A model generated the notes under the pieces. The model saw only the letters and a list, made by a program, of their open reading frames with translations, did not search any database and was not told where the DNA came from. 64,000 nucleotides of DNA from assembly GCF_000503055.1 (NCBI RefSeq), contig NZ_AYVY01000001.1, positions 235,592 to 299,591 of the forward strand, given 5' to 3'. The first letter of the stretch is position 1, and each line of letters starts with the position of its first letter. The stretch is from Mesorhizobium sp. LSHC420B00 (GTDB lineage: Bacteria > Pseudomonadota > Alphaproteobacteria > Rhizobiales > Rhizobiaceae). Position numbers and translations under genes: made by a program. This document shows positions 1-64,000 of the stretch, one piece after another.

Positions 1-811
1 CATTCATCCCGTCCGCCATCGAGGCGCCGAAATCGAAACGGTCCAGCGATTTCGGGTATGGCTTGGTCAAGTACGGGTGCTGCAGGAGCTTGGCCAACCG
101 TGCCTCATCGACCGTCCCGACGCGAGCCAGCGCGCCGTCGCGGTCCATTTCGCCAAGCCCCTTCGACTTGATGAAGTCGTTCAGCGGCGCGTTGGCGGGT
201 CCGGTATCGAAAGCGATGACATTGTCCTTGCCGTCCCACCAGGTGATGTTGGCGACGCCGCCGAGATTGAGCACCGCCGTGTCGCCGCTGGCGTCGGCTT
301 CGCGCAGCAGCGCGGCGTGATAGGCCGCCGACAGCGGCGCGCCCTGGCCGCCGGCGCGCATGTCGGCCGAGCGGAAGTCATAGGCGACCTTGGTGCCCAG
401 GATGGCATGCATCAGCTCGCCATCACCGAGCTGGCGACTCTGGCCCAGTCGGCCTACTTGCGGGGCACGGTGCAGCACGGTCTGGCCATGAAAGCCGACG
501 ACGCCGATGTCGGCCATGGTCAGGCCGTGGCTTTCGACAAGATCCTTGACCGCCGCAGACTGGGCGCGCGTCAGCGCTTCCTCTGCCTCGTGGAAGATTG
601 CCGGTTCCGGCCCGGTGAAATTCCAGTTCCTTGCCTGCCTAAGCGTCTCTTCCAGCAAGGTCCGGATCGACTGCGGGTAGGGGGCCAGCGTGTAGGTGCC
701 GAAATCCGCGATCCGCTCGCCGTCGGTCTTGATCAGCGCGACGTCGATATTGCCGTCCAGCACGGTGCCGGTCATCAAGCCGACGGCCCACATTGGTTCG
801 CCATTTTTCAT
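1..811 (-). CDS. anmK: Anhydro-N-acetylmuramic acid kinase AnmK (partial, C-terminus beyond window)
   Basis: Cytosolic sugar kinase that opens the 1,6-anhydro ring of anhMurNAc and phosphorylates it to MurNAc-6-phosphate, the substrate of MurQ. About 270 of the usual roughly 370 residues are visible. The N-terminus carries the family phosphate loop ([10 protein letters not shown], residues 8-17 or so), then [13 protein letters not shown] and [13 protein letters not shown], all typical of AnmK. The ATG at 811 follows the stop of the serine hydrolase gene by only a few bases, so it is the last visible gene of the run murQ, peptide importer, hydrolase, anmK. Finding AnmK and MurQ in one run supports a full anhMurNAc to GlcNAc-6-P route. 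Family assignment is firm; the 3' end is simply outside the window. Confidence 0.95.
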
Positions 812-816
812 GATTG

Positions 817-1887
817 TCAGGCTCCGTTGACGAGATCGCCGACCGCTTGGCGAAGCGCTGCGATCCCGCTGTTGAAATGACGTGTCGGATGGATCCGGTT
901 GGTGAGCAAGGTCCACGCTCTGCTTTTGTCGAAGTCGACCCAAAGCCCGGTGCCGGTGAAGCCGGTATGCCCGATGGTTTCGGGGCTGCACAGCCGGCCG
1001 CCGGACCAGCCTTCGTAGGGTCGCTCCCAGCCATGGGTGCGGGTTGCCGACAAGGGCGTGCGCATCAGCGCTATCGAGCGCTGCGACGCGCCGGTCCCGT
1101 CCAGCAGCCCTCGCGCAAAGTCGAGGACCGAAGCTGCCGTTCCGAACAGCCCGGCGTGACCGGCCCCTTGCAATGCCGAGCAATTGTCGTCGTGGACCTC
1201 GCCTGACAGCACGCGATAGCGCCATGTGCAATCTTCTGTGGCCGCCGCTTGACCCGGTTCGGCGGAGAACGCGAAGCCCGGACCGGGATCCATGTCGCGA
1301 ATGGTCTTGCCGGACAGGCGCTCCAGGACGAAGCCGAGCAGAATGAAGTTGATATCGGAATAGACCGGCTCCCCGACCTGCCACTCGCGCTGCAAGACAA
1401 AGGCGCGCAACAGCTCGGGGTCACGCCCATAGGTGTAGATCGGCGCGACGGCGGGAAACGGTGTCTGATGGCCGAGACACTGGCGAAACGTCACCGTCCG
1501 CTCCCAGGCTTTTTCGTCATATTGGCGAAGGTCGGGCAGGACCGAAATCAGCGGCGCCTCGAGGTCGATGACGCCTTCTTCCGCCAGTGCCAATATACGC
1601 GGCGTGCTGAAGATGATTTTTGTCAGGGATGCCAGATCGAACCAGGTTTCGGCATGCATCGGCCGCACCTTCGGCACCCGCTGGGCCGAGCCGATTGCCC
1701 GGACGACGCGTTGGCCGTCCCGGTCGACCATGCCGAGCACCCCGCCGGGAATGCGCGACGCAGCCACCGCCGCTTCGAGTGGGGCAAACGCCCGGTCGAA
1801 AAGATCATGGTCGATCAATTGCGGCCTCCGTCTGAAAAGCAGCGATCCGTCCCACTCCCTCTGGCCTTGCATCCGTCTGGGCGACAA
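817..1887 (-). CDS. Serine hydrolase of the beta-lactamase/S12 family
   Basis: A 356-residue class C beta-lactamase-like hydrolase. The three family motifs are visible: Ser-Leu-Thr-Lys at residues 87-90 (nucleophile Ser87, general base Lys90), Tyr-Ser-Asp at 176-178 in place of the classical Tyr-x-Asn, and His-Thr-Gly at 307-309 in place of Lys-Thr-Gly. These are the motifs of EstB-type esterases and D-amino-acid amidases or peptidases. No signal peptide is evident, so action in the cytosol is likely. It lies between the peptide-importer ATPase (3-bp gap) and anmK, so trimming imported muropeptides or their D-amino-acid ends is a reasonable guess, not shown. ATG at 1872 is an alternative start. 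Confidence 0.85.
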
Positions 1888-1890
1888 TCA

Positions 1891-3639
1891 TCACACTTCC
1901 ACCCGTACTCTATGATCCGGCCCGAACTGCTGCCATTTGGCCGGGCCCGGCTCAAATCCCAGCGGACGCACGAGCGAGGGAACCTGGCGCGTGTCCAGCT
2001 CGAAACGTTCATGCCGCCGGTCTATGGTGGGAACGGCCGCGATAAGCTGTTTGGTATAGGAGTGCTTCGGCTCCGAGAGCACCAATCTGGCATCGCCGAT
2101 CTCGACGATCTGGCCGGCATAGATGACCGCGATGCGATGGGCGATCCGCTCGACCACAGCCATGTCATGCGAGATGAACAGATAGGCCAGCCCGAATTCA
2201 CTCTGCAGCTCGATCAAAAGCTCCAGCACTCTGGCCTGCACCGATACGTCGAGCGCCGAAACCGCTTCGTCGAGGACGACAACGGAGGGATTGAGCATCA
2301 GCGCACGGGCAATGCACAGCCGTTGGCGTTGGCCGCCGGAGAATTCGTGCGGATAACGCTGCAGGCTGTTTTCCGGCAGGCCGACGCGGTTCAGCAGCGC
2401 GGCCATTTTCGCTCGCGTCTCAGCAGTTATCCGCCCGCCCGTGGCGATCACCGGTTCCGCAAGAATGCTTTCGATGGCGAGCCTGGGATTAAGCGAGCCA
2501 TAGGGATTCTGGAACACCATCTGCACGGGAAGGGCGCTCTGCCCGGCGGCGGCCTTGCGCGTGCTGGCCAAGATTGTGCCGCGCGTCGAGCGCACCAGCC
2601 CCAGAATCGCACGGGCGGCGGTGGATTTTCCGGAACCGCTCTCGCCGACGACGGCCAATGTTTCGCCCGGCATCAAGTCGAAATCCACACCGTCCACCGC
2701 ATGCACGGCACCGCTGGCGCGGCTCAAAAAGCCACCCTTGACGGGAAATCGCACCACGAGGCCATCGACCTTCAGCGCCGGCTCGGTAGCTTTTTGCTTT
2801 TCGCGTTGCATGTCTTTGCGTGTCGCACTGCCGCCGGCGAAATGCGGCACCGCATGAAGCAGATGCCGCGTATAGGGATGCTGCGGATCGTCCAATATCT
2901 GGTTCAGCGCGCCTTGCTCGACAGCTTCTCCGCTTTGCATCACCATCACCTTGTCGGCGATACCTGCAACCAAGCCGATATCGTGGGTGATGAAGATCAT
3001 CGACATCCCGGTTTCCTGCTTCAACTCGGCGAGCAACGCCATGATCTGCGCCTGCACCGTAACATCCAGCGCCGTCGTTGGCTCGTCGGCAATGAGCAGG
3101 CGCGGGTTGCAGGCGAGCGCCATGGCGATCATCACCCGCTGCAGCATGCCGCCCGAAAGCTGGTTGGGCGTGTATTTCAGCCGCCGTGCTGCGTCGGGAA
3201 TGCGCACACGGTCGAGCGCGTCCTTGGCCGCCGCCGTCGCTTGCCGGCCGGTCAGGCCGCGATGCAGGCGAAACGACTCCTCGATCTGCCTGCCGATGGT
3301 CAGCACCGGATTGAGCGAGGTCATCGGCTCCTGGAAGATCATGCCGATTTCGCCGCCGCGGATCTTCGTCAGCTGCGGCTCGGCCGCGGCGGTCAGGTCG
3401 AACATGCTGCCGTCGGCCCGCTTCAGCTTGATCGAGCCCGCGGTGATGCGGCCGCCGCCATAATCGACAAGGCGATTGATCGAGAGCGCCGTCACCGATT
3501 TGCCCGAGCCGCTTTCGCCGACGATGGCCAGCGTTTCGCCGTCAGCGAGATCGAAGCTGACGCCGCGCACGACCTCATTGGCTGACGGCTTTCGGCCGAA
3601 GCCGACGCGCAAACCGCTGACGGACAGCAGCGGGATCAT
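1891..3639 (-). CDS. Fused dipeptide/oligopeptide ABC importer ATPase (DppD-DppF type)
   Basis: A 582-residue protein with two complete ABC domains in one chain, like E. coli YejF or GsiA. Domain 1 has Walker A GESGSGKS at 41-48, signature LSGG, Walker B LLIADEP and an H-loop (ITHD). Domain 2 starts near residue 285 with a second GESGSGKS at about 332-339, FSGGQRQR, VVVLDEA and ISHD. Each domain ends with the oligopeptide-type extension (HPYTRHLLHAVP, HSYTKQLIAAVP). Both sites look catalytically intact. Its start overlaps the stop of the upstream permease by 4 bp (ATGA). It energises the importer encoded at 3636-6989, which by context should carry murein peptides or muropeptides. Confidence 0.93.
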   Translation of the reverse strand: MIPLLSVSGLRVGFGRKPSANEVVRGVSFDLADGETLAIVGESGSGKSVTALSINRLVDYGGGRITAGSIKLKRADGSMFDLTAAAEPQLTKIRGGEIGMIFQEPMTSLNPVLTIGRQIEESFRLHRGLTGRQATAAAKDALDRVRIPDAARRLKYTPNQLSGGMLQRVMIAMALACNPRLLIADEPTTALDVTVQAQIMALLAELKQETGMSMIFITHDIGLVAGIADKVMVMQSGEAVEQGALNQILDDPQHPYTRHLLHAVPHFAGGSATRKDMQREKQKATEPALKVDGLVVRFPVKGGFLSRASGAVHAVDGVDFDLMPGETLAVVGESGSGKSTAARAILGLVRSTRGTILASTRKAAAGQSALPVQMVFQNPYGSLNPRLAIESILAEPVIATGGRITAETRAKMAALLNRVGLPENSLQRYPHEFSGGQRQRLCIARALMLNPSVVVLDEAVSALDVSVQARVLELLIELQSEFGLAYLFISHDMAVVERIAHRIAVIYAGQIVEIGDARLVLSEPKHSYTKQLIAAVPTIDRRHERFELDTRQVPSLVRPLGFEPGPAKWQQFGPDHRVRVEV

Positions 3640-4475
3640 GCGATCGATCTCCGCGTCTTCGGGTCGAGCACATCGCGCAACGCATCGCCGAGCAGGTTGA
3701 AACCGAGGATGCTGATCATGATCGCCACCCCCGGGAAGATCATCAACCAGGGAGCCGTCTCCATCAGGTTGCGGCTGTCGCTCAGCATCAGGCCGAGCGA
3801 CGCGGCGGGCGGCTGCGTGCCGAGCCCGAGGAAGCTCAAGCCGGCTTCGGTGAGCAGTGCCCAGGCCAGCGCCAGCGTCACCTGAACGGTCAACGGCGCG
3901 ACCAGATTGAGCAGCAGATGCCGTGTCACGATGTAGCTCGAGCTGCTGCCGAACGTGCGGGCCGCGTCGACGAACTCACGCGCTTTCAGCGACAGAGCCG
4001 GGCCGCGCACCACGCGCGTGAAGATCGGCGTGTAGACGATGGCAATGGCGACGACACTGGTCCAGGTTCCCGGTCCCGCAACCGCGACGATCAGCAGCGC
4101 CAGCAGGATCGCCGGGAATGCCAGCAGCACATCCATGATGCGCATCACCAGGCCGTCCCAGCGGCGCCCGAACCAGGCTGCCGCCAGCCCGAGCACGGTG
4201 CCGGCCAGCGTCGCGAAGGCGACCGAAAAGAAGGCCACGAGGAAGGACTGGCCGATCCCGGTCATCAGCCGGCTTGCGACATCGCGGCCGAACAGATCCG
4301 TGCCCATCCAGTACGTGCTGTCAGGCGCATGCAGCCGCTCGACCCGGTGCTGCGTCAGCGGATTGTCCGGCGTCAGCCCCAGCATGCCAAGTACGGCAAG
4401 CAGCAGATAAAGCGCAACGATGGCACCGCCGATGCGGCCGCTGGTGTGCGCAAGTATGGCCCGCAATGTCGCCAT
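3636..4475 (-). CDS. Peptide ABC importer permease (DppC/YejE type)
   Basis: A 279-residue inner-membrane permease with the DppC-like layout: an N-terminal membrane segment near residues 12-30, the periplasmic stretch HAPDSTYWMGTDLFGRDVASRLM, then five hydrophobic segments around the BPD_transp_1 domain and its cytoplasmic EAA loop (VDAARTFGSSSSYIVTRHLLLNLVAP region). The open frame runs further upstream, but that part overlaps the DppB-like gene and is out of keeping with the family. ATG at 4475 gives a standard length and touches the upstream stop as TGATG. It partners the DppB-like protein encoded just upstream. Confidence 0.93.
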   Translation of the reverse strand: MATLRAILAHTSGRIGGAIVALYLLLAVLGMLGLTPDNPLTQHRVERLHAPDSTYWMGTDLFGRDVASRLMTGIGQSFLVAFFSVAFATLAGTVLGLAAAWFGRRWDGLVMRIMDVLLAFPAILLALLIVAVAGPGTWTSVVAIAIVYTPIFTRVVRGPALSLKAREFVDAARTFGSSSSYIVTRHLLLNLVAPLTVQVTLALAWALLTEAGLSFLGLGTQPPAASLGLMLSDSRNLMETAPWLMIFPGVAIMISILGFNLLGDALRDVLDPKTRRSIA

Positions 4476-5434
4476 CAGTGCTCGCTTAGCCGAATACGCG
4501 GGTCGAGCGCGACATAGGCGAGGTCGACGAGGAGATTGACGATCATGAAGTTGAAGGCGATGAACAGCACGCTTCCCTGCACCAGCGCATAGTCGCGCTG
4601 CAGGATGGCGTCCAGCACCATGCGGCCGAGACCGGGCAGCGCATAGATCTGCTCGACGATGACTGCCCCGCCCAGGAGATAGCCGAACTCTATGCCGCTC
4701 AGCGTCACGACCGGGATGAGCGCATTGGGCAAAGCATGCCGCCAGATGACGCCGCGCGCCGAGACGCCCTTGCTGCGCGCGGTCCTGACGTAATCGTCGC
4801 TCAGCACGTCGAGCATCGCCGAACGCGATATACGGGTGACCGACGCCGCGAAGGCGAAACCGAGCGTGACGGCCGGCAGCAACAGCTGGCCGATATTGCG
4901 CAGCGGATCCCGCCACAGCGGCGAAAACTCGCCCATCGCCGGCAAAACGCCAAACCCCGCCGACAGCGTGTAGATGATCAGCAGTGCAAGGACGAAGTTC
5001 GGCGTCGATTGTCCGATCATTGCGACAACGCGCACGCCGAGATCGGAAAGCTTCTCATTGTGGGTGGCGGCAAAGATCCCGGCCGGCATGCCGACGACAA
5101 GGGCGATGATCATCGACAGCAGCGCAAGCTCCAGCGTCAGCGGGAAGCGTTCGAGGATGACGCCGAGCACCGGCCTGCCATAGGTGGACGAAATGCCGAG
5201 ATTGCCTTGGAAAAGACCAAGCAGCCAGCGCCAGTACTGGATGAACCAGGGCTGGTCGATGCCGAAATAGGCCGCAAGCGCGTCGCGCTGAGGAGGCGTC
5301 AGCAGGCCGGCTTCGGTTCCCAGCATTGCCGTGATCGAATCGCCCGGAACCATCCGGATCGCCAGGAACACCACGATGGACACGCCAAGCAGGACGAGAG
5401 GGAAGGTCGCCAGTCGCCGCATCAGATAGTTCAC
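4475..5434 (-). CDS. Peptide ABC importer permease (DppB/YejB type)
   Basis: A 319-residue inner-membrane permease. The N-terminus (MNYLMRRLATFPLVLLGVS) is the usual first membrane helix of DppB proteins, followed by the periplasmic GDSITAMLG region and the loop LDVLSDDYVRTARSKGVS, which is the EAA motif that contacts the ATPase. Six membrane segments are expected. It is the first permease gene after the binding-protein gene (34-bp gap) and overlaps the DppC-like start by one base. Substrate cannot be read from the permease; the murQ/anmK context suggests murein-derived peptides. Confidence 0.93.
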   Translation of the reverse strand: MNYLMRRLATFPLVLLGVSIVVFLAIRMVPGDSITAMLGTEAGLLTPPQRDALAAYFGIDQPWFIQYWRWLLGLFQGNLGISSTYGRPVLGVILERFPLTLELALLSMIIALVVGMPAGIFAATHNEKLSDLGVRVVAMIGQSTPNFVLALLIIYTLSAGFGVLPAMGEFSPLWRDPLRNIGQLLLPAVTLGFAFAASVTRISRSAMLDVLSDDYVRTARSKGVSARGVIWRHALPNALIPVVTLSGIEFGYLLGGAVIVEQIYALPGLGRMVLDAILQRDYALVQGSVLFIAFNFMIVNLLVDLAYVALDPRIRLSEH

Positions 5435-5468
5435 GCGAATAATATCCTCTCGTCCGGCATCGAAGCAG

Positions 5469-6989
5469 CTACTGGATCGTCACCTTGGCGAGGCTGAACA
5501 GCGAACCTGTCGGCACCGGTTCGAATCCTGCGATATTCTTCTGCTGGGCCGTGTAGCTGTAGGACGTGTAGAGCCAGATCCAGGGCGACATCTCAGTGAT
5601 GTGCTTCTCGAAGTCGGCGAAGATCGCTTTGCGCGCCGCCGGGTCGGTCTCGGTGCGGCCCTTCTGCATAAGGCTGTCCAGCGTATCGTCGATATAGTTC
5701 GCCACCTTCTGCAGATTGCCGGTCTTGGTCCAGTAGCGGTTGTACATAGTGTAGGGATCGGCCCTGCCGCCGTTCAGCGCGACGGCCATGTCGAAATCGC
5801 CCTTCAGCCAGGCATCGACATAGACGTTGAGCTCCATCATCTTGATATCGAGCTTGACGCCGATTTCGGCGAGTTGCGACTGGATCACCTGGGCTTCCGC
5901 CGCTGCTGTCGGCGGCTCGCCGGTGGCGCCGATCACGGTCGCCGAAAAGCCGTCGGCATAGCCGGCCTCGGCCATCAACTGCTTGGCCTTGTCAATGTCG
6001 CGCTTATAGCAGAACAACTGGTTCGGATCGGTCGCCAGCGCCGGGATGGTCAGCGGGCCGGTGACCTTGCCTTCGCCGAGCGAGGCGGTGTCCAGCACTT
6101 CCTGCCGGTCGATGGCGCAGGATATCGCCTGACGCACCTTGAGTTCGGTCATCGGCTTGCGGGACGGATTGAGCTGCAGCACGTGGTAGGCAAGCACCGG
6201 CACGCGGTTCAACTGCAGGCTGGCTTCCTTGGGCACCAGCGTGGCGACAAGTGGATCGTTGAGCAGGGCGAAGTCGATCTGCTTGGTGCGCATCGCCGCC
6301 AGGATCGCCGTTTCGTCCGGCAGCACGCTGATCTCGATGCCGTCGACACCGGTCGCGCCGCCCGCCCAATCCTTGTTGGCGACAAGCACTTCCTTGGAAT
6401 TAGGATCCCACTTTTCGAGCTTGAACGGACCCGAGCCGACCGTCGTCGTGCCGATCGAGCCGGCCGTGATTTCGCTTGCCGGGACGATCGCGGCATTGAC
6501 GTCGCTCATCGCGGTCAGGATCGGCACATCCGGCTGCGAGAGGTGGAACACGACGGTGGCTGGATCGGGCGTGTCGATGCTGGCGATCGAGAGAAAGTTG
6601 GCGCGGGCGGCCGCACCGGTCTTCTCGTCGAGTATGCGCTCGAAGGATGCCTTGACGTCGGCCGAGGTCACGGCGGCGCCGTTCTGGAATTTTGCTTTCG
6701 GATTGAGCCTGAAGCTCAGCTCCTTGCCGTCCGCCGAGAACTGCCAGGAGTCGGCAATCGCGGGCGTGATCTGCAGATTGGCGTCGAGCCGTACCAGCGG
6801 TTCATAGATCAGCTCCAGCAACCGCAGCGAGGAGAATGCCGTCTGCTTGTGCGGATCAAGACCGGTGGCGTCCTGCGACCAGGCCATGTGCAGCGTCGCC
6901 GCACTCGCCTGCACCGGTGCCGCGGCAATGGCCAGCATTGCCGCAAGCGTCATCCCGGAAAGCAGTTTCTTGCCAATGTGCCGTACCAT
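5469..6989 (-). CDS. Peptide ABC importer periplasmic binding protein (SBP_bac_5)
   Basis: A 506-residue solute-binding protein of the oligopeptide (cluster C) family. Residues 1-30 form a Sec signal peptide ending in a VQASAA-type cleavage site. The mature start LHMAWSQDATGLDPHKQTAF and the block LRLLELIYEPLVRLDANLQITPAIADSW are typical of DppA/YejA/MppA relatives. There is no lipobox cysteine, so it should be a soluble periplasmic protein. A GGGAG ribosome site lies 6-7 bases before the ATG. It follows murQ by about 100 bases and heads the transporter genes. By context it probably binds muropeptides or murein tripeptide; the ligand is inferred. Confidence 0.9.
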   Translation of the reverse strand: MVRHIGKKLLSGMTLAAMLAIAAAPVQASAATLHMAWSQDATGLDPHKQTAFSSLRLLELIYEPLVRLDANLQITPAIADSWQFSADGKELSFRLNPKAKFQNGAAVTSADVKASFERILDEKTGAAARANFLSIASIDTPDPATVVFHLSQPDVPILTAMSDVNAAIVPASEITAGSIGTTTVGSGPFKLEKWDPNSKEVLVANKDWAGGATGVDGIEISVLPDETAILAAMRTKQIDFALLNDPLVATLVPKEASLQLNRVPVLAYHVLQLNPSRKPMTELKVRQAISCAIDRQEVLDTASLGEGKVTGPLTIPALATDPNQLFCYKRDIDKAKQLMAEAGYADGFSATVIGATGEPPTAAAEAQVIQSQLAEIGVKLDIKMMELNVYVDAWLKGDFDMAVALNGGRADPYTMYNRYWTKTGNLQKVANYIDDTLDSLMQKGRTETDPAARKAIFADFEKHITEMSPWIWLYTSYSYTAQQKNIAGFEPVPTGSLFSLAKVTIQ

Positions 6990-7088
6990 TGTCGTCTCCC
7001 ATTATTGTTAAACCTGATGCCTTGCAGTTCCCCGGACCGGTTCAAAGGGACACACGCCCCGGAACATCGGCCCAGCATCCATGCGGTC

Positions 7089-7994
7089 TTACACCGTCTT
7101 TTCGCCTATCGCCTTGCGCAGGAAACCTCCCGCATTGGCAAGCGCCTTACGTGCTTCTTCGACGCCCATGCCGGTGATCGTCACCAGGATTGCCAGTTTT
7201 ACGTCATTGCCGGTCTGGTCGAGTGCCTGTCGTGCCTGCTGCGCCGCGCAGCCGGTCGTCTGCATCACGATCCTGACCGCCCTGGCGATCAGCTTCTTGT
7301 TGCTTGGATTGAGGTCAACCATCAGGTTCTGATAGCTCTTGCCGATGCGGATCATGCTGGCGGTCGACAGCATGTTGAGCACCAGCTTTTGCGCGGTTCC
7401 CGATTTCAGTCGGGTCGAGCCGGTGAGGACCTCCGGTCCAACCACCGGAGAGATGGCAATATCGGCAATTCCGGCAATGGTCGATCGCGGATTGCAGGAC
7501 AGCGCCACGGTGGTGGCTCCCACCTGCTTGGCATAGGTTAAGCCGCCGATGACATAGGGTGTGCGTCCGCTGACAGCGATGCCGACCACCACGTCGCCGG
7601 CGGTCAGCTTGATGTCCTGCAGCGCCTTTATTCCCTGCTTCGGATCGTCCTCCGCGCCTTCCGCGGAGTGCACCAGCGCGTCGACGCCGCCGGCGATCAG
7701 GCCCATCACCATGTCCTCGGGCACGCCGAAGGTCGGCGGACATTCCGAGGCGTCGAGGACGCCAAGCCGGCCGCTCGTGCCCGCGCCCATATAGACAAGG
7801 CGTGCACCTTTCTGGAACGCGCTCACGATCCGGTCCACGGCCGCAGCAATGTCGGGGATGACCTTCTCGACGGCTGCCGCAACGCCTTTGTCCTCGTCAT
7901 TGATCTTGCGCAGCACCTCGAGGGTCGGCAACAGATCGATGTCCATCGTCTTCGGATTCCGGTCCTCGGAAACCAATCGCTCCAGCTCCGACAT
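7089..7994 (-). CDS. murQ: N-acetylmuramic acid 6-phosphate etherase MurQ
   Basis: Cleaves the lactyl ether of MurNAc-6-phosphate to give GlcNAc-6-phosphate and D-lactate in the cytosol. The 301-residue protein (E. coli 298) has the SIS-fold signature [21 protein letters not shown] with the catalytic Glu, the second acidic block [12 protein letters not shown], and [13 protein letters not shown]. The chosen ATG gives [14 protein letters not shown], the usual start of the family; the frame stays open to 8093 but the extra 33 residues look unlike MurQ. No strong Shine-Dalgarno precedes the ATG, so the start is the least certain part. It is the first gene of the run to anmK, about 160 bp downstream of a palindrome shared with the RpiR gene. 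Confidence 0.95.
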
Positions 7995-8118
7995 CAACCC
8001 GTGTTCGACCACTTGCTTGCTTTCAATCTGCTGTGAGCAGGAATGTGATGCGGTGCCAGCCGACGACCAGTGCCCGCAGCCGGCGACCGGCAACTTGCTT
8101 CTGCTTGGTTAACTTTTT

Positions 8119-8133
8119 AGAATTCGATATTCC
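8119..8133. promoter_or_regulatory. Degenerate second copy of the RpiR-type operator
   Basis: On the minus strand this reads GGAATATCGAATTCT: one intact half-site (GGAATAT) and a second half matching 4 of 7 positions of the perfect operator at 8152-8166. The two centres are 33 bp apart, about three helical turns, on the murQ promoter side. It may be an auxiliary site; the match is partial. Confidence 0.35.
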
Positions 8134-8151
8134 TCGTGTCAACGGATACTA

Positions 8152-8166
8152 GGAATATAATATTCC
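8152..8166. promoter_or_regulatory. Perfect 15-bp palindrome, probable RpiR/MurR-type operator upstream of murQ
   Basis: GGAATAT-A-ATATTCC is a perfect inverted repeat with a one-base centre. It lies between the stop of the kinase gene (8181) and murQ. The same design (GGAATAA-T-TTATTCC) occurs at 10486-10500 next to the RpiR-family regulator gene. Two copies at functionally linked genes make a shared operator likely. Confidence 0.75.
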
Positions 8167-8180
8167 TTCAGGCAGGAGCA

Positions 8181-9071
8181 CTATCGCTGACACAGGGATT
8201 TCCTAGCCAGGATTATGGCTCCCGAAACCGCATCGCCATCGGCCGGCTTCAGACGTCGGCGGACGTCGGGAGCGAGCCATGGCTCTAGCGGGCTGGACAG
8301 ACCGCCGAGCAGCGTAACCCGCGGCGCGCCCTTTTCGAACAGCACCCGCACGAACGTGTCGACCTGCTCGGCAGCACCTTGCACGATGCGCCGTCCGGCC
8401 GGATCGCCCTGGTCGGCGTGGCGGATCACCATCGGCGCCAAGGCGGCATAGTCGGTCGCGGTGGCGCGGTCCATCCAGGCCACCGACTCGAACGGATCGT
8501 CCCTGAAGCGCTGCATCACCTCGGTCAGCAGCGCCGTCCGCTCATGCCGGCCGTCATGGGCACGCAAGGCAAGCTGCACTGCCTTTAGTCCGAGATCGGC
8601 GCCGCTGCCCTCGTCGGAAATCGGAAAACCGTAGCCGCCGACGCGCATGTCGCGCCCTTCGACAAAGCCGAGCCCGATCGAACCGGTTCCGGCTATGACG
8701 ATGGCGCCGTCTTGACCCGAATGAGCGCCCAGGCAAGCCGCGACGCCGTCGCTGACGAAGTCGATGCTCGCAAAGCGATGTTCGATGCCACGAAACGCCT
8801 CGAGCGCACCCTTGCGGCCGATGCCGGCAAGACCGATGCCGGCGCGGATCCTGGCGATTTCCGCCGCCGCGAACCCTGCCTCTTCGATCGCCGCGCCAAA
8901 GGCTTTGGCAATCGAGGCCCAGGCCGCCTCTATACCGAGCCGCGTTGTCGCCGGGCCCGACAGGCCTTGCCCGAGCACAGTTCCTGCCTCGTCTTCGATA
9001 CGCGCCCGGCAGCCGGTTCCGCCGCCATCGACGCCCAGGAAATAATGCGGAGACGCCGCGCCGGCACTCAT
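8181..9071 (-). CDS. BadF/BadG-family sugar kinase, probable N-acetylglucosamine kinase
   Basis: A 296-residue ASKHA-fold kinase. Phosphate-1 loop FLGVDGGGTGCRARI lies near residues 10-24, followed by GLAGIGRKGALEAF and the adenosine loop IVIAGTGSIGLGF; DEGSGADLGLKA and a late GGLSSPL block complete the NagK-like set. It most likely makes GlcNAc-6-phosphate from GlcNAc released from muropeptides, feeding the same pool as MurQ. The ATG overlaps the murA2 stop as ATGA, so the two are co-translated. An upstream in-frame ATG at 9101 lies inside murA2 and is less likely. Substrate is inferred from family and context; glucosamine is an alternative. Confidence 0.85.
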   Translation of the reverse strand: MSAGAASPHYFLGVDGGGTGCRARIEDEAGTVLGQGLSGPATTRLGIEAAWASIAKAFGAAIEEAGFAAAEIARIRAGIGLAGIGRKGALEAFRGIEHRFASIDFVSDGVAACLGAHSGQDGAIVIAGTGSIGLGFVEGRDMRVGGYGFPISDEGSGADLGLKAVQLALRAHDGRHERTALLTEVMQRFRDDPFESVAWMDRATATDYAALAPMVIRHADQGDPAGRRIVQGAAEQVDTFVRVLFEKGAPRVTLLGGLSSPLEPWLAPDVRRRLKPADGDAVSGAIILARKSLCQR

Positions 9072-10324
9072 CCACTTATCCGCTCGATCTGGGCGCCACA
9101 CAGGCGGAGCTTGCGGTCCAGCTGCTCATAGCCACGGTCGAGGTGGTACACCCGGTTGATCGTCGTCTCGCCTTCGGACACCAGCGCCGCCAGCACCAGC
9201 GAGACGGAGGCGCGCAGGTCGGTCGCCATCACTTGCGCGCCCCTCAGCTTCTCGCCTCCGCGCACCAGCGCCATGGTGCCTTGCAGCTTGATATTGGCGC
9301 CGAGCCGCATCAGTTCGGGCACATGCATGAAACGGTTCTCGAAGATCGTCTCGCGCAACAGCGAAGCGCCCTCGGCACAGCACATCAACGCCATGAACTG
9401 CGCCTGAAGATCGGTCGGAAAGCCCGGATAGGGCTCCGTCGTCACGTCGACCGCCTCGAGTGGCCCATCTCTCGATACGATCAGCCCGCGATCGCCCGGC
9501 CAGATTTTCGCGCCGCTGGCTTCGAGCAGCTGGACGACGGATGCCATGTGCTCGAGCCGGGCATGGGTCAGCTCGAGCTGGCCGCCCGTGATGGCCGCTG
9601 CGACAGCATAGGTGCCGGCCTCTATCCGGTCCGGGATGATGTCGTGCGTGGCGGCGCGCCAGTCTGTGCTGCCCGCGATCAGGATGCGGTGCGTGCCGGC
9701 GCCCTCGATCCGCGCGCCCATGGCGTTCAGGCAGGCGGCAAGATCGGCCACCTCCGGCTCACGGGCCGCGTTGAGGATCTCGGTCTCGCCGTTTGCAGTC
9801 GTCGCCGCCATCATTGCAGTTTCGGTCGCGCCGACCGACGGCGAGCTCAAAACGATGCGCGCGCCTTTCAGCCCGCCCGGCGCAGACGCGACGATCAGCC
9901 CGTTTTCGATGGCAATGTCGGCGCCAAGTGCCGCAAGCGCGGCGACATGCATGTCGACCGGCCGTGCGCCGATCGCGCATCCGCCAGGCAGCGAGACCCG
10001 GGCATGGCCGAAGCGGGCAAGCAGCGGACCGAGAACCAGCACCGTCGCGCGCATGCGCCTGACTGTGTCGTAGCTTGTCTCCCTGGAGACGGCAGCACTG
10101 GCATCGATTGTGGCGGCATGCGCCGATCTGGTGACTTCAGCCCCATGAAGCCCGACGACGCCAAGCATGTTGTCGACATCGGTCACCTCAGGCAGGTTGG
10201 TCAGCTCCAGCGGGTGGGGGCTGAGCAAAGCTGCCGCTATTTGCGGCAAGGCCGCGTTCTTGGCGCCGGAGATCGTCACCGCGCCCTCAAGCCTGTGCCC
10301 GCCGACGATCCGCAATCTATCCAT
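9068..10324 (-). CDS. MurA-family UDP-GlcNAc 1-carboxyvinyltransferase paralogue
   Basis: A 418-residue EPSP-synthase-fold enzyme of the MurA family, which transfers enolpyruvate from PEP to UDP-GlcNAc at the first committed step of peptidoglycan synthesis. Lys22 in GAKNAALP and Cys116 in SLPGGCAIGARPVDMH match the essential E. coli residues Lys22 and Cys115, so the enzyme looks active and, having Cys rather than Asp, potentially fosfomycin-sensitive. Being embedded in a recycling cluster beside a GlcNAc-type kinase, it is probably a second MurA rather than the housekeeping copy; that needs the rest of the genome. It overlaps the kinase start by 4 bp and is the first gene of its run. Confidence 0.9.
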   Translation of the reverse strand: MDRLRIVGGHRLEGAVTISGAKNAALPQIAAALLSPHPLELTNLPEVTDVDNMLGVVGLHGAEVTRSAHAATIDASAAVSRETSYDTVRRMRATVLVLGPLLARFGHARVSLPGGCAIGARPVDMHVAALAALGADIAIENGLIVASAPGGLKGARIVLSSPSVGATETAMMAATTANGETEILNAAREPEVADLAACLNAMGARIEGAGTHRILIAGSTDWRAATHDIIPDRIEAGTYAVAAAITGGQLELTHARLEHMASVVQLLEASGAKIWPGDRGLIVSRDGPLEAVDVTTEPYPGFPTDLQAQFMALMCCAEGASLLRETIFENRFMHVPELMRLGANIKLQGTMALVRGGEKLRGAQVMATDLRASVSLVLAALVSEGETTINRVYHLDRGYEQLDRKLRLCGAQIERISG

Positions 10325-10485
10325 GGCTCTGACCTAATCCAAGGTGTCGGCGAGTCTACGCGCTTGCAGGCGATCTTTCATGTCCGAATTCCCGTGCATG
10401 TCCGATCGTTGGTGTGGGCGAAAGGCTAGGCCGAAACCGCACGGGTCGAGATTTGATAGATCATTCTTGGCTGTCAATCAGGAAC

Positions 10486-10500
10486 GGAATAATTTATTCC
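10486..10500. promoter_or_regulatory. Perfect 15-bp palindrome, probable RpiR/MurR-type operator
   Basis: GGAATAA-T-TTATTCC, a perfect inverted repeat about 40 bp before the RpiR-family gene and about 160 bp before the divergent MurA paralogue. It has the same arms and spacing as the site upstream of murQ (8152-8166). On the minus strand a TTGACA lies just beyond it (10473-10478 region), so the repeat abuts a possible promoter for the divergent genes. Confidence 0.75.
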
Positions 10501-10539
10501 TTGGCTTGGCATTGTCGATGACTGGCAACAGGGGAACGC

Positions 10540-11388
10540 ATGTCCGTCCTGAAGAAGATCGAGGCCAAGCTCGAGATCATGGCGCCCGGCGATCGCGAGA
10601 TCGGGCGGTACATCGTCGACAATCCCGACCAGATGCTGCGCCTGTCGACGGCGGCGCTCGCCGCCGAAATCGGCCGCAGTCAGTCGAGCGTCGTCAAGTT
10701 CAGCCAGAAGCTCGGCTATGCCAGCTATCAGGAGCTCAAGCTCGCCGTCAGCGAGGCCAAGTCGCAGGAATGGCACGTGCCGGCCGGCATGATCCACGGT
10801 TCGATCGAGGTCGGCGACAGCTATCTGGTCATCTTGCGCAAGCTGATCGGCAGCAAGCTCTTGTCGATGCAACAGACCGTCGCAGCCAACACCGAGCAGG
10901 AAATCGGCAAAGCCCTCGAAGCGTTGAACGGGGCGCGCCGCATTCATCTGGCCGGCGTCGGCGCATCCTCGCTCGTGGCGCGCGATTTCTCCTACAAGCT
11001 GATGAAGCTCGGCCGCAACGTGCTGCACGACAGCGACAGCCATGTGCAAATGGCCAATGTCTCGACGCTTGGACGAGGCGACGTGCTGTTCGCGCTCTCC
11101 TATTCCGGGGCGAGCATCGAAACCCTGCGGATAGCCGAACTGGCTCGCAAACGTGGCACCACCGTGATCGCCGTCACTGGACTTCGCGACAATCCGCTGA
11201 GCCGCGTTGCCGACATTCGCCTCCACACGATCGCCGATGAAGAGCGCGCGCGCTCTTCGTCGATAACCGCGCGCGACGCACAACTGACGCTCACCGACCT
11301 GCTGTTCATCCTGCTCGTGCAGAAGCAGCCTGACGCCAACGAATACGTCCACAACAGCGAACTGGCCGTCTCGGTACTGAAGGCTTAG
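10540..11388 (+). CDS. RpiR/MurR-family transcriptional regulator
   Basis: A 282-residue regulator with an N-terminal helix-turn-helix (residues 1-77; LSTAALAAEIGRSQSSVVKF is the recognition region) and a C-terminal SIS sugar-phosphate-binding domain (about 120-260; RIHLAGVGASSLVARDF and FALSYSGASIETL). The SIS domain is the same fold as MurQ, and the E. coli homologue MurR senses MurNAc-6-phosphate. Here it sits next to the MurA paralogue and the recycling genes, and perfect palindromes lie 40 bp upstream of it and upstream of murQ. It probably represses both recycling runs and itself, with MurNAc-6-P or GlcNAc-6-P as inducer (inference). Confidence 0.92.
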   Translation: MSVLKKIEAKLEIMAPGDREIGRYIVDNPDQMLRLSTAALAAEIGRSQSSVVKFSQKLGYASYQELKLAVSEAKSQEWHVPAGMIHGSIEVGDSYLVILRKLIGSKLLSMQQTVAANTEQEIGKALEALNGARRIHLAGVGASSLVARDFSYKLMKLGRNVLHDSDSHVQMANVSTLGRGDVLFALSYSGASIETLRIAELARKRGTTVIAVTGLRDNPLSRVADIRLHTIADEERARSSSITARDAQLTLTDLLFILLVQKQPDANEYVHNSELAVSVLKA

Positions 11389-11431
11389 TCGTTGGACGCA
11401 TCTCACCCGCTCTCCTTGAGCCGCGCGTCTA

Positions 11432-12103
11432 TTAGCGGCCCAGAAGGTTGCGCTCGACTGTCTTGAGATGGGCGAGCATCGCCTGGTTGGCGCTTTCCGG
11501 GTCGCGGCGCAGCAATGCGTCCAATATTGTCTGATGCTCGTCGCAATAAACGCGCCTGCGCTCCTCCGAGAATGAGCGCTTTTTCATTTCGAACCACGGC
11601 GATTGGTTGCGGATCGTGCGCATGAGATTGTGAATCTCTTTCAGGAAGTCATTGCGGCAGCAGGCGAAGACGCAGTGATGGAACTCGGCGTCCCAATGCT
11701 CGAAGTCCGGCATGTCCTCGGCAGCGCATGCGGTCTGATGCGCTTCGCGAACCGCGTTTAGTTCCGCCATGCTGGCATTTGTGGCGGCGAAGGCCGCCGC
11801 CGCTGGCTCCAGCAACTGCCTGATCTCCATCATGTCGGCGGGGCTGGTGCCTTCCATCCGCGTGACCGTCGCCGCGATGGAATCGGGATTGGTCGCAGTC
11901 AGAAAAGTGCCGCGCCCGACATGCCGGACAACCGTTCCGTCCTCCTCCAGGAAGCCGACGGCACGACGCACCGTATTGCGCGCCACGCCAAACTCGGCCG
12001 CAAGGTCGCGCTCGGGCGGCATCCGCCCGTCCTGAAGCCACTCGCCGGCCGAAATCCGTTTTTTCAGCACAGTGGCGATGTCGTTGGCGACGAGCTTGGG
12101 CAT
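11432..12103 (-). CDS. GntR/FCD-family transcriptional regulator
   Basis: A 223-residue FadR-subfamily regulator. Winged helix at residues 5-70 (MPPERDLAAEFGVARNTVRRAVGFLEEDGTVVRHVGRGTFL), then an all-helical FCD effector domain (85-215) with the metal/ligand-binding acidic and His residues in HWDAEFHHCVFACC and the late DEHQTILDALLRRD helix. It diverges from the FAH/LivHMKGF cluster across a 195-bp gap, so it is the probable local regulator of that cluster; FCD proteins usually bind small organic acids. ATG at 12103 gives the normal length, but its ribosome site is weak and a TTG nine codons upstream could also serve. Confidence 0.88.
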   Translation of the reverse strand: MPKLVANDIATVLKKRISAGEWLQDGRMPPERDLAAEFGVARNTVRRAVGFLEEDGTVVRHVGRGTFLTATNPDSIAATVTRMEGTSPADMMEIRQLLEPAAAAFAATNASMAELNAVREAHQTACAAEDMPDFEHWDAEFHHCVFACCRNDFLKEIHNLMRTIRNQSPWFEMKKRSFSEERRRVYCDEHQTILDALLRRDPESANQAMLAHLKTVERNLLGR

Positions 12104-12298
12104 TTGTTGAGAGCTTTTAATCTGATCCAATGTTGAACCAATACTATCAGCCGGCGCCCTGCCGGTCCAGTACCTGATGAGGTCAAGGCCCGATTTACCG
12201 CGACAAGTGACGAAAACCCTCTTGCAGCCTAAACCAATCGGCGATAGCGTGTAACGAAAGAGCTTATATTGGCTCATAAAAGGTTCAGGGAGGAACGA

Positions 12299-13177
12299 AT
12301 GAAGGTCGCGACGTTTTCGATTGCAGGCGAACGTCGCGTCGGCGTTGTCGATGTCGACAATCAGTCGGTCGCCCCCTTCGATATCCCTGTTGACCAGGCG
12401 CTGTCTGGCGTGCTGGCGCTGTTGCGGCGCAACGGCGCCGGGATGCCGCGCACGCTGTCGCCGGTTCCGCTGGCGCAGGTCGAGCTCGAGGCGCCGATAC
12501 CTTTGCCTGCCCGCAACATCTTTTGCGTCGGCAAGAATTATTATGAACACGCCCACGAGTTTGCCCGCAGCGGCTTCGATTCGAGCGCCGGTGCCGGCGC
12601 CATTCCGCAACATCCGATCATTTTCTCGAAGGTCCCCGAATCGGTCGTTGCAACACATTCGAACGTGCTGATCGACCCTTCCATATCGATTGCGATCGAT
12701 TATGAGGCGGAACTGGCGGTCATTATCGGCAAGGGCGGACGCGGCATTTCGAAAGCCGAGGCTTACGATCACGTCTGGGGTTATACGATTGTCAACGACG
12801 TCACTGCCCGCGACCTGCAGGGAAAATATAGCCAATGGCTAATCGGTAAGTCGCAGGATACGTTTTGCCCGATGGGGCCATGGGCGATCACCAAGGATGA
12901 GCTCGACCTGGAAAACGCTTCGGTACGTTGTTTCGTCAATGACGACCTCCGCCAGAATTCCAAAATATCGCTGCTCATCTTCGATATTCCGACGATCATA
13001 TCGACGCTTTCGCAAGGCATCACCTTGAAGCCGGGCGACATCATCGCCACCGGCACGCCGGTCGGTGTCGGCATCGGCTTTGATCCGCCGAAATATCTCA
13101 AAGCCGGCGACATTGTGCGGGTCGAGATCGACGGCATCGGGACGCTGGAGAACCGGATCGTGGAGCGGGTGCAATGA
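12299..13177 (+). CDS. Fumarylacetoacetate hydrolase (FAH) family protein
   Basis: A 292-residue enzyme of the FAH superfamily, which uses Mg2+ to cleave C-C bonds or tautomerise or decarboxylate beta-diketo acids. NIFCVGKNYYEHAHEF, the metal-binding IDYEAELAVIIGKGG, the loop GYTIVNDVTARDLQ and the C-terminal GDIIATGTPVGVG are all present, as in 2-keto-4-pentenoate hydratase/fumarylpyruvate hydrolase-like members. GGGAGG lies 6 bases before the ATG, which fixes this start against an upstream in-frame one. First gene of the plus-strand cluster; it overlaps the next gene by ATGA. Being first and adjacent to a GntR/FCD regulator suggests a ring-cleavage or keto-acid step, substrate unknown. Confidence 0.9.
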   Translation: MKVATFSIAGERRVGVVDVDNQSVAPFDIPVDQALSGVLALLRRNGAGMPRTLSPVPLAQVELEAPIPLPARNIFCVGKNYYEHAHEFARSGFDSSAGAGAIPQHPIIFSKVPESVVATHSNVLIDPSISIAIDYEAELAVIIGKGGRGISKAEAYDHVWGYTIVNDVTARDLQGKYSQWLIGKSQDTFCPMGPWAITKDELDLENASVRCFVNDDLRQNSKISLLIFDIPTIISTLSQGITLKPGDIIATGTPVGVGIGFDPPKYLKAGDIVRVEIDGIGTLENRIVERVQ

Positions 13178-13953
13178 CGACTGTCACCGTCGGTCCGATT
13201 GTCGCGGAAGTCGCCGGCGAGGGCGAGCCGGTGGTGATGATCCACGGTCTCGGCGGAACCTCGAACATGTTCCAGCCGCAGCTGGAGGCGCTCTCGGCCT
13301 ACCGTGTCATCCGCCTCGACCTGCCTGGATCCGGCCGCTCGCCGCGGCCGCTCGATCCATTGACGATCGAGGTCATGAGCGACGCCGTCATCCGCGCCAT
13401 GGCGGGCATGGGCGTCACCCGGGCGCATTTCGTCGGCCACTCCATGGGCACGATCGTCTGTCAGTTGGTCGCAGCGATGCAGCCGTCGCTGGTCAGGTCG
13501 CTGGTTTTGTTCGGTGCTCTCGCCGAGCCAGCTGAGGCGACGCGGCAAGGCCTTGCCAACCGGGCGCGATTGGCGCGATCGGGCGGTATCGCCGACATCG
13601 CCGACCAGATCGTTGCCAATGCACTGTCGGCCCATACCAGGGAGACCTCGCCGGCCGCCGTCGCCTTCGTGCGCGAATCCATCACCAGGCAGGACCCGGA
13701 AGCCTATGCCCGCACCTGCGAAGCCCTGGCCAAGGCCACGGCTGTGGATACGCGCCGGATTTCAGCGCCGACCCTTTTGGTTACCGGCGACGCCGATACG
13801 ATCAATCCGATGAGCGTCGGCCAGGCGCTTGCCGACAGGATAAAGGGAGCGATATTCTTGTCCCTCGATCGGTGCGGACATTGGGCCACGGTGGAGTGCC
13901 CCCGCGAAAGCAGCCAAAGGCTCGCCGATTTTTTGAGACGCGTTGATAGGTGA
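13174..13953 (+). CDS. Alpha/beta-fold hydrolase
   Basis: A 259-residue hydrolase resembling 3-oxoadipate enol-lactonase (PcaD-like). HGLGGTSNMF forms the oxyanion region, the nucleophile elbow GHSMG places Ser90, the acid is in VTGDADTINP (about residue 206-215) and the base is His236 in CGHWATVE. The triad is complete. Start overlaps the FAH-family stop by 4 bp, so the two are probably translated together and act in one pathway, for example opening a lactone or ester before or after the FAH step. No signal peptide. Confidence 0.88.
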   Translation: MTTVTVGPIVAEVAGEGEPVVMIHGLGGTSNMFQPQLEALSAYRVIRLDLPGSGRSPRPLDPLTIEVMSDAVIRAMAGMGVTRAHFVGHSMGTIVCQLVAAMQPSLVRSLVLFGALAEPAEATRQGLANRARLARSGGIADIADQIVANALSAHTRETSPAAVAFVRESITRQDPEAYARTCEALAKATAVDTRRISAPTLLVTGDADTINPMSVGQALADRIKGAIFLSLDRCGHWATVECPRESSQRLADFLRRVDR

Positions 13954-14007
13954 GGATCGGAATTCGGGCGTAAAAACAGTGCGCCCGACAGTTTGGGAGG
14001 TTTTCTG

Positions 14008-15348
14008 ATGGCAGACGACGGCTGGAACGGAAACGGTTCGGGCAGCACGCTCTTTACCAATGTGCGCGTGCTCGATGCGACCGGCGAATACCCCTACACC
14101 GGCGAAGTGCTGGTTCAGGGCAACCGTATCAAGCAGATCACCAAGGGCTCGTCGCGTTTCGGCTCGCCGGCTGTGTCGTCCTCCTACAGCGGCTTGTCAG
14201 GCGGTGTCACAACGATCGACGGCATGGGCGCGACGCTGATGCCGGGCATGATCGACGCGCATCTGCATCTCTCCTGGAACAACGCGCCCGGCATCGACCC
14301 GATCCAGATGATGGAGGTGGAAGAGCACATGCTGGTCACCATGGAGATGGCCAAGCTGGTACTCGACGCCGGCTTCACTGCCGGCCGCGGCGCCGCAGCC
14401 GCCAAGCCGCGGCTCGACGTGGTGTGCAAGAAATTCATCAATCAGGGGCGTTTTCCCGGGCCGCGTTACCTCGCCGCCGGTCCCGAGATCACGACGGTCG
14501 GCGGCCTCGGCGATTCCGCGCCTTCGCACATTCCGCATGAAGGCCTCAATCTCGGCATCGTTGTCTCCGGTCCCGAGGAAATCCGCCGCACGGTGCGCCA
14601 GCTGATCAAATACGGTGTCGATTCCATCAAGCTCAATCTGTCCGGCGAAAGCATCACCGGCATGGGCGCCGAAGAAACGCCGATGTCGGAGGAAGAGGTC
14701 GCCATGGCCGCCTCCGAGGCGCGCTGCCGCAACAAGGTGCTGTCGGCGCATGCGCGCTCATCCGGCTCGGTCAAGCAATGTGTCCGCCACGGCATCCAGA
14801 ACATCTACCACGCTTCGTTTGCCGACGAGGAAGCGCTCGACATGCTCGAGGCGGCCAAGGACAAGCATTTCGTGGCCCCCGGCATCGCCTGGCTGATCAA
14901 CACCGCGCGCCATGCCGAGCAATGGGGCATCAAGCCCGGCTCGCCGCTCTCGCTCGAATATGAGCGCGAGCTCGAAATGTGCATCGAGACGATGAAAAAG
15001 ATGCATCGACGCGGCATCCGCGTCTGCATCGGCGGCGACTACGGTTTTGCCTGGACGCCGCAAGGCACCAACGCCAAGGACATCCAGACCTTCGTCGAGA
15101 TGCTTGGCTTCTCGCCGATGGAGGCAATCCAGGCCGGGACCAAATATGGCGGACAGATCATGGGGATGGCCGACGAGCTCGGCATGATCAAGGAAGGTTA
15201 TCTCGCCGATCTGCTGTTGATCGACGGCGACCCGATATCGGACGTGCGCATCCTGCAGGACAAGAACCGCATCCTCGCCATCATGAAGGACGGCAAGTTC
15301 CACAAGGCGCCGCGCTTGAATGAGCAGCGCCGCCGGCTGACCGCATGA
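14008..15348 (+). CDS. Amidohydrolase-family metal-dependent hydrolase
   Basis: A 446-residue amidohydrolase (imidazolonepropionase/dipeptidase-like branch). The composite N-terminal beta-sandwich (TLFTNVRVLDATGEYPYTGEVLVQGNRI) is followed by the metal motif DAHLHL (His85, His87) at the start of the barrel, SIKLNLSGE with a possible carboxylated Lys, HAR, and the C-terminal ADLLLIDGDPISDVRIL sandwich strand. Such enzymes open cyclic amides or cut C-N bonds. GGGAGG seven bases upstream selects the ATG at 14008 over a TTG at 13993. It overlaps livH by ATGA, tying the hydrolase to the importer: the imported ligand probably carries an amide, urea or lactam bond (inference). Confidence 0.9.
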   Translation: MADDGWNGNGSGSTLFTNVRVLDATGEYPYTGEVLVQGNRIKQITKGSSRFGSPAVSSSYSGLSGGVTTIDGMGATLMPGMIDAHLHLSWNNAPGIDPIQMMEVEEHMLVTMEMAKLVLDAGFTAGRGAAAAKPRLDVVCKKFINQGRFPGPRYLAAGPEITTVGGLGDSAPSHIPHEGLNLGIVVSGPEEIRRTVRQLIKYGVDSIKLNLSGESITGMGAEETPMSEEEVAMAASEARCRNKVLSAHARSSGSVKQCVRHGIQNIYHASFADEEALDMLEAAKDKHFVAPGIAWLINTARHAEQWGIKPGSPLSLEYERELEMCIETMKKMHRRGIRVCIGGDYGFAWTPQGTNAKDIQTFVEMLGFSPMEAIQAGTKYGGQIMGMADELGMIKEGYLADLLLIDGDPISDVRILQDKNRILAIMKDGKFHKAPRLNEQRRRLTA

Positions 15349-16424
15349 GCATTCTGGACCGGCCATCTTCGCCCGACATTTCGCGGCCTAAGACTTCGGG
15401 GCTCGAGATTTCTGGCGGCGGCATGACGCGCAGACAGGCGTGGGGTCTTTTCTGGCTCCTCGCAGCTGCCGTCATTGCATGGCTGGTCTTTGCCGTCTGG
15501 CCGGACTGGCTGAACGCCATCCTGATTTCCAAGAAGGCATTCGTCAGCGCCATCCTCAACGGCATCACCCTGGCTGGCCTTTATTTCCTGGTCGCCAGCG
15601 GCTTTACCCTGATCTTCGGCCTGATGCGCAACGTCAACCTGGCGCATGGCTCGCTCTATCTGCTTGGCGCCTATATCGGCTATGAGGTGGCGAACCGCAC
15701 CGGCTACTGGCTGCTGGGTGTCGCCGCGGGCTTCATCGTTCTGGCCCTTGTCGGCGTCGTCATGCAGATCTTCGTCTTCCGGCGACTGGAAGGCGACGAC
15801 CTTCGCCAGACCCTGGTCAGCATCGGTATCTCGATCGTCGCCGCCGACCTGATGCTGGCGGTCTGGGCCGGCGGCACCTATCAGATCCCGGTGCCGGAAT
15901 GGCTCGACGGTGCACTGACCTTACCGGTGGTCACGGCCGTGCGGTCTAACGGCGTCTCGGTGTTTCTCACCTACCCGCTTTATCGCGTCGTCGTGCTGGC
16001 GGCTGCGATCGTTATCGGCATCGGCCTTTGGCTGATGCTGCACAAGACGCGCGTCGGCATGATGGTCCGCGCCGGCGTCGACGACCGCGCCATGCTGTCG
16101 GCCTCGGGCGTCAACGTACACGCGGTCTTTGCTATCGTCTTTGCCGTCGGCGCCGGGCTTGCCGGCTTTGCCGGCGTCGTCGGCGGCTCGGCATTGTCGG
16201 TTGCGCCCGGCGAGGACGTCCGCTATCTCCTGGCCTCGCTCGTCGTCGTCATCGTCGGCGGCATGGGTTCGATTACCGGTGCTGCAATCGGCGCGCTGCT
16301 GATCGGCCTCGCCGAACAGATCGGCCTCGTCTATTTCCCGACCTACGGCATCGTGCTCACCTTCGTCATCATGGTGGTAGTGCTGTCGGTGCGGCCGCAA
16401 GGCATCATGGGGAAAGCGCGATGA
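15345..16424 (+). CDS. Branched-chain amino-acid type ABC permease (LivH)
   Basis: A 359-residue inner-membrane permease of the HAAT family. After a 40-residue cytosolic lead come about eight hydrophobic segments, with the LivH hallmark LAGLYFLVASGFTLIFGLMRNVNLAHGSLYLLGAYIGY and the cytoplasmic loop GMMVRAGVDDRAMLSASGVNVHAVFAIVFAVGAGLAGFAGVV. Length is some 50 residues above typical LivH because of the N-terminal lead; an internal ATG at 15423 would give a normal length. It is coupled by 4-bp overlaps to the amidohydrolase before and livM after. Confidence 0.92.
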   Translation: MSILDRPSSPDISRPKTSGLEISGGGMTRRQAWGLFWLLAAAVIAWLVFAVWPDWLNAILISKKAFVSAILNGITLAGLYFLVASGFTLIFGLMRNVNLAHGSLYLLGAYIGYEVANRTGYWLLGVAAGFIVLALVGVVMQIFVFRRLEGDDLRQTLVSIGISIVAADLMLAVWAGGTYQIPVPEWLDGALTLPVVTAVRSNGVSVFLTYPLYRVVVLAAAIVIGIGLWLMLHKTRVGMMVRAGVDDRAMLSASGVNVHAVFAIVFAVGAGLAGFAGVVGGSALSVAPGEDVRYLLASLVVVIVGGMGSITGAAIGALLIGLAEQIGLVYFPTYGIVLTFVIMVVVLSVRPQGIMGKAR

Positions 16425-17446
16425 GCCTGACCGTCGCCGTAGGCGCCGCGCCTCGACAGAACTGGCTGGAGAAGCTCGGCGCCGGTCACATCATCCTTGC
16501 CGTAGCATTGGTTCTCTACCCGCTGGTGGCATCCGATTTCTTCCTGACGCAGATCGGCGGTTATTCGCTGATCTTCGGCATGCTCGCACTGTCGCTGATG
16601 ATGCTGGCCGGCTATGGCGGTATGGTCAGCCTTGCCCAGATCACTGTCGCCGGCATCGCCGCCTATGCCATCGCCATCCTCGGCGAGAACAATTCGAACG
16701 TGCTCGGCCTCGGCTGGCCGTGGTGGATCGCAGCACCCTTCGCCATTCTGGCAGCTGCGGTGGCATCGGCGCTGATCGGCTGGATCTCGGTGCGCACCGA
16801 AGGCATCTACACCATCATGATCACGTTGGCGATCGCCACCGCGACCTTCTATTTCGCCCAGCAAAACTACGCGATCTTCAACGGCCATTCCGGCTATGCC
16901 GGCATTCGCGCGCCGGTGTTCTGGGGCGTCAACTGGCGCGACCCGAAGGCCTTCTATTATCTCTGCCTGGGTTCGGCGGTGCTGTCCTACGCGGGGATAC
17001 TCTACGGCGCCCGCTCGACCTTCGGCATGACCGTGCAGGCAATCCGCGACAATCCGCGTCGCATGCGCGCGCTCGGCTATCACGTCACCGCACACAAGGT
17101 CTTCGCATGGTTCCTGGCTGGAATCATTGCCGGTGTCGCAGGCGTGCTTTTGGTCTGGTTCAATGGGCGCGTTTCACCCGGCACGATCGGCGTCGATGCA
17201 GCCATCGACGTGCTGATCATCGCCGTCATCGGCGGTTTGCGCCACCCGATCGGGCCTTTTCTCGGCGCGCTCGTCGTTGTCCTGATGCAGACCTTTGCCA
17301 TCGACCTTGTCGGAGCCGAGCGTTTCAACGCGCTGATCGGGCTGGTGTTCCTGGTGATCGTCTTCATCTCGCCGGATGGAATTCTTGGGTTGTGGGGGAG
17401 GATCAGACCGCAGCTAGCTCAGGAGTCCTTGCGTTCCGGTCCGTGA
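16421..17446 (+). CDS. Branched-chain amino-acid type ABC permease (LivM)
   Basis: A 341-residue permease, with the LivM pattern LIFGMLALSLMMLAGYGGMVSLAQITVAGIAAYAIAI and the coupling loop GMTVQAIRDNPRRMRALGYHVTAHKVFAWFLAGIIAGVAGVLL, ending in VFISPDGILGLWGR. ATG at 16421 overlaps the livH stop as ATGA; the frame is open further upstream but only over livH. It forms the membrane channel with LivH. Confidence 0.93.
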   Translation: MSLTVAVGAAPRQNWLEKLGAGHIILAVALVLYPLVASDFFLTQIGGYSLIFGMLALSLMMLAGYGGMVSLAQITVAGIAAYAIAILGENNSNVLGLGWPWWIAAPFAILAAAVASALIGWISVRTEGIYTIMITLAIATATFYFAQQNYAIFNGHSGYAGIRAPVFWGVNWRDPKAFYYLCLGSAVLSYAGILYGARSTFGMTVQAIRDNPRRMRALGYHVTAHKVFAWFLAGIIAGVAGVLLVWFNGRVSPGTIGVDAAIDVLIIAVIGGLRHPIGPFLGALVVVLMQTFAIDLVGAERFNALIGLVFLVIVFISPDGILGLWGRIRPQLAQESLRSGP

Positions 17447-17492
17447 CGCCGGAGCGGAATGAACTGCATCAATCAATCAAAGGGAGGAAAAA

Positions 17493-18740
17493 ATGAGAAT
17501 ACATCGACGCACACTGCTTGCGCTGGCGCTTGCCACCGGGCTGACAGCTCCGTCTCTGGCGCTAGCCGCCGACGACACGATCAAGATCGGCCTGCTCGCC
17601 ACTTTCGAGGGACCGTTCACGGTGCTCGGCGAAGACGGCGAGCGCGGCGCGAAGACGGCGCTCGACGAGGTCAGCGGCATGGTTGCCGGCAAGAAGATCG
17701 AAATCGTCAAAGGCTCGTCCGACGCTTCACCTGATAGCGCCGTGCGCGCTGCGCGCAAGCTGGTCGAGCAGGATGGTGTCAAGGTTTTGGTCGGCCCGCT
17801 TTCGGGCGATGAGGGCCTCGCCGTCAAGGACTATGCCAAGACCCAGCCGACCGTGACCTTCATCAATGGCACCTCGGCGGCGCAGGACACGACGCTGCGC
17901 AATCCGGCGGAAAACTTCTTCCGCTTCTCGACCGACGGCGCGCAGTGGATGGCCGGTCTCGGCACTTATGCCTTCAACGACAAAGGCTACAAGCGGGTCG
18001 CTACGGTCGCCGAGGACTATTCTTTCCCGTATACGCAGGTCTTCGGCTTCATGGCCGAGTTCTGCAAGGCAGGCGGCAAGGTGCCGTCCAAATCCTGGGT
18101 GCCGATCGGCAACAAGGATTTTTCGTCGGTTATCGCGGCCATTCCCGATGACGTCGATGCAATCTACGTCGCGCTTGGCGGCGCCGACGCCGTGAACTTC
18201 CTGACCCAGTATCAGCAGGGCGGCGGCGCGGCCCCCTTGATTGGTGGCTCGATCACCGTCGACCAGACGGTGCTGACCTCGAAGGGCAAGCTGCGCGACG
18301 TGCTGGTCGGCACGCCTTCCGCCGGACCAACCGCCGACACCAACGACGCGCCTAGTTGGAAAACTTTCGTCGAAGCCTACAAGAAGCAGCCAGGTGCCTT
18401 TCCCTCGCCGTCGCTCTTCGCCCACGGCTATTACGTCAACATGAAGGCGACATTGCTCGGTCTCGAACAGGTCGGCGGCGATGTCGCCGATGGCGGCGCC
18501 AAACTGCGTGACGCACTCTCGAAACTGTCTTTCGACACGCCGACCGGCAAGGTGTCACTGGACAAGAACCGCAACGCGATTGCCGACATCTACCTGACCG
18601 AGGTGACCGAGGGGCCGGACGGCAATCTTTTGAACAAGCTCGTCAAAGTCGTGTCGCAGGTCAACCAGACGCTGGGCATTCCCGAAGACGAGTTCACCAA
18701 GCTTGGGGCTGTCAGCCGCGACAATCCGAGCTGCCCGTAA
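17493..18740 (+). CDS. Branched-chain amino-acid type ABC importer binding protein (LivK-like)
   Basis: A 415-residue periplasmic binding protein (Peripla_BP_6). Residues 1-26 form a signal peptide with a twin Arg near the start (RIHRRTLLALALATGLTAP) and an ALAAD cleavage region; the mature protein begins DDTIKIGLLATFEGPFTVLGEDGERGAKTALDEV, the family ligand-binding fold. Binding proteins of this class in rhizobia take amino acids, amides, urea, aromatic acids or purine-like compounds, so the ligand is open. GGGAGG lies upstream. Its position between permeases and ATPases is ordinary for liv-type operons. Confidence 0.9.
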   Translation: MRIHRRTLLALALATGLTAPSLALAADDTIKIGLLATFEGPFTVLGEDGERGAKTALDEVSGMVAGKKIEIVKGSSDASPDSAVRAARKLVEQDGVKVLVGPLSGDEGLAVKDYAKTQPTVTFINGTSAAQDTTLRNPAENFFRFSTDGAQWMAGLGTYAFNDKGYKRVATVAEDYSFPYTQVFGFMAEFCKAGGKVPSKSWVPIGNKDFSSVIAAIPDDVDAIYVALGGADAVNFLTQYQQGGGAAPLIGGSITVDQTVLTSKGKLRDVLVGTPSAGPTADTNDAPSWKTFVEAYKKQPGAFPSPSLFAHGYYVNMKATLLGLEQVGGDVADGGAKLRDALSKLSFDTPTGKVSLDKNRNAIADIYLTEVTEGPDGNLLNKLVKVVSQVNQTLGIPEDEFTKLGAVSRDNPSCP

Positions 18741-18767
18741 CCGCGTGGCTTGCGAGTATATCCGCCC

Positions 18768-19553
18768 GTGACCGAAACTCTTGCCGCGAACCGTCTCCAA
18801 GGCTCCGGCGCCTTTGCGCTGGAACTCGATGGCGTTGCGCGGCATTTCGGCGCTTTGGTGGCGCTCTCCGGCATTGATATGAGGATCGCGGCTGGCGAGC
18901 GGCGCGCGGTTCTCGGCTCTAACGGCGCCGGCAAGACCACGCTGTTCAATGCAGTGACCGGCGATTTCCTGCCGACGGCTGGCCGCATCCGCTTCTTCGG
19001 TGAGGACATCACCGACTTGCCGCCGCATGAACGCATCCGGCGGGGCTTGCGGCGGACCTACCAGATCTCGCAGCTGTTCAAAGGCTTGTCGGTTCTCGAC
19101 TCGATCTTTCTCGCTTGCCGCGGCGTCTCACGCCGACGGTTCTCGCTGCTCCGCCCAAAGGCCACCGACGTCAACATGGTGCAGGCGGAATCGATCCTCA
19201 ATGCCGTGCATCTCGAGGCCTATCGCGACCTGCTGGTGGCGACACTCAGCCATGGCCAGCAGCGGCAGTTGGAGATCGCGCTGGCGCTGGCCGGCGCGCC
19301 ACGCTTCATCCTGTTCGACGAGCCGGCGGCCGGCCTGTCGCCGACCGAGCGCCGCGACTTGGTGGCGATCCTCAATGCGCTGCCCAAGCATATCGGCTAT
19401 ATTATCATCGAGCACGATCTGGATGTCGCGCTGCGCGTTTCGGAATATGTGTCGATGATGCACAACGGCCGTCTGTTCAAGGAAGGCACGCCGCAAGAGA
19501 TCGAGGCCGACCCGGAGGTCCAGGAGATCTATCTCGGGGGCAAGCATGGCTGA
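18768..19553 (+). CDS. Branched-chain amino-acid type ABC ATPase (LivG)
   Basis: A 261-residue ATPase from the GTG at 18768 (a TTG at 18750 is an alternative; neither has a good ribosome site). Walker A GSNGAGKT is at 50-57, the LivG insertion FFGEDITDLPPHERIRRGLRRTYQISQLFKGLSVLDSI contains the Q-loop, the signature is LSHGQQRQLEIAL, Walker B FILFDEP and the H-loop IIIEHDLDVAL. The C-terminus ends EADPEVQEIYLGG as in other LivG proteins. Pairs with the LivF domain encoded by the next, 8-bp-overlapping gene. Confidence 0.9.
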   Translation: MTETLAANRLQGSGAFALELDGVARHFGALVALSGIDMRIAAGERRAVLGSNGAGKTTLFNAVTGDFLPTAGRIRFFGEDITDLPPHERIRRGLRRTYQISQLFKGLSVLDSIFLACRGVSRRRFSLLRPKATDVNMVQAESILNAVHLEAYRDLLVATLSHGQQRQLEIALALAGAPRFILFDEPAAGLSPTERRDLVAILNALPKHIGYIIIEHDLDVALRVSEYVSMMHNGRLFKEGTPQEIEADPEVQEIYLGGKHG

Positions 19554-21801
19554 GCGCCCCGTTCCCCTCGGCCGAACGCTCCCTTCTGGCCCAGCCTCTT
19601 CCGGCAAAATAGGCAAGGCGATCCTCAAAATAGAGGATCTGCAGGTCTATTACGGCGAAAGCCATGCCCTTCAGGGCGTCTCGCTGGCGCTGGAAAGCGG
19701 CGTGCTGTCGGTGGTCGGCCGCAACGGCATGGGCAAGTCGACGCTCTGCAACACCATCGTCGGCCTGAAGCGCGCGCGCTCCGGCTCGATCCGCGTCGAC
19801 GGCCGCGAGATCACTGCGCTCGAACCGCACGAGATCCATCGCCTCGGCGTCGGTTATGTGCCGCAAGGGCGGCGCGTCTGGCCAAGCCTGAGCGTTGATG
19901 AGCATCTCCGTCTCGCTGCCGGCAATCGGCGCGATGCGAGTTGGACCGTCGAACGCATCTACCAGACATTTCCGCGCCTCGCCGAGCGCCGCACCAATGG
20001 CGGCTCGCAGCTCTCCGGCGGCGAACAGCAGATGCTTGCTATCTCGCGTGCCCTGCTCAGCGACCCGAAGCTGCTGGTCATGGACGAGCCGACCGAAGGC
20101 CTTGCGCCGATCATTGTCGACCAGGTTGAGCGGATGCTCGTCACCCTGGCCGAGGAAGGTGAGATGGCGATCCTCGTCATCGAGCAGAATATCGGCGTGG
20201 CGACCGCTGTTTCCAACCAGGTCGCCATCATGGTCAACGGCCGCATCAATCGGCTGATGGACGCGGCAGCGCTCGCGGCAGACCGGGAATTGCAGCAACG
20301 GCTGCTTGGTGTCGGACGCCATGCCGACGAGACGTCCGTCACGCCGGCAGCCGCGGCACAGGCGAAGGACCAGTTGGCTGAAGTCTACCGCATCGACCGG
20401 ACGGCTACCGGTTCCGAACCGATGACCCAGAATGGAACCTACCTTCCGGTCACCGAACTGCCCAACCGCTGGAACGTGCCGGTCACGGCCATGCGGCAAG
20501 CGGCTATCGAGAAGGCCGCGCCACAGGACGATTTGAAGAAGGTCTTTGCAATTCCTTTCGCCGAACGCATTGGAAGAACAGTGCTCGTCGCGGGCACTTT
20601 CGATACCAAGGGCAAGGAGTTGCGGTTCGTCGCCGACCGGCTGAAGTCCCTCGGCATTCCGGTTCGCACCGTCGACCTCTCCACCTCCGGAAAACCGTCG
20701 AGCGCCGACGTTCCCGCCATGCAGGTGGCCGGAATGCATATGCGGGGATCGGCGGCCGTTTTCACCAATGATCGCGGCGGCTCGGTGAGCGCTATGGCGG
20801 AAGCCTTCGCGCGCTGGATCGAGCGCGAGCCGCGCATTGGCGGCGTCATCTCGGCCGGCGGCTCCGGCGGCACCACGCTGGCAACAGCAGGCATGCGCGT
20901 GCTGCCCGTCGGTATCCCCAAACTGATGGTGTCGACCGTGGCAGCCGGCGATGTCGCCAAATATGTCGGCGGCGCGGACATCATGATGTTCCATTCGGTT
21001 GCCGACGTTCAGGGGCTGAACTCGATCACCGAACAGGTGCTGTCAAATGCGGCGCATGCGATGGCGGGCATGGTCGCGCAGCTGCCCAATGCCGAAGCCT
21101 GGGAAGCCAGGCGCAAGCTGGCGCGCCCGGCTGTCGGCATCACCATGTTCGGTGTCACGACGCCGGCGGTGCAGGCGGTAACCAGGCGGCTCGAAGCCGA
21201 CTACGACTGTCTCGTGTTCCACGCGACCGGCATCGGCGGACGGGCAATGGAGAACCTCGGCGATTCGCGGCTGCTCTCGGCTTTCCTTGATCTGACTACC
21301 ACGGAGGTGGCCGACATGATCGTCGGCGGTGTGTTCCCGGCGACTGAAGATCGCTTTGGCGCCGCAATCCGCACCGGCTTGCCCTATGTCGGCTCAACCG
21401 GCGCGCTGGACATGGTCAATTTCGGCCCGCGCGACAGCGTGCCGGAGAAATTTCGAAGCCGCAAATTCGTCATCCACAATCCGAACGTCACGCTGATGCG
21501 GACAACCCGCGACGAGAACCGCGCCTTCGGCGAATGGATCGGTGCGCGGCTCAATGCCATGAATGGCCCGGTGCGGTTCCTGTTGCCGGAGGGCGGTGTC
21601 TCGATGCTCGATGCATCGGGCCAACCATTTCATGATCCGGAAGCCGACAGCGCCCTGTTCGAGGCGATCGAGAAGACCGTTCGCCAGACGCCGCAGCGCC
21701 ATCTCGAGCGTGTGGGTGCGAACATCAATGACGCGCTCTTCGTCGATGCAGCGGTCAATGCGTTCCGCGCGATCACACCGAAACTGCAGAGGCGAGCATA
21801 A
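19546..21801 (+). CDS. LivF ATPase fused to a Tm-1-like (UPF0261) domain
   Basis: One 751-residue chain. Residues about 26-265 are a complete LivF ATPase: Walker A GRNGMGKS at 58-65, LSGGEQQMLAISRALL, LLVMDEPTEGLAP, IVIEQN. A linker follows, and residues about 343-751 are a Tm-1-like ATP-binding protein: GRTVLVAGTFDTKGKELRFVADRLKSLG, VISAGGSGGTTLATAGMRVLPVGIPKLMVST, FGVTTPAVQAV, VFHATGIGGRAMENL and a C-terminal LPEGGVSMLD block. Tm-1-like proteins are usually stand-alone; the plant member binds tobamovirus replicase, while the bacterial role is unknown. Reading frame and codon use are continuous across the join. The fusion suggests the Tm-1 domain acts on, or is controlled by, the imported ligand. 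Confidence 0.92.
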   Translation: MAERPVPLGRTLPSGPASSGKIGKAILKIEDLQVYYGESHALQGVSLALESGVLSVVGRNGMGKSTLCNTIVGLKRARSGSIRVDGREITALEPHEIHRLGVGYVPQGRRVWPSLSVDEHLRLAAGNRRDASWTVERIYQTFPRLAERRTNGGSQLSGGEQQMLAISRALLSDPKLLVMDEPTEGLAPIIVDQVERMLVTLAEEGEMAILVIEQNIGVATAVSNQVAIMVNGRINRLMDAAALAADRELQQRLLGVGRHADETSVTPAAAAQAKDQLAEVYRIDRTATGSEPMTQNGTYLPVTELPNRWNVPVTAMRQAAIEKAAPQDDLKKVFAIPFAERIGRTVLVAGTFDTKGKELRFVADRLKSLGIPVRTVDLSTSGKPSSADVPAMQVAGMHMRGSAAVFTNDRGGSVSAMAEAFARWIEREPRIGGVISAGGSGGTTLATAGMRVLPVGIPKLMVSTVAAGDVAKYVGGADIMMFHSVADVQGLNSITEQVLSNAAHAMAGMVAQLPNAEAWEARRKLARPAVGITMFGVTTPAVQAVTRRLEADYDCLVFHATGIGGRAMENLGDSRLLSAFLDLTTTEVADMIVGGVFPATEDRFGAAIRTGLPYVGSTGALDMVNFGPRDSVPEKFRSRKFVIHNPNVTLMRTTRDENRAFGEWIGARLNAMNGPVRFLLPEGGVSMLDASGQPFHDPEADSALFEAIEKTVRQTPQRHLERVGANINDALFVDAAVNAFRAITPKLQRRA

Positions 21802-21880
21802 TGGCTTCGAGCAGGCGCATTTGTAAAATCGGTGCCGGTAGCCTGTGGCTGACCGCATTCTATTTGGGAGGGTAGAAAAG

Positions 21881-24067
21881 ATGGCCGCGCAGACCTTGGG
21901 TGCTTTCCTTTTGTGGCTGATCATTGCCGCGATCGTGGTGGTGATCGCCGTCTACATACTGCGATGGCTTTATCGCCGGTCGACCAAAGAGACGGCGTTC
22001 GTGCGCACCGGCTTCATGGGCGAGAAGGTGGTGGTAAACGGCGGCGCTTTCGTCATTCCGGTGCTGCACGAGATCACGCCGGTCAACATGAACGTCCTGC
22101 GCATCGAAGTGCGCCGCGAGGATGCCTTTGCGCTGATCACCAAGAACCGCATGCGCGTTGATCTGGTCGCAGAGTTCTTCGTCCGTGTCGGCGCCGGCCG
22201 CGAGCTGGTCGCAGCCGCCGCCCAGACGCTCGGCCGCCGCACGCTGCAGCCCGACAGCCTGCGCGAATTGCTGGAGGGCAAATTCGCCGGTGCCATGCGC
22301 ACCGTTGCCGCCCAGATGACGCTGGAAGAGATGCACGAGCTGCGCGGCGACTATGCGGCCAGGGTCCGGCAGCTTGCCTCGGAATCGCTCGCCGCCAACG
22401 GGCTGGAGCTGGAGAGCGTCGCCATCGTCGACCTCGACCAGACCAGCCTCGAATATTTCGATCCGTCCAATGCCTTCGACGCCGAAGGCCTCACCCAACT
22501 GACGGAATCGATCGAGACGCGCCGCAGGATGCGCAACGAGATCGAGCAGCGCACGCTGGTCGACATCCGCAACCAGAACCTCGACACCCAGCGCAAGGTG
22601 CTGGAGATCGACCGCGACACCGAATACGCCCGCCTCGAGCAGGAGCGCGAGGTCGAGATACGTCGCGCCTCGCAGCGCTCCGAACTCGCCAGGGAGCGGG
22701 CGATCCGCGACCAGGAGGCCGAGCAGGCGCAACTGTCGGCGCGCGAGGCCGTCGAGAAATCGCGCCTCAACCAGGAGCGCAACATTACCGAGGAGCGCAT
22801 CAAGAGCGAGGAAGACACGCAGCGCCGCGAGATTGCGCGCCGCCGCGCCCTCGATGAGACGGAAATGAAAATGCGCGAACTGACCGAGCGCGAGCAGATC
22901 GCGCTAGAGCTCGCCCTGGAAAAGGCCAGGATCGAACGCGAAGGCACGCAGAGCGAGCTCGAGATCGAGCGCAGGAAAGCCCTCGAAATCGCCGAGCTCG
23001 AACGCCAGATCGCGCTGGCGGAAAAGGCATTGGAGGTTACCAGGGCCGAGGCGGAAAAGCGCCGCGCCGAAATTGTCGAGAACCAGGCGACCGAAACAGC
23101 GCGGATCGGGCAGGAGCGTGCCATCGACGAGGTCAGGATTGCACGCGAGCGTCACCTCGAGGCGCTGCAGATCGCCAAGCGCCAGGCTTTCGAGGAAGCC
23201 GAAATATCGGCCGGCGAAGAGGTCGAGCGCGCTCGCATCACCACCGAGCGCGGCATCGAGGAGGCGCGGCTGATCAAGGACCGCGACATCCGCCAGCTCG
23301 GCGTCGAGCGCGACCAGAAGATCGAGATAGCCGAAATCCAGAAGGCCATCGACATCGCCAAAAAGACGCAGGAGCGTTCCTCCGCTATCGCGGCATCCGA
23401 GGCGGTGCGCGCCAAGGCCATCCAGGCTGAGGAGCAGGCCTTCACGGCGCGCGAGCGCGAGATCGCCGAGCGCCGCAAGCTGACCGACTTGATCGGTGCG
23501 GCTCGCGAGGCCGAGCGCGAGGCCTTGCGCATAACCGCGGCCGCAGATGCCGAGATGAAGGCGGCCAAGAGCCTGGCCGAAGCGCAGAAGATCGCCGCTG
23601 TTGCCGCGGCCGAGGCGGAGAAGATCCACGCCCTTGCGGCGGCCCAGCGCTACGAGGTTGATGCCGCCGGCCATCGTCAGCTCAACGAGGCCGACAATCT
23701 GCTCTCCAACGAGGCTCGTGCCGGTCGCCTGCGCGGCAAGTTGCTCGACCACATGGAAGGCATCATCCGCGAAAGCGTCAAGCCGATGGAGAAAATCGAC
23801 GGCATCAAGATCCTGCACGTCGACGGCATCAATGGCGGGCAGGGCGGCAACCGCAACGTCACCGACGAGGTGATCGATTCGGCGCTGCGCTACCGGGTCC
23901 AGGCGCCGATGATCGATAATCTGATGAAGGAGATCGGCATCGAGGGCGGCTCGCTCGGCCGCATGACCGACGTGCTGCGCGATGCCAAGGACATATCGAG
24001 CCTGACCCGCGACAAGAAAGGCAAAGGCAAGGTCAGCAAGGACGACGATGACGACCGCGACCGCTGA
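21881..24067 (+). CDS. Long flotillin/SPFH-domain membrane scaffold protein
   Basis: A 728-residue membrane-anchored protein. One transmembrane helix (residues about 6-28, LGAFLLWLIIAAIVVVIAVYIL) precedes an SPFH domain (about 40-200: TGFMGEKVVVNGGAFVIPVLHEITPVNMNVLRIEV) and then about 400 residues of charged Arg/Glu-rich coiled coil with repeated ERxIE, EIAE and EARLIK units. The tail carries flotillin-like KIDGIKILHVDGINGG and an acidic KDDDDD end. Bacterial flotillins and YqiK are usually near 500-550 residues, so the coiled coil is unusually long. GGGAGGG nine bases upstream selects ATG 21881 over an earlier in-frame ATG at 21845. No NfeD partner gene is adjacent. Confidence 0.92.
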   Translation: MAAQTLGAFLLWLIIAAIVVVIAVYILRWLYRRSTKETAFVRTGFMGEKVVVNGGAFVIPVLHEITPVNMNVLRIEVRREDAFALITKNRMRVDLVAEFFVRVGAGRELVAAAAQTLGRRTLQPDSLRELLEGKFAGAMRTVAAQMTLEEMHELRGDYAARVRQLASESLAANGLELESVAIVDLDQTSLEYFDPSNAFDAEGLTQLTESIETRRRMRNEIEQRTLVDIRNQNLDTQRKVLEIDRDTEYARLEQEREVEIRRASQRSELARERAIRDQEAEQAQLSAREAVEKSRLNQERNITEERIKSEEDTQRREIARRRALDETEMKMRELTEREQIALELALEKARIEREGTQSELEIERRKALEIAELERQIALAEKALEVTRAEAEKRRAEIVENQATETARIGQERAIDEVRIARERHLEALQIAKRQAFEEAEISAGEEVERARITTERGIEEARLIKDRDIRQLGVERDQKIEIAEIQKAIDIAKKTQERSSAIAASEAVRAKAIQAEEQAFTAREREIAERRKLTDLIGAAREAEREALRITAAADAEMKAAKSLAEAQKIAAVAAAEAEKIHALAAAQRYEVDAAGHRQLNEADNLLSNEARAGRLRGKLLDHMEGIIRESVKPMEKIDGIKILHVDGINGGQGGNRNVTDEVIDSALRYRVQAPMIDNLMKEIGIEGGSLGRMTDVLRDAKDISSLTRDKKGKGKVSKDDDDDRDR

Positions 24068-24148
24068 CCAGGTCCGGTGGGCGGTGTGCTGTGCGAATGA
24101 GTGGCGATGCCTCGGCACCGGCCGCTCGTTCGATGCGGGCGGTGGGGC

Positions 24149-24586
24149 ATGACCAAGGTCTATGTGTCCTCGGTCATCCCTGCGCCGGCTGCGGAAGTCT
24201 GGAAGCTCGTGCGCAACTTCAACGGCCTTCCCGCCTGGGCGCCATTCGTTGCGGAGAGCCGCGTCGAACAGAACGCACCGGCCGACCAGATCGGCTGCAT
24301 CCGCAACTTTGTGCTCAGGGATGGCGGGCGGATTCGCGAAAAATTGCTGGCACTGTCCGACTACGATCTGTCGTGCAGTTACGCTATCCTGGAAAGCCCG
24401 ATGGCGGTGGAGAATTATATCGCCACGCTGTCGCTGACGCCGATCACCGACGGCAATCTCACTCTGGCCGAATGGGAGGCGGAGTTCGACTGTGCGCCTG
24501 AGCGCGAAGCAGCACTTATGCATCAGATCGGCACCGGCGTCTTCCAGGCGGCGTTGAGCGCACTCAAGCAGCGCTTCGGGCGCTGA
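24149..24586 (+). CDS. Small SRPBCC-family protein (polyketide cyclase/START-like)
   Basis: A 145-residue helix-grip protein with a hydrophobic ligand pocket. MTKVYVSSVIPAPAAEVWKLVRNFNGLPAWAPFV is the family opening and the C-terminal amphipathic helix is present. It resembles the N-terminal domain of the next gene closely (both have LLALSD, a YxxLExP stretch and TDGN), so the two look like a tandem duplication. GGTGGGG just before the ATG at 24149 favours this start over the in-frame ATG at 24101. Role unknown; such proteins bind lipids, polyketides or aromatic intermediates. Confidence 0.85.
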   Translation: MTKVYVSSVIPAPAAEVWKLVRNFNGLPAWAPFVAESRVEQNAPADQIGCIRNFVLRDGGRIREKLLALSDYDLSCSYAILESPMAVENYIATLSLTPITDGNLTLAEWEAEFDCAPEREAALMHQIGTGVFQAALSALKQRFGR

Positions 24587-24596
24587 CATTCCCGCG

Positions 24597-26114
24597 ATGG
24601 TTCAAGTCCGCCAGAGCACCATCATCGATGCGCCGATCGATGATGTCTGGTCGATTCTGCGCGATTTCAACGGCCATGAACGCTGGCACCCGGCGATCTC
24701 GTTCAGCGAAATCGAAGGTGGCGACCCGGTCGACGCGGTCGGTTCGGTTCGTCGTTTCCGCCTGGCCGATGGCGGCGAGTTGCGCGAACAGCTGCTGGCG
24801 CTGTCCGACAAGGACTTTCGGCTCGCCTATTGCCTGCTCGAAGCGCCGCTGCCGCTGATGGGTTATGTCGCATCGATCCAGCTGAAGCCGGTGACCGACG
24901 GCAACGCGACCTTCTGGGAATGGCGTTCCGAATTCCATCCACCTACGCACCGCCGCGACGAACTGGTCAAGCTCGTCTCCGAAGGCATTTATCAGGCCGG
25001 CTTCGCGGCGATCCGTAGCCTTTTGCGAGGAAGGGTTCTGACTGCCAAGGCAAGAGCGCCGACGCCGGCACCTCCGTCAGCCCCGCCGCTGATCCCTTCG
25101 CCGGTCTCTTCCGCAACAACATCGTTCGGCCAGTCAGCAACAACCAGGGCTATTGTGGTCGAGCGCTATGGCGGTCCGGAGGTGCTGCAACTCAAGGAGA
25201 TCGGCTTGCCGCCGCCGGCGCCGAACGAGGTGCGGATCCGCCATACTGTGATCGGCGTCAACTTCATCGATGTCTATTGCCGCACCGGCTATTTCGACCT
25301 TTTGCAACCACCGGGCGTGCCTGGCATGGAGGCGGCCGGCGTCGTCGAAGCGGTCGGTTCGGAGATTGCCGGTTTCTCGGTCGGCGACCGCATCGCCTAT
25401 GCCTGCCCGCCGGTCGGCGCTTATACCGAGCGGCGCAACATGGTGCCCGATCTGCTGGTTCGCCTGTCCGACGATATTCCCGACGAGATTGCGGCCGCGG
25501 GGCTGCTCAAGGGCATCAGTGCGAGTTTTTTGCTGCATGATATCCATGCGGTGCAGCCGGGCTCCGTCGTTCTCGTCCATGCCGGCGCCGGCGGCATCGG
25601 CCAGCTTCTGGTGCAATGGGCACGCCATCTCGGCGCAACGGTCATTGCAACGGTGTCGAGCGACGACAAGGCGCGCATCGTCGAACGCCTCGGTGCCCAT
25701 CATGTCATCGTCTACTCGCGTGAGAATTTCACTGAGGCCGTCATGCGGCTGACGGGAGGCGTCGGCGCCGATGTGGTCTACGATGCGGTCGGCCAGGATA
25801 CGTTCGGCGGCTCGCTGGCGGCGCTCCGCATTCGCGGTCACCTCGTCAGTTTCGGTCAGGCGTCAGGGCCGATCGGCAATTGGGACATCGGCCGCTTTGC
25901 ATCGAAGTCGATCACCGTATCGCGTCCCAACTATGCGCATTACACCGACACGCCGGAAAAACTAGCCCCGCACGTCGAGCGTTTCTTTGCCGCGCTGCGA
26001 CAGGGCGTCGTCAGGATCGAAGCGCCCAAGCGCTATAACCTATCCGACGCCGGCGAGGCTCACCGCGACCTTGAGGCCAGGCGGACAACAGGCGCATTGG
26101 TGCTGGTGCCGTAG
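24597..26114 (+). CDS. SRPBCC domain fused to a zeta-crystallin-type quinone oxidoreductase
   Basis: A 505-residue two-domain protein. Residues 1-145 are an SRPBCC domain paralogous to the preceding gene product. Residues about 150-180 are a Pro/Ala/Ser-rich linker. Residues about 182-505 are a complete medium-chain reductase of the quinone oxidoreductase class: RAIVVERYGGPEVLQLKEIGLPPPAPNEVRIRHTVIGVNFID, GMEAAGVVEAVGSEI, the NADPH-binding VHAGAGGIGQLLVQWAR, and no zinc-ligand set. It should reduce a quinone or enone with NADPH, possibly presented by the SRPBCC domain. Last gene of the cluster; only a 10-bp gap separates it from the small SRPBCC gene. Confidence 0.9.
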   Translation: MVQVRQSTIIDAPIDDVWSILRDFNGHERWHPAISFSEIEGGDPVDAVGSVRRFRLADGGELREQLLALSDKDFRLAYCLLEAPLPLMGYVASIQLKPVTDGNATFWEWRSEFHPPTHRRDELVKLVSEGIYQAGFAAIRSLLRGRVLTAKARAPTPAPPSAPPLIPSPVSSATTSFGQSATTRAIVVERYGGPEVLQLKEIGLPPPAPNEVRIRHTVIGVNFIDVYCRTGYFDLLQPPGVPGMEAAGVVEAVGSEIAGFSVGDRIAYACPPVGAYTERRNMVPDLLVRLSDDIPDEIAAAGLLKGISASFLLHDIHAVQPGSVVLVHAGAGGIGQLLVQWARHLGATVIATVSSDDKARIVERLGAHHVIVYSRENFTEAVMRLTGGVGADVVYDAVGQDTFGGSLAALRIRGHLVSFGQASGPIGNWDIGRFASKSITVSRPNYAHYTDTPEKLAPHVERFFAALRQGVVRIEAPKRYNLSDAGEAHRDLEARRTTGALVLVP

Positions 26115-26130
26115 CCGACACTCGGTCGAA

Positions 26131-26156
26131 AACAGATGTTGACAATGTCATCTGTT
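26131..26156. promoter_or_regulatory. Inverted repeat upstream of psuK, possible operator
   Basis: AACAGATG and CATCTGTT form perfect 8-bp arms separated by 10 bp, with a TTGACA-like hexamer (26139-26144) inside. It lies 45 bp before the psuK ATG. Because PsuK itself carries an N-terminal winged helix, autoregulation is conceivable. Confidence 0.45.
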
Positions 26157-26200
26157 GTTGCGAAGGCGTTCAGCCTCGAATTTGACGGCCGGGTGGGACA

Positions 26201-27310
26201 ATGGACGACCTTGGAGCACAGGAACAAGCGGTTCTCGACCTCATTGCGGCGAACCCATTCGCCGGCCAGCAGGACATAGCAACGGCGCTCGGCATCGCCC
26301 GCTCGACGGTCGCGGCCCACATCGTGCAACTCGTCAACAAGGGCTATATTCTCGGCCGTGGTTACGTCTTGCCGACGTCCAAGCGCATGGTCTGCGTCGG
26401 CGGCGCGGTGCTCGACCGCAAATACCACGCCAAGAAGGATCTGATTTTCGAGACGTCGAACCCGGTCGACGGCTATCGCAGCTTCGGCGGGGTCGCCCGC
26501 AACGTCGCCGAAAACCTTGCCCGCCTCGGCGTCGACATAAGCTTCGTCTCGATCGTCGGCGACGATGAAACCGGCCGCTCGCTGGTGCGGCACCTGCGCG
26601 ATCTTGGCGCTGATGTCAGCCAGGTCATCACCACCACGGAACGGCCGACGGCCGAATATGCGGCGATCCTCGACCGCAACAATGATCTCGTGCTCGGCAT
26701 TGCCGACATGGAGATCTTCGATCTGTTTTCGTCGTCCTATCTCGACCGCTTCTGGCCGCATCTGGCTTCGGCGACATGGGTGTTCATCGACTGCAATCTG
26801 CCGGCTTCGACCATCGCAGCACTGATCTCGCGCAAGCAGGGCGCGCGCTTCAAGCTCGCCGTCGACACGGTCTCGTCGCCGAAATCAGCGCGGCCGCCGA
26901 AGGACCTGACCGGCATCGACCTTCTTTTCACCAACCATGACGAGGCCAATACGATGCTCGGCATAACGGATGCCGACAAGCGGCTGACGCCGGAGGAAGC
27001 AGCAGCAGCGCTGCGCGCGGCCGGCGCCAGCGCGGTGATCGTAACCGCAGGCGCGCATGGATTTGCCGTTGCGACTGAGAGCGGTGTGACGACCATGCAC
27101 TCCGTCCCGGCCCAGCCCGTCGACATCACCGGCGCCGGTGACGCGATGATCGCCGGCACTCTGTACAAGGTGCTTTCGGGTGATCCGGTCGCTCATGCCG
27201 CGCGCACCGGCGCGCTGCTCGCCACGCTGACCACCGAGAGCGAATCGAGCGTCCACCCCGATCTGTCGCCGCGCTTCCTTGCCGCCGGCACGTACCGCAT
27301 TCCTGCCTGA
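26201..27310 (+). CDS. psuK: Pseudouridine kinase (PfkB family) with N-terminal winged helix
   Basis: A 369-residue cytosolic kinase that phosphorylates pseudouridine to pseudouridine 5'-phosphate for PsuG. Residues 1-60 are an AsnC/MarR-like winged helix (EQAVLDLIAANPFAGQQDIATALGIARSTVAAHIVQLVNKGYI). Residues 65-369 are a PfkB kinase: VGGAVLDRKYH, GGVARNVAENLARLG, and the catalytic DITGAGDAM motif whose Asp is the base. The same HTH-PfkB architecture occurs in E. coli YeiC (PsuK) and relatives. The adjacent psuG, 12 bp downstream, confirms the pathway. GGGTGGGA lies 5 bases before the ATG. Confidence 0.93.
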   Translation: MDDLGAQEQAVLDLIAANPFAGQQDIATALGIARSTVAAHIVQLVNKGYILGRGYVLPTSKRMVCVGGAVLDRKYHAKKDLIFETSNPVDGYRSFGGVARNVAENLARLGVDISFVSIVGDDETGRSLVRHLRDLGADVSQVITTTERPTAEYAAILDRNNDLVLGIADMEIFDLFSSSYLDRFWPHLASATWVFIDCNLPASTIAALISRKQGARFKLAVDTVSSPKSARPPKDLTGIDLLFTNHDEANTMLGITDADKRLTPEEAAAALRAAGASAVIVTAGAHGFAVATESGVTTMHSVPAQPVDITGAGDAMIAGTLYKVLSGDPVAHAARTGALLATLTTESESSVHPDLSPRFLAAGTYRIPA

Positions 27311-27322
27311 AAGCGAGATGAT

Positions 27323-28252
27323 ATGAAACCTTCCCTTGTCCACTTGAACGATGAAGTCGCTGCTGCGCTTGATGAAGGCCGCGCGGTGGTGGCGCTGGAA
27401 TCGACGATCATCACCCACGGCATGCCCTATCCGGCCAATCTGGAGACTGCTCGTGGTGTCGAGACCGTGGTGCGTGAAAACGGCGCTGTGCCCGCCACGA
27501 TCGCGGTGGTCGCCGGCAAGATCAAGGTTGGCCTCGACGACCGTGAACTGGAAGAGCTGGCAGCGGCAAAGGGCGTGGTCAAGGCTTCCGGGCGCGATCT
27601 CGCCGCCATCATGGTGCACGGCGGCTCGGCCGGAACCACCGTCTCGGCGACGATGCGGATCGCGGCACTCGCCGGCATCGGCATTTTTGCGACCGGCGGC
27701 GTCGGCGGCGTGCATCGCGGCGCCGAAGCGACTTTCGACATCTCGGCCGACCTGACCGAACTCGGCCAAACCGGCACGACTGTCGTCTGCGCCGGAGTCA
27801 AGTCGATCCTCGATATTGCGAAGACGCTGGAATATCTGGAAACCCAGCGTGTGCCGGTGATCGCCTATGGGAGTGATGATTTTCCGGCTTTCTACACCCG
27901 CTCCAGCGGGCTCAAGGCCGATCATCGCCTCGATACCCCCGACGAGATCGCGCGAGCCATGCTGCTGCATGACGAGATGGAATCCGGCACCGGCATTCTC
28001 GTCGCCAACCCTATCCCCGAAGCGGACGCGCTCGATCCGGCATTCATCGACGGCACGATCGCAGCGGCGGTAGCCGAAGCGGAGCAGCGCGGCATCGGGC
28101 GCAAGGAACTGACGCCGTTTCTGCTCGCCCGCATCAACGAGCTTTCGCAAGGCCGCAGCCTGAAGGCCAACATCGCGCTGGTCCGCAACAACGCCGCGCT
28201 CGCCGCCCGCATCGCGGTGGTGCATGCGAAATTGAAGGGCGTGACCAGATAG
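27323..28252 (+). CDS. psuG: Pseudouridine-5'-phosphate glycosidase
   Basis: A 309-residue enzyme that splits the C-C glycosidic bond of pseudouridine 5'-phosphate reversibly into uracil and ribose 5-phosphate. ALESTIITHGMPYPANLETA, the KASGRDLAAIM loop with the catalytic Lys of the family, and TGGVGGVHRGAEATFDISADLTEL are near-invariant in PsuG. Length matches E. coli (312). Co-oriented with psuK; together they salvage pseudouridine from RNA turnover. A convergent FAD oxidase gene begins its 3' end 35 bp downstream. Confidence 0.96.
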   Translation: MKPSLVHLNDEVAAALDEGRAVVALESTIITHGMPYPANLETARGVETVVRENGAVPATIAVVAGKIKVGLDDRELEELAAAKGVVKASGRDLAAIMVHGGSAGTTVSATMRIAALAGIGIFATGGVGGVHRGAEATFDISADLTELGQTGTTVVCAGVKSILDIAKTLEYLETQRVPVIAYGSDDFPAFYTRSSGLKADHRLDTPDEIARAMLLHDEMESGTGILVANPIPEADALDPAFIDGTIAAAVAEAEQRGIGRKELTPFLLARINELSQGRSLKANIALVRNNAALAARIAVVHAKLKGVTR

Positions 28253-28287
28253 AGGCAGCACCCGGCCAGCGCTACCGGCCTTCGATT

Positions 28288-29703
28288 TCAGCCCGTCGCA
28301 AGGTCGAAGATGCGCCCGGCATTGAGGATGTTGTTCGGGTCGAAGGCTGCTTTCAGGCGCCGCATGGCCGCAATCTCTGCATCGCTGCGCACCAGATGCA
28401 GCCACTCCTTCTTGTCAAGGCCAATGCCATGTTCGGCCGAAACGCCGCCGCCGGCGGCGGCCACACCGCGGTAGACGGTGCCGTATGCGGCTGCCGGATC
28501 CACCGTGCGGATCTGGTAATGCAGATTGCCATCGCCGAGATGGCCGAAGACGTAGATGTCGGCGCCGGGGTCGACGGCCTTGATGGCTGCTTCTGTTTCG
28601 TCCAGGAAAGTCGCCATTCTCGCCAGTGGGATGCTGATATCGACGCCAATCAGGCCTGCCATCGAAAACAGGAAACGGTTGGCCTCCTCCCGCACCGCCC
28701 AGAGCGCCCGGAATTCGCGCGGCGATTGCAAGACGACCACGTCGTCGATCACGCCCTCCTCGACCGCCTGCATCAGCGTCGCGGCAAAGCGTTCGCCGTC
28801 GCGGTCGGGCTCGCTGCCCTGTATCTCGGCAAGCACATAGACGGGCGAGCCCGCGGGCAGCGGCGCCGGCGCGTCCATGCCGGCGATCATGGCGCCATAG
28901 AGCGGGGCGAAATTCACCTCATAGGCCGAGAGCGAGGGCCCGAGTTTCTGCCTGAGCAGCGCCAGCAGCGCGATTGCAGCGTCGAGCGAAGCAAGCGCGC
29001 AGAAGGCGTTGATCTCGGTGGCCGGCTTCGGGTGCAGCCGCAGGCATGCGCGGGTGACCACGCCGAGCGTGCCCTCACTGCCGATGAACAATTGGCTGAG
29101 GTCATAGCCGGAATTGTCCTTCGCCAAACCCTTGAGCGAGGTCAGGATGCCGCCGTCGGCAAGCACCGCTTCCAGGCCAAGCACCTGCGCCCGGTACATG
29201 CCGTAGCGCAGCACGCGGATGCCGCCGGCATTGGTGGCGACATTACCGCCGACGGTCGCCGCGCCGCGCGCTCCGATGTCGACGCCGAACAGTAAGCCGG
29301 CCGCATCGGCGGCTTCCTGCACCGTTTGCAGCGGCGCGCCGGCCTCGGCGATGATGGTTGCCGCTTCACGGTCGAGGGCTTCAACGGAAGTCATACACTC
29401 CAGCGACAGCACCGCTTCGCCGGGTTGGACGCGAGCGCCGCCGGCGAGCCCGGTCCGGCCACCCTGGATGACAAGCCTCTGTCCGGCCTCGTTGCACAGG
29501 CGAAGTATGTCCGACACCTCGCCGGCCCTACGTGGACGCAGCACGAACTCCGGCGATACGCCGGCTTTGCCGTCGGGGTCTTCCCTGTAACGCGGCCCGG
29601 CCTCATCGGCCGAAACGATCGCCGACCGGTCCAGCCGCTTCTCCAGCCGCGACAGGAGTTCGCCGGTCAGTGGGGACAGAGCGCTCACGGATGGTGTCGT
29701 CAT
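28288..29703 (-). CDS. FAD-linked oxidase of the glycolate oxidase GlcD/D-lactate dehydrogenase class
   Basis: A 471-residue flavoprotein. The PCMH FAD-binding half (about 45-225) contains PEFVLRPRRAGEVSDILRLC, VIQGGRTGLAGGARV and GARGAATVGGNVATNAGG; the C-terminal half has VFGHLGDGNLHYQI and SAEHGIGLDKKEWL, the Fe/substrate residues of the D-2-hydroxyacid dehydrogenase family. It oxidises a D-2-hydroxy acid such as D-lactate or D-2-hydroxyglutarate, passing electrons to quinone. D-lactate from MurQ is one possible substrate, but the gene is not in that cluster. AGGAG eight bases upstream fixes the ATG at 29703. Confidence 0.9.
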   Translation of the reverse strand: MTTPSVSALSPLTGELLSRLEKRLDRSAIVSADEAGPRYREDPDGKAGVSPEFVLRPRRAGEVSDILRLCNEAGQRLVIQGGRTGLAGGARVQPGEAVLSLECMTSVEALDREAATIIAEAGAPLQTVQEAADAAGLLFGVDIGARGAATVGGNVATNAGGIRVLRYGMYRAQVLGLEAVLADGGILTSLKGLAKDNSGYDLSQLFIGSEGTLGVVTRACLRLHPKPATEINAFCALASLDAAIALLALLRQKLGPSLSAYEVNFAPLYGAMIAGMDAPAPLPAGSPVYVLAEIQGSEPDRDGERFAATLMQAVEEGVIDDVVVLQSPREFRALWAVREEANRFLFSMAGLIGVDISIPLARMATFLDETEAAIKAVDPGADIYVFGHLGDGNLHYQIRTVDPAAAYGTVYRGVAAAGGGVSAEHGIGLDKKEWLHLVRSDAEIAAMRRLKAAFDPNNILNAGRIFDLATG

Positions 29704-29726
29704 GCGCCGCTCCTGTAACAGGCAGG

Positions 29727-29754
29727 ACGATAGACACGGACTGCTGTTTGTCAA
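29727..29754 (-). promoter_or_regulatory. Probable promoter of the FAD oxidase gene
   Basis: On the minus strand TTGACA (29754-29749) is separated by 16 bp from TATCGT (29732-29727), leaving a leader of about 17-20 bases before the ATG at 29703. The -35 box overlaps a perfect 11-bp palindrome GTTTG-T-CAAAC (29746-29756) that could be an operator. Confidence 0.5.
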
Positions 29755-29786
29755 ACCCACGCGGGACTGCCAGTCGTGGCCGGCCT

Positions 29787-31067
29787 TCAGCCTCGACCCT
29801 TCAAAAACTCGATCACCATTGCCGCGGTCCAGGTGAAACGGTTACCGCCGAGCGGCTCGCCGCTGAGGGGATCGTAATATTCGGCAAAGCCGCTCTCGGC
29901 GATCAGGTCGAGACTGGACTGGGTGATCCGTTGTGCGATTTGGCTGTGGCCGGCGGCGGCAAGGCCATTAGCGATCATGTAGTTGACCACCAGCCAGACC
30001 GGGCCGCGCCAGTAGCGCTTGGCGTCGAAGCGCGCATCGCCAGGATCGTGCGAGGGGACGATGTAACGCGCTTTGCCGGCGATGCGCTCGATCGTTGCGG
30101 CGATGGCCGCTGCCCGGCTTTCCGGAATAGCCGAAAACACCGGCAGAATGCCGCCGACCGACGCGCTGTCAACGTGCTTTCCGGCCACTCGGTCGAAACA
30201 AATGTACTGGCTATGTGTGTCGCTCCACAGCCGTTCCATCGTCGAAAGCCCGTTTTCGGCACGGGCGCGGTTGGCTTTTGCGATTTCGGTTTCGCCAAGT
30301 GCCTCGGCGAGATCGGCAAGATCGGCGGCGGAACGGATCAGAATGGCATTGAAGCCGGGATCGACGACCTGGAACGGCGAGGCATCGTGCAGCCTGGCAT
30401 TATCCCAGCCAAGCCCGCGGAAATGCTGCAGCAGCCAGATATAGCGGTCATACTGTGCCTTGGTTGGACGATGCGCCGGATCGGCGTGCAGGATGTCGCG
30501 GCGGGTGTAGGGCTCGACGCCTTCGGTCGGCACGTGCTCAAACGCCTCGTCCCAGTCGATCGAGTTGTCGCGACCGGACTCCCATGGGTGGATTATGGCG
30601 ACCAGCCCTTCGCCGTTCGGGTCGCGGTTTTCGTAGAACCAGCGGTGCCAGGCATCGATTTTCGGCAGCAACACCCGGGCACGCTCGGCCGCCAGCGTCT
30701 TGTCCTTGGCCTGGTCAAACAAGCGGCGCACGGCAAAGCCGGCGACCGCCGGCTGGGTGATGCCCGAGGTGGCGGTCGGGCGGTCCGTCCGCCAGACCTC
30801 CGGTCCCGGGAAATAGCCGTCGCTCCAGACATGGAAGACGATGTGCGGTACCATGCCGTCCGGCCACTGGTGGGCGAACAGCGTGTCGATCTCGGTCCAG
30901 GCTCGAGCCTCATCGTAGTGGGCAAGACCGAGCGCGGTCAGGCAGGAATCCCAGTTCCACTGGAACGGGTAGAGGCCCTTGGTCGGTATGGTGTAGGTGC
31001 CTTGGTCGTTTTCCCTGAGCACCTCTACGGCGCGGGCGATGGTTTCGTCGACAGCAAGAGATATCAT
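29787..31067 (-). CDS. GH63-like glycoside hydrolase, possible glucosyl-/mannosylglycerate hydrolase
   Basis: A 426-residue (alpha/alpha)6-barrel hydrolase without a signal peptide, so acting in the cytosol on imported sugar. It has YPFQWNWDSC (33-42), the general-acid region HPWESGRDNSIDWD (Asp167 candidate) and the C-terminal EYYDP...GGNRFTWTAA block with the likely general base Glu near 396. This motif set is that of GH63-like mannosylglycerate and glucosylglycerate hydrolases and trehalase-like enzymes. It ends the LacI-SBP-permease-ATPase run, so it should hydrolyse what that importer brings in. Substrate choice between glucosylglycerate, mannosylglycerate, glucosylglycerol and an alpha-glucoside is not decidable from sequence alone. 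Confidence 0.85.
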   Translation of the reverse strand: MISLAVDETIARAVEVLRENDQGTYTIPTKGLYPFQWNWDSCLTALGLAHYDEARAWTEIDTLFAHQWPDGMVPHIVFHVWSDGYFPGPEVWRTDRPTATSGITQPAVAGFAVRRLFDQAKDKTLAAERARVLLPKIDAWHRWFYENRDPNGEGLVAIIHPWESGRDNSIDWDEAFEHVPTEGVEPYTRRDILHADPAHRPTKAQYDRYIWLLQHFRGLGWDNARLHDASPFQVVDPGFNAILIRSAADLADLAEALGETEIAKANRARAENGLSTMERLWSDTHSQYICFDRVAGKHVDSASVGGILPVFSAIPESRAAAIAATIERIAGKARYIVPSHDPGDARFDAKRYWRGPVWLVVNYMIANGLAAAGHSQIAQRITQSSLDLIAESGFAEYYDPLSGEPLGGNRFTWTAAMVIEFLKGRG

Positions 31068-31104
31068 GGGGCGGTCGTACTTTCAGGATCGAAGGGCGTT
31101 TGGA

Positions 31105-32145
31105 TCAAAGCGCGTTGGTGGTTTCGGGGTCGAACCAGCGGATGCGGTCGGGTTTGGGCAAGAGCCGCAGGTGATCGCCGACGGCGACCGTGGCATTCGA
31201 TTCGAGGATGGCGCGGAACAGGCCGCCCTCGACATCGCAGGTGACCAGCGTGTGCGGTCCGAGCGGCTCGACAACGCGCACGGTGGCGTGCAGCCCTTCG
31301 GTGCCGGTGTCGACATCCTCGGGGCGAATGGCGAATTCTATCGTCTGCTTGTCCGATTTGGGGCCGGGCAGCGTCAGCCCGGCGACGGTCCAGCTGCCGT
31401 CTGCCGCCTTCGTCGCCAGGATGAAATTCATCGGCGGGTTGCCGATGAAGGAGCCGACGAAGCGTGCGGCCGGATTGCGATAGACCTCTACCGGCGAGGC
31501 GGCCTGGACGATATGGCCCTGATGCATGACGGCGATGCGGTCGGCGAGGCTCATCGCCTCGACCTGATCGTGAGTGACATAGATGGTGGTGGTCTTGGAC
31601 GCGGCGAGCACGCCCTTGAGCTCGGCGCGCATTTCGAGCCGCAGCAGCGCATCGAGGTTCGACAGCGGCTCGTCCATCAGGATCACGTCCGGCTCCATCG
31701 CAAGTGCCCGAGCGACTGCCACGCGCTGGCGCTGGCCGCCGGAAAGCTGGCCCGAATAGCGCTTCAAAAGCTGCTCGATGTGCATGAGCTCCGCGGTGCG
31801 GTTGACGCGCCCCTCGACCTCCTGCTGCGGCAGCTTCTTCATGCGCAGGCCGAAGGCGATGTTCTCGAACACGGTCAGGTGCGGAAACACGGCGTAATTC
31901 TGGAACACCATGGCGATGCCGCGTTCGCGCGGCGGCAGATGGTCGACGCGACGGCCGCCGATCCAGACCTCGCCCTGGCTTGGCGTTTCCAGCCCGGCGA
32001 CGATCCTCAGCAGCGTGGTCTTGCCGCAACCCGAGGCGCCAAGCAGCACCATGAATTCCTGGTCGGCGATGGTCAGGTCGATCGAATGCAGCGCGGTGAA
32101 GCCACCGAAACGTTTTGCGACCTGCTTGATGGCGATCTCAGCCAT
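31105..32145 (-). CDS. CUT1 sugar ABC importer ATPase (UgpC/MsmX type)
   Basis: A 346-residue MalK-family ATPase. Walker A GASGCGKT near 36-43, Q-loop MVFQNYAVFPHLT, signature LSGGQRQR, Walker B VILMDEPLSNLDA and switch His in YVTHDQVEAM are intact; residues about 240-346 form the TOBE regulatory domain (FAIRPEDV). It powers the permeases encoded upstream. It lies 37 bp from the hydrolase gene and 21 bp from the MalG-type permease gene in one operon. Confidence 0.94.
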   Translation of the reverse strand: MAEIAIKQVAKRFGGFTALHSIDLTIADQEFMVLLGASGCGKTTLLRIVAGLETPSQGEVWIGGRRVDHLPPRERGIAMVFQNYAVFPHLTVFENIAFGLRMKKLPQQEVEGRVNRTAELMHIEQLLKRYSGQLSGGQRQRVAVARALAMEPDVILMDEPLSNLDALLRLEMRAELKGVLAASKTTTIYVTHDQVEAMSLADRIAVMHQGHIVQAASPVEVYRNPAARFVGSFIGNPPMNFILATKAADGSWTVAGLTLPGPKSDKQTIEFAIRPEDVDTGTEGLHATVRVVEPLGPHTLVTCDVEGGLFRAILESNATVAVGDHLRLLPKPDRIRWFDPETTNAL

Positions 32146-32166
32146 CGGCGTTCTCTTTTGTGCGCG

Positions 32167-33006
32167 TCATCGGTTGGCGATCCCCCACATGGCGAACAGA
32201 TATTTGCGAACGGTGAAGATGAAGATCAGCGCCGGGATGACCAGTGCCGCGCCACCGGCGAATTTGAGGTAGAGCGGCGATTCGCCAAGGCTCTGCAGCA
32301 GGAAGGCGGTCAGCGTCCGGTTCTCGATGGTGAGCACGGCGGCGGCAAACACTTCGTTCCAGGAGATGGTGAAGGCAAATACCGCCGACGCCGCGATGCC
32401 CGGCAGCGCCAGCGGTAGAATGATTTTTCGGAATGCCTGCAATCTCGTGCAGCCGAGCGTCCAGGCCGCTTCCTCCAGCTCGACTGGAATGCCGGAGAAG
32501 AGCGAGAACGTGATCAGCACCGCGAATGGCAGCGCCAGCGTGGTGTGGACCAGCGCCAGCCCGATCGCGGTGTCGTCGAGGCCGGTGCGGATGAACATCA
32601 CCGCCAGCGGTAGCGCCAGCAGCGGCAGTGGGAAGGCGCGGGTCATCAGCACGAGGAAACGGAACGTTTCCTTGCCCGGGAATTCGAAGCGCGACAGCGC
32701 GTAGCCCGCGGGTGCGCCGAAGCCGATCGAGAGGAGCATCGTCAGCGTGGCGACGAGAACGGAGTTCCACAGCGCCCTGGCGACGCCGGCGAAATTGATG
32801 AAGAAAGAAAGGCTGCCGAAATCGAATGACGGGAAGAAGCGCTTGGGAAAGGCGGTCACCTCTTCCGGCGACGACAGCGCGTTGACGATCAACAGATAGA
32901 TCGGCAGCAGCACCCAGATGCAAAGCAGGATGACGGTGGCGACCAGCAACCAGTTGCCGGCTTTGCGGGCCTCAGGCGCGGCGATCGACAGCTCCACCGT
33001 GCTCAT
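32167..33006 (-). CDS. CUT1 sugar ABC permease (MalG type)
   Basis: A 279-residue inner-membrane permease: one N-terminal helix (VATVILLCIWVLLPIYLLIVNAL), then the six-helix core with GYALSRFEFPGKETFRFLVL and the EAA loop EEAAWTLGCTRLQAFRKIILPLALPG, ending AGGAALVIPALIFIFTVRKYLFAMWGIANR. ATG at 33006 overlaps the MalF-type stop as ATGA; the longer upstream frame runs through the other permease and is discarded. Confidence 0.94.
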   Translation of the reverse strand: MSTVELSIAAPEARKAGNWLLVATVILLCIWVLLPIYLLIVNALSSPEEVTAFPKRFFPSFDFGSLSFFINFAGVARALWNSVLVATLTMLLSIGFGAPAGYALSRFEFPGKETFRFLVLMTRAFPLPLLALPLAVMFIRTGLDDTAIGLALVHTTLALPFAVLITFSLFSGIPVELEEAAWTLGCTRLQAFRKIILPLALPGIAASAVFAFTISWNEVFAAAVLTIENRTLTAFLLQSLGESPLYLKFAGGAALVIPALIFIFTVRKYLFAMWGIANR

Positions 33007-33848
33007 ATCCGCGCCTCCTTCGGCACACGCAGCACCCGCAGGAAGAACAGCGTGAAACCGATCGATATGGCGAGGATGAACAGCGCCATGGCGGCGGCGA
33101 CATTGCGGTCCTGCAGCGTGAACTGCCAATTGTAGGTCTCGCCCATCAGCACCGGCAGATTGGTGCCGCCGAGTGCTGCAACCACCGCAAAGACCTCAAA
33201 GGCAAGGATGACGCGCAGGATGATCGCCGTCTGCAGGCTGGGGCGCAGCAGAGGCAGCGTGATCTTGATGAAGCGCTTCCACGGACTAGCGCCAAAAACC
33301 TCCGCCGCCTCGTAATATTCCCGGGGGATGAGCCCCATGCCGGCGACCAGAATGACCATCATGATGGCGGTCGCACGCCAGATCTCGGCCAGCGCCACGG
33401 CGATGAAGATCGTCAGCTTGCTCTGGTAGCCGAGGAACATGACCGGCCTGTCGATGACGCCGAGATTGGAGAGCAAGGTGTTTAGGAAGCCGGACTGGTC
33501 GAAGATGGCGAGCCAGATCAGCCCAGCGGCGAGATCGGAGATGCCGAGCGGAATAGCGAAGATATAAAGCGCGGCGCTGCGCCCGGCCGCAAGTCGCGAC
33601 ACCATCGTTGCCATCAGCAGCGCCATGACCAGCTGGATGGGCACGACGACGGCGCTGAGAAGCAGCGTGTTGCGAACCGTGACCGGAAATTTCCAGCTGC
33701 TGGTCATGGTGCGGAAATTGTCGAGCGTAAAGCCGCCGTCGCGGGTGAACGCCTCGAAGGCGACCAGCGCAAACGGATAGAGGAAGAAGACGCAAAGGAA
33801 CAGCGTCGCCGGCGTCAGCAGCAGATAGGGCAGGGCCTTGCCGTGCAT
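33003..33848 (-). CDS. CUT1 sugar ABC permease (MalF type)
   Basis: A 281-residue inner-membrane permease with six membrane helices. LLTPATLFLCVFFLYPFALVAFEAF is the usual first helix and EYYEAAEVFGASPWKRFIKITLPLLRPSLQTAIILRVI the EAA coupling loop. It pairs with the MalG-type protein encoded immediately downstream (4-bp overlap) and follows the binding-protein gene after a 76-bp gap that contains a hairpin. Confidence 0.94.
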   Translation of the reverse strand: MHGKALPYLLLTPATLFLCVFFLYPFALVAFEAFTRDGGFTLDNFRTMTSSWKFPVTVRNTLLLSAVVVPIQLVMALLMATMVSRLAAGRSAALYIFAIPLGISDLAAGLIWLAIFDQSGFLNTLLSNLGVIDRPVMFLGYQSKLTIFIAVALAEIWRATAIMMVILVAGMGLIPREYYEAAEVFGASPWKRFIKITLPLLRPSLQTAIILRVILAFEVFAVVAALGGTNLPVLMGETYNWQFTLQDRNVAAAMALFILAISIGFTLFFLRVLRVPKEARI

Positions 33849-33881
33849 GGAGCTCTCTCTATTCGAAGCTTCAAAAGGGGT

Positions 33882-33913
33882 GGGCGCCCGGCGCGCTGGA
33901 AATCCGGACGCCC
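33882..33913 (-). other. Intercistronic hairpin between binding-protein and permease genes
   Basis: Arms GGGCGCCCGG (33882-33891) and CCGGACGCCC (33904-33913) pair over ten positions with one G-U pair around a 12-base loop. There is no T-run, so it is more likely an mRNA-stabilising element or weak attenuator that raises binding-protein output over permease output than a full terminator. Confidence 0.5.
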
Positions 33914-33924
33914 GGGGAGGATTC

Positions 33925-35193
33925 TTAATCGACGGGACAGGCGCCTTGCGATGGTTTGTCGGGCGCCCAGCACGGCGCTTTCGCCTGGTCGATGATCGCC
34001 TTCAGCGCCGTCGCCTGTTCGTCGAGCACGCCGTGCACATCCTCGCCGCCGAGCACGATGCGCTCGAAGCTGTCGGTGTAGATCTGATTGAACTTGCCGC
34101 CGAGGCCGCCAAGTCCCATCGGCAGCAGCGCCGGCAGCGCATCCGGGGCTCCGGTCATGGTGGCGATCACTGGGCTGAAGGCCTTCACCGAGGCCGGCAT
34201 GTCGTCGGGCAGCTTGACGTCGACGATGGGGAAGAAGTTTGTCGCCTTGAGCGTCGCGATCTGGGTTTCCGGTTTCAGCATATAGGCGACCAGTGCCTTG
34301 GCCTTGTCCATGTCGGGCGAGGTCTTCGGGATAGCGACGCCGGCGACCACCGGCATGTAGCCGCGGCCTGCCGGGCCGGCCGGCGCCGGGAAGGCGACGA
34401 AGTCATCGGGTTTCTGGTTGAAGGCGTCGGCGAGGCGCGCCACGTGATCGAATGCCACCCAGACTTCGCCGGTCAACAGCGGCTCCTGCATGAAGGCATA
34501 GTTGGTCGAATTCGGGTTGGTGTATTGCCACAATTCCTTGAACTTGTTCCACGCCGTCTCGGCCTCCGCCGAGCGGAACTTGGTCACCATCGAGCCGGTA
34601 TACGATGGAAGGAGAAAACCCTCGAAGAAACGGTGCTTCAGCCCTTTCGGGCCGGCCGGAAAACCGAATTTGGGCGAACCGGTCTTTTCAGCGATGTTTT
34701 TCGCCCACTCGATCAGTTGGTCATAAGTGATGGTGTTGAGATCGGTGCCGGCCGGCAGATATTGCAGCGCCTGCTTGCTGGCCGCCATCAGAAAGGTGGC
34801 CTGCATCCATGGCAGGTACTTCTGCTCGCCGGTGCCGAGCATGCCGAGCTTCTTATAGGTCTCGTTGACCTTGACGCCACCGAGATCGACGCCAGAGAGA
34901 TCGACAAGGTCCGCGCCGACGGTGGAGAAGTCTCCGTGCAGGCCGCCGAGCACGCCTATGGTGCCGGAGCCGGCCTGCAGTTCGGCCTGAAGGCGGGTGA
35001 GCCAAGGCCCGTCCTCGGCGACCTGATAGTCGACCTGGCCATCAAACCCCTTCAGCACCTCGCCGCGCATTTTTTGCGTCTCTTCCACAGGTCGCGCCTG
35101 TGTCGACCAGAACAACACCTGCTGGGCTTGCGCTGCACCGGCAGCGAGCGACAGCGCCAGCACGGCGCCGGCCAATATCCGCAAAGCATTCAT
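33925..35193 (-). CDS. CUT1 sugar ABC importer periplasmic binding protein
   Basis: A 422-residue extracellular solute-binding protein family 1 member. Residues 1-23 are a Sec signal peptide ending AGAAQAQQ; the mature chain begins VLFWSTQARPVEETQKMRGEVLKGFDGQVDYQ. Two ATGs lie 6 bp apart; GGGAGG sits only 3 bases before the first (35199) but 9 before the second (35193), so the second is preferred. The ligand is unknown; the co-transcribed GH63-like hydrolase suggests a glycosylated compatible solute or alpha-glucoside. A LacI-family gene lies just upstream on the same strand. Confidence 0.9.
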   Translation of the reverse strand: MNALRILAGAVLALSLAAGAAQAQQVLFWSTQARPVEETQKMRGEVLKGFDGQVDYQVAEDGPWLTRLQAELQAGSGTIGVLGGLHGDFSTVGADLVDLSGVDLGGVKVNETYKKLGMLGTGEQKYLPWMQATFLMAASKQALQYLPAGTDLNTITYDQLIEWAKNIAEKTGSPKFGFPAGPKGLKHRFFEGFLLPSYTGSMVTKFRSAEAETAWNKFKELWQYTNPNSTNYAFMQEPLLTGEVWVAFDHVARLADAFNQKPDDFVAFPAPAGPAGRGYMPVVAGVAIPKTSPDMDKAKALVAYMLKPETQIATLKATNFFPIVDVKLPDDMPASVKAFSPVIATMTGAPDALPALLPMGLGGLGGKFNQIYTDSFERIVLGGEDVHGVLDEQATALKAIIDQAKAPCWAPDKPSQGACPVD

Positions 35194-35231
35194 CGTCATC
35201 TTCCTCCCTGGGTTGCGCCGCGAAGCGGGCG

Positions 35232-36275
35232 TCAGTTCTGTCTTGTGGGTGCCGGGCCATGGCTTGCCCGCGAGACAAGTGTCGGCCGGACCAGCCGCGT
35301 CAGTGGCGCGTCCGGCCTGTTGCCGATGACGGTCAGCAGCATCTCGCCGATCTCGCGCGCGCACTGGCGGATCGAGGCGTCGAAAGTGGTTAGCCCCGGC
35401 GGCGCATAGGCTGAGGCGGCTATGTTGTCGAAGCCGATCACCGAAAGGTCGCGAGGAATGGCAAGGCCGGCTCGGGCAGCCTCTTCCATCACCGTCAGCG
35501 CCAGCTCGTCGAACAGCGCGACAATGGCTGTCGGCCGCTCGGTGGCGTGCAGCAGCCGGTTGATTGCCTGGATGCGGGCACCGCGATCGAACCGCGGTGC
35601 CGTCGCCACATCGAGCCTGACCGACGGATCGCCTCGGCGGGCGATCGCGGCAGCGAGCCCATCCTGCCTGAGATGGCGAAACGTCATCGGCTCGGAAATC
35701 GTCACCAGGCCGAAATGGCGGTGTCCGAGATCGTAGAGCATGTCGAAGGCCTCGCCGAATGCGTGCGCGCCATCGGTATCGAGCCAATGATAGGCAAAGT
35801 CACCGTCGAGCAGCCGGCCATGCGCGACGAACGGAAAATTGCGTTGACGCAGGTAGGCAAGCCGCTCGTCGACCTCGGCGATGCGGGTGACGACGACCCC
35901 ATCGGCGCGTCCGGATTCGACAACATGGCGAAGCACGGAAAGTTCCGACTGGCCCTGCGCCGCTGCGGCCAGGATCAGGTCGGAGCCGTGCGAAACCAAC
36001 CCTTCGCCGAGCCCGGTGACGAATTCGCCGAGGAAGGAATCGACCAGATTGGGGCCACGGATCGGCAGCACCATGCCGACAAAACCGCTGCGGCCGGAGA
36101 CTAGCGTGCGGGCTGCCGTGTTCGGCACATAGCCGGCCTGGCGCGCGGCCTCGGTGACACGTTGGCGCGTTTTCAATGCGATCTGCTCGTGGCCGGCAAG
36201 GGCGCGCGAAACGGTGGTGATCGACAGGCCGAGCTGTGCGGCTAGTTCCTTGAGGGTGGTAACGCGGCCCGGCAT
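35232..36275 (-). CDS. LacI-family transcriptional repressor
   Basis: A 347-residue regulator. The HTH TTLKELAAQLGLSITTVSRALAGHEQIALKTRQRV (residues 6-40) and hinge are followed by a periplasmic-binding-like effector domain (GFVGMVLPIRGPNLVDSF; VIGFDNIAASAYAPPGLTTF). It is the first gene of the operon running to the GH63-like hydrolase. Two AAACGTTT palindromes directly upstream (36298-36305, 36329-36336) are classic LacI-family operators, so autoregulation together with the importer genes is likely, with the imported sugar or its product as inducer. Confidence 0.94.
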   Translation of the reverse strand: MPGRVTTLKELAAQLGLSITTVSRALAGHEQIALKTRQRVTEAARQAGYVPNTAARTLVSGRSGFVGMVLPIRGPNLVDSFLGEFVTGLGEGLVSHGSDLILAAAAQGQSELSVLRHVVESGRADGVVVTRIAEVDERLAYLRQRNFPFVAHGRLLDGDFAYHWLDTDGAHAFGEAFDMLYDLGHRHFGLVTISEPMTFRHLRQDGLAAAIARRGDPSVRLDVATAPRFDRGARIQAINRLLHATERPTAIVALFDELALTVMEEAARAGLAIPRDLSVIGFDNIAASAYAPPGLTTFDASIRQCAREIGEMLLTVIGNRPDAPLTRLVRPTLVSRASHGPAPTRQN

Positions 36276-36297
36276 CGTTCCTCTCGAACGAAGTTTG

Positions 36298-36336
36298 AAA
36301 CGTTTGTAATCAGTCCAAGCGAAATTGCAAACGTTT
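36298..36336. promoter_or_regulatory. Twin LacI-family operators
   Basis: Two identical palindromic cores AAACGTTT at 36298-36305 and 36329-36336, in contexts GAAACGTTTG and GCAAACGTTTTA. Their centres are 31 bp apart, about three helical turns, placing both on one DNA face. They lie 23 and 54 bp before the LacI ATG. The central CG flanked by A/T-rich arms is the usual LacI/GalR operator form. Confidence 0.8.
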
Positions 36337-36457
36337 TAAATGCGAGCGATCGGTGTTGCTTCTTGCCCGTTGGTTCGCGCGGCCCTGTTCGGCCCCGGGC
36401 CGGCAAGCTTCCGGACGGAGATTTAAACGCAGCGGTTGCTTGACTCGGACGGCGCCT

Positions 36458-36473
36458 TGTGAAAAATTTTACA
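36458..36473. promoter_or_regulatory. Palindrome upstream of eryD, possible EryD operator
   Basis: TGT-n-AAA-nn-TTT-n-ACA, an inverted repeat with all 12 defined positions symmetric, 30 bp before the eryD ATG and about 13 bp after a TTGACT hexamer (36440-36445). SorC-family repressors often bind their own promoter, so this is a candidate EryD site. Confidence 0.4.
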
Positions 36474-36502
36474 GCAACTGATAAAAATATCAAAGGGCGG
36501 AA

Positions 36503-37477
36503 ATGGTTGGTTTTGGCAACGGCCTGCTGCGCGACGATGAGACCGGGATGGCAGCCCGCGCTGCCTGGCTTCACTATGCCGGCGGCCTGACCCAGTCGGA
36601 AGTCGCCAAGCGGCTCGGCCTGACCAGCCTCAAGGCGCACCGCCTCATCACCAAGGCCAATCAGGAGGGCCTGGTCAAAGTCTATATCGATGGCGAAGTC
36701 TCAGAATGCGTGGAACTCGAGGACGAGTTATCCGGCCGTTACGGCCTCGACTATTGCGAGGTGGTCCCGGACTTCGATGCCGAAGACCTGCCGCTCAAGG
36801 CGCTCGGCATTGCCGGCGCGCAGTTTCTCAAGCGCGAGATCGAACGCGGCGAGGAGGCGCTGATAGGCGTCGGCCACGGCCGCACGCTTGCCGCCTGCGT
36901 CGAATATCTGCCGCGCATATCGGCCGGCAGGATCCGTTTCGTTTCGCTGCTTGGCGGCCTGACGCGCAAGTTCTCCGCCAATCCGCATGACGTCATCCAC
37001 CGCGTCGCCGAACGGACCGGCGCGGAGGCCTATGTGATGCCGGTGCCGATGTTCGCCAACACGGTCGAGGATCGAACGGTGCTGCTCGGGCAGAAGGGCG
37101 TCAGCGATGTCTTCGACCTCGCCAAGACCGCCGACTTGCTCATTGCCGGCATTGGCACCGCCGAGCGTGAGGCCTCGCTTGTCGCCACCGGCATGATCGA
37201 AAAGGGCGAGATGGAGGAGATCCGCCGCAACGGCGGCGTCGGCGAACTGCTCGGCCATTTCTTCGACGATGCCGGAAAGGCCGTCGCGACGACGCTTTCC
37301 GACCGGGCGCTGGCACTGGCGCGCGAAGACATCAGCAACCGCAGGATTGTCGCCGTCGCCGGCGGCAAGGTGAAGGTTCGCGCCATCAAGTCAGTGCTGG
37401 AGGGCCGCTATCTCAAAGGCCTGATAACCGACGAGCGGACGGCGCGATCGCTCGTGGAACAGACGCCGGTCGGGTAG
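36503..37477 (+). CDS. eryD: SorC/DeoR-type regulator EryD of erythritol catabolism
   Basis: A 324-residue regulator: N-terminal HTH (LTQSEVAKRLGLTSLKAHRLITKA, about 28-53) and a SorC sugar-phosphate-binding domain (ALIGVGHGRTLAACVEYLP, LLGGLTRKFSANPHDVIHRVAERTGAEAYVMPVP). The opening LLRDDETGMAARAAWLHY and the whole effector domain strongly resemble Brucella EryD, which represses the ery operon and is relieved by erythritol. Here it precedes the importer genes and reads in the same direction. GGGCGG lies shortly before the ATG. Confidence 0.92.
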   Translation: MVGFGNGLLRDDETGMAARAAWLHYAGGLTQSEVAKRLGLTSLKAHRLITKANQEGLVKVYIDGEVSECVELEDELSGRYGLDYCEVVPDFDAEDLPLKALGIAGAQFLKREIERGEEALIGVGHGRTLAACVEYLPRISAGRIRFVSLLGGLTRKFSANPHDVIHRVAERTGAEAYVMPVPMFANTVEDRTVLLGQKGVSDVFDLAKTADLLIAGIGTAEREASLVATGMIEKGEMEEIRRNGGVGELLGHFFDDAGKAVATTLSDRALALAREDISNRRIVAVAGGKVKVRAIKSVLEGRYLKGLITDERTARSLVEQTPVG

Positions 37478-37521
37478 CCGGCAACCATTTCGTTGAAACT
37501 ACCCTGTGGAGGAGAAGAGAA

Positions 37522-38967
37522 ATGCATGAGAAAGAGAAAGACCTCATCGACGCGTTCCTGCGTGGACAAGTCGGCCGCCGTGGGCTGATCAAGGGCCTCG
37601 GTGCAATGGGCCTTGCCGCCAGCACCGCCGGTACACTGCTCAATTTCGGGCAGACCCGCGCCCTGGCAGCTGATTTCGACTGGCAGGCGCATAAGGGCAA
37701 GACCATCAAGCTGCTGCTCAACAAGCATCCGTACGCCGATGCGATGATTGCCAACCTCGACAACTTCAAGAAGCTGACCGGCATGGAAGTCGTCTATGAC
37801 GTGTTCCCCGAAGACGTCTATTTCGACAAGGTTACCGCCGCGCTGTCGGCCAGCTCGCCCGAATACGATGCCTTCATGACCGGCGCCTACATGACCTGGA
37901 CCTACGGCCCGGCCGGCTGGATCACCGATCTCAACGAATGGATCAAGGATCCGGCCAAGACCAACCCGAAATATGCCTGGGACGACTTCCTGCCCGGCGT
38001 CAAGAATTCTTGCGCCTGGAACGGCCAGCCGGGCGGCGCGCTCGGTTCGGAAGACGCCAAGCAATGGTGCATTCCGTGGGGCTTCGAGCAGAACAACATC
38101 ACCTACAACAAGGGCATGTTCGACAAGGTCGGCGTCAGCGTTCCCGGCAATATGGATGAAATGGTCGCTACGGCGGCGAAGCTTACCAAGGATGTTGGTG
38201 GCGGCGTCTACGGCATCGGCGTGCGCGGCTCGCGCTCCTGGGCAACGATCCACCCGGGCTTCCTGTCGGCTTACGCTAATTTCGACCAGAAGGACCTGAA
38301 CGTCTCGGCTGACGGCAAGCTGTCGGCCGCGATGAGCACCGCCGAATCCAAGGCTTTCCACAAGCAGTGGGTGCAGATGATCCAGGAGAGCGGCCCCAAG
38401 GACTGGTCGACCTACACCTGGTATCAGGTCGGCACCGATCTCGGTGCAGGTGCGTCGGCGATGATTTTCGACGCCGATATCCTCGGCTATTTCATGAATG
38501 GCGGCGACAACAAGATGGCCGGCAAGCTCGCCTTTTCCGCGTTCAAGGCCAACCCGGCCGCCAAGGCGCCGACGCCCAATATCTGGATCTGGTCGCTGTC
38601 GATGTCCAACTTCTCGAAGGACAAGGACGCCACTTGGTACTTCATGCAATGGGCATCCGGACCCGAGCATGCATTGTTCGGTGCGACCAAGATGGACTTC
38701 GTCAATCCGGTTCGTCAGTCGGTCTGGAACGACGAGATGTTCCGCGAGAAGCTGAACAAGAGCTATCCGGGCTACGTCGAGATGTTCGACGTCTCGGCGC
38801 CGGGCGCCAGCATCAAGTTCACACCGCAGCCGCTGTTCTTCGATCTCACCACCGAATGGGCGGCGACGCTGCAGAAGATGGTGGCCAAGGAAGTGCCGGT
38901 CGACGAAGGCCTCGACAAGTTGGCCGAGAGCATCAACAGCCAGCTCAAGGAAGCCGGGCTCGGCTAA
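37522..38967 (+). CDS. Polyol ABC importer periplasmic binding protein (MptA/GlpV-like)
   Basis: A 481-residue family 1 solute-binding protein. The leader RRGLIKGLGAMGLAASTAGTLL has a twin-arginine-like start and ends before ADFDWQAHKGKTIKLLLNKHPYADAMI. Length and the Cys pair in KNSCAWNGQPGG...QWCIPWGFEQNNI match the binding proteins of rhizobial polyol systems with two ATPases (mpt or glpSTPQV type). GGAGGAG upstream gives a strong ribosome site. With eryABC downstream, erythritol and perhaps adonitol or L-arabitol are the likely ligands. A stable hairpin follows the stop. Confidence 0.88.
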   Translation: MHEKEKDLIDAFLRGQVGRRGLIKGLGAMGLAASTAGTLLNFGQTRALAADFDWQAHKGKTIKLLLNKHPYADAMIANLDNFKKLTGMEVVYDVFPEDVYFDKVTAALSASSPEYDAFMTGAYMTWTYGPAGWITDLNEWIKDPAKTNPKYAWDDFLPGVKNSCAWNGQPGGALGSEDAKQWCIPWGFEQNNITYNKGMFDKVGVSVPGNMDEMVATAAKLTKDVGGGVYGIGVRGSRSWATIHPGFLSAYANFDQKDLNVSADGKLSAAMSTAESKAFHKQWVQMIQESGPKDWSTYTWYQVGTDLGAGASAMIFDADILGYFMNGGDNKMAGKLAFSAFKANPAAKAPTPNIWIWSLSMSNFSKDKDATWYFMQWASGPEHALFGATKMDFVNPVRQSVWNDEMFREKLNKSYPGYVEMFDVSAPGASIKFTPQPLFFDLTTEWAATLQKMVAKEVPVDEGLDKLAESINSQLKEAGLG

Positions 38968-38977
38968 AGCCGCGGCC

Positions 38978-39005
38978 AAGGCTGGCCCGTCCGCGGGTCA
39001 GCCTT
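38978..39005 (+). other. Strong intercistronic hairpin after the binding-protein gene
   Basis: Arms AAGGCTGGCCCG and CGGGTCAGCCTT form a 12-bp stem (one G-U pair) closed by a 4-base loop, 11 bases after the stop codon. Only three T follow, so a partial terminator or 3' mRNA stabiliser is more likely than full termination. It would favour high binding-protein expression over the permeases. Confidence 0.65.
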
Positions 39006-39120
39006 TGAGATGTGATACGTTTGCGACGCGGTGCCGAGCGGTACCGCCTGCTCGCCCGACCGGCCGCCTTGCTCCCTTGGGCGGCCGGGACGGCGAAGCA
39101 ACAGAATGACGGAGCAGCAG

Positions 39121-40044
39121 ATGACTGCGGCGACAATACAAAGAAACAGGCCGTCGGGCTTCAGGATCAGCAAGCGGGTGCTGCCCTATCTCCTTAGCTT
39201 GCCGGCCTTGCTGGTCTGCATCGGCATCCTGATCCCGTTCTTCACATCGGTGGTCTATTCTTTCCAGCGCTACCGATTGAGCCAGCCTTGGGCGCGGCAA
39301 TTCAACTGGGGCGACAACTATATCTCGTTCTTCACCGACCCGAAGTTCTGGAACACGCTGCAGGTGTCGCTGCTCTACGCCGGCATCACCGTCGTGCTCG
39401 AGTTGCTTCTCGGTCTCGGCATCGCCATGCTGCTGCAAAAGCGCTCGACGCTGAACAACTTCATCTCGATCATGCTGTTGATGCCGCTGATGACGGCGCC
39501 AGCGCTCGCCGCGCTGATGTGGAAGCTGATGACCAATCCCGGCTTTGGCGTGCTCAGCTATCTCGCCAGCCTGATCGGGCTGCAGGATTTCCGCTGGGCC
39601 TCGTCGCCCTCGACGGCACTGCTCACCGTCGTGCTTGTCGACATCTGGGTCTACACGCCCTTCATCATGATCCTGCTGCTTGCCGGTCTGCGCAGCCTGC
39701 CGACGCAGCCCTTCGAGGCGGCAGCACTTGACGGCGTGCCGCGCAGCTTCGTGTTCTTCCGCATCACCCTGCCGATGCTAACCCCCTATATCCTGACGGC
39801 GACATTGTTCCGCCTGCTCGATTCCATCCAGCAGTTCGACATCATCTACGCCATGACCCAGGGTGGTCCGGGCGACACGCTGACCGTGTTCCAGGTCGAG
39901 GCCTATCTCAACTTCTTCCAGTCGACCAATGTCGGCCGCTCGGCGGCGCTGATGATCATCCTGTGGGCGATCACCTATTTCCTCTCGAACATCTTCATCA
40001 AGAACTGGCTGCGGCTGCGCGAACGCGCCCGCGGCCAGGCATAG
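39121..40044 (+). CDS. Polyol ABC importer permease (MalF-type)
   Basis: A 307-residue CUT1 permease with six membrane helices: VLPYLLSLPALLVCIGILIPFFTSVVYSF first, EAA loop FEAAALDGVPRSFVFFRITLPMLTPYI, then QFDIIYAMTQGGPGDTL. GGAG six bases upstream of ATG 39121 favours it over an in-frame ATG at 39106. First of the two channel subunits, 153 bp after the binding-protein gene. Confidence 0.9.
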   Translation: MTAATIQRNRPSGFRISKRVLPYLLSLPALLVCIGILIPFFTSVVYSFQRYRLSQPWARQFNWGDNYISFFTDPKFWNTLQVSLLYAGITVVLELLLGLGIAMLLQKRSTLNNFISIMLLMPLMTAPALAALMWKLMTNPGFGVLSYLASLIGLQDFRWASSPSTALLTVVLVDIWVYTPFIMILLLAGLRSLPTQPFEAAALDGVPRSFVFFRITLPMLTPYILTATLFRLLDSIQQFDIIYAMTQGGPGDTLTVFQVEAYLNFFQSTNVGRSAALMIILWAITYFLSNIFIKNWLRLRERARGQA

Positions 40045-40053
40045 GAGGCTGGC

Positions 40054-40911
40054 ATGGAACATACCTCCCTTCTCGAACGCATCCTGCGCGGCATAGCCCT
40101 GGCGCTGGTCGTGATCTTCTTCATGTTCCCGATCGTCTGGATCCTGATGATGTCATTCCAGACCAACGAGACAATCCTGCGGATTCCGCCACAGCTTGTC
40201 TTCGAGCCGACGCTCGCCAACTACACCGCCTTGATCACCGGCAAGCTGATGACGGCGGCCGGCACGCTCGACATCGCCTTCATGCGCAATCTCTGCAATT
40301 CCGTCTTCCTGTCGGTCACCTCGGTTGCCGTCGCGTTGCTGCTCGGCGTGCCGGCCGCCTATGCGTTTGCGCGGCATAAGTTTCGCGGCTCGGAGGACAT
40401 TGCCTTCACGCTGCTGTCGTTCCGTTTCGCGCCGGCGCTGCTGGTGCTTTTGCCGCTCACCCTCTATTTCCAGAAGCTCGGGCTGGCCAATACCTATATC
40501 GGGCTGATCTGGGTCTACCAGCTGATCTGCCTGCCGCTGATCCTGTGGATCGTGCGCGGCTATTTCGAGGATATACCGGCCGACATCGAATACGCCTACC
40601 GCATTGCCGGACATTCCTGGTTTGCTACCTTCCGCAAGATCGCGCTGCCGCTCGCCGGCCCAGGCATTGCCGCTGCCGGCCTGCTCGCCTTTATCTTTGC
40701 CTGGAACAATTTCGTTTTTGCGCTGGTGCTCGCCTCGGCCGACAAGCAGCCGGTGACGGTCGGCGCGCTCGCCTTCATCACGTCCTCCGGCATCCAGTAT
40801 GGCCAGATTTCGGCGGCGATCGTGCTGTCGATCACGCCGACCCTGGCGCTCGCTCTCTATGCGCAACGCTATCTGGTCGAAGGCCTGTCGCTTGGCGCGG
40901 TGAAAGGATAG
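40054..40911 (+). CDS. Polyol ABC importer permease (MalG-type)
   Basis: A 285-residue CUT1 permease. LALVVIFFMFPIVWILMMSF is the first helix, FARHKFRGSEDIAFTLLS and the EAA loop IEYAYRIAGHSWFATFRKIALPLAGPG are in place, and the C-terminus ends YAQRYLVEGLSLGAVKG. AGGAGG six bases before the ATG; the stop of the first permease overlaps this ribosome site. Operates with the MalF-type partner. Confidence 0.93.
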   Translation: MEHTSLLERILRGIALALVVIFFMFPIVWILMMSFQTNETILRIPPQLVFEPTLANYTALITGKLMTAAGTLDIAFMRNLCNSVFLSVTSVAVALLLGVPAAYAFARHKFRGSEDIAFTLLSFRFAPALLVLLPLTLYFQKLGLANTYIGLIWVYQLICLPLILWIVRGYFEDIPADIEYAYRIAGHSWFATFRKIALPLAGPGIAAAGLLAFIFAWNNFVFALVLASADKQPVTVGALAFITSSGIQYGQISAAIVLSITPTLALALYAQRYLVEGLSLGAVKG

Positions 40912-40915
40912 TCCG

Positions 40916-42034
40916 ATGGCAAGCCTCGAACTGCGAAACATCGTCAAGCGCTATAAAAGCCAGACCGTTCTCGACAATCTGTCGCTGACCGTCGCCGACG
41001 GCGAAACGCTGGTCCTGTTCGGACCGTCCGGCGCCGGCAAGACGGTGCTGTTGCGGCTGGTGGCCGGGGTCATCGACCCCGACGAGGGAAAGATCCTCAT
41101 CGGCGGCGAGGACATGACCGATCTCGACGCCGAGTTCCGCGGCGTCGGCATGGCATTCCAGAACTTCGCGCTGTTCCCGCATATGACGGCGTTCGACAAC
41201 ATAGCCACGCCTCTGCAGGCGAAGCACTCATCGCAGGGCACGATAAAGACCGGCGTCGAGAGCGTCGCTAAGCTGTTGAAAATCGGCCATGTGCTCAGCC
41301 ACAAGCCGCGGGCGCTGTCCAACGGCCAGAAGCAACGCACCGCGCTTGCCCGCGCGTTGGTCGGCTCGCCGCCGCTGCTGCTGCTCGATGATCCCTTGCG
41401 CAACGTCGATGCCAAATTGCGCTTCGAAATGCGCCTCGAGCTGCCAAGGCTGCTCGCCGATCGTGGCGCGACCGTCATCTACGTCACCCAAGACTACAAG
41501 GAAGCGATGGCGCTCGGCGACCGCATCGCGGTGATGTCGCAAGGCGTCGTCAAACAGCTCGGCACGCCCGAGCAGATCTATCGCGAGCCGGCCAATGTCG
41601 AGATTGCCCGGCTGTTCGGCGACCCGACCATCAACCTTCTGGACGTCAAGCCGTCGCGGGACGCCAAGGGCATCTATGTCGGCCTGTCCAACGTCCAGGT
41701 CCATCTTGCCGGCGCGCATGAGGCGGCGGTCGGCCGTGATTGCGTGATCGGCCTGCGGCCGGAGGCTCTGGCGTTTGTTGATGAAGGCACGCCCGGCGCC
41801 ATCCCGGTGACGGTCGAGGCTGAGACGCCGCTCAACGAGAAGATCGTCACCCTGGCGCGAACCGTGCGCGGCCGTGAAATCTTGGTCTCGCGTCCGTCCG
41901 GGACACCTGGCCAATCCGAGGGCAGGGCGCATATAGCCGTCGACAGCAAAAGCGCCCTGCTGTTCGATCGCGCGAGCGGCGAGCGCATTGGCTCGAAAAA
42001 CGTCGTCAATTTGCGCAGTGGAGAAGCGGCATGA
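40916..42034 (+). CDS. Polyol ABC importer ATPase 1 with degenerate catalytic residues (GlpS-like)
   Basis: A 372-residue MalK-type ATPase with TOBE domain. Walker A GPSGAGKT (36-43) and Q-loop Gln82 are normal. The signature is LSNGQ (134-138) rather than LSGGQ; the catalytic Glu after Walker B is Asp (LLLLDDP, Asp158-Asp159); the switch His is Gln192 (YVTQDY). This half therefore probably binds ATP but hydrolyses it poorly. It is coupled by ATGA to the second ATPase gene, whose catalytic residues are intact. Such paired ATPases are a feature of rhizobial polyol and glycerol importers. Confidence 0.9.
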   Translation: MASLELRNIVKRYKSQTVLDNLSLTVADGETLVLFGPSGAGKTVLLRLVAGVIDPDEGKILIGGEDMTDLDAEFRGVGMAFQNFALFPHMTAFDNIATPLQAKHSSQGTIKTGVESVAKLLKIGHVLSHKPRALSNGQKQRTALARALVGSPPLLLLDDPLRNVDAKLRFEMRLELPRLLADRGATVIYVTQDYKEAMALGDRIAVMSQGVVKQLGTPEQIYREPANVEIARLFGDPTINLLDVKPSRDAKGIYVGLSNVQVHLAGAHEAAVGRDCVIGLRPEALAFVDEGTPGAIPVTVEAETPLNEKIVTLARTVRGREILVSRPSGTPGQSEGRAHIAVDSKSALLFDRASGERIGSKNVVNLRSGEAA

Positions 42035-43155
42035 GCCCAAGCGCAATCACCCTCTCAGGCGTCGACAAGTTCTACGGTCCGATCGACCGCGGTGTGCATG
42101 CGGTCAAGAACCTGACGATGGAAATCGCCAAGGGCGAGATCGTGGCGCTGCTCGGCTCGTCCGGTTGCGGCAAGACCTCGACATTGCGTATGATCGCAGG
42201 CTTCGAAGAGGTCTCGCGTGGCACCATCGCGGTTGCCGGCCGCAAGGTGCACACGTTGCCGCCGGTCAGGCGCAACGTCGCAATGGCCTTCGAGGGCTAT
42301 TCGCTCTATCCGCCCCTGACCGTGCGCGAGAACATGGCCTTCGCCCTCAAGGCGGCCAGGCTGGCGAAGAGTGCGGTCGATGCAAAGGTTGCCAACATCG
42401 CCAAGCTGCTCGAGATCGAGGACATTCTCGAGCGCTATCCGAGCTCGATCTCCGGTGGCCAGCAGCAGCGCGCCAGCCTCGGCCGGGCGCTGATCCGCGA
42501 GGCCGACCTGCATCTGCTGGACGAGCCGATGGGCCAGCTCGAGCCGCAGCTTCGCGCCGTGCTGCGCGGCCGCATCAAGCATTTCATCAAGGAGCGTGGC
42601 CTGACCGCGATCCTGGTCACGCACGACCAGACCGAGGCCAATGCGCTGGCCGATCGCATCGCCGTCATGGAGGGCGGCGTGCTGCAGCAGTTCGATACGC
42701 CTGACAGGCTCAAGGAACGGCCGGCAAACCTGTTCACCGGCACCTTCGTCGGCGAGCCGCCGATGAATGTCTTCGAGGCCTATGTCGGCACGGCTGCCGA
42801 CAAGATCAGTCTCAAGCTGCCCGACGGGCTTTCGCTCGACTACGACAAGGACGCGTTCAGCGGCCCAGTTCGCGATGAATTGCTCAACCGGCAACGCGTC
42901 GTCATCGGTGTCAGGCCCTATGCCGTCCGCCGCTCCAAGGACGGTGTGCCGGCCACGGTTTCGGCCAATCAATGGCTCGGCGACCAGACCCATATCGCCG
43001 CCGACTTCGCCGGCGGCTCGCTGGTTCTGGTCGAACATGACCGGACTCGCCTGGAACTCGGGGCGCCTATCAAGGTCAGCATCGATCCAAAAAACCTGCA
43101 CGTCTTCGATCAGGCGAGCGGCGACGCCATTTCGCACGGCACGGAGCTTGCCTGA
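42031..43155 (+). CDS. Polyol ABC importer ATPase 2 (GlpT-like)
   Basis: A 374-residue MalK-type ATPase. Walker A GSSGCGKT (42-49), signature ISGGQQQR (140-147), Walker B plus catalytic Glu (LHLLDEP, Asp164-Glu165) and switch His198 (VTHDQ) are intact, so this is the catalytic half of the pair. The Q-loop residue is Glu88 (AMAFEGYSLYP) instead of Gln, and the D-loop reads GQLEP rather than SNLDA. The TOBE region ends DPKNLHVFDQASG. The stop overlaps the eryA ATG by one base (TGATG). Confidence 0.92.
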   Translation: MSPSAITLSGVDKFYGPIDRGVHAVKNLTMEIAKGEIVALLGSSGCGKTSTLRMIAGFEEVSRGTIAVAGRKVHTLPPVRRNVAMAFEGYSLYPPLTVRENMAFALKAARLAKSAVDAKVANIAKLLEIEDILERYPSSISGGQQQRASLGRALIREADLHLLDEPMGQLEPQLRAVLRGRIKHFIKERGLTAILVTHDQTEANALADRIAVMEGGVLQQFDTPDRLKERPANLFTGTFVGEPPMNVFEAYVGTAADKISLKLPDGLSLDYDKDAFSGPVRDELLNRQRVVIGVRPYAVRRSKDGVPATVSANQWLGDQTHIAADFAGGSLVLVEHDRTRLELGAPIKVSIDPKNLHVFDQASGDAISHGTELA

Positions 43156-44717
43156 TGCGGGATGTGCTGATCGGCATCGACGCCGGCACGTCTGTTATCA
43201 AATCCGTCGCCTTCGACACGGCGGGCAGGCAGATCGCGGCAGCCGCGCTGCCGAACAGATACGAGACACTGCCGGGTGGCGGCGCCGAGCAGGACCTAGT
43301 CCGCACCTGGGCCGATACCGCGACGACCTTGCGCCAACTGGCCGACAAGGTGCCGGATCTCGCCAGCCGGACCATTGCCATCGCCGTGACCGGGCAGGGC
43401 GACGGCACCTGGCTGATCGACAAGGATGGCGAGCCGGTGGCCAAGGGCTGGCTGTGGCTCGACGCGCGCGCTGCCGCCGTCGTCGAGGAGATCCGCGCGC
43501 GGCCCGAAGACCGGCTGCGCTTCGAAAAGACCGGCAGCGGGCTCGCTGCCTGCCAGCAGGGGTCGCAATTCGTCTTCATGAAGCGGCACATGCCCGCGAT
43601 GCTTGCCAATGCAGCGACGGCGTTCCACTGCAAGGACTGGCTTTATTTCAAGTTGACCGGCCAACGCGCCACCGACCCGTCCGAAGGCACCTTCACCTTC
43701 GGCGACTTCCGCACGCGCAGCTATTGCGACGATGTTCTTGAGGTGCTCGGCGTCACCGATCTCAGGCATCTGCTGCCGCCCATCGTCGATGGCACCAGGC
43801 AAAGCACCGCACTGTCGGCGACAGCAGCCGATGCGACCGGCCTGCTTGCCGGCACGCCGGTCGTTCTGGCCTATGTCGATGTCGCCTGCACGGCGCTCGG
43901 CGCCGGCCTGTTCGATCGCGAGCGCAAGCCGGGATGCTCGATAATCGGCTCCACCGGAATGCATATGCGGCTTGCCGAGACGCCGGACGAGGTTCTGCTC
44001 AACGAAGCTGCAACCGGCTACACGATGACCATGCCGGCACCGGGCGTCTTTGCGCAGATGCAGTCGAACATGGCGGCAACGCTCAACATCGACTGGGTCC
44101 TCGGCCTCGCGTCCGGCATTCTCGCCTCGCAAGGTATCACGCGGACCAATGGCGAGATGATCGCGCTGGTCGACCAGTGGATATCGTCGTCCGAGCCAGG
44201 CTCGCTGCTCTACCAGCCCTATGTCTCCGAGGCGGGCGAGCGCGGCCCGTTCGTCGATGCCAATGCCAGGGCCGGTTTCGTCGGCATTTCGTCCAGGCAC
44301 GGCTATGCCGACATGGTTCGTGCGGTGTTCGAAGGGCTGGCTTTCGCGGCACGCGATTGCTACGCCGCCATGGGGCCGCTGCCCGAGGAAATCCGCCTGA
44401 CTGGTGGAGCGGCCAGGAGCCCGGCTCTGCGCAAGATCCTGGGTGCTGCGGTCGGCGCCGACATTCGCACCAGCGAGCGCGAGGAGGCCGGTGCTGCGGG
44501 CGCTGCGATGATTGCTGCGGTCTGCGTCGGCCAGTACGCATCAATGGACGATTGCGTCAGTGAATGGGTCACGCCTTTGCTCCGTGCGGCCGAACCTAGC
44601 GACCGAAAACTTGCCGCTGCCTACGAGGCGATTGTTCCGTCCTACACATTGGCGCATGAGGCGCTGCGGCCGGTCTGGCGTTCGCTGGCCGCATCCAGAC
44701 AAACTGACGTGAATTGA
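43155..44717 (+). CDS. eryA: Erythritol kinase EryA (FGGY family)
   Basis: A 520-residue FGGY carbohydrate kinase, ATP-dependent, converting erythritol to L-erythritol 4-phosphate. Phosphate-1 loop GIDAGTSVIKSVAF (about 7-20), the DARAAAVVEEIRA region, phosphate-2 loop SIIGSTGMHMRL and adenosine-loop LTGGAARSPALRKILGAAVGADIRT are all present. Length and opening match Brucella EryA (519). Position between the polyol importer and eryB-eryC supports the specific name over xylulokinase-like relatives. Confidence 0.9.
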   Translation: MRDVLIGIDAGTSVIKSVAFDTAGRQIAAAALPNRYETLPGGGAEQDLVRTWADTATTLRQLADKVPDLASRTIAIAVTGQGDGTWLIDKDGEPVAKGWLWLDARAAAVVEEIRARPEDRLRFEKTGSGLAACQQGSQFVFMKRHMPAMLANAATAFHCKDWLYFKLTGQRATDPSEGTFTFGDFRTRSYCDDVLEVLGVTDLRHLLPPIVDGTRQSTALSATAADATGLLAGTPVVLAYVDVACTALGAGLFDRERKPGCSIIGSTGMHMRLAETPDEVLLNEAATGYTMTMPAPGVFAQMQSNMAATLNIDWVLGLASGILASQGITRTNGEMIALVDQWISSSEPGSLLYQPYVSEAGERGPFVDANARAGFVGISSRHGYADMVRAVFEGLAFAARDCYAAMGPLPEEIRLTGGAARSPALRKILGAAVGADIRTSEREEAGAAGAAMIAAVCVGQYASMDDCVSEWVTPLLRAAEPSDRKLAAAYEAIVPSYTLAHEALRPVWRSLAASRQTDVN

Positions 44718-44724
44718 GAAGAGC

Positions 44725-45765
44725 ATGCCCAACAAAATTGCGATCATCGGCGACCGCTTCATGCTTCCGGAAGTGTTTCGCGAGAAAATCGAAGCGGCCT
44801 GCGGCGATAATCTCGACATCCGCACCATTGAGACCGCATGGCCCGACGAGCCGATGGAATTCGGCAATGCGGCGCTCGGCCTCGACAAGGTCAAGGAATA
44901 TTTCGGTGATCCGGACGAGGTGGTCGATTTTATCGGCGATGCCGAAATCTTCGTCACCCAGCTTGCGCCGCTTTCCGAAACCATGATGCAGCGCTTGCCG
45001 GCGCTCAGGCTGGTTGCGGTGTCGCGCGGCGGGCCGATCAACATCGACATGGCTGCCGCCAACGCCCATGGCATCACCGTGGTCAATGTGCCCGGCCGCA
45101 ACGCCAGCGCGGTGGCCGAGTTCACCATCGGCGCCATTCTCGCCGAGACGCGGCTGATCCGCGTCGGCCACGAAGCCTTGCGCAAGGGCGAGTGGCGCGG
45201 CGATCTCTACCGCGCCGACCGCACCGGCCGCGAGCTCAACGAAATGACCGTTGGCGTCATCGGCTATGGCAATATCGGCACCAGGCTGGTTCGGCTGCTG
45301 CGCGCATTCGGCTGCCGCATCCTGGTCTCCGATCCCTATGTGCAATTGAGCGTCGAGGACCGCAATGCCGGCGTCGAGCTGGTTGCGCTGGACGATCTCC
45401 TGTCGCGCTCCGATGTGGTCACGCTGCATTCCCGGGTCACCGAGGAGACGCGCGGCCTGATCGGCAAGGACGCCATTGCCCGGATGAAGCCCGGCGTGAT
45501 CTTCGTCAATACCGCGCGCGGACCGCTGGTCGACTACGATGCGCTCTACGAGGGGCTCGTCTCGGGGCAGATCGGCAGTGCCATGCTGGAGACGTTCGCC
45601 GTCGAGCCGGTGCCGGCCGACTGGCCGCTGCTGCAGCTGCCGAATGTGACGCTGACGCCGCATATCGCCGGCGCGTCGGTACGCACGGTGACTTATGCTG
45701 CCGAGCAGGCGGCCGAGGAAGTGCGCCGCTTCATCGCCGGCCTGCCGCCGGTCAATCCATGCTGA
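44725..45765 (+). CDS. D-isomer-specific 2-hydroxyacid dehydrogenase inserted between eryA and eryB
   Basis: A 346-residue NAD(P)-dependent dehydrogenase. The Rossmann motif GVIGYGNIG is at 177-185; the catalytic set is Arg265 (NTARGPLVD), Glu294 (FAVEP) and His313 (PHIAGAS), so it looks active. It should interconvert a 2-keto acid and a D-2-hydroxy acid; a four-carbon acid such as erythronate or threonate derivatives would suit the locus. No such step belongs to the known erythritol route. It is 7 bp from eryA and 19 bp from eryB, hence co-transcribed. The exact substrate is unknown. Confidence 0.88.
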   Translation: MPNKIAIIGDRFMLPEVFREKIEAACGDNLDIRTIETAWPDEPMEFGNAALGLDKVKEYFGDPDEVVDFIGDAEIFVTQLAPLSETMMQRLPALRLVAVSRGGPINIDMAAANAHGITVVNVPGRNASAVAEFTIGAILAETRLIRVGHEALRKGEWRGDLYRADRTGRELNEMTVGVIGYGNIGTRLVRLLRAFGCRILVSDPYVQLSVEDRNAGVELVALDDLLSRSDVVTLHSRVTEETRGLIGKDAIARMKPGVIFVNTARGPLVDYDALYEGLVSGQIGSAMLETFAVEPVPADWPLLQLPNVTLTPHIAGASVRTVTYAAEQAAEEVRRFIAGLPPVNPC

Positions 45766-45784
45766 CGACAGGGCATAGAGCGAG

Positions 45785-47302
45785 ATGAGCGGTGACAGCG
45801 AAATCGTCGATCTCTTCGTCATTGGCGGCGGCGTCAATGGCGCCGGCATTGCGCGCGATGCAGCAGGCCGGGGGCTGTCGGTCATCCTCTGCGAAAAAGA
45901 CGATCTCGCCGAAGGCACCAGTTCGCGATCGGGAAAGCTCGTCCATGGCGGTTTGCGCTATCTCGAATACTACGAGTTCCGCCTAGTGCGGGAGGCGCTT
46001 ATCGAGCGCGAGGTGCTGCTGGAATCCGCGCCGCACATCATCTGGCCGATGCGCTTCGTGCTGCCGCACAGCCCGGATGATCGGCCGGCCTGGCTGGTCC
46101 GGCTCGGCCTGTTCCTCTACGACCATCTTGGCGGCCGCAAGCGGCTGCCGGCCACTCGCACGCTTGACCTGCGCACCGCACCCGAGGGCGCGCCGATCAA
46201 GGACAGCTTCAAACGCGGCTTCGAATATTCCGACTGCTGGGTCGACGACGCCCGCCTGGTCGTCATCAACGCGCTCGACGCCGCGGAGCGTGGGACCAGG
46301 ATATTCACCCGCACTGCCTGCACCGCCGCCCGCCGCGAAAACGGCCTGTGGTCGGTGGAGATGCGCGACGGTCGAACCGGCGTCAGGACCACGGTTCGGG
46401 CACGGGCGCTGGTCAACGCCGCCGGCCCCTGGGTCAATGACATCATCAATCGCGTCGCTGGCCAGAATTCCAGGCGCAACGTGCGCCTGGTCAAGGGCAG
46501 CCACATCGTCGTGCCGAAATTCTGGGAAGGCCGGCAAGCCTATCTCGTCCAGAACAGCGACAAGCGCGTGATCTTCATCAATCCCTACCAGAACGATCTG
46601 GCGCTGATCGGCACCACCGACATTCCTTATGACGGGCGGCCGGAAGACGTGACCGCCGACGCCAGCGAGGTCGACTACCTGATTAAGGTGGTCAACCGCT
46701 ACTTCAAGCGCCAGCTTGCGCGCAGCGACGTCGTCTACTCGTTTTCCGGCGTCAGGCCGCTTTATGACGACAATGCCGACAATCCGAGCGCGGTCACCCG
46801 CGACTATATTTTCGAGCTCGACGTGGCGGCGGGACAGGCGCCGCTGCTTTCCGTCTTCGGTGGCAAGATCACCACCTTCCGCAAGCTGGCCGAGCACGCG
46901 CTCGACCGCATCGCCCCGTTCTTCCCGAAGATGGGCAAGCCGTGGACCTCGAAAGGACATCTGCCAGGCGGCGATATCGCCAATGCCGATTTCGAGCAGT
47001 TCCTCGGTGACCTCGGCCACGAATATCCCTGGATGCCGGCCTCGCTGGTCAAGCATTATGGCCGGCTCTACGGCACAAGGACGCGTGATCTGGTCGGCGC
47101 GGCCGGTTCGCTCGCTGAACTGGGGCGGCGCTTCGGCAAGGATTTGTTCGAGCGCGAAGCCAATTACCTGTTCGAGCATGAATGGGCCGAGACGGCCGCC
47201 GATATTCTCGAACGGCGCACCAAACACGGACTGCATCTGTCCGCCGCAGAAAGAACCGCCTTCGAAGACTGGTGCTCGAGCCGGCTGGCGAAGGCAGGCT
47301 GA
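45785..47302 (+). CDS. eryB: EryB, FAD-dependent erythritol-phosphate dehydrogenase (GlpD family)
   Basis: A 505-residue flavoprotein of the glycerol-3-phosphate dehydrogenase family. The FAD-binding motif VIGGGVNGAGIARDAAGRG is at about 11-29 and GTSSRSGKLVHGGLRYLEYYEFRLVREALIERE follows; a DAO_C domain ends the chain. In the ery pathway EryB oxidises L-erythritol 4-phosphate to L-3-tetrulose 4-phosphate, with electrons going to the respiratory chain. GlpD proper is an alternative by sequence, but eryA before and eryC after (one-base overlap TGATG) argue for EryB. Confidence 0.9.
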   Translation: MSGDSEIVDLFVIGGGVNGAGIARDAAGRGLSVILCEKDDLAEGTSSRSGKLVHGGLRYLEYYEFRLVREALIEREVLLESAPHIIWPMRFVLPHSPDDRPAWLVRLGLFLYDHLGGRKRLPATRTLDLRTAPEGAPIKDSFKRGFEYSDCWVDDARLVVINALDAAERGTRIFTRTACTAARRENGLWSVEMRDGRTGVRTTVRARALVNAAGPWVNDIINRVAGQNSRRNVRLVKGSHIVVPKFWEGRQAYLVQNSDKRVIFINPYQNDLALIGTTDIPYDGRPEDVTADASEVDYLIKVVNRYFKRQLARSDVVYSFSGVRPLYDDNADNPSAVTRDYIFELDVAAGQAPLLSVFGGKITTFRKLAEHALDRIAPFFPKMGKPWTSKGHLPGGDIANADFEQFLGDLGHEYPWMPASLVKHYGRLYGTRTRDLVGAAGSLAELGRRFGKDLFEREANYLFEHEWAETAADILERRTKHGLHLSAAERTAFEDWCSSRLAKAG

Positions 47303-48240
47303 TGGCCTTTACGCTGTCCCTCAACACCAACCCGCTGGTCAATCGTTTCGCCGAACCGGACGATCTGATCGATGCGATCGCCTACGACATCGGCATCCGC
47401 GACGTGCAGCTCACGCATGAATTCGTCAATCCCGGTTGGCCGGCGGCGACGATCGCCAAATTCATCCGCCTGTTCCGCTCCGCTCTCAACCGCACCGGCG
47501 TGCGTGTGACCTCCGCGATGACCGGCCCCTACGGCCGGCTCAATCATTTCGGCCATCCCGATGCCGACGTGCGGCGCTATTATGTCGACTGGTTCAAGAC
47601 CTTTGCCGAAATTTCGGCCGAGCTCGGCGCCCGCGGCATGGGCACGCAATTCGCGATCTTCACTCATCGTGACTATGACGATCCCGAGCGTCGCGCGCGG
47701 CTTTTCGAGATCGCGCTGGAATGCTGGCGCGCGGTCGCCGAGCACGCCAAAGCGGCCGGCTTGACCTACCTGTTCTGGGAGCCGATGTCGGTCGGCCGCG
47801 AGTTCGGCCATACGATCGAAAGCTGCCGGACGCTGCAGAGCGAGATCGATGCGGCCGGCATGGCGATCCCGCTCAAGATGATGGTCGATATCGACCATGG
47901 CGACGTGACGTCGAGCAATCCGGACGACATCGACCCCTATGCCTGGGCCGAAGCCTTTCCAAAGGAATCGCCGATCATCCACGTCAAGCAATCCTCAATG
48001 AACAAGGGTGGCCATTGGCCGTTCATTGCCGCCTACAACAAGGACGGCCGCATCACGCCGGAAAAGCTGCTGGACACTGTTCGCCGTGGCGGCGGCGTCG
48101 ACAATGAGATCTGCCTCGAATTGTCGTTCCGCGAACGCGAGCCCGTCGACCACCAGGTCGTCGCCATGATCCGCGAATCGGTCGACTATTGGGCGCCCTT
48201 CATCGAGGCCGGCAGGGCCGGTCTTTTGCCGAAAGCATGA
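47302..48240 (+). CDS. eryC: EryC, tetrulose-phosphate isomerase/racemase of erythritol catabolism
   Basis: A 312-residue xylose-isomerase-like TIM barrel. The start SLNTNPLVNRFAEPDDLIDAIA and the blocks MTGPYGRLNHFGHPDADVRRYYVDWFKTFAE and MVDIDHGDVTSSNPDDIDPYAWA closely resemble Brucella EryC, which converts L-3-tetrulose 4-phosphate to L-erythrulose 1-phosphate. The conserved Glu, His and Asp residues of the barrel (FWEPMS, DIDHGD, HVKQS) are candidate metal ligands. It overlaps the eryB stop by one base and ends the plus-strand operon before a strong hairpin. Confidence 0.93.
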   Translation: MAFTLSLNTNPLVNRFAEPDDLIDAIAYDIGIRDVQLTHEFVNPGWPAATIAKFIRLFRSALNRTGVRVTSAMTGPYGRLNHFGHPDADVRRYYVDWFKTFAEISAELGARGMGTQFAIFTHRDYDDPERRARLFEIALECWRAVAEHAKAAGLTYLFWEPMSVGREFGHTIESCRTLQSEIDAAGMAIPLKMMVDIDHGDVTSSNPDDIDPYAWAEAFPKESPIIHVKQSSMNKGGHWPFIAAYNKDGRITPEKLLDTVRRGGGVDNEICLELSFREREPVDHQVVAMIRESVDYWAPFIEAGRAGLLPKA

Positions 48241-48244
48241 TGGA

Positions 48245-48273
48245 TGAGCAGGTGCCGACGCGGCTCCTGCTCA
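48245..48273. terminator. Bidirectional terminator hairpin between eryC and the aldolase gene
   Basis: TGAGCAGG-T-GCCG and CGGC-T-CCTGCTCA pair over 12 bp with one T-T mismatch around a 3-base loop, exactly between the convergent stops at 48240 and 48287. No long T-run follows on either side. The position and stem strength make it the likely end of both transcripts. Confidence 0.7.
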
Positions 48274-48286
48274 GAACCGGAATATG

Positions 48287-49351
48287 TCAGCCGAATTTCG
48301 GATCGAGACTGCCCGACTTGTAGCGCTTGGCCATTTCCGAGACCGGCAGCGGCTTGATCCTCGGTGCGTTGCCGGCAGTGCCGAACTGCTCGAAACGCTC
48401 CTTGCACAGCTTCCGCATGGCGGCCATCGCCGGCGTCAGATATTTGCGCGGATCGAATTCGCTCGGGTTCTCGGTCAGCACCTTGCGGATCGCGCCGGTC
48501 AGCGCCATGCGGTTGTCGGTATCGATATTGATCTTGCGCACGCCATGCTTGATGCCGCGCTGGATTTCCTCGACCGGCACCCCCCATGTCGGCTTCATCT
48601 GGCCGCCATATTTGTTGATGATCTCCTGCAGCTCCTCCGGCACCGAGGACGAGCCGTGCATGACGAGGTGCATGTTCGGCAAGCGGCGGTGGATTTCCTC
48701 GATGACGTTCATGGCAAGCACCGCGCCGTCCGGCTTGCGGCTGAACTTGTAGGCGCCGTGGCTGGTGCCCATGGCGACGGCCAGCGCATCGACACGGGTG
48801 TCGCGCACGAACTGTTCGGCCTGAACCGGGTCGGTCAGCAGCTGATCGTGGCTGATGACGCCCTCGACGCCATGGCCGTCCTCCTGTTCGCCGCCGCCCA
48901 TCTCCAGCGATCCGAGAACGCCGATCTCGCCCTCCACCGACACGCCGCCCCAATGCGCCATATCGACGACGCGGCGGGTGATATCGGAATTATAGGCGTA
49001 GTCGGCCGGCGTCTTGCCGTCTTCCTTCAGCGATCCGTCCATCATCACCGAGGTGAAGCCGTACTGGATTGCGGTAACGCAGGTCGCTTCGTTGTTGCCA
49101 TGGTCGAGATGCATGCAGACCGGGATATCAGGATGGATTTCGACCAGCGCGTCGATCAGCTTGGCCAGCACGACATCGTTGGCGTAGGCCCGCGCGCCGC
49201 GGCTCGCCTGCAGGATGACCGGCGATTTGGTCTCCTCGGCTGCCTCCATGATGGCGAGGCCCTGTTCCATATTGTTCATGTTGAAGGCAGGCACGCCATA
49301 ACCGTATTCGGCGGCATGATCGAGCAATTGTCTCAGTGTGATGCGAGCCAC
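48287..49351 (-). CDS. fba: Class II fructose-bisphosphate aldolase (CbbA type)
   Basis: A 354-residue zinc-dependent aldolase: HLDHGN (first zinc His), [19 protein letters not shown], the EGEIGVLGS metal motif, GTSHGAYKF and MHGSSSVP are diagnostic of the CbbA subclass. It condenses or cleaves FBP with GAP and DHAP; CbbA-type enzymes also use erythrose 4-phosphate plus DHAP to make sedoheptulose 1,7-bisphosphate. Encoded opposite to the ery operon and divergent from the DeoR gene across 262 bp. Being set among genes that yield erythrose 4-phosphate and, potentially, DHAP suggests it serves polyol catabolism (inference). Confidence 0.94.
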
Positions 49352-49523
49352 TCAGTAGTCTCCCGTATCCGGTTTCGAGCCAGTGTTTGCGGGCTGTTCG
49401 GCTATTGTCGAGCCCGCTAAAGCTTCTGGCCGGATTTCCGCTGCACCGCAACCGCTGGACGCCCGGCCGACAGCAATTCTTGTTACGGCACGCCGTCAGA
49501 AGCGTCATGATATCCCAGGCAGG

Positions 49524-49573
49524 TATAACATTATCACAAAAATACTGGTGGCTATGCGATGTTTCCTGTTATA
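49524..49573. promoter_or_regulatory. Inverted 7-mers between fba and the DeoR gene, possible DeoR operator pair
   Basis: TATAACA (49524-49530) and TGTTATA (49567-49573) are exact inverted copies with centres 43 bp apart, about four helical turns, in the A/T-rich part of the divergent gap 49352-49613. DeoR-family repressors commonly use spaced half-sites of this kind. No promoter boxes near them are clear enough to name. Confidence 0.35.
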
Positions 49574-49613
49574 TCTCGGAACGTGGTTCGGATTGCACGA
49601 GGAAGCCGCGGAA

Positions 49614-50378
49614 ATGAAGAGCGACGGCCGTCGGCAAGGCATCATGGATTTTCTGATGGACACCGGCACCGCCAGTGTCGACGATCTTGCCTCGCGCTTC
49701 GGCGTCTCCAAGATGACCGTCCACCGCGACCTCGACGAGCTCGAGGAGGGCGGCTTCCTGCGCAAGGTACGCGGCGGCGCCTCGATTCAGCCGAGCAGCC
49801 TTTTCGAGAGCGATTTCCGCTACCGCCAGAGACTGGCCGGCGACGAGAAAAAGCGCATCGCCGCCGCTGCCGTGACGATGATCGAACCGGGTCAGACGGT
49901 GATCATCGACGACGGCTCGACCGCGGGCGGCGTTGCTCGGCATCTCGCCGATCTGCGTCCGCTGACGGTGATCTCGAACAATCTGGCTGTCATCCAGGAT
50001 TTGGCGGGCGTTGCCGGCATCAACCTGATTGCGCTCGGCGGCCAGTACAGCAAGAAGTTTCACGGCTTCTTCGGCCTGCTCGCCGAGGACACGCTGAAAT
50101 CATTGCGCGCCGATGTCGCCTTCCTGTCGTCATCGGCTATCCACGGCGCTTCCGCCTTTCACCAGGATCAGGAAGTGGTCCAGACCAAACGGCTGATGAT
50201 GGCCGCTGCGGCGCGCAAATATCTGCTGGTCGATCACGGCAAGTTCGGCCGCACAGCCTTGCATTTCCTGACCGATCTCAAGGCTTTCGATACCGTCTTC
50301 ACCGGCCGCGAGCCGCAGCCGCAGATGCGTGCGGCGCTGGATGGTGCCGGCGTGTCGCTGACAGTGGTCGCAGAGTAG
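49614..50378 (+). CDS. DeoR-family transcriptional regulator (EryR-like)
   Basis: A 254-residue regulator: N-terminal winged helix GIMDFLMDTGTASVDDLASRFGVSKMTVHRDLDELEEGGFLRKVRGGA and a DeoR sugar-phosphate domain (VIIDDGSTAGGVARHL; LIALGGQYSKKFHGFFG; KYLLVDHGKFGR). It is the first gene before the EryH- and EryI-type isomerases, the position of EryR in related loci, so control of these two genes and perhaps fba is likely. ATG at 49614 gives the standard family length; the open frame continues upstream to 49383 without family similarity. Confidence 0.88.
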   Translation: MKSDGRRQGIMDFLMDTGTASVDDLASRFGVSKMTVHRDLDELEEGGFLRKVRGGASIQPSSLFESDFRYRQRLAGDEKKRIAAAAVTMIEPGQTVIIDDGSTAGGVARHLADLRPLTVISNNLAVIQDLAGVAGINLIALGGQYSKKFHGFFGLLAEDTLKSLRADVAFLSSSAIHGASAFHQDQEVVQTKRLMMAAAARKYLLVDHGKFGRTALHFLTDLKAFDTVFTGREPQPQMRAALDGAGVSLTVVAE

Positions 50379-50389
50379 GAGGAGCACGC

Positions 50390-51148
50390 ATGGTTTACTG
50401 GGTCGGCACCAGCTGGAAAATGAACAAGACGCTCGCCGAGGCGATGGCTTTCACGAGGGCATTGGCCGAGTTCGTCCCCGGTTTCGACGAGCGCATCCAG
50501 CCCTTCGTCATCCCACCCTTCACGGCGGTCCGCGAGGTCAAGAAAGCGCTGTCGCCGACGCGCATCAAGGTCGGCGCGCAGAACATGCATTGGGCTGACG
50601 CCGGCGCTTGGACCGGCGAGATCTCGCCGGTAATGCTGAAAGACTGCGAACTTGATATGGTAGAGTTGGGCCACAGCGAACGGCGCGAGCATTTCGGCGA
50701 GACCGACAAGGCTGTCGGGCTGAAGACCGCAGCGGCGGTGAAGCACGGTCTCGTGCCACTGATCTGCGTCGGCGAGACTTTGGCTCAACGCGACAGCGGG
50801 CAGGCGGATACGGTGCTGGCCTTGCAGGTGCACGGCGCGCTGCAGTTTCTCGAAGGCGCGGCCAGGGCGGCGACGATCCTGTTTGCCTATGAGCCGGTCT
50901 GGGCGATCGGCGACAAGGGCGTGCCGGCAAGCTCGGACTATGCCGGCAGACAGCAGGCGCTGATCAAGAAAATCGCGCGCGACCTGCTGCCGGCCGTGCC
51001 GCCGGTGCTTTATGGCGGCAGCGTCAATCCGCAAAATGCCGCCGAACTGATCGGACAGTCTCATATAGACGGCTTGTTCATCGGCCGTTCCGCCTGGCAG
51101 GCGGACGGCTATATAGACATCCTCAAACGCGCCTCAGCGGCGATCTGA
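50390..51148 (+). CDS. Triose-phosphate isomerase paralogue of the EryH/TpiB type
   Basis: A 252-residue TIM barrel. All TIM catalytic elements are present: Lys in SWKMNKT, His in ELGHSERR, Glu in AYEPVWAIG, and the phosphate loop [30 protein letters not shown] and [12 protein letters not shown] match Brucella EryH (TpiA2), which isomerises L-erythrulose 1-phosphate to D-erythrulose 4-phosphate. It is therefore probably a C4 isomerase rather than the housekeeping TpiA. AGGAGGAG before the ATG; 11 bp after the DeoR stop. Confidence 0.92.
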
Positions 51149-51174
51149 ACCATCGAACAGGAAGGAAACCGAAC

Positions 51175-51618
51175 ATGAAAATAGCCATTGGAGCCGACAG
51201 CGCCGGCAAACCGCTGCTCGATGTCATCGCCGCTCACCTGGCCACCAAGCCCGGCCTCACGGTCAGCGATCTCAGCCAGACGGGCTACTACGCCGACCTG
51301 TCGCAGAAGCTCGCCCAGACCATCCTGGACGGCGAGAACGATCGCGGCATCCTGTTTTGCGGCACCGGCATCGGCGTATCCATTTCCGCCAACAAGGTTC
51401 CCGGCATTCGCGCCGCACTCACCCACGACACCTATTCGGCCGAGCGCGCTGCAAAATCCAACAACGCCCAGATCATCACCATGGGCGCGCGCGTCATCGG
51501 CCCGGAATTGGCCAAGTCGATCGTCGATGCATGGCTTGCCTCGGAATTCGATGAGAAGGGACCGTCGGCCGGCAATGTCCAGGCCATCGATAGGCTCGAC
51601 GCGGCGAAGGTCCGTTAA
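51175..51618 (+). CDS. RpiB-family isomerase of the EryI type
   Basis: A 147-residue RpiB/LacAB-fold isomerase. [32 protein letters not shown] (with the catalytic Cys), [26 protein letters not shown] are typical, and the sequence resembles Brucella EryI, which turns D-erythrulose 4-phosphate into D-erythrose 4-phosphate. Follows the EryH-type gene after 26 bp with GGAAGGA as ribosome site. Its TAA overlaps the stop of convergent dhaL by 3 bases. Confidence 0.93.
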
Positions 51619-52253
51619 GCCAGACTGTCCCGTATCGCTTTGATGATCGTGACGGCCGAGGCAGCGCCGGGATCCATATGCCCGAGCGATCGTTCGCCGA
51701 GCCGCGAGGAGCGGCCCTTGAAGGCGATCATGTTCTTGGTTGCCTCGGCGCCCCGTTCGGCTGCGGCGAGTGCAGTTTCCAAGCTCTCCAACAGGGTCTT
51801 GCCGGCTTCCTGCGCGGCGCCCGCTGCCTGTGCTGCCGGCAGCCAGGCGTCGACCATGGTCTTTTCGCCGAGCTCGGCCTTGCCGCGATCCTGGATGCCT
51901 TGCGCCATCGCCCGGAGCATGGCGATGATGTCAGCATCCTCCAGAATTGCCTTGCCTTTGACGGCGGCGGCAGCGCGCATGAAGGCGGTCGCATAGAGTG
52001 GGCCTGACGACGCGCCGACGGCGTTGAGGAACGACTTTGCCGCGGTATTGAGCAGCGCCGTCGGTCCGGTCGCCGCGAGGTCGAGTTGCGCCAGCGCCTC
52101 GCGTACCGCGCCGAAGCCGAGCGCCATGGCGATGCCGTGGTCGGCGTCGCCGATGACGCCGTCGAGTTGGCAGAGCCTGTCCTTGTCGGCGTCGATCGCC
52201 GCCGCGATCTCATCGAACATTCTTTTCAAGCCGGCTGAGTCGATCGAGGTCAT
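51615..52253 (-). CDS. dhaL: Dihydroxyacetone/ketose kinase ADP-binding subunit DhaL
   Basis: A 212-residue nucleotide-binding subunit. The Mg-ADP motif [17 protein letters not shown] (about 31-47) with its three Asp, the helix [15 protein letters not shown], and the C-terminal [14 protein letters not shown] loop are those of DhaL. Together with DhaK it phosphorylates dihydroxyacetone or a tetrulose. No DhaM (PTS) gene is next to it, so ATP-dependent action like that of the D/L-erythrulose kinases of Mycobacterium is possible. Starts 9 bp after the dhaK stop. Confidence 0.93.
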
Positions 52254-52262
52254 GATGCTTTC

Positions 52263-53270
52263 TCAGCCGGCGCGGAACATGGCGCAGTCGCAGGGATGGT
52301 CGAGCATCTCCTGCAATTCGCCGTCGAGATGCATCAGCGTCACTGAGGCGCCGGCCATTTCGAGCGAGGTGCAATAATTGCCGACCCAGGTCGCGTGGAC
52401 GGAAACGCCGATGTCGTCGAGCCTCTGCTTGACCCGCCGGTTCATGATGTAGAGCTCCATCAGCGGCGTCGAACCGAGCGAATTGACCAGCACGGCGACC
52501 TTGTCGCTGCGCGTCGGCGCCATTTCGTCGAGGATCTTGTCCAGCATCTCGTCGGTGATCTCGTCGGCCGTCTTTAGTTTTCCGCGTGCGATGCCCGGCT
52601 CGCCATGGATGCCCATGCCGATCTCCATCTCGTCCGGTCCGATTTCGAAATTCGGCCGGCGGGTCTGCGGCAGCGAACAGGGCGAAAGCGCCACGCCCAT
52701 AGTGAAGGTCTGATCGTTGGCCTTCCTGGCGATACGCTCGCATTCATCGAATGTCAGCATCCGGTCGCATGCGGCACCGACAGCCTTGAAGATGAAGAAA
52801 TTGCCGGCGACGCCGCGCCGCTTCTGTCTCTGGTCGCGCGGCGCCGAGGCGACATCGTCGGTGGTCAGAACGGTGCGCACTTCGATGTTGTCCATTGCCG
52901 CTATTTCGGCGGCCATGTCGAAATTCATCACGTCGCCGGCATAGTTGCCGTACATGAATAGCACGCCAGCACCGCCGCTGGCCGCCTTGGCGCATTCAAG
53001 AATCGGGTCCGGCGGCGGCGAGGCAAAAACGTTGCCGATCGCGGCCGCGTCGGCAAGCCCCTTGCCGACGAAGCCGAGGAAGGTCGGCTCGTGGCCCGAG
53101 CCACCACCGATGACGAGGCCGACCTTGCCGGGGCGTGGCCCGTCGCGGGCGACGATGGAGCGGGGGCTGCCGTCCGCACGTCTGAGATGGCGCGGATGCG
53201 CGGCCAGAATGCCCTCCAGCATCTCGTCGACGGAGCGGTTGCCGTCATTGATGATCTTCTTGGTCTGCAC
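52263..53270 (-). CDS. dhaK: Dihydroxyacetone/ketose kinase substrate-binding subunit DhaK
   Basis: A 335-residue substrate-binding subunit that holds the ketose covalently through a His. GLVIGGGSGHEPTFLGFVGKGLADAAAIGNVFASP, MYGNYAGDVMNFDMA and the nucleophile motif GIHGEPG are intact. GGGAGG abuts an ATG at 53276 directly (no spacing) but is 6 bases from the GTG at 53270, so GTG is the probable start, giving MQTKKIINDGN as in E. coli DhaK. It follows ribH2 by 69 bp on the same strand. In this locus erythrulose is as likely a substrate as dihydroxyacetone. Confidence 0.9.
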   Translation of the reverse strand: MQTKKIINDGNRSVDEMLEGILAAHPRHLRRADGSPRSIVARDGPRPGKVGLVIGGGSGHEPTFLGFVGKGLADAAAIGNVFASPPPDPILECAKAASGGAGVLFMYGNYAGDVMNFDMAAEIAAMDNIEVRTVLTTDDVASAPRDQRQKRRGVAGNFFIFKAVGAACDRMLTFDECERIARKANDQTFTMGVALSPCSLPQTRRPNFEIGPDEMEIGMGIHGEPGIARGKLKTADEITDEMLDKILDEMAPTRSDKVAVLVNSLGSTPLMELYIMNRRVKQRLDDIGVSVHATWVGNYCTSLEMAGASVTLMHLDGELQEMLDHPCDCAMFRAG

Positions 53271-53339
53271 CGGCATCCTCCCTGGTTTTCGTGAGATACT
53301 ACAGCGCCTTACCGGGATTTCCACCCGGCGGCGGAGATT

Positions 53340-54072
<733 letters not shown>

Positions 54073-54163
54073 CCACCGACGTCGTCGCGGATGGCGCAGA
54101 AATGGCCATCCGTTCCGACTTGGTCACCCTTGAGGGCGAGGGAGGCGCTGATACGTCGCAGCG

Positions 54164-56182
54164 TCAAATGGCGATCACGGGCAAGGCAGGCAGCACCTTG
54201 TCCAAGGTGATGGGAAATTCACGCACACGCACTCCGGTCGCGTTGTAAATGGCGTTGGCGACGGCAGCCCCCGCACCGCAGACGCCGAGCTCGCCGAGAC
54301 CCTTCGCGCCAAGTGGATTGGCCTTGTCGTCATCTTCCTCGAGGAAGACGACTTCCATCTCGGGGACGTCGCCATTGACCGGGACGTGATATTCGGCAAG
54401 ATCGTGATTGACGAAGTGGCCATAGCGCGGATCGAGCACCGTCTGCTCCATCAGCGCCGCACCGATCCCCCAGGTCATGCCGCCGATGATTTGCGAGCGT
54501 GCAGTCTTGGGGTTGAGGATACGGCCCGCGCCGACCACAGTCAGCATCCGGCGCATGCGGATTTCACCGGTGTCGCAATCGACAGCGACCTTGGCGAAAT
54601 GCGCTCCGTACGAATGCTGCGAATAAGTCTTGTACGACTCGGTGGTGGCGCCTGCGGCTACGGAGCCTTCGGCCTCGAACCCGTCGGGAGCGATCCTCCC
54701 GATGAGATCGGCCAGGCTCGCCGATCGCTGGCCGATCCTGACCTCGCTGTCGGCAAAGTTTGCCTCGGTGGCGTTCGCGCCGCGCAACGGTGACGCTTCG
54801 CTCGACTGCGCCGCGTCCAGGATCCGTCCTTTGAGGGCGTTGCACGCATTATACAGGGCCGAACCCGCGCTCGCCGCGCCCCAGGACCCGCCGGAGCCGG
54901 CGGTACGCGGGAAGCGGCTGTCGCCGAGCTCCACCTTGACGGACGAGATCGGCACGCCGAGGCTCTCGGCAGCAATCTGGGTCAGGATCGTATAGGTGCC
55001 GGTCCCAATGTCGGTCATGTCGAGCCGCGCCGTCACCCGACCGTCCCGGTCGATCGCAACCCGCGCCGTCGCCGCGCCGATGTAGTTCGGACGGATCGCC
55101 GCCGCCATGCCGTAGCCGATGAGCTTCCGGCCCTCCCGGGTGCGGCCCGGTGTCGGGTTTCTCCGCTCCCAACCGAAACGGCGGGCGCCTTCCTCCATGC
55201 AGGCGACGAGATTGCGGGTGGAGAACGGCACTTCGCGCTCGGGATCCTGAGCCGGTTCGTTGCGGATCCTGAGTTCGATCGGGTCCAGGCCGACCCGCTC
55301 GGCGAGCTCATCCACTGCGCATTCGAAAGCCAGCATGCCGGGCGCTTCGCCCGGCGAGCGCATCCATTCGCCGCGGTTGATGTCCAGCGGAACCAGGCGA
55401 TGGCGGGTGAGACGGTTCGGCGCCGCATAGAGCGAGCGCGGGATGCGAAGCGTGCTGGCGACGCCGGCCCGGAAGTTCGCGAGGGTCTGCGCCGATGTAC
55501 GGATCGTCAGCTCGTTGCCTGACCAGGCGGCGAGCGTCGCATGCGGCTCCATCGGATTGTGATGTTCGAAGGGGGTCCGGTAAGCGGCATCGATCTTGAT
55601 CGGCGCCGTCGCAAAGGCGCGCTCGAAGTCGCCGACCACGCTGTCGGTCTCGAAGCCGGCATTGGTCCGCTTTGGCGCGTAGGAGTCGGCGATATGTCCC
55701 GGTAGATCGTAGAGGCCCGGCTCCTCGTCGTAGCGCACTCTGATGAGGCCCGCAGCAGCGCGTGCCGCCTCGAATGTCTCCGCAACGACCAGCGCGACCG
55801 GCTCGTCGCAATACCGCACCCGATCGCTGTTGAGCGCGGGCCGGGCGCGGGTGAAGACCTCCGGCACCGTCGGCGTGACCGCCGGGCCGAAATCCGGCTG
55901 GGCCGGCGCATTGCGGTGCGTCATGACGAGCAGCACTGCCGGCGCCCGTTCGGCTTCGGTCGTGTCGATCTCGGCGATGCGGCCCTTGGCGACGGCGGCG
56001 CCGAGAATGTAGCCATAGGCTGTACCATCCAGCTCATTCTCGTAAGCGTATGTGGCGCCGCCCGTCACTTTGAGCGGACCGTCGATGCGGTCGATCGGCC
56101 TCCCGATGATGCCAGCACCGGGACGCGGTTTCACTCTTGAATGGGTGGCGGAGCCGGGCAGTCCGGGTATGGTCTCGTTCAT
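54164..56182 (-). CDS. Xanthine dehydrogenase-family molybdopterin subunit (PaoC-like) with apparent internal deletion
   Basis: A 672-residue molybdenum-cofactor subunit of a PaoABC-type aldehyde oxidase. N-terminal ALDH_XDH_C-like domain (IGRPIDRIDGPLKVTGGATYAYE) is intact, as are MRSPGEAPGMLAFECAVDELAERVGLDPIELRIRNEP, GTGTYTILTQIAAESLGV and the catalytic Glu block AKGLGELGVCG near the end. The chain jumps from NFRAGVASTLRIP directly to RSLYAAPNRLTRHRLVPLD near residue 247 (DNA about 55440). In the family some 75-80 residues, with the GGGFGGK cofactor motif, lie here, and normal length is about 730-750. The frame is kept, so a shortened protein would be made, but probably without activity. 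NTF2-like and paoB genes precede it. Confidence 0.85.
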   Translation of the reverse strand: MNETIPGLPGSATHSRVKPRPGAGIIGRPIDRIDGPLKVTGGATYAYENELDGTAYGYILGAAVAKGRIAEIDTTEAERAPAVLLVMTHRNAPAQPDFGPAVTPTVPEVFTRARPALNSDRVRYCDEPVALVVAETFEAARAAAGLIRVRYDEEPGLYDLPGHIADSYAPKRTNAGFETDSVVGDFERAFATAPIKIDAAYRTPFEHHNPMEPHATLAAWSGNELTIRTSAQTLANFRAGVASTLRIPRSLYAAPNRLTRHRLVPLDINRGEWMRSPGEAPGMLAFECAVDELAERVGLDPIELRIRNEPAQDPEREVPFSTRNLVACMEEGARRFGWERRNPTPGRTREGRKLIGYGMAAAIRPNYIGAATARVAIDRDGRVTARLDMTDIGTGTYTILTQIAAESLGVPISSVKVELGDSRFPRTAGSGGSWGAASAGSALYNACNALKGRILDAAQSSEASPLRGANATEANFADSEVRIGQRSASLADLIGRIAPDGFEAEGSVAAGATTESYKTYSQHSYGAHFAKVAVDCDTGEIRMRRMLTVVGAGRILNPKTARSQIIGGMTWGIGAALMEQTVLDPRYGHFVNHDLAEYHVPVNGDVPEMEVVFLEEDDDKANPLGAKGLGELGVCGAGAAVANAIYNATGVRVREFPITLDKVLPALPVIAI

Positions 56183-56280
56183 AAGTCACCTAAAGATTTT
56201 CATTTGGAGTTCGGAAGCATCGAGGCCGCGACGACGCCTCTTTCCTCGCACCTTCATGTTCGTCGCGCAGCGGCCGGAGC

Positions 56281-56751
56281 TCACGCGGCGATCTCGCCGA
56301 AATACTCGCGAAACTCGACCAGCTTCCCTGTCGGGCCGGCGCGCATGAAGATCGCATGCAGGCCAGTGTAGGGCGCGCCGCTGATTGTCCCGCTCCCGCG
56401 ATCGCAGACGATGACCCAGTCGGCGGCGAAGAGCTTGAGATCGACGGTCGATTTCGTGATCCTGTTTCCTTGCGCTTGATGCGCGGCGGTCCAGGCTGCG
56501 AGTGCCGGCTTGCCGTCTGGCGGTCCGTGTCGGCCTCGTTGCTCGCCGACAGGGAATTGGAAGGTCATCGTCTCATCGCAACAATCAAGGAATGCCGTCC
56601 AGTCGCCGGAGGCCCAGCCGGCAAAGAAGGCGTCGACGGCGGCCTCGAGCACGTGACGAGCTCCCGGGTCGGATGTGGCGCCCCAAGCTGCGGCGGCAGA
56701 AACAAAAAGGCCGCCACCCGCGGCGGCAACGGCGCGTCGCGTGAGTTTCAT
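56281..56751 (-). CDS. Exported NTF2/SnoaL-like protein within the aldehyde oxidase operon
   Basis: A 156-residue protein. Residues 1-25 form an export signal with a twin Arg (LTRRAVAAAGGGLFVSAAAAWGA), probably Tat. The rest is a SnoaL/NTF2-like alpha+beta barrel (VDAFFAGWASGDWTAFLDCCDETMTFQFPVGE; LVEFREYFGEIAA). Such proteins act as isomerases, hydratases or ligand binders. It sits between paoB (70-bp gap) and paoC (98-bp gap), where standard pao operons have nothing. Tat export matches that of the oxidase, so a periplasmic accessory or partner function is plausible. Confidence 0.82.
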   Translation of the reverse strand: MKLTRRAVAAAGGGLFVSAAAAWGATSDPGARHVLEAAVDAFFAGWASGDWTAFLDCCDETMTFQFPVGEQRGRHGPPDGKPALAAWTAAHQAQGNRITKSTVDLKLFAADWVIVCDRGSGTISGAPYTGLHAIFMRAGPTGKLVEFREYFGEIAA

Positions 56752-56821
56752 ATCGATCTCCTGCTCGTCGCCTGCATCTGGGAACCGCTGTTCGGGTCGT
56801 CGTCTCTGTCATCGTGTCGCC

Positions 56822-57808
56822 TCACGCACTCTCGACGGCAGCAGCGAGTGTGTGCCGCACCGTTCGTTTCGCCAGCGGGATCTTGAAGTCATTGGCGCCA
56901 TGCCCAACGGCTCCGGCGAGCGCGGCTTCGGCAGCGTCGGTAAAGGTATCGTCGGACGCCGCTGCGCCTGCCAGCCCGCGCTCCGCCTCCGTCGCGCGCC
57001 AGGGTTTCGCTGCCACGCCGCCCATGGCGATCCGAGCGCTTCGGATACGATCGCCGCTTTTTTCGACGATTGCTGCCACCGACACCAGCGCGAAGGCGTA
57101 GGAAGCTCGGTCGCGCACTTTGCGGTAAAGCTGCCGGCCGGGTGGTGGCGGCGGCAGGGTAACCGCGACGACCATTTCGCCGTGGCCGAGCACGGTCTCC
57201 ACATGGGGCATCGTCTCGGGCAATCGATGGAAATTGCCGATCGGGATCGTGCGGGTCTCGCCGCCGGGCGAAACGGTCTCGATCCTGGCGTCGAGCCCGG
57301 ACATGGCGACCGCCATGTCCGAAGGATGGACCGCGATGCAGGCTTCGCTCGCGCCCAGTACAGCGTGCATGCGGTTGAAGCCTTGAAGCGCCGCGCAGCC
57401 CGAACCCGGCTGGCGCTTGTCGCAGGGCATGTTGCGGTCGTAGAAGTAGGGGCAGCGCGTGCGTTGCAGGAGATTGCCGCTGGTCGAGGCCTTGTTGCGT
57501 ATCTGGCCGGACGCTCCCGCCAGCAGCGCTTGTGTGAGCATCGGATAGCGGGACCTCACCCGCGGGTCGGCGGCAAGATCGCTGTTGCGGACCTGGGCGC
57601 CGACCCGAAGCCCGCCTTCTGCCGTCTCCTCGATCCGATCAAGCGGCAGCCGGCTGATGTCGACGAGATGCGCTGGGCGCTCGATATCGAGCTTCATCAG
57701 GTCGAGCAGGTTGGTGCCGCCGCTGATGAACTTGGCGTCCGGCCGGGCCGCGACCGCGGCGGCCGCCTGCTGGGCACTCGTTGCACGTTCATAAGTGAAG
57801 GACTGCAT
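56822..57808 (-). CDS. FAD-binding subunit of aldehyde oxidase (PaoB-like)
   Basis: A 328-residue FAD-binding subunit of the xanthine dehydrogenase family. The FAD motifs [16 protein letters not shown] and [23 protein letters not shown] are present. The Cys cluster [24 protein letters not shown] matches the extra [4Fe-4S] site known from E. coli PaoB, pointing to PaoABC rather than a CO- or xanthine dehydrogenase. Follows paoA with a 3-bp gap; electrons pass from molybdenum through the iron-sulfur clusters to FAD. Confidence 0.93.
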
Positions 57809-57811
57809 TGC

Positions 57812-58471
57812 TCATGCCTCCTCTGCCGCGTCGCGGATTGCAGCGACGATGTTCGGATAAGCGGCACAACGGCAGATGTTGCCGCTCATCCGCTCGCGGA
57901 TCTCGGCATCGCTGAGAGCGACGGAAGCCGCTGCCACGTCGGCGCTCGCATGGCTCGGCCAGCCGGCCTTGGCTTCGCCCAGCATACCGACCGCCGAGCA
58001 GATCTGGCCTGGCGTACAGTAGCCGCACTGGAAACCGTCGCGGGCGACGAAGGCGGCCTGCACCGGATGCAGCCGGTCACCCTCGGCAAGGCCCTCGACC
58101 GTGGTGATCTCGTCGCCATCATGCATTGCGGCAAGCGTCAGGCAGGAATTGATCCGGCGTCCATCGACAAGCACCGTGCATGCGCCACACTGGCCGTGAT
58201 CGCAGCCCTTCTTCGAGCCGGTGAGGCCGAGATGGTTGCGCAGGGCATCGAGCAGCGTCGTCCGCGGGTCGAGTTCGACGGCAAGGTCCTTCGCGTTGAT
58301 CCGCAACGATATCGGCATCGTCGGTACCGGCGTGCCAGATGCCGTCGCCGTGACGGTGTCGGCCGGCTCGGCGCCGACCGGTATCCCGGTAGCCAGGAGC
58401 ACCCCGGTCGCCACCCCGCCCTCCAACACGGTTCGACGCGTTGGCCCCCTCCTGTTGTCTGTTTTGGCCAT
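57812..58471 (-). CDS. [2Fe-2S] subunit of aldehyde oxidase with Tat signal (PaoA-like)
   Basis: A 219-residue iron-sulfur subunit. Residues 1-35 contain the twin-arginine signal RRTVLEGGVATGVLLATG, so the complex is exported folded to the periplasm, as E. coli PaoABC is. The plant-type cluster GCDHGQCGACTVL...SCL and the C-terminal helical-bundle cluster CGYCTPGQ...CRC are complete. ATG at 58471 has GGGAG upstream; the frame extends to 58510, but the extra residues precede the Tat signal. First gene of the operon paoA-paoB-NTF2-paoC. Confidence 0.93.
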   Translation of the reverse strand: MAKTDNRRGPTRRTVLEGGVATGVLLATGIPVGAEPADTVTATASGTPVPTMPISLRINAKDLAVELDPRTTLLDALRNHLGLTGSKKGCDHGQCGACTVLVDGRRINSCLTLAAMHDGDEITTVEGLAEGDRLHPVQAAFVARDGFQCGYCTPGQICSAVGMLGEAKAGWPSHASADVAAASVALSDAEIRERMSGNICRCAAYPNIVAAIRDAAEEA

Positions 58472-58602
58472 GCAAGATCTCCCAGTCGCAATGAAGGACG
58501 CAGACGGCAATTTGACCCCGACAGCGGACCCTCGGGTTCGGTCATCGACACTGGAGGTGGGGGCGCACGCAGCGGCTTTCTTTCAAGAAACCGGCGGCAC
58601 TA

Positions 58603-59508
58603 TCAGGATTCTGGAGAAGAATTCACCCGATAGGCACGAGGCGTCATGCCCCTGAGACGCCGGAACGTCGTGGTGAAGTGGCTCTGGCTTGAAAAGCCGA
58701 GCCGAAAGGCAATGGTACTGATCGACAAACCCGTTTCGCGCAACAGTGCCTCCGCTCGCCGCACCCGTTCCTCGATTACATAGGCATAGGGGGCAAGACC
58801 GGTCGTCGCCTTGAAGCGCCGCGCAAAACTGTCGACGGCCAAGTCGGCGACAGCTGCAAGCTCGCTTAGCGAAATGTCGGAATTCATACGTGCATCGATA
58901 TAATCCCGAACTCGACCAAGTGCTCGGCGGCTGAGACAGCCGTGACGTACGAGCGGCTGTTGCTCGCGGCTCAGGTTGGCCACGCGGAGGCTGACGAGGG
59001 CCACCAGATGCTCGACATAGGCAGTGTCCGGCTTGTGACCGAGGGCCATCTCGTCGCGAAGCGAACTCAGCAGCGTGGCGACGACCGCGTCCTTCTTGTT
59101 TACCAGTATCGGCAGGTTCCTCAGGCGTTCGCATCCGGGAAGCCCGATATCGGAATCGATCCACAGGGCTGAATAGGAGAGGTTTACATCGCGATAGAAG
59201 CCCTGTCGCTCCGCGCCTGCCGGGACGAAGGTGAGGGCTCCGGGATGATCCATTCCGTCGTAGAGGGATCTTGCCTCGTGCCGGATAGACGTATGGGACG
59301 TGCCGCCTTCTTCGGTCAGCACGATCAGATGATGAGGGGCTGTCCAGCGGAGCTCCGCCTCCCGGCACGCCCACCGCCGGTTGTCGAAAACGATCGAGGA
59401 GCTGACCCATGACGCGGTTTGCAGGGGCTCCGACTTTTCCTCCTGGCTCCGAACCCGTCCGTCACCAAGCAGCGGTCTGAATGACATCGCGGCATCCCGC
59501 TGGTTCAC
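58603..59508 (-). CDS. AraC-family transcriptional regulator
   Basis: A 301-residue regulator. The N-terminal half (about 35-190) is a cupin-like sensing region (LIVLTEEGGTSHTSIRHEARSLYDGMDHPGALTFVPAG). The C-terminal 100 residues hold two HTHs: ISLSELAAVADLAVDSFARRFKATTGLAPYAYV and LSISTIAFRLGFSSQSHFTTTFRRLRGMTPRAYR. It is upstream of paoA on the same strand, 131 bp away, so it is the likely activator of the aldehyde oxidase operon, responding to an aldehyde or aromatic compound (inference). ATG at 59487 is an alternative start. Confidence 0.9.
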   Translation of the reverse strand: MNQRDAAMSFRPLLGDGRVRSQEEKSEPLQTASWVSSSIVFDNRRWACREAELRWTAPHHLIVLTEEGGTSHTSIRHEARSLYDGMDHPGALTFVPAGAERQGFYRDVNLSYSALWIDSDIGLPGCERLRNLPILVNKKDAVVATLLSSLRDEMALGHKPDTAYVEHLVALVSLRVANLSREQQPLVRHGCLSRRALGRVRDYIDARMNSDISLSELAAVADLAVDSFARRFKATTGLAPYAYVIEERVRRAEALLRETGLSISTIAFRLGFSSQSHFTTTFRRLRGMTPRAYRVNSSPES

Positions 59509-59670
59509 TCGCCGAGCCGTGGTCAGCCCCGGCTTGAGCGTTGCGCCGCCCCGCCGCTACGCATACGACCGTCCATCTGGGACAGGCAACGGACGTTTTT
59601 AACCGCGCCGTGTTCAAGAAATCGTGAGATCAGGCAAAATCCAGGGCTCCTCCTGGCACTCCAAAGCGGA

Positions 59671-60765
59671 TCATCCGCGCTCGGGAAACATCGCCTTCAG
59701 GCCTTCGCGCGAGGCCGTGGCGACGCCGCGTTCGGTGATCAAGCCGGTGACCAGCCGCGCCGGCGTCACGTCGAAGGCAGGGTTGGCCGCCGGCGTGGCT
59801 TCCGGCGACACGCGGACCTGGGCAATCTCGCCGGAAGCGGTCTTGCCCCAGACCAGCGAGACCTCGTCGGGCGAACGCTGCTCGATCGGGATTTCGGCCA
59901 ACCCGTCCCCCACCGTCCAGTCGATCGTCGGCGACGGCAGCGCGACATAGAACGGCACGTCGTTGTCCGCGGCGGCCAGTGCCTTGAGATAGGTACCGAT
60001 CTTGTTGCAGACATCGCCGTCGGCGGTGGTCCTGTCGGTGCCGACGACGACCATGTCGACCTGGCCGCGCTGCATCAGATGGCCGCCGGCATTGTCGACG
60101 ATCAGCGTGTGCGGCACGCCGTGGCCGGCCATCTCCCAGGCGGTCAATTGGGCGCCCTGGTTGCGCGGTCGCGTTTCGTCGACATAGACGTGGACTGGAA
60201 TGCCGGCTTCCGTCGCCAGATAGATCGGCGCGGTGGCGGTGCCGTAGTCGACGGTGGCCAGCCAGCCGGCGTTGCAGTGGGTCAGGATATTGACCGGTTC
60301 GCCCGGCTGCTTGCGCGCCGCGATCGTCTTGATGATTTCGAGCCCATGGGCGCCGATGGCGCGGTTGAGGCCGACATCCTCGTCGGCGATCTCGCCGGCA
60401 CGCCGATAGGCGGCTGCGGCACGTTCTGCCAGGGGAAGCGCCAGCAGGAAGCGCTGCATTTCATTCAGCGCCCACCGCAAATTGATCGCCGTCGGGCGCG
60501 TTTCGTGCAGGGTTGCCCAGACGGCGTCGAGCGCCGCATCCGACGGATCGTCGGCCATCTGCATGGCGACGCCATAGGCGGCAGTGACGCCGATCAGCGG
60601 CGCCCCGCGCACCCACATGTCGCGGATTGCCGTGGCGATGCCGGCGACGGTATCGATCTTTTCGATGCGGAAATCATGCGGCAGCCAGCGCTGGTCAATG
60701 ATCTCCACCGAACGCCCGTCGTCACTCGGCCAGATCGTGCGGTAGTGGCGGTCACCGACGTTCAA
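59671..60765 (-). CDS. mtnA: Methylthioribose-1-phosphate isomerase MtnA
   Basis: A 364-residue cytosolic isomerase of the eIF2B-like family, making 5-methylthioribulose 1-phosphate from the ribose form in methionine salvage. The catalytic Cys is in [20 protein letters not shown], the substrate loop is [17 protein letters not shown], and the catalytic Asp lies in [17 protein letters not shown]. Length is standard. ATG overlaps the mtnK stop by 4 bp (ATGA). No mtnB, C or D genes are within view, so the later salvage steps must be elsewhere. Confidence 0.96.
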
Positions 60766-62033
60766 ATCCTGCTCTCCCGTTCGATCAGCGCGGCCAATTG
60801 GTTGACCTCGTCGATGCTGTGGATCTGGCGCCGGTTGACGGCGAGGTGACGGCCGAATTTCAGCGCCTTTGCCTCACATCTGGCGCGCAGATCCTGATCG
60901 GCAATGGTCTCGAAATCGGCATTGTGGGCAAGTCCGAGAATTCGCCGGTGAACCTCGACGCCGGCAAAGCCGAGCAGATCGGTCCAGATCGAATGCAGCA
61001 TGTGGTCGAGCGCCTGCTCGGCGCCAAGCCTGTCGCCCTGATCCTCGAACAGGCTCTTCTGGTAGAGCATGCCGTCACGCTCGGTTCGCCACAGATGCGA
61101 GAACTCGGCGCGGAATGCCGACCATGTATCGACCGTGACGTCGAGCAGATAGGCGCGCATGGCGTCGCGCTTGCCATTCTGCTCATGGCCGCGCTGCGAG
61201 AAGAACGCCATCCAGAAATTGGCGAGCAGCATGCCAACATCGAAGGCGATCGGGCCGTAGAAGGCGAATTCGGGGTCGATCATCCGTGTTTCGGTGTCGG
61301 TGACCATGATCGAGCCGGAATGCAGGTCGCCATGCAGCAGCGTCTCGGCATTGGCGGCGAAGAGGTGCTTCATCCGCTGCGCCTCGACCTTGAGGTCGCG
61401 GTCGGCGCGCAGTTCGGCGACAATGCCATCGAGCTGCGGGCTGGTGTGCCGGTTCATCTTAGCATCGAAATACGGGTCCGAGAAAACCAGGTTCTCGGTG
61501 ATGTCACAGAGTTCGACATTGTCGGCGAACAGCGCCAGATCGGCCTTGCGGTCCTTGGTCGCCATGCTGAGGTCGGAGCCGCGAAACAGCGTGCGGGCCA
61601 TGAACAGGCCGATGTCTTTCGCGATGTTAGGCAGTTGCCGGCCCTCGATCAGCGCCCGCCGCAGGATAATGTGCGGCGACAGATATTCCATGATGATCAG
61701 CGCCTGGCCTTCGTCGAAGTGATAGATATCAGGCACGGAACCCGGCGCCCGCGCCTGTTGCCGCGTCAGCGCATGATATTCGAATAAGGAGCGTTTCAAC
61801 GGCAGCGGCCAGCTGTCGCCGACCAGCCGGACGTAGGGCAGGGCCTGCTTGACCACGGCCGCACCCTCAGCACCCTCGACAATGAACACCAGGTTCAGAT
61901 TGCCGTCGCCGACTTCACGGACCTTCCAGCGGCTCGTATCCTTGCCGATCTGCGAACACAGGGCCCCGTTGGCACGGAGACGGCCCGCCAGTGTCTCGAC
62001 CGACAGTGCTTCGAACGGCGATTTCCCAGTCAT
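60762..62033 (-). CDS. mtnK: Methylthioribose kinase MtnK
   Basis: A 423-residue kinase of the aminoglycoside phosphotransferase-like fold that phosphorylates 5-methylthioribose at C1. NLNLVFIV forms the nucleotide loop, [13 protein letters not shown] the catalytic loop and [17 protein letters not shown] the metal-binding segment, as in Bacillus MtnK. ATG 62033 has GGGAGGTGAGG upstream and gives the family length; the frame is open to 62108. It diverges from an Rbs-type ABC importer over a perfect inverted repeat. Confidence 0.95.
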
Positions 62034-62104
62034 CCTCACCTCCCGCTTATGTGCTCCGATGATAGCGGAGCCATGGCGGTCGGGCCAAGCTAGGAAGCCC
62101 GCTA

Positions 62105-62131
62105 GCAATTGTCAATCGTGTTGACAATTGC
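62105..62131. promoter_or_regulatory. Perfect 11+5+11 bp inverted repeat between mtnK and the sugar importer
   Basis: GCAATTGTCAA (62105-62115), a 5-bp spacer, then TTGACAATTGC (62121-62131), with no mismatch. Each arm contains a TTGACA hexamer reading outward, so the repeat probably covers the -35 regions of both divergent promoters. One repressor dimer could switch the kinase/isomerase and the importer together. No regulator gene is within the visible part of the locus. Confidence 0.8.
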
Positions 62132-62168
62132 CGATATAGCCCATAGCGTCACGGTCAGGGAGGAACGA

Positions 62169-63680
62169 ATGGGCAATGATGCCGTGTTCCGCGTCGACGG
62201 CCTGAGGAAATCCTTTGGCCATATCGAGGTGCTTGGCGGCGTCTCGCTCGAATTGCATGCCGGCGAAGTCACCGTGCTGATGGGTGCCAACGGCGCCGGC
62301 AAATCCACCCTCGTCAAGATCATCAGCGGCGTCTACGACCATGGCGGCGGCTCGATGTCGCTTGTCGGTCAGGACTTTGCGCCGAAAACGCCGGCCGAGG
62401 CGATCTGCGCCGGCGTCGTCACCGTCCACCAGAACATCAATGACGGCGTCGTCGCCGACCTCGACGTCGCAACCAACCTCACGCTCGACAGGCTGAGCGG
62501 CAGCGGCGTGCCGACGCTGTTCAATCCAGGCCGGGTGCGCCGTGAGGCCAAGGCGGTTGCCGACCGCATGGGGCTGGCCATCGACCTCAAGGCCCGCATC
62601 AGTGACCTCTCGCTGGCCGATCGTCAGATGGTGGCGATCGCCCGCGCCATGGCGCACCGGCCGAAAGTGCTGATCCTCGACGAGCCGACCTCCTCGCTGT
62701 CCAGTGCCGAAGCCGACCGGCTGTTCGCATTGCTCGACCGGCTTCGCCAGCAAGGCGTGGCCATTCTCTATATTTCGCACCGTATGTCTGACATCAGACG
62801 GCTTGCCGACCGCATCATTTCGATGCGCGACGGGGTCATCTCAGGTATCTTCGACAGGAAGCCGCTGGACTATGAAGGTGCGGTCAACGCCATGCTCGGC
62901 CGCAAGATCCAACTCGAGCGGATCGTCGCCAGGAATTCGGCCAAATCAATTTTTATTGCCGACGGCTTGCGGATTGCCGAAGGCGCCAGGCCGATTTCGC
63001 TGACGCTCGGCGACGGCGAGGTCGTCGCCATCACCGGCCTCGTCGGCGTCGGCAAGACCGCGCTCGCCGAGACGCTGTTCGGCTTGCGCCAGCCGCTGTC
63101 CGGGACCATGGTGCTGAACGGGAAACCCTATGCTCCGGCGTCGACGGGCGAAGCGATTGCCGCCGGCGTGTTTCTCGTCGCCAAGGACCGGGGCGAAAAC
63201 GGCATCGTCGGCGACTTCAACATCCAGGAAAATATCAGCCTGCCGTTCCACAGGCGAATGTCGCGTCTCGGCGTCCTCAAGCGCCGCATCGAACGCGCCA
63301 TTGCCCGCCAGCAGATCCAGGAGTTGGGCATCGTCTGCCGCTCGGAGAAGGACGAGATGTCGTCGCTTTCCGGCGGCAATCAGCAGAAGGTGATGGTCGC
63401 CCGCTGGATATCGCAGACCGCAAGGCTTTTCATCCTCGACGAGCCATTTCAGGGCGTCGACATTTCGGCCAGGCGCGATATCGCCGCCAAGCTGCGGGCC
63501 AGCGCCAGCGGCCGCGCGACGCTGCTGTTCGTCACCGAACTGGACGAAGCCCTGGAGACGGCCGATCGCATTCTGGTGATGTCGGAGCAGACGATCGTCG
63601 GCGAGCACCGCAACACCGATGTCGATCTCGAGCGGCTGCTGGCCGAAGTGGCGGGCGGGCCGTTGCACAGCGCAGCCTGA
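62169..63680 (+). CDS. Sugar ABC importer ATPase with two nucleotide-binding domains (RbsA type)
   Basis: A 503-residue CUT2 ATPase with tandem domains. Domain 1: Walker A GANGAGKS (about 40-47), ISDLSLADRQMVAIARAM, VLILDEPTSSLSS, ISHR. Domain 2 has the usual altered P-loop GLVGVGKT and LSGGNQQKVMVARW, with FILDEPFQGVDISARRDI. It energises the RbsC-like permease encoded next. GGGAGG before ATG 62169 decides the start. Divergence from mtnK-mtnA through a shared palindrome suggests 5-methylthioribose, ribose or another ribose derivative as substrate (inference). Confidence 0.92.
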   Translation: MGNDAVFRVDGLRKSFGHIEVLGGVSLELHAGEVTVLMGANGAGKSTLVKIISGVYDHGGGSMSLVGQDFAPKTPAEAICAGVVTVHQNINDGVVADLDVATNLTLDRLSGSGVPTLFNPGRVRREAKAVADRMGLAIDLKARISDLSLADRQMVAIARAMAHRPKVLILDEPTSSLSSAEADRLFALLDRLRQQGVAILYISHRMSDIRRLADRIISMRDGVISGIFDRKPLDYEGAVNAMLGRKIQLERIVARNSAKSIFIADGLRIAEGARPISLTLGDGEVVAITGLVGVGKTALAETLFGLRQPLSGTMVLNGKPYAPASTGEAIAAGVFLVAKDRGENGIVGDFNIQENISLPFHRRMSRLGVLKRRIERAIARQQIQELGIVCRSEKDEMSSLSGGNQQKVMVARWISQTARLFILDEPFQGVDISARRDIAAKLRASASGRATLLFVTELDEALETADRILVMSEQTIVGEHRNTDVDLERLLAEVAGGPLHSAA

Positions 63681-63763
63681 CGGCAGGAAGACGATGAGAA
63701 TTGGAATGGAGAGGGCATGAGTTCAGGTTGGGTAAAGACAGTGCCAGCGTGCGGGAGCGCTGA

Positions 63764-64000
63764 ATGATCCTGCGCGACCGTGCCATCCGGTATGGCTTCA
63801 TCGTCCTGTTGTTCGGTCTGATCGCCTATTTCGCCATTGCCGCCGATGGCTTCGTGTCGCCGCAAAGCGCCGTCTTCATCTTCCAGTCGGTCGCCATCAC
63901 CGGCGTTCTGGCGCTCGGCGTCACCGCCACGCTGGTCGTCGGCGGCTTCGACTTGTCGATCGGCTCGGTCGCCACCAGCGCCATGATGGCGGCTGCCTAC
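63764..64000 (+). CDS. Sugar ABC importer permease (RbsC type), partial at window end
   Basis: The first 79 residues of a CUT2 permease: cytosolic ILRDRAIRYG, a first helix FIVLLFGLIAYFAIAA, then SVAITGVLALGVTATLVVGGFDLSIGSVA, which contains the GGxDLSVGS motif of RbsC/XylH proteins. An in-frame stop directly precedes the ATG, and GGAG lies 7 bases upstream. The gene continues past the window. An 83-bp gap after the ATPase gene holds two tiny ATGA-linked frames. Confidence 0.9.
   Translation, partial: MILRDRAIRYGFIVLLFGLIAYFAIAADGFVSPQSAVFIFQSVAITGVLALGVTATLVVGGFDLSIGSVATSAMMAAAY

Follow-up and report, generated by a model that had tools for sequence, protein, structure and literature searches.

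A flotillin-linked Liv-type importer with a Tm-1 domain fused to its ATPase in Mesorhizobium

A stretch of 64,000 nucleotides from Mesorhizobium sp. LSHC420B00 (hereafter the window) carries at positions 12299-26114 eleven tightly packed genes on the + strand, together with a divergent GntR/FCD gene. As a sequence-only reading had proposed, this locus is still best understood as a membrane-associated system of uptake plus degradation, and its later genes are now tied to the importer. An importer ATPase fused to a further domain and provided with its own flotillin gene, in an arrangement that recurs in relatives, leads us to predict that uptake and breakdown are joined in one membrane assembly. 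A flotillin-scaffolded assembly for uptake and catabolism, in which the importer ATPase LivF carries an enzyme-like Tm-1 (UPF0261) domain, is on balance the interpretation we regard as probable.

The limits of the unit were drawn by comparison with related loci, which share a core made of the Liv importer, LivF::Tm-1, flotillin and two SRPBCC proteins, with a PEP-hydrolase-like partner in about half of them. Alternative catabolic sets are placed on this core: in type A, to which the window belongs, FAH, hydrolase and amidohydrolase genes with an SRPBCC::quinone oxidoreductase (QOR) fusion, and in type B a molybdenum hydroxylase. One or the other set was found at 77/80 loci, the remaining three being incomplete at their ends. 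Type B dispenses with the type-A hydrolases and yet retains the core; it also has CoxD/CoxE-like MoxR and VWA genes, and the large subunit of its hydroxylase has split nicotinate dehydrogenase, and not CO dehydrogenase, as its closest relative. No ring-opening oxygenase is part of the type-A gene set. Among the 39 type-A loci with enough flanking sequence, the upstream RpiR and the downstream PsuG were kept in none and PfkB was found near one, some 5 kb off, which rules out PfkB and PsuG as operon members. Inside the block, GntR (30/39), FAH (38/39), QOR (30/39) and SRPBCC1 (39/39) were kept at more than 60% identity. Since the outer neighbours are not kept and the inner genes are, the conserved unit is the block from GntR to SRPBCC::QOR, and its presence in relatives without the window's flanking genes indicates that it is no accident of one genome.

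All the genes named in the sequence-only reading lie where it had placed them, with Pfam matches exceeding the cut-offs, while its cluster of ten genes counts eleven on the + strand (Table 1). Gene spacing ranges from -8 to +81 bases, with overlaps at four junctions, and the eleven-gene block is likely a single operon; promoter and terminator scans gave counts at or below those of shuffles. The catalytic motifs of the cluster enzymes are intact here and in the majority of relatives. From the sequence, the GntR gene starts at the ATG at 12103, and the flotillin probably starts at ATG 21881, behind GGGAGG, and not at GTG 21845; the resulting length of 728 aa was measured for 16/54 type-A flotillins.

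Table 1. Features of the conserved block in the window
Feature	Position	Strand	Evidence
GntR/FCD regulator, divergent	11432..12103	-	Pfam FCD 88.9 bits, GntR 58 bits
Predicted operator 1, direct repeat TGATCCAAT-GT-TGAACCAAT	12123..12142	+	Alignment of 37 intergenic regions
Predicted operator 2, 5' of FAH gene, 2 mismatches	12268..12287	-	
FAH-family hydrolase/decarboxylase, type-A module	12299..13177	+	FAA_hydrolase 233 bits; metal and catalytic motifs present
Alpha/beta hydrolase (Abhydrolase_1), PcaD/RutD-like but under both cut-offs	13174..13953	+	GHSMG, D, H present
Amidohydrolase (Amidohydro_1), prolidase/arginine-carboxypeptidase/ochratoxinase group	14008..15348	+	HxH, K, H, H, D present
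LivH-type permease	15345..16424	+	BPD_transp_2 113 bits
LivM-type permease	16421..17446	+	BPD_transp_2 130 bits
LivK-type solute-binding protein	17493..18740	+	Peripla_BP_6 201 bits; model pLDDT 85
LivG-type ATPase, start uncertain	18750..19553	+	ABC_tran; Walker A, signature, Walker B, H-loop present
LivF::Tm-1 (UPF0261) fusion	19546..21801	+	ABC_tran + UPF0261_N + UPF0261_C in one frame
Flotillin, long coiled coil, 728 aa	21881..24067	+	Band_7 56 bits, Flot 118.7 bits; start from RBS
SRPBCC/START-like protein 1	24149..24586	+	Polyketide_cyc2 94 bits; model pLDDT 93.7
SRPBCC2::quinone-oxidoreductase fusion, type-A module	24597..26114	+	Polyketide_cyc2 + zinc-type ADH

In the fusion, the ABC ATPase extends up to about residue 250 and is joined through a linker, variable and about 90-113 aa long, to UPF0261 at residues 345-743. 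Both halves of Tm-1/UPF0261 are present, NCBIfam NF002673 is matched with 563 bits against a cut-off of 520, and the solved Tm-1 protein 3wry with 317 bits. Plant Tm-1L (PMC5028733) shares both UPF0261 halves, but there Tm-1 is fused to a TIM barrel and here to LivF. A PEP-hydrolase-like TIM-barrel partner gene is encoded at 44/80 related fused loci; it is absent beside the window fusion, and the only match in the genome adjoins an unfused Tm-1 on contig C36. Neighbourhoods of free-standing Tm-1/PEP-hydrolase genes (20 proteins scanned) were of mixed context and gave no substrate lead. In many public records the fusion is misnamed 'ABC transporter permease'.

At 76/76 related loci whose downstream sequence measures 4 kb or more, the LivF::Tm-1 fusion is followed by flotillin and two SRPBCC genes. 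Genomes were also sampled irrespective of flotillin, using stop-to-stop open frames and including related genomes that are not independent: in the first sample 10/10 fusions had flotillin, the Flot match lying on the same strand at a distance of 2.0-4.6 kb, and of the unfused Tm-1 genes 1/15 had one within 10 kb, this gene belonging to a cluster in which a fusion is present too. In the second sample, flotillin was found at 11/11 new fusions versus 0/27 unfused Tm-1 loci fetched, these controls being a subset of those existing. The later genes (flotillin and SRPBCC) and the importer thus belong together, as had been supposed; their co-occurrence across genomes, the check named beforehand, held, and the outcome that was to count against it, a lack of such co-occurrence, did not arise. 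In the 27 controls Tm-1 is a separate gene, in most of them with no Liv importer on its strand, and the sequence fetched for 18 includes a PEP-hydrolase-like gene. One control, L135, has a similar Liv importer beside Tm-1, yet without flotillin, and the same pattern is seen in Thermomicrobium (L082) and Bradyrhizobium (L084). An exception is the unfused Tm-1 of L129, which falls inside the fusion clade of a quick tree without bootstrap and has no flotillin; moreover, SRPBCC genes also occur at 3/27 unfused, flotillin-free loci.

The recurrence of an enzyme-fused LivF paired with a flotillin, there with an unrelated fused enzyme, was not visible from the window. This second system, with the order flotillin-LivKHMG-LivF::amidase (e.g., L180, L182 and L184), had its fusion in a flotillin operon in 10/10 cases across 385 genomes, two candidates being scored per genome, and none of the 32 amidase-only matches lay within 90 kb of a flotillin match on the same contig. 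In six genomes chosen for holding such systems, LivF-type frames of at least 600 aa were in flotillin operons in 8/8 cases, and of the other LivF-type matches 1/74 was, a tailed LivF in G567. Both systems have in common a Liv importer, an enzyme or enzyme-like domain on the C-terminus of LivF and a flotillin in the operon, but the second has a flotillin of another clade, placed before LivK and not after LivF, and an unrelated enzyme; no SRPBCC match was found in the LivF::amidase operons examined. The two apparently evolved separately. As side observations, the amidase-only match on contig C124 of G185 may be the missing half of that genome's fusion, split by the contig end, and on C60 of G646 a short LivF lies about 5 kb from flotillin on the opposite strand.

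These data bear on whether the locus could be an ordinary importer-plus-catabolism operon, with flotillin and SRPBCC as co-regulated neighbours that, for example, protect the membrane against a toxic aromatic without forming a complex. Catabolic operons often include stress genes, and the quinone reductase and START-like proteins could serve detoxification; we nevertheless consider this explanation unlikely, since flotillin is tied to the LivF fusion itself, being absent at 27/27 unfused controls including L135, and the link is seen again with LivF::amidase. To our knowledge, Tm-1/UPF0261 has no known enzymatic activity and may be regulatory, and importer ATPases with C-terminal regulatory domains, such as MalK and MetN, are known. 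Tm-1 could in that case sense ATP or a metabolite and gate the importer by trans-inhibition, catalysis being left to other enzymes, in line with its constancy while the catabolic sets differ and with the signal-transduction role proposed for its plant TIM-barrel partner (PMC5028733). Such a role seems rather improbable given that Tm-1 is a separate gene in the 27 controls, with a PEP-hydrolase-like gene at 18 and no same-strand Liv importer at most, and that the domain fused to LivF in the parallel system, amidase, is a clear enzyme family. An envelope-stress or defence island, with flotillin, START-like proteins and Tm-1 as protectors of the membrane and the importer as a bystander, would agree with the link of Band-7/flotillin proteins to envelope stress systems (PMC11237479) and with the inhibition of a virus by tomato Tm-1 (PMC5028733), but it is very improbable in view of the catabolic set at 77/80 loci, the local GntR control with the genome's sole perfect predicted operator, and the 16 window proteins scanned (both flotillin neighbours included), among which there is no PspA, YqiJ/NfeD-like protein or AAA-chaperone.

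The window flotillin has Band_7/SPFH and C-terminal Flot domains, both over Pfam cut-offs, and falls outside FloT proper (NCBIfam FlotScfldFlot, 47.5 bits against a cut-off of 700). Its Band_7, coiled-coil and Flot architecture is that of the flotillins paired with YqiJ/YuaF (PMC11237479), but with a longer coiled coil. Among 68 alphaproteobacterial matches to one query protein (E <= 1e-30, related genomes not independent), the genomic partner was a Liv-type importer in 32, its ATPase being fused to Tm-1 or amidase in 28 of them, and YqiJ in 23; the 7 with no partner recognised by the probes used may hide a YqiJ, as the label rests on blastp to one or two probes. The two importer-linked groups belong to different clades of the flotillin tree, both close to flotillins with a YqiJ partner, among which those of the present cluster nest. 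A broader proposal, plausible but tentative, is that importers with an enzyme-joined ATPase (Tm-1, amidase, perhaps more) form a class of transport metabolons that need a dedicated flotillin, would pass the substrate from permease to first enzyme within one flotillin-bounded membrane patch, and were built at least twice from YqiJ-type flotillins. In S. aureus, the flotillin gene lies apart from the importer genes. There, the ABC permease IsdF is bound by FloA, which heme-dependent growth requires (PMC10147376), so that IsdEF offers a works-like comparison, of which the window importer is not a member: in that case the flotillin scaffold is a general one and FhuC, the ATPase, is a separate, shared protein, whereas in the window the operon includes a flotillin gene and LivF carries a fused domain. 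Conflicting reports on what bacterial flotillins scaffold are cited in PMC8656257.

The importer is of the Liv/HAAT type: its single binding protein matches Peripla_BP_6, both of its permeases match BPD_transp_2, and the motifs of its two ATPases are intact. This is the complete subunit set of LivKHMGF and UrtABCDE, from which it differs by the 400-aa Tm-1 domain on LivF and by the flotillin and SRPBCC genes added to the operon. Assignment as a branched-chain amino acid or urea importer was rejected because no subunit reaches the NCBIfam equivalog cut-offs (UrtE 224.7/285.8, LivF 167.7/441, UrtB 160.6/250.3 and LivH 85.2/379 bits). The ligand-bound folds nearest to the LivK model bind aromatic acids (4-hydroxybenzoate and similar), at just 22-28% identity; an aromatic acid or amide is weakly suggested as the substrate. 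The ligand with amide or lactone bonds, degraded to a keto acid, that had been put forward fits the type-A hydrolases; on the other hand, type B lacks that set and no hydrolase reaches an equivalog cut-off, the alpha/beta hydrolase scoring 153 of 256 bits for the PcaD enol-lactonase TIGR02427 and the amidohydrolase, with its metal ligands present, 214 of 500 bits for the Xaa-Pro dipeptidase NF051886.

Pfam matches of the SRPBCC proteins were to Polyketide_cyc2/cyc only. SRPBCC2 is fused to the oxidoreductase in type A, with the same domain set in 120/120 protein clusters among the matches listed, and adjoins the molybdenum hydroxylase in type B. In CO dehydrogenase clusters, CoxG (PMC4240915) is likewise an SRPBCC protein beside a redox enzyme, and type B has CoxD/CoxE-like genes; by contrast, the cluster SRPBCC proteins match Polyketide_cyc2, with XoxI-like and PYR/PYL proteins as the closest solved folds among the matches listed, and no CoxG appeared among 50 VIA-align and 50 Foldseek matches listed nor among PDB sequence matches. 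In sequence and fold, SRPBCC1 comes closest to plant PYR/PYL receptors and to bacterial proteins that are XoxI-like or unnamed; abscisic acid was not adopted as a ligand from this match, because a shared fold does not show function.

In the flotillin-scaffolded assembly that we favour, a putative aromatic-type ligand would be imported by LivK-LivHM-LivG/LivF, and the Tm-1 domain, tethered by its linker, would either process the substrate or use ATP to gate the importer. Oligomers of the linked flotillin may keep importer and enzymes together in a physical complex, whereas SRPBCC1 and SRPBCC2 would bind a poorly soluble, hydrophobic, likely aromatic-type intermediate and pass it to the hydrolases and the quinone-reductase-type enzyme. 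Being fused or adjacent to a redox enzyme in both types, SRPBCC2 would couple this enzyme to the membrane, a role also proposed for CoxG with CO dehydrogenase. Cleavage of amide, ester or lactone, and C-C bonds would fall to the amidohydrolase, the alpha/beta hydrolase and the FAH enzyme, under a GntR that is predicted to repress both promoters through paired operators.

In the open-licence PMC literature, we found no prior description of a flotillin-linked, enzyme-fused importer, no paper with both 'flotillin' and 'SRPBCC', no use of the phrase 'Tm-1-like ATP-binding' and, among five papers that mention 'UPF0261', none on bacterial importers as judged by titles and the starts of abstracts. 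The common genomic partner of bacterial flotillins, YqiJ, tells little about what they scaffold, and the flotillin-importer loci offer a clean system in which the role of membrane microdomains in metabolism can be tested. They also place the unexplained Tm-1/UPF0261 family in a context and supply candidate new pathways by which rhizobia and roseobacters may break down aromatics or amides. If the transport-metabolon proposal is true, bacterial flotillins would gain a second major role next to envelope repair, and UPF0261/Tm-1 its first metabolic context.

The divergent GntR regulator was borne out and is accompanied by a conserved predicted double operator. The window holds 2 matches against 0.35 expected, a number reached by 3/100 shuffles, and operator 1 is the only site in the genome with 0 mismatches. 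A wider regulon was set aside: at <=3 mismatches the genome has 24 sites, and the reversed control gives 8; contigs C28 and C63 each carry one site with 2 mismatches, equal to the local operator 2.

The importer and catabolism block of Mesorhizobium sp. LSHC420B00, whose genome measures 7.05 Mb, consists of eleven genes and a divergent regulator (see table), with the importer ATPase LivF fused in frame to a Tm-1 (UPF0261) domain and SRPBCC2 joined to a quinone oxidoreductase (QOR). Enzymes and both ATPases have their motifs in the window, as they do in most relatives; the lowest count (41/49) is for the alpha/beta hydrolase and its GHSxG-type serine motif. No equivalog cut-off of Liv, Urt, PcaD, dipeptidase or FloT was reached, and the fusion scored 563 bits with the UPF0261 model NF002673, exceeding its cut-off of 520 bits. 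Public records (P0245 and relatives) label this fused ATPase as 'ABC transporter permease'.

The sequence-only reading had placed the later genes, flotillin and SRPBCC, in one system with the importer, and they do co-occur with it. Of 281 loci that encode relatives of the fusion, the best 80 were kept. Four (L014, L031, L052 and L064) end too early for a downstream count, and in each of the remaining 76 flotillin is present along with two SRPBCC genes, all on the same strand. These include L049 of Mesorhizobium sp. AR07, in which LivF and Tm-1 occupy separate frames, likely through a frameshift or a true split. Since the 80 loci had been selected by the fusion, two further samples were taken without regard to flotillin. 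The first, of 190 genomes of the class, gave 25 UPF0261 matches, namely ten fusions (frames of at least 768 aa) and 15 shorter ones; a Flot match was found on the same strand, 2.0-4.6 kb off, for 10/10 fusions and within 10 kb for one of the 15, which shares its cluster with a fusion. The second, of 398 genomes of a phylum sample, gave 14 fusions by frame length, and the 11 new ones were all accompanied by flotillin, SRPBCC1 and SRPBCC2. At 27 unfused Tm-1 loci fetched from the phylum sample, flotillin was found at none and SRPBCC at three. Flotillin is absent from loci of Thermomicrobium (L082), Bradyrhizobium (L084) and genome G001 (L135, one of the 27) that combine a Liv importer with an unfused Tm-1, and so it is with the fusion that flotillin goes. 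The observation is real and conserved, and reaches further than first described. At one locus, L100, a second, divergent Tm-1 and PEP_hydrolase-like genes share a cluster with a LivF::Tm-1 fusion.

Two enzyme sets are swapped in around the importer. Fifty-two of the best 80 loci are of the window's type A, scored by the FAH, hydrolase and amidohydrolase genes and SRPBCC2::QOR so far as the contig extends, 25 are of type B and three are cut off, with both types together in none of the 77. Type B has mostly an AraC regulator, SRPBCC2 as a separate gene and, on the 3' side, a molybdenum hydroxylase in four genes together with MoxR and CoxE-like VWA genes; longer stretches also hold Amidohydro_2 and SGL-isochorismatase genes. 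The closest solved structure to the molybdenum subunit is 3hrd, a split nicotinate dehydrogenase. The solute-binding LivK of 11 type-B loci shares 51-59% identity with that of the window, so that the ligands of both types are probably related. A PEP_hydrolase-like gene occurs in 25/25 type-B, 17/52 type-A and two of the three cut-off loci, between Tm-1 and flotillin wherever positions were checked; it is missing from Mesorhizobium loci except two of M. soli, and the only copy in the window's genome lies on contig C36, next to an unfused Tm-1. Flotillin frames are shorter in type A (562-767 aa, 54 loci) than in type B (801-1477 aa, 36 loci), a spread which indicates that the coiled coil is highly variable.

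In the Tm-1 tree, one clade takes in all fusions (SH-aLRT 98). Within it type A forms a main clade (99) plus a grade of loci that have the partner gene, and type B forms a clade of its own (95). The unfused L129 also falls within the fusion clade; rows marked as unfused in this tree include nine halves of fused loci cut at locus ends, plus L049. A type-B cluster from a record titled Oceanobacillus sp. HTM 045 (L071), Bacillota by name, is placed among alphaproteobacteria, reflecting either transfer or a mislabelled assembly. Beside the type-A cluster of L094 there is a separate molybdenum-hydroxylase set on the opposite strand, with its large subunit unsplit.

A parallel system emerged from the partners of flotillin, surveyed with one query flotillin in 385 genomes of the class (68 rows, neighbourhoods read at fetched loci and, for its own row, in the window). 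LivF::Tm-1 clusters account for 18 of the 68 rows, and 11 other flotillins stand immediately 5' of LivK-LivH-LivM-LivG-LivF. In ten of these, three of them scanned with Pfam, LivF is fused to an amidase, and in one (G185) it is cut by the contig end; an acyl-CoA synthetase gene comes next in 9/10. Three more flotillins lie 3' of a LivF with a low-complexity tail, together with aldehyde dehydrogenase and SDR genes; the tail is 166-192 aa long in three measured cases, including L187 from a Neorhizobium plasmid, and the SDR gene was found in the three genomes of the survey and not seen in L187. A YqiJ/OB-fold gene is found at 23/68 flotillins, at six rows an SPFH gene accompanies an ABC ATPase (in the one scanned, hydantoinase genes as well), and seven show none of these partners at the locus. 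In the six SPFH/ATPase loci (L222-L227) the ATPase has 363-370 aa and the adjoining SPFH protein 937-938 aa, or 852 aa in L227; L222 also holds hydantoinase A/B, FAD oxidoreductase and enolase-superfamily genes.

The reverse search of the 385 genomes returned 42 matches to the LivF::amidase protein at E <= 1e-180, of which ten cover both domains and are exactly the ten flotillin loci. The other 32 match the amidase alone, and no flotillin row lies within 90 kb of any of them on the same contig. In six genomes picked as holders of such systems, 82 LivF-type matches include eight with frames of at least 600 aa, all eight in flotillin operons, and one of the other 74 is in such an operon, namely the tailed LivF of G567. 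LivF::amidase fusions are themselves common, both domains being present in at least 120 protein clusters.

A careful tree of 79 SPFH domains places the flotillins of the LivF::Tm-1 clusters in one clade (100/99), which also takes in three unassigned rows and is nested among YqiJ-partnered flotillins. The amidase (100/100) and tailed-LivF (100/95) groups make up another (99/93) that adjoins two YqiJ-partnered plasmid flotillins. Between the two fusions the ABC domains share 39-40% identity, and the linkers and fused domains gave no noteworthy match. Given these separate clades and the comparison of the fusions, Liv operons whose LivF is extended most likely recruited a flotillin at least twice.

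The unit is a new variant of known parts, predicted to act in uptake and catabolism. Flotillin would hold importer and enzymes together; a precedent comes from S. aureus, where FloA is reported to bind the ABC permease IsdF and to be needed for heme-dependent growth (PMC10147376). SRPBCC2, which in type A is joined to the oxidoreductase and in type B precedes the molybdenum hydroxylase, resembles in position CoxG, the SRPBCC protein believed to recruit CO dehydrogenase to the membrane (PMC4240915); neither sequence nor fold of the SRPBCC proteins singles CoxG out. If the complex of flotillin, importer and enzymes were shown, it would represent a new class of transport metabolon. The nearest structure to the LivK model is 4zpj, followed by seven solute-binding protein chains (22-28% identity), mostly titled R. 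palustris and several with 4-hydroxybenzoate, a weak hint that the ligand may be an aromatic acid. The amidohydrolase has Cc2672, a prolidase and an ochratoxinase among its solved relatives, and the closest structure to the FAH enzyme is 8sky.

The limits of the unit were compared in 39 type-A loci with sufficient flank at either end. None retains the upstream RpiR gene or the downstream PsuG, and one retains PfkB, about 5 kb off. At identities above 60%, GntR is retained in 30/39, FAH in 38/39, QOR in 30/39 and SRPBCC1 in 39/39. The PfkB/PsuG-type pair, immediately 3' of the unit and outside it, presumably serves pseudouridine breakdown, and the genes just 5' we take, from their translations, to be sugar-kinase-like, MurA-like and RpiR-type. 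Alignment of 37 GntR-FAH intergenic regions, the window's and those of 36 relatives whose FAH is at least 78% identical, revealed two conserved boxes, one by each gene; both are direct repeats with TGANCCAAT-like halves. Box 1 is the sole perfect match genome-wide; up to three mismatches there are 24 sites, versus eight for a reversed pattern used as control; with two mismatches each, two sites elsewhere fit as well as the local box 2. The window holds two matches against 0.35 expected, reached by 3/100 shuffles. From the conserved pair and these counts, GntR control is predicted to be local and autoregulated. Elsewhere in the window there is an FMN riboswitch (RF00050, 119.7 bits).

Coordinates of the gene block, its neighbours and the compared loci
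Feature	Position	Strand	Detail
Eleven-gene block	window 12299-26114	+	FAH, alpha/beta hydrolase, amidohydrolase, LivH, LivM, LivK, LivG, LivF::Tm-1, flotillin, SRPBCC1, SRPBCC2::QOR (Pfam); junctions -8 to +81 bases, overlaps or short gaps
GntR/FCD gene	window 11432-12103		divergent from the block
Genes 5' of the unit	window 8181-11388		
HTH-PfkB kinase and Indigoidine_A/PsuG-type pair	window 26201-28252		
FMN riboswitch	window 53890-54035	-	
Flotillin-LivK-LivH-LivM-LivG-LivF::amidase	L180:414-10255		
Flotillin-LivK-LivH-LivM-LivG-LivF::amidase	L182:5666-15460	-	
Flotillin-LivK-LivH-LivM-LivG-LivF::amidase	L184:5154-14932	-	
Flotillin-LivK-LivH-LivM-LivG-LivF::amidase, further loci	L189-L193, L197, L198		
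Tailed-LivF importer, aldehyde dehydrogenase, flotillin	L187:3173-11482		
Tailed-LivF importer, aldehyde dehydrogenase, flotillin	L195:11654-16827	-	
Tailed-LivF importer, aldehyde dehydrogenase, flotillin, further loci	L194, L196, L209, L210		
Second Tm-1 and PEP_hydrolase-like genes	L100 (G079:C77:1426-1950)		
Separate molybdenum-hydroxylase set	L094 (G122:C82), ~6259-10000
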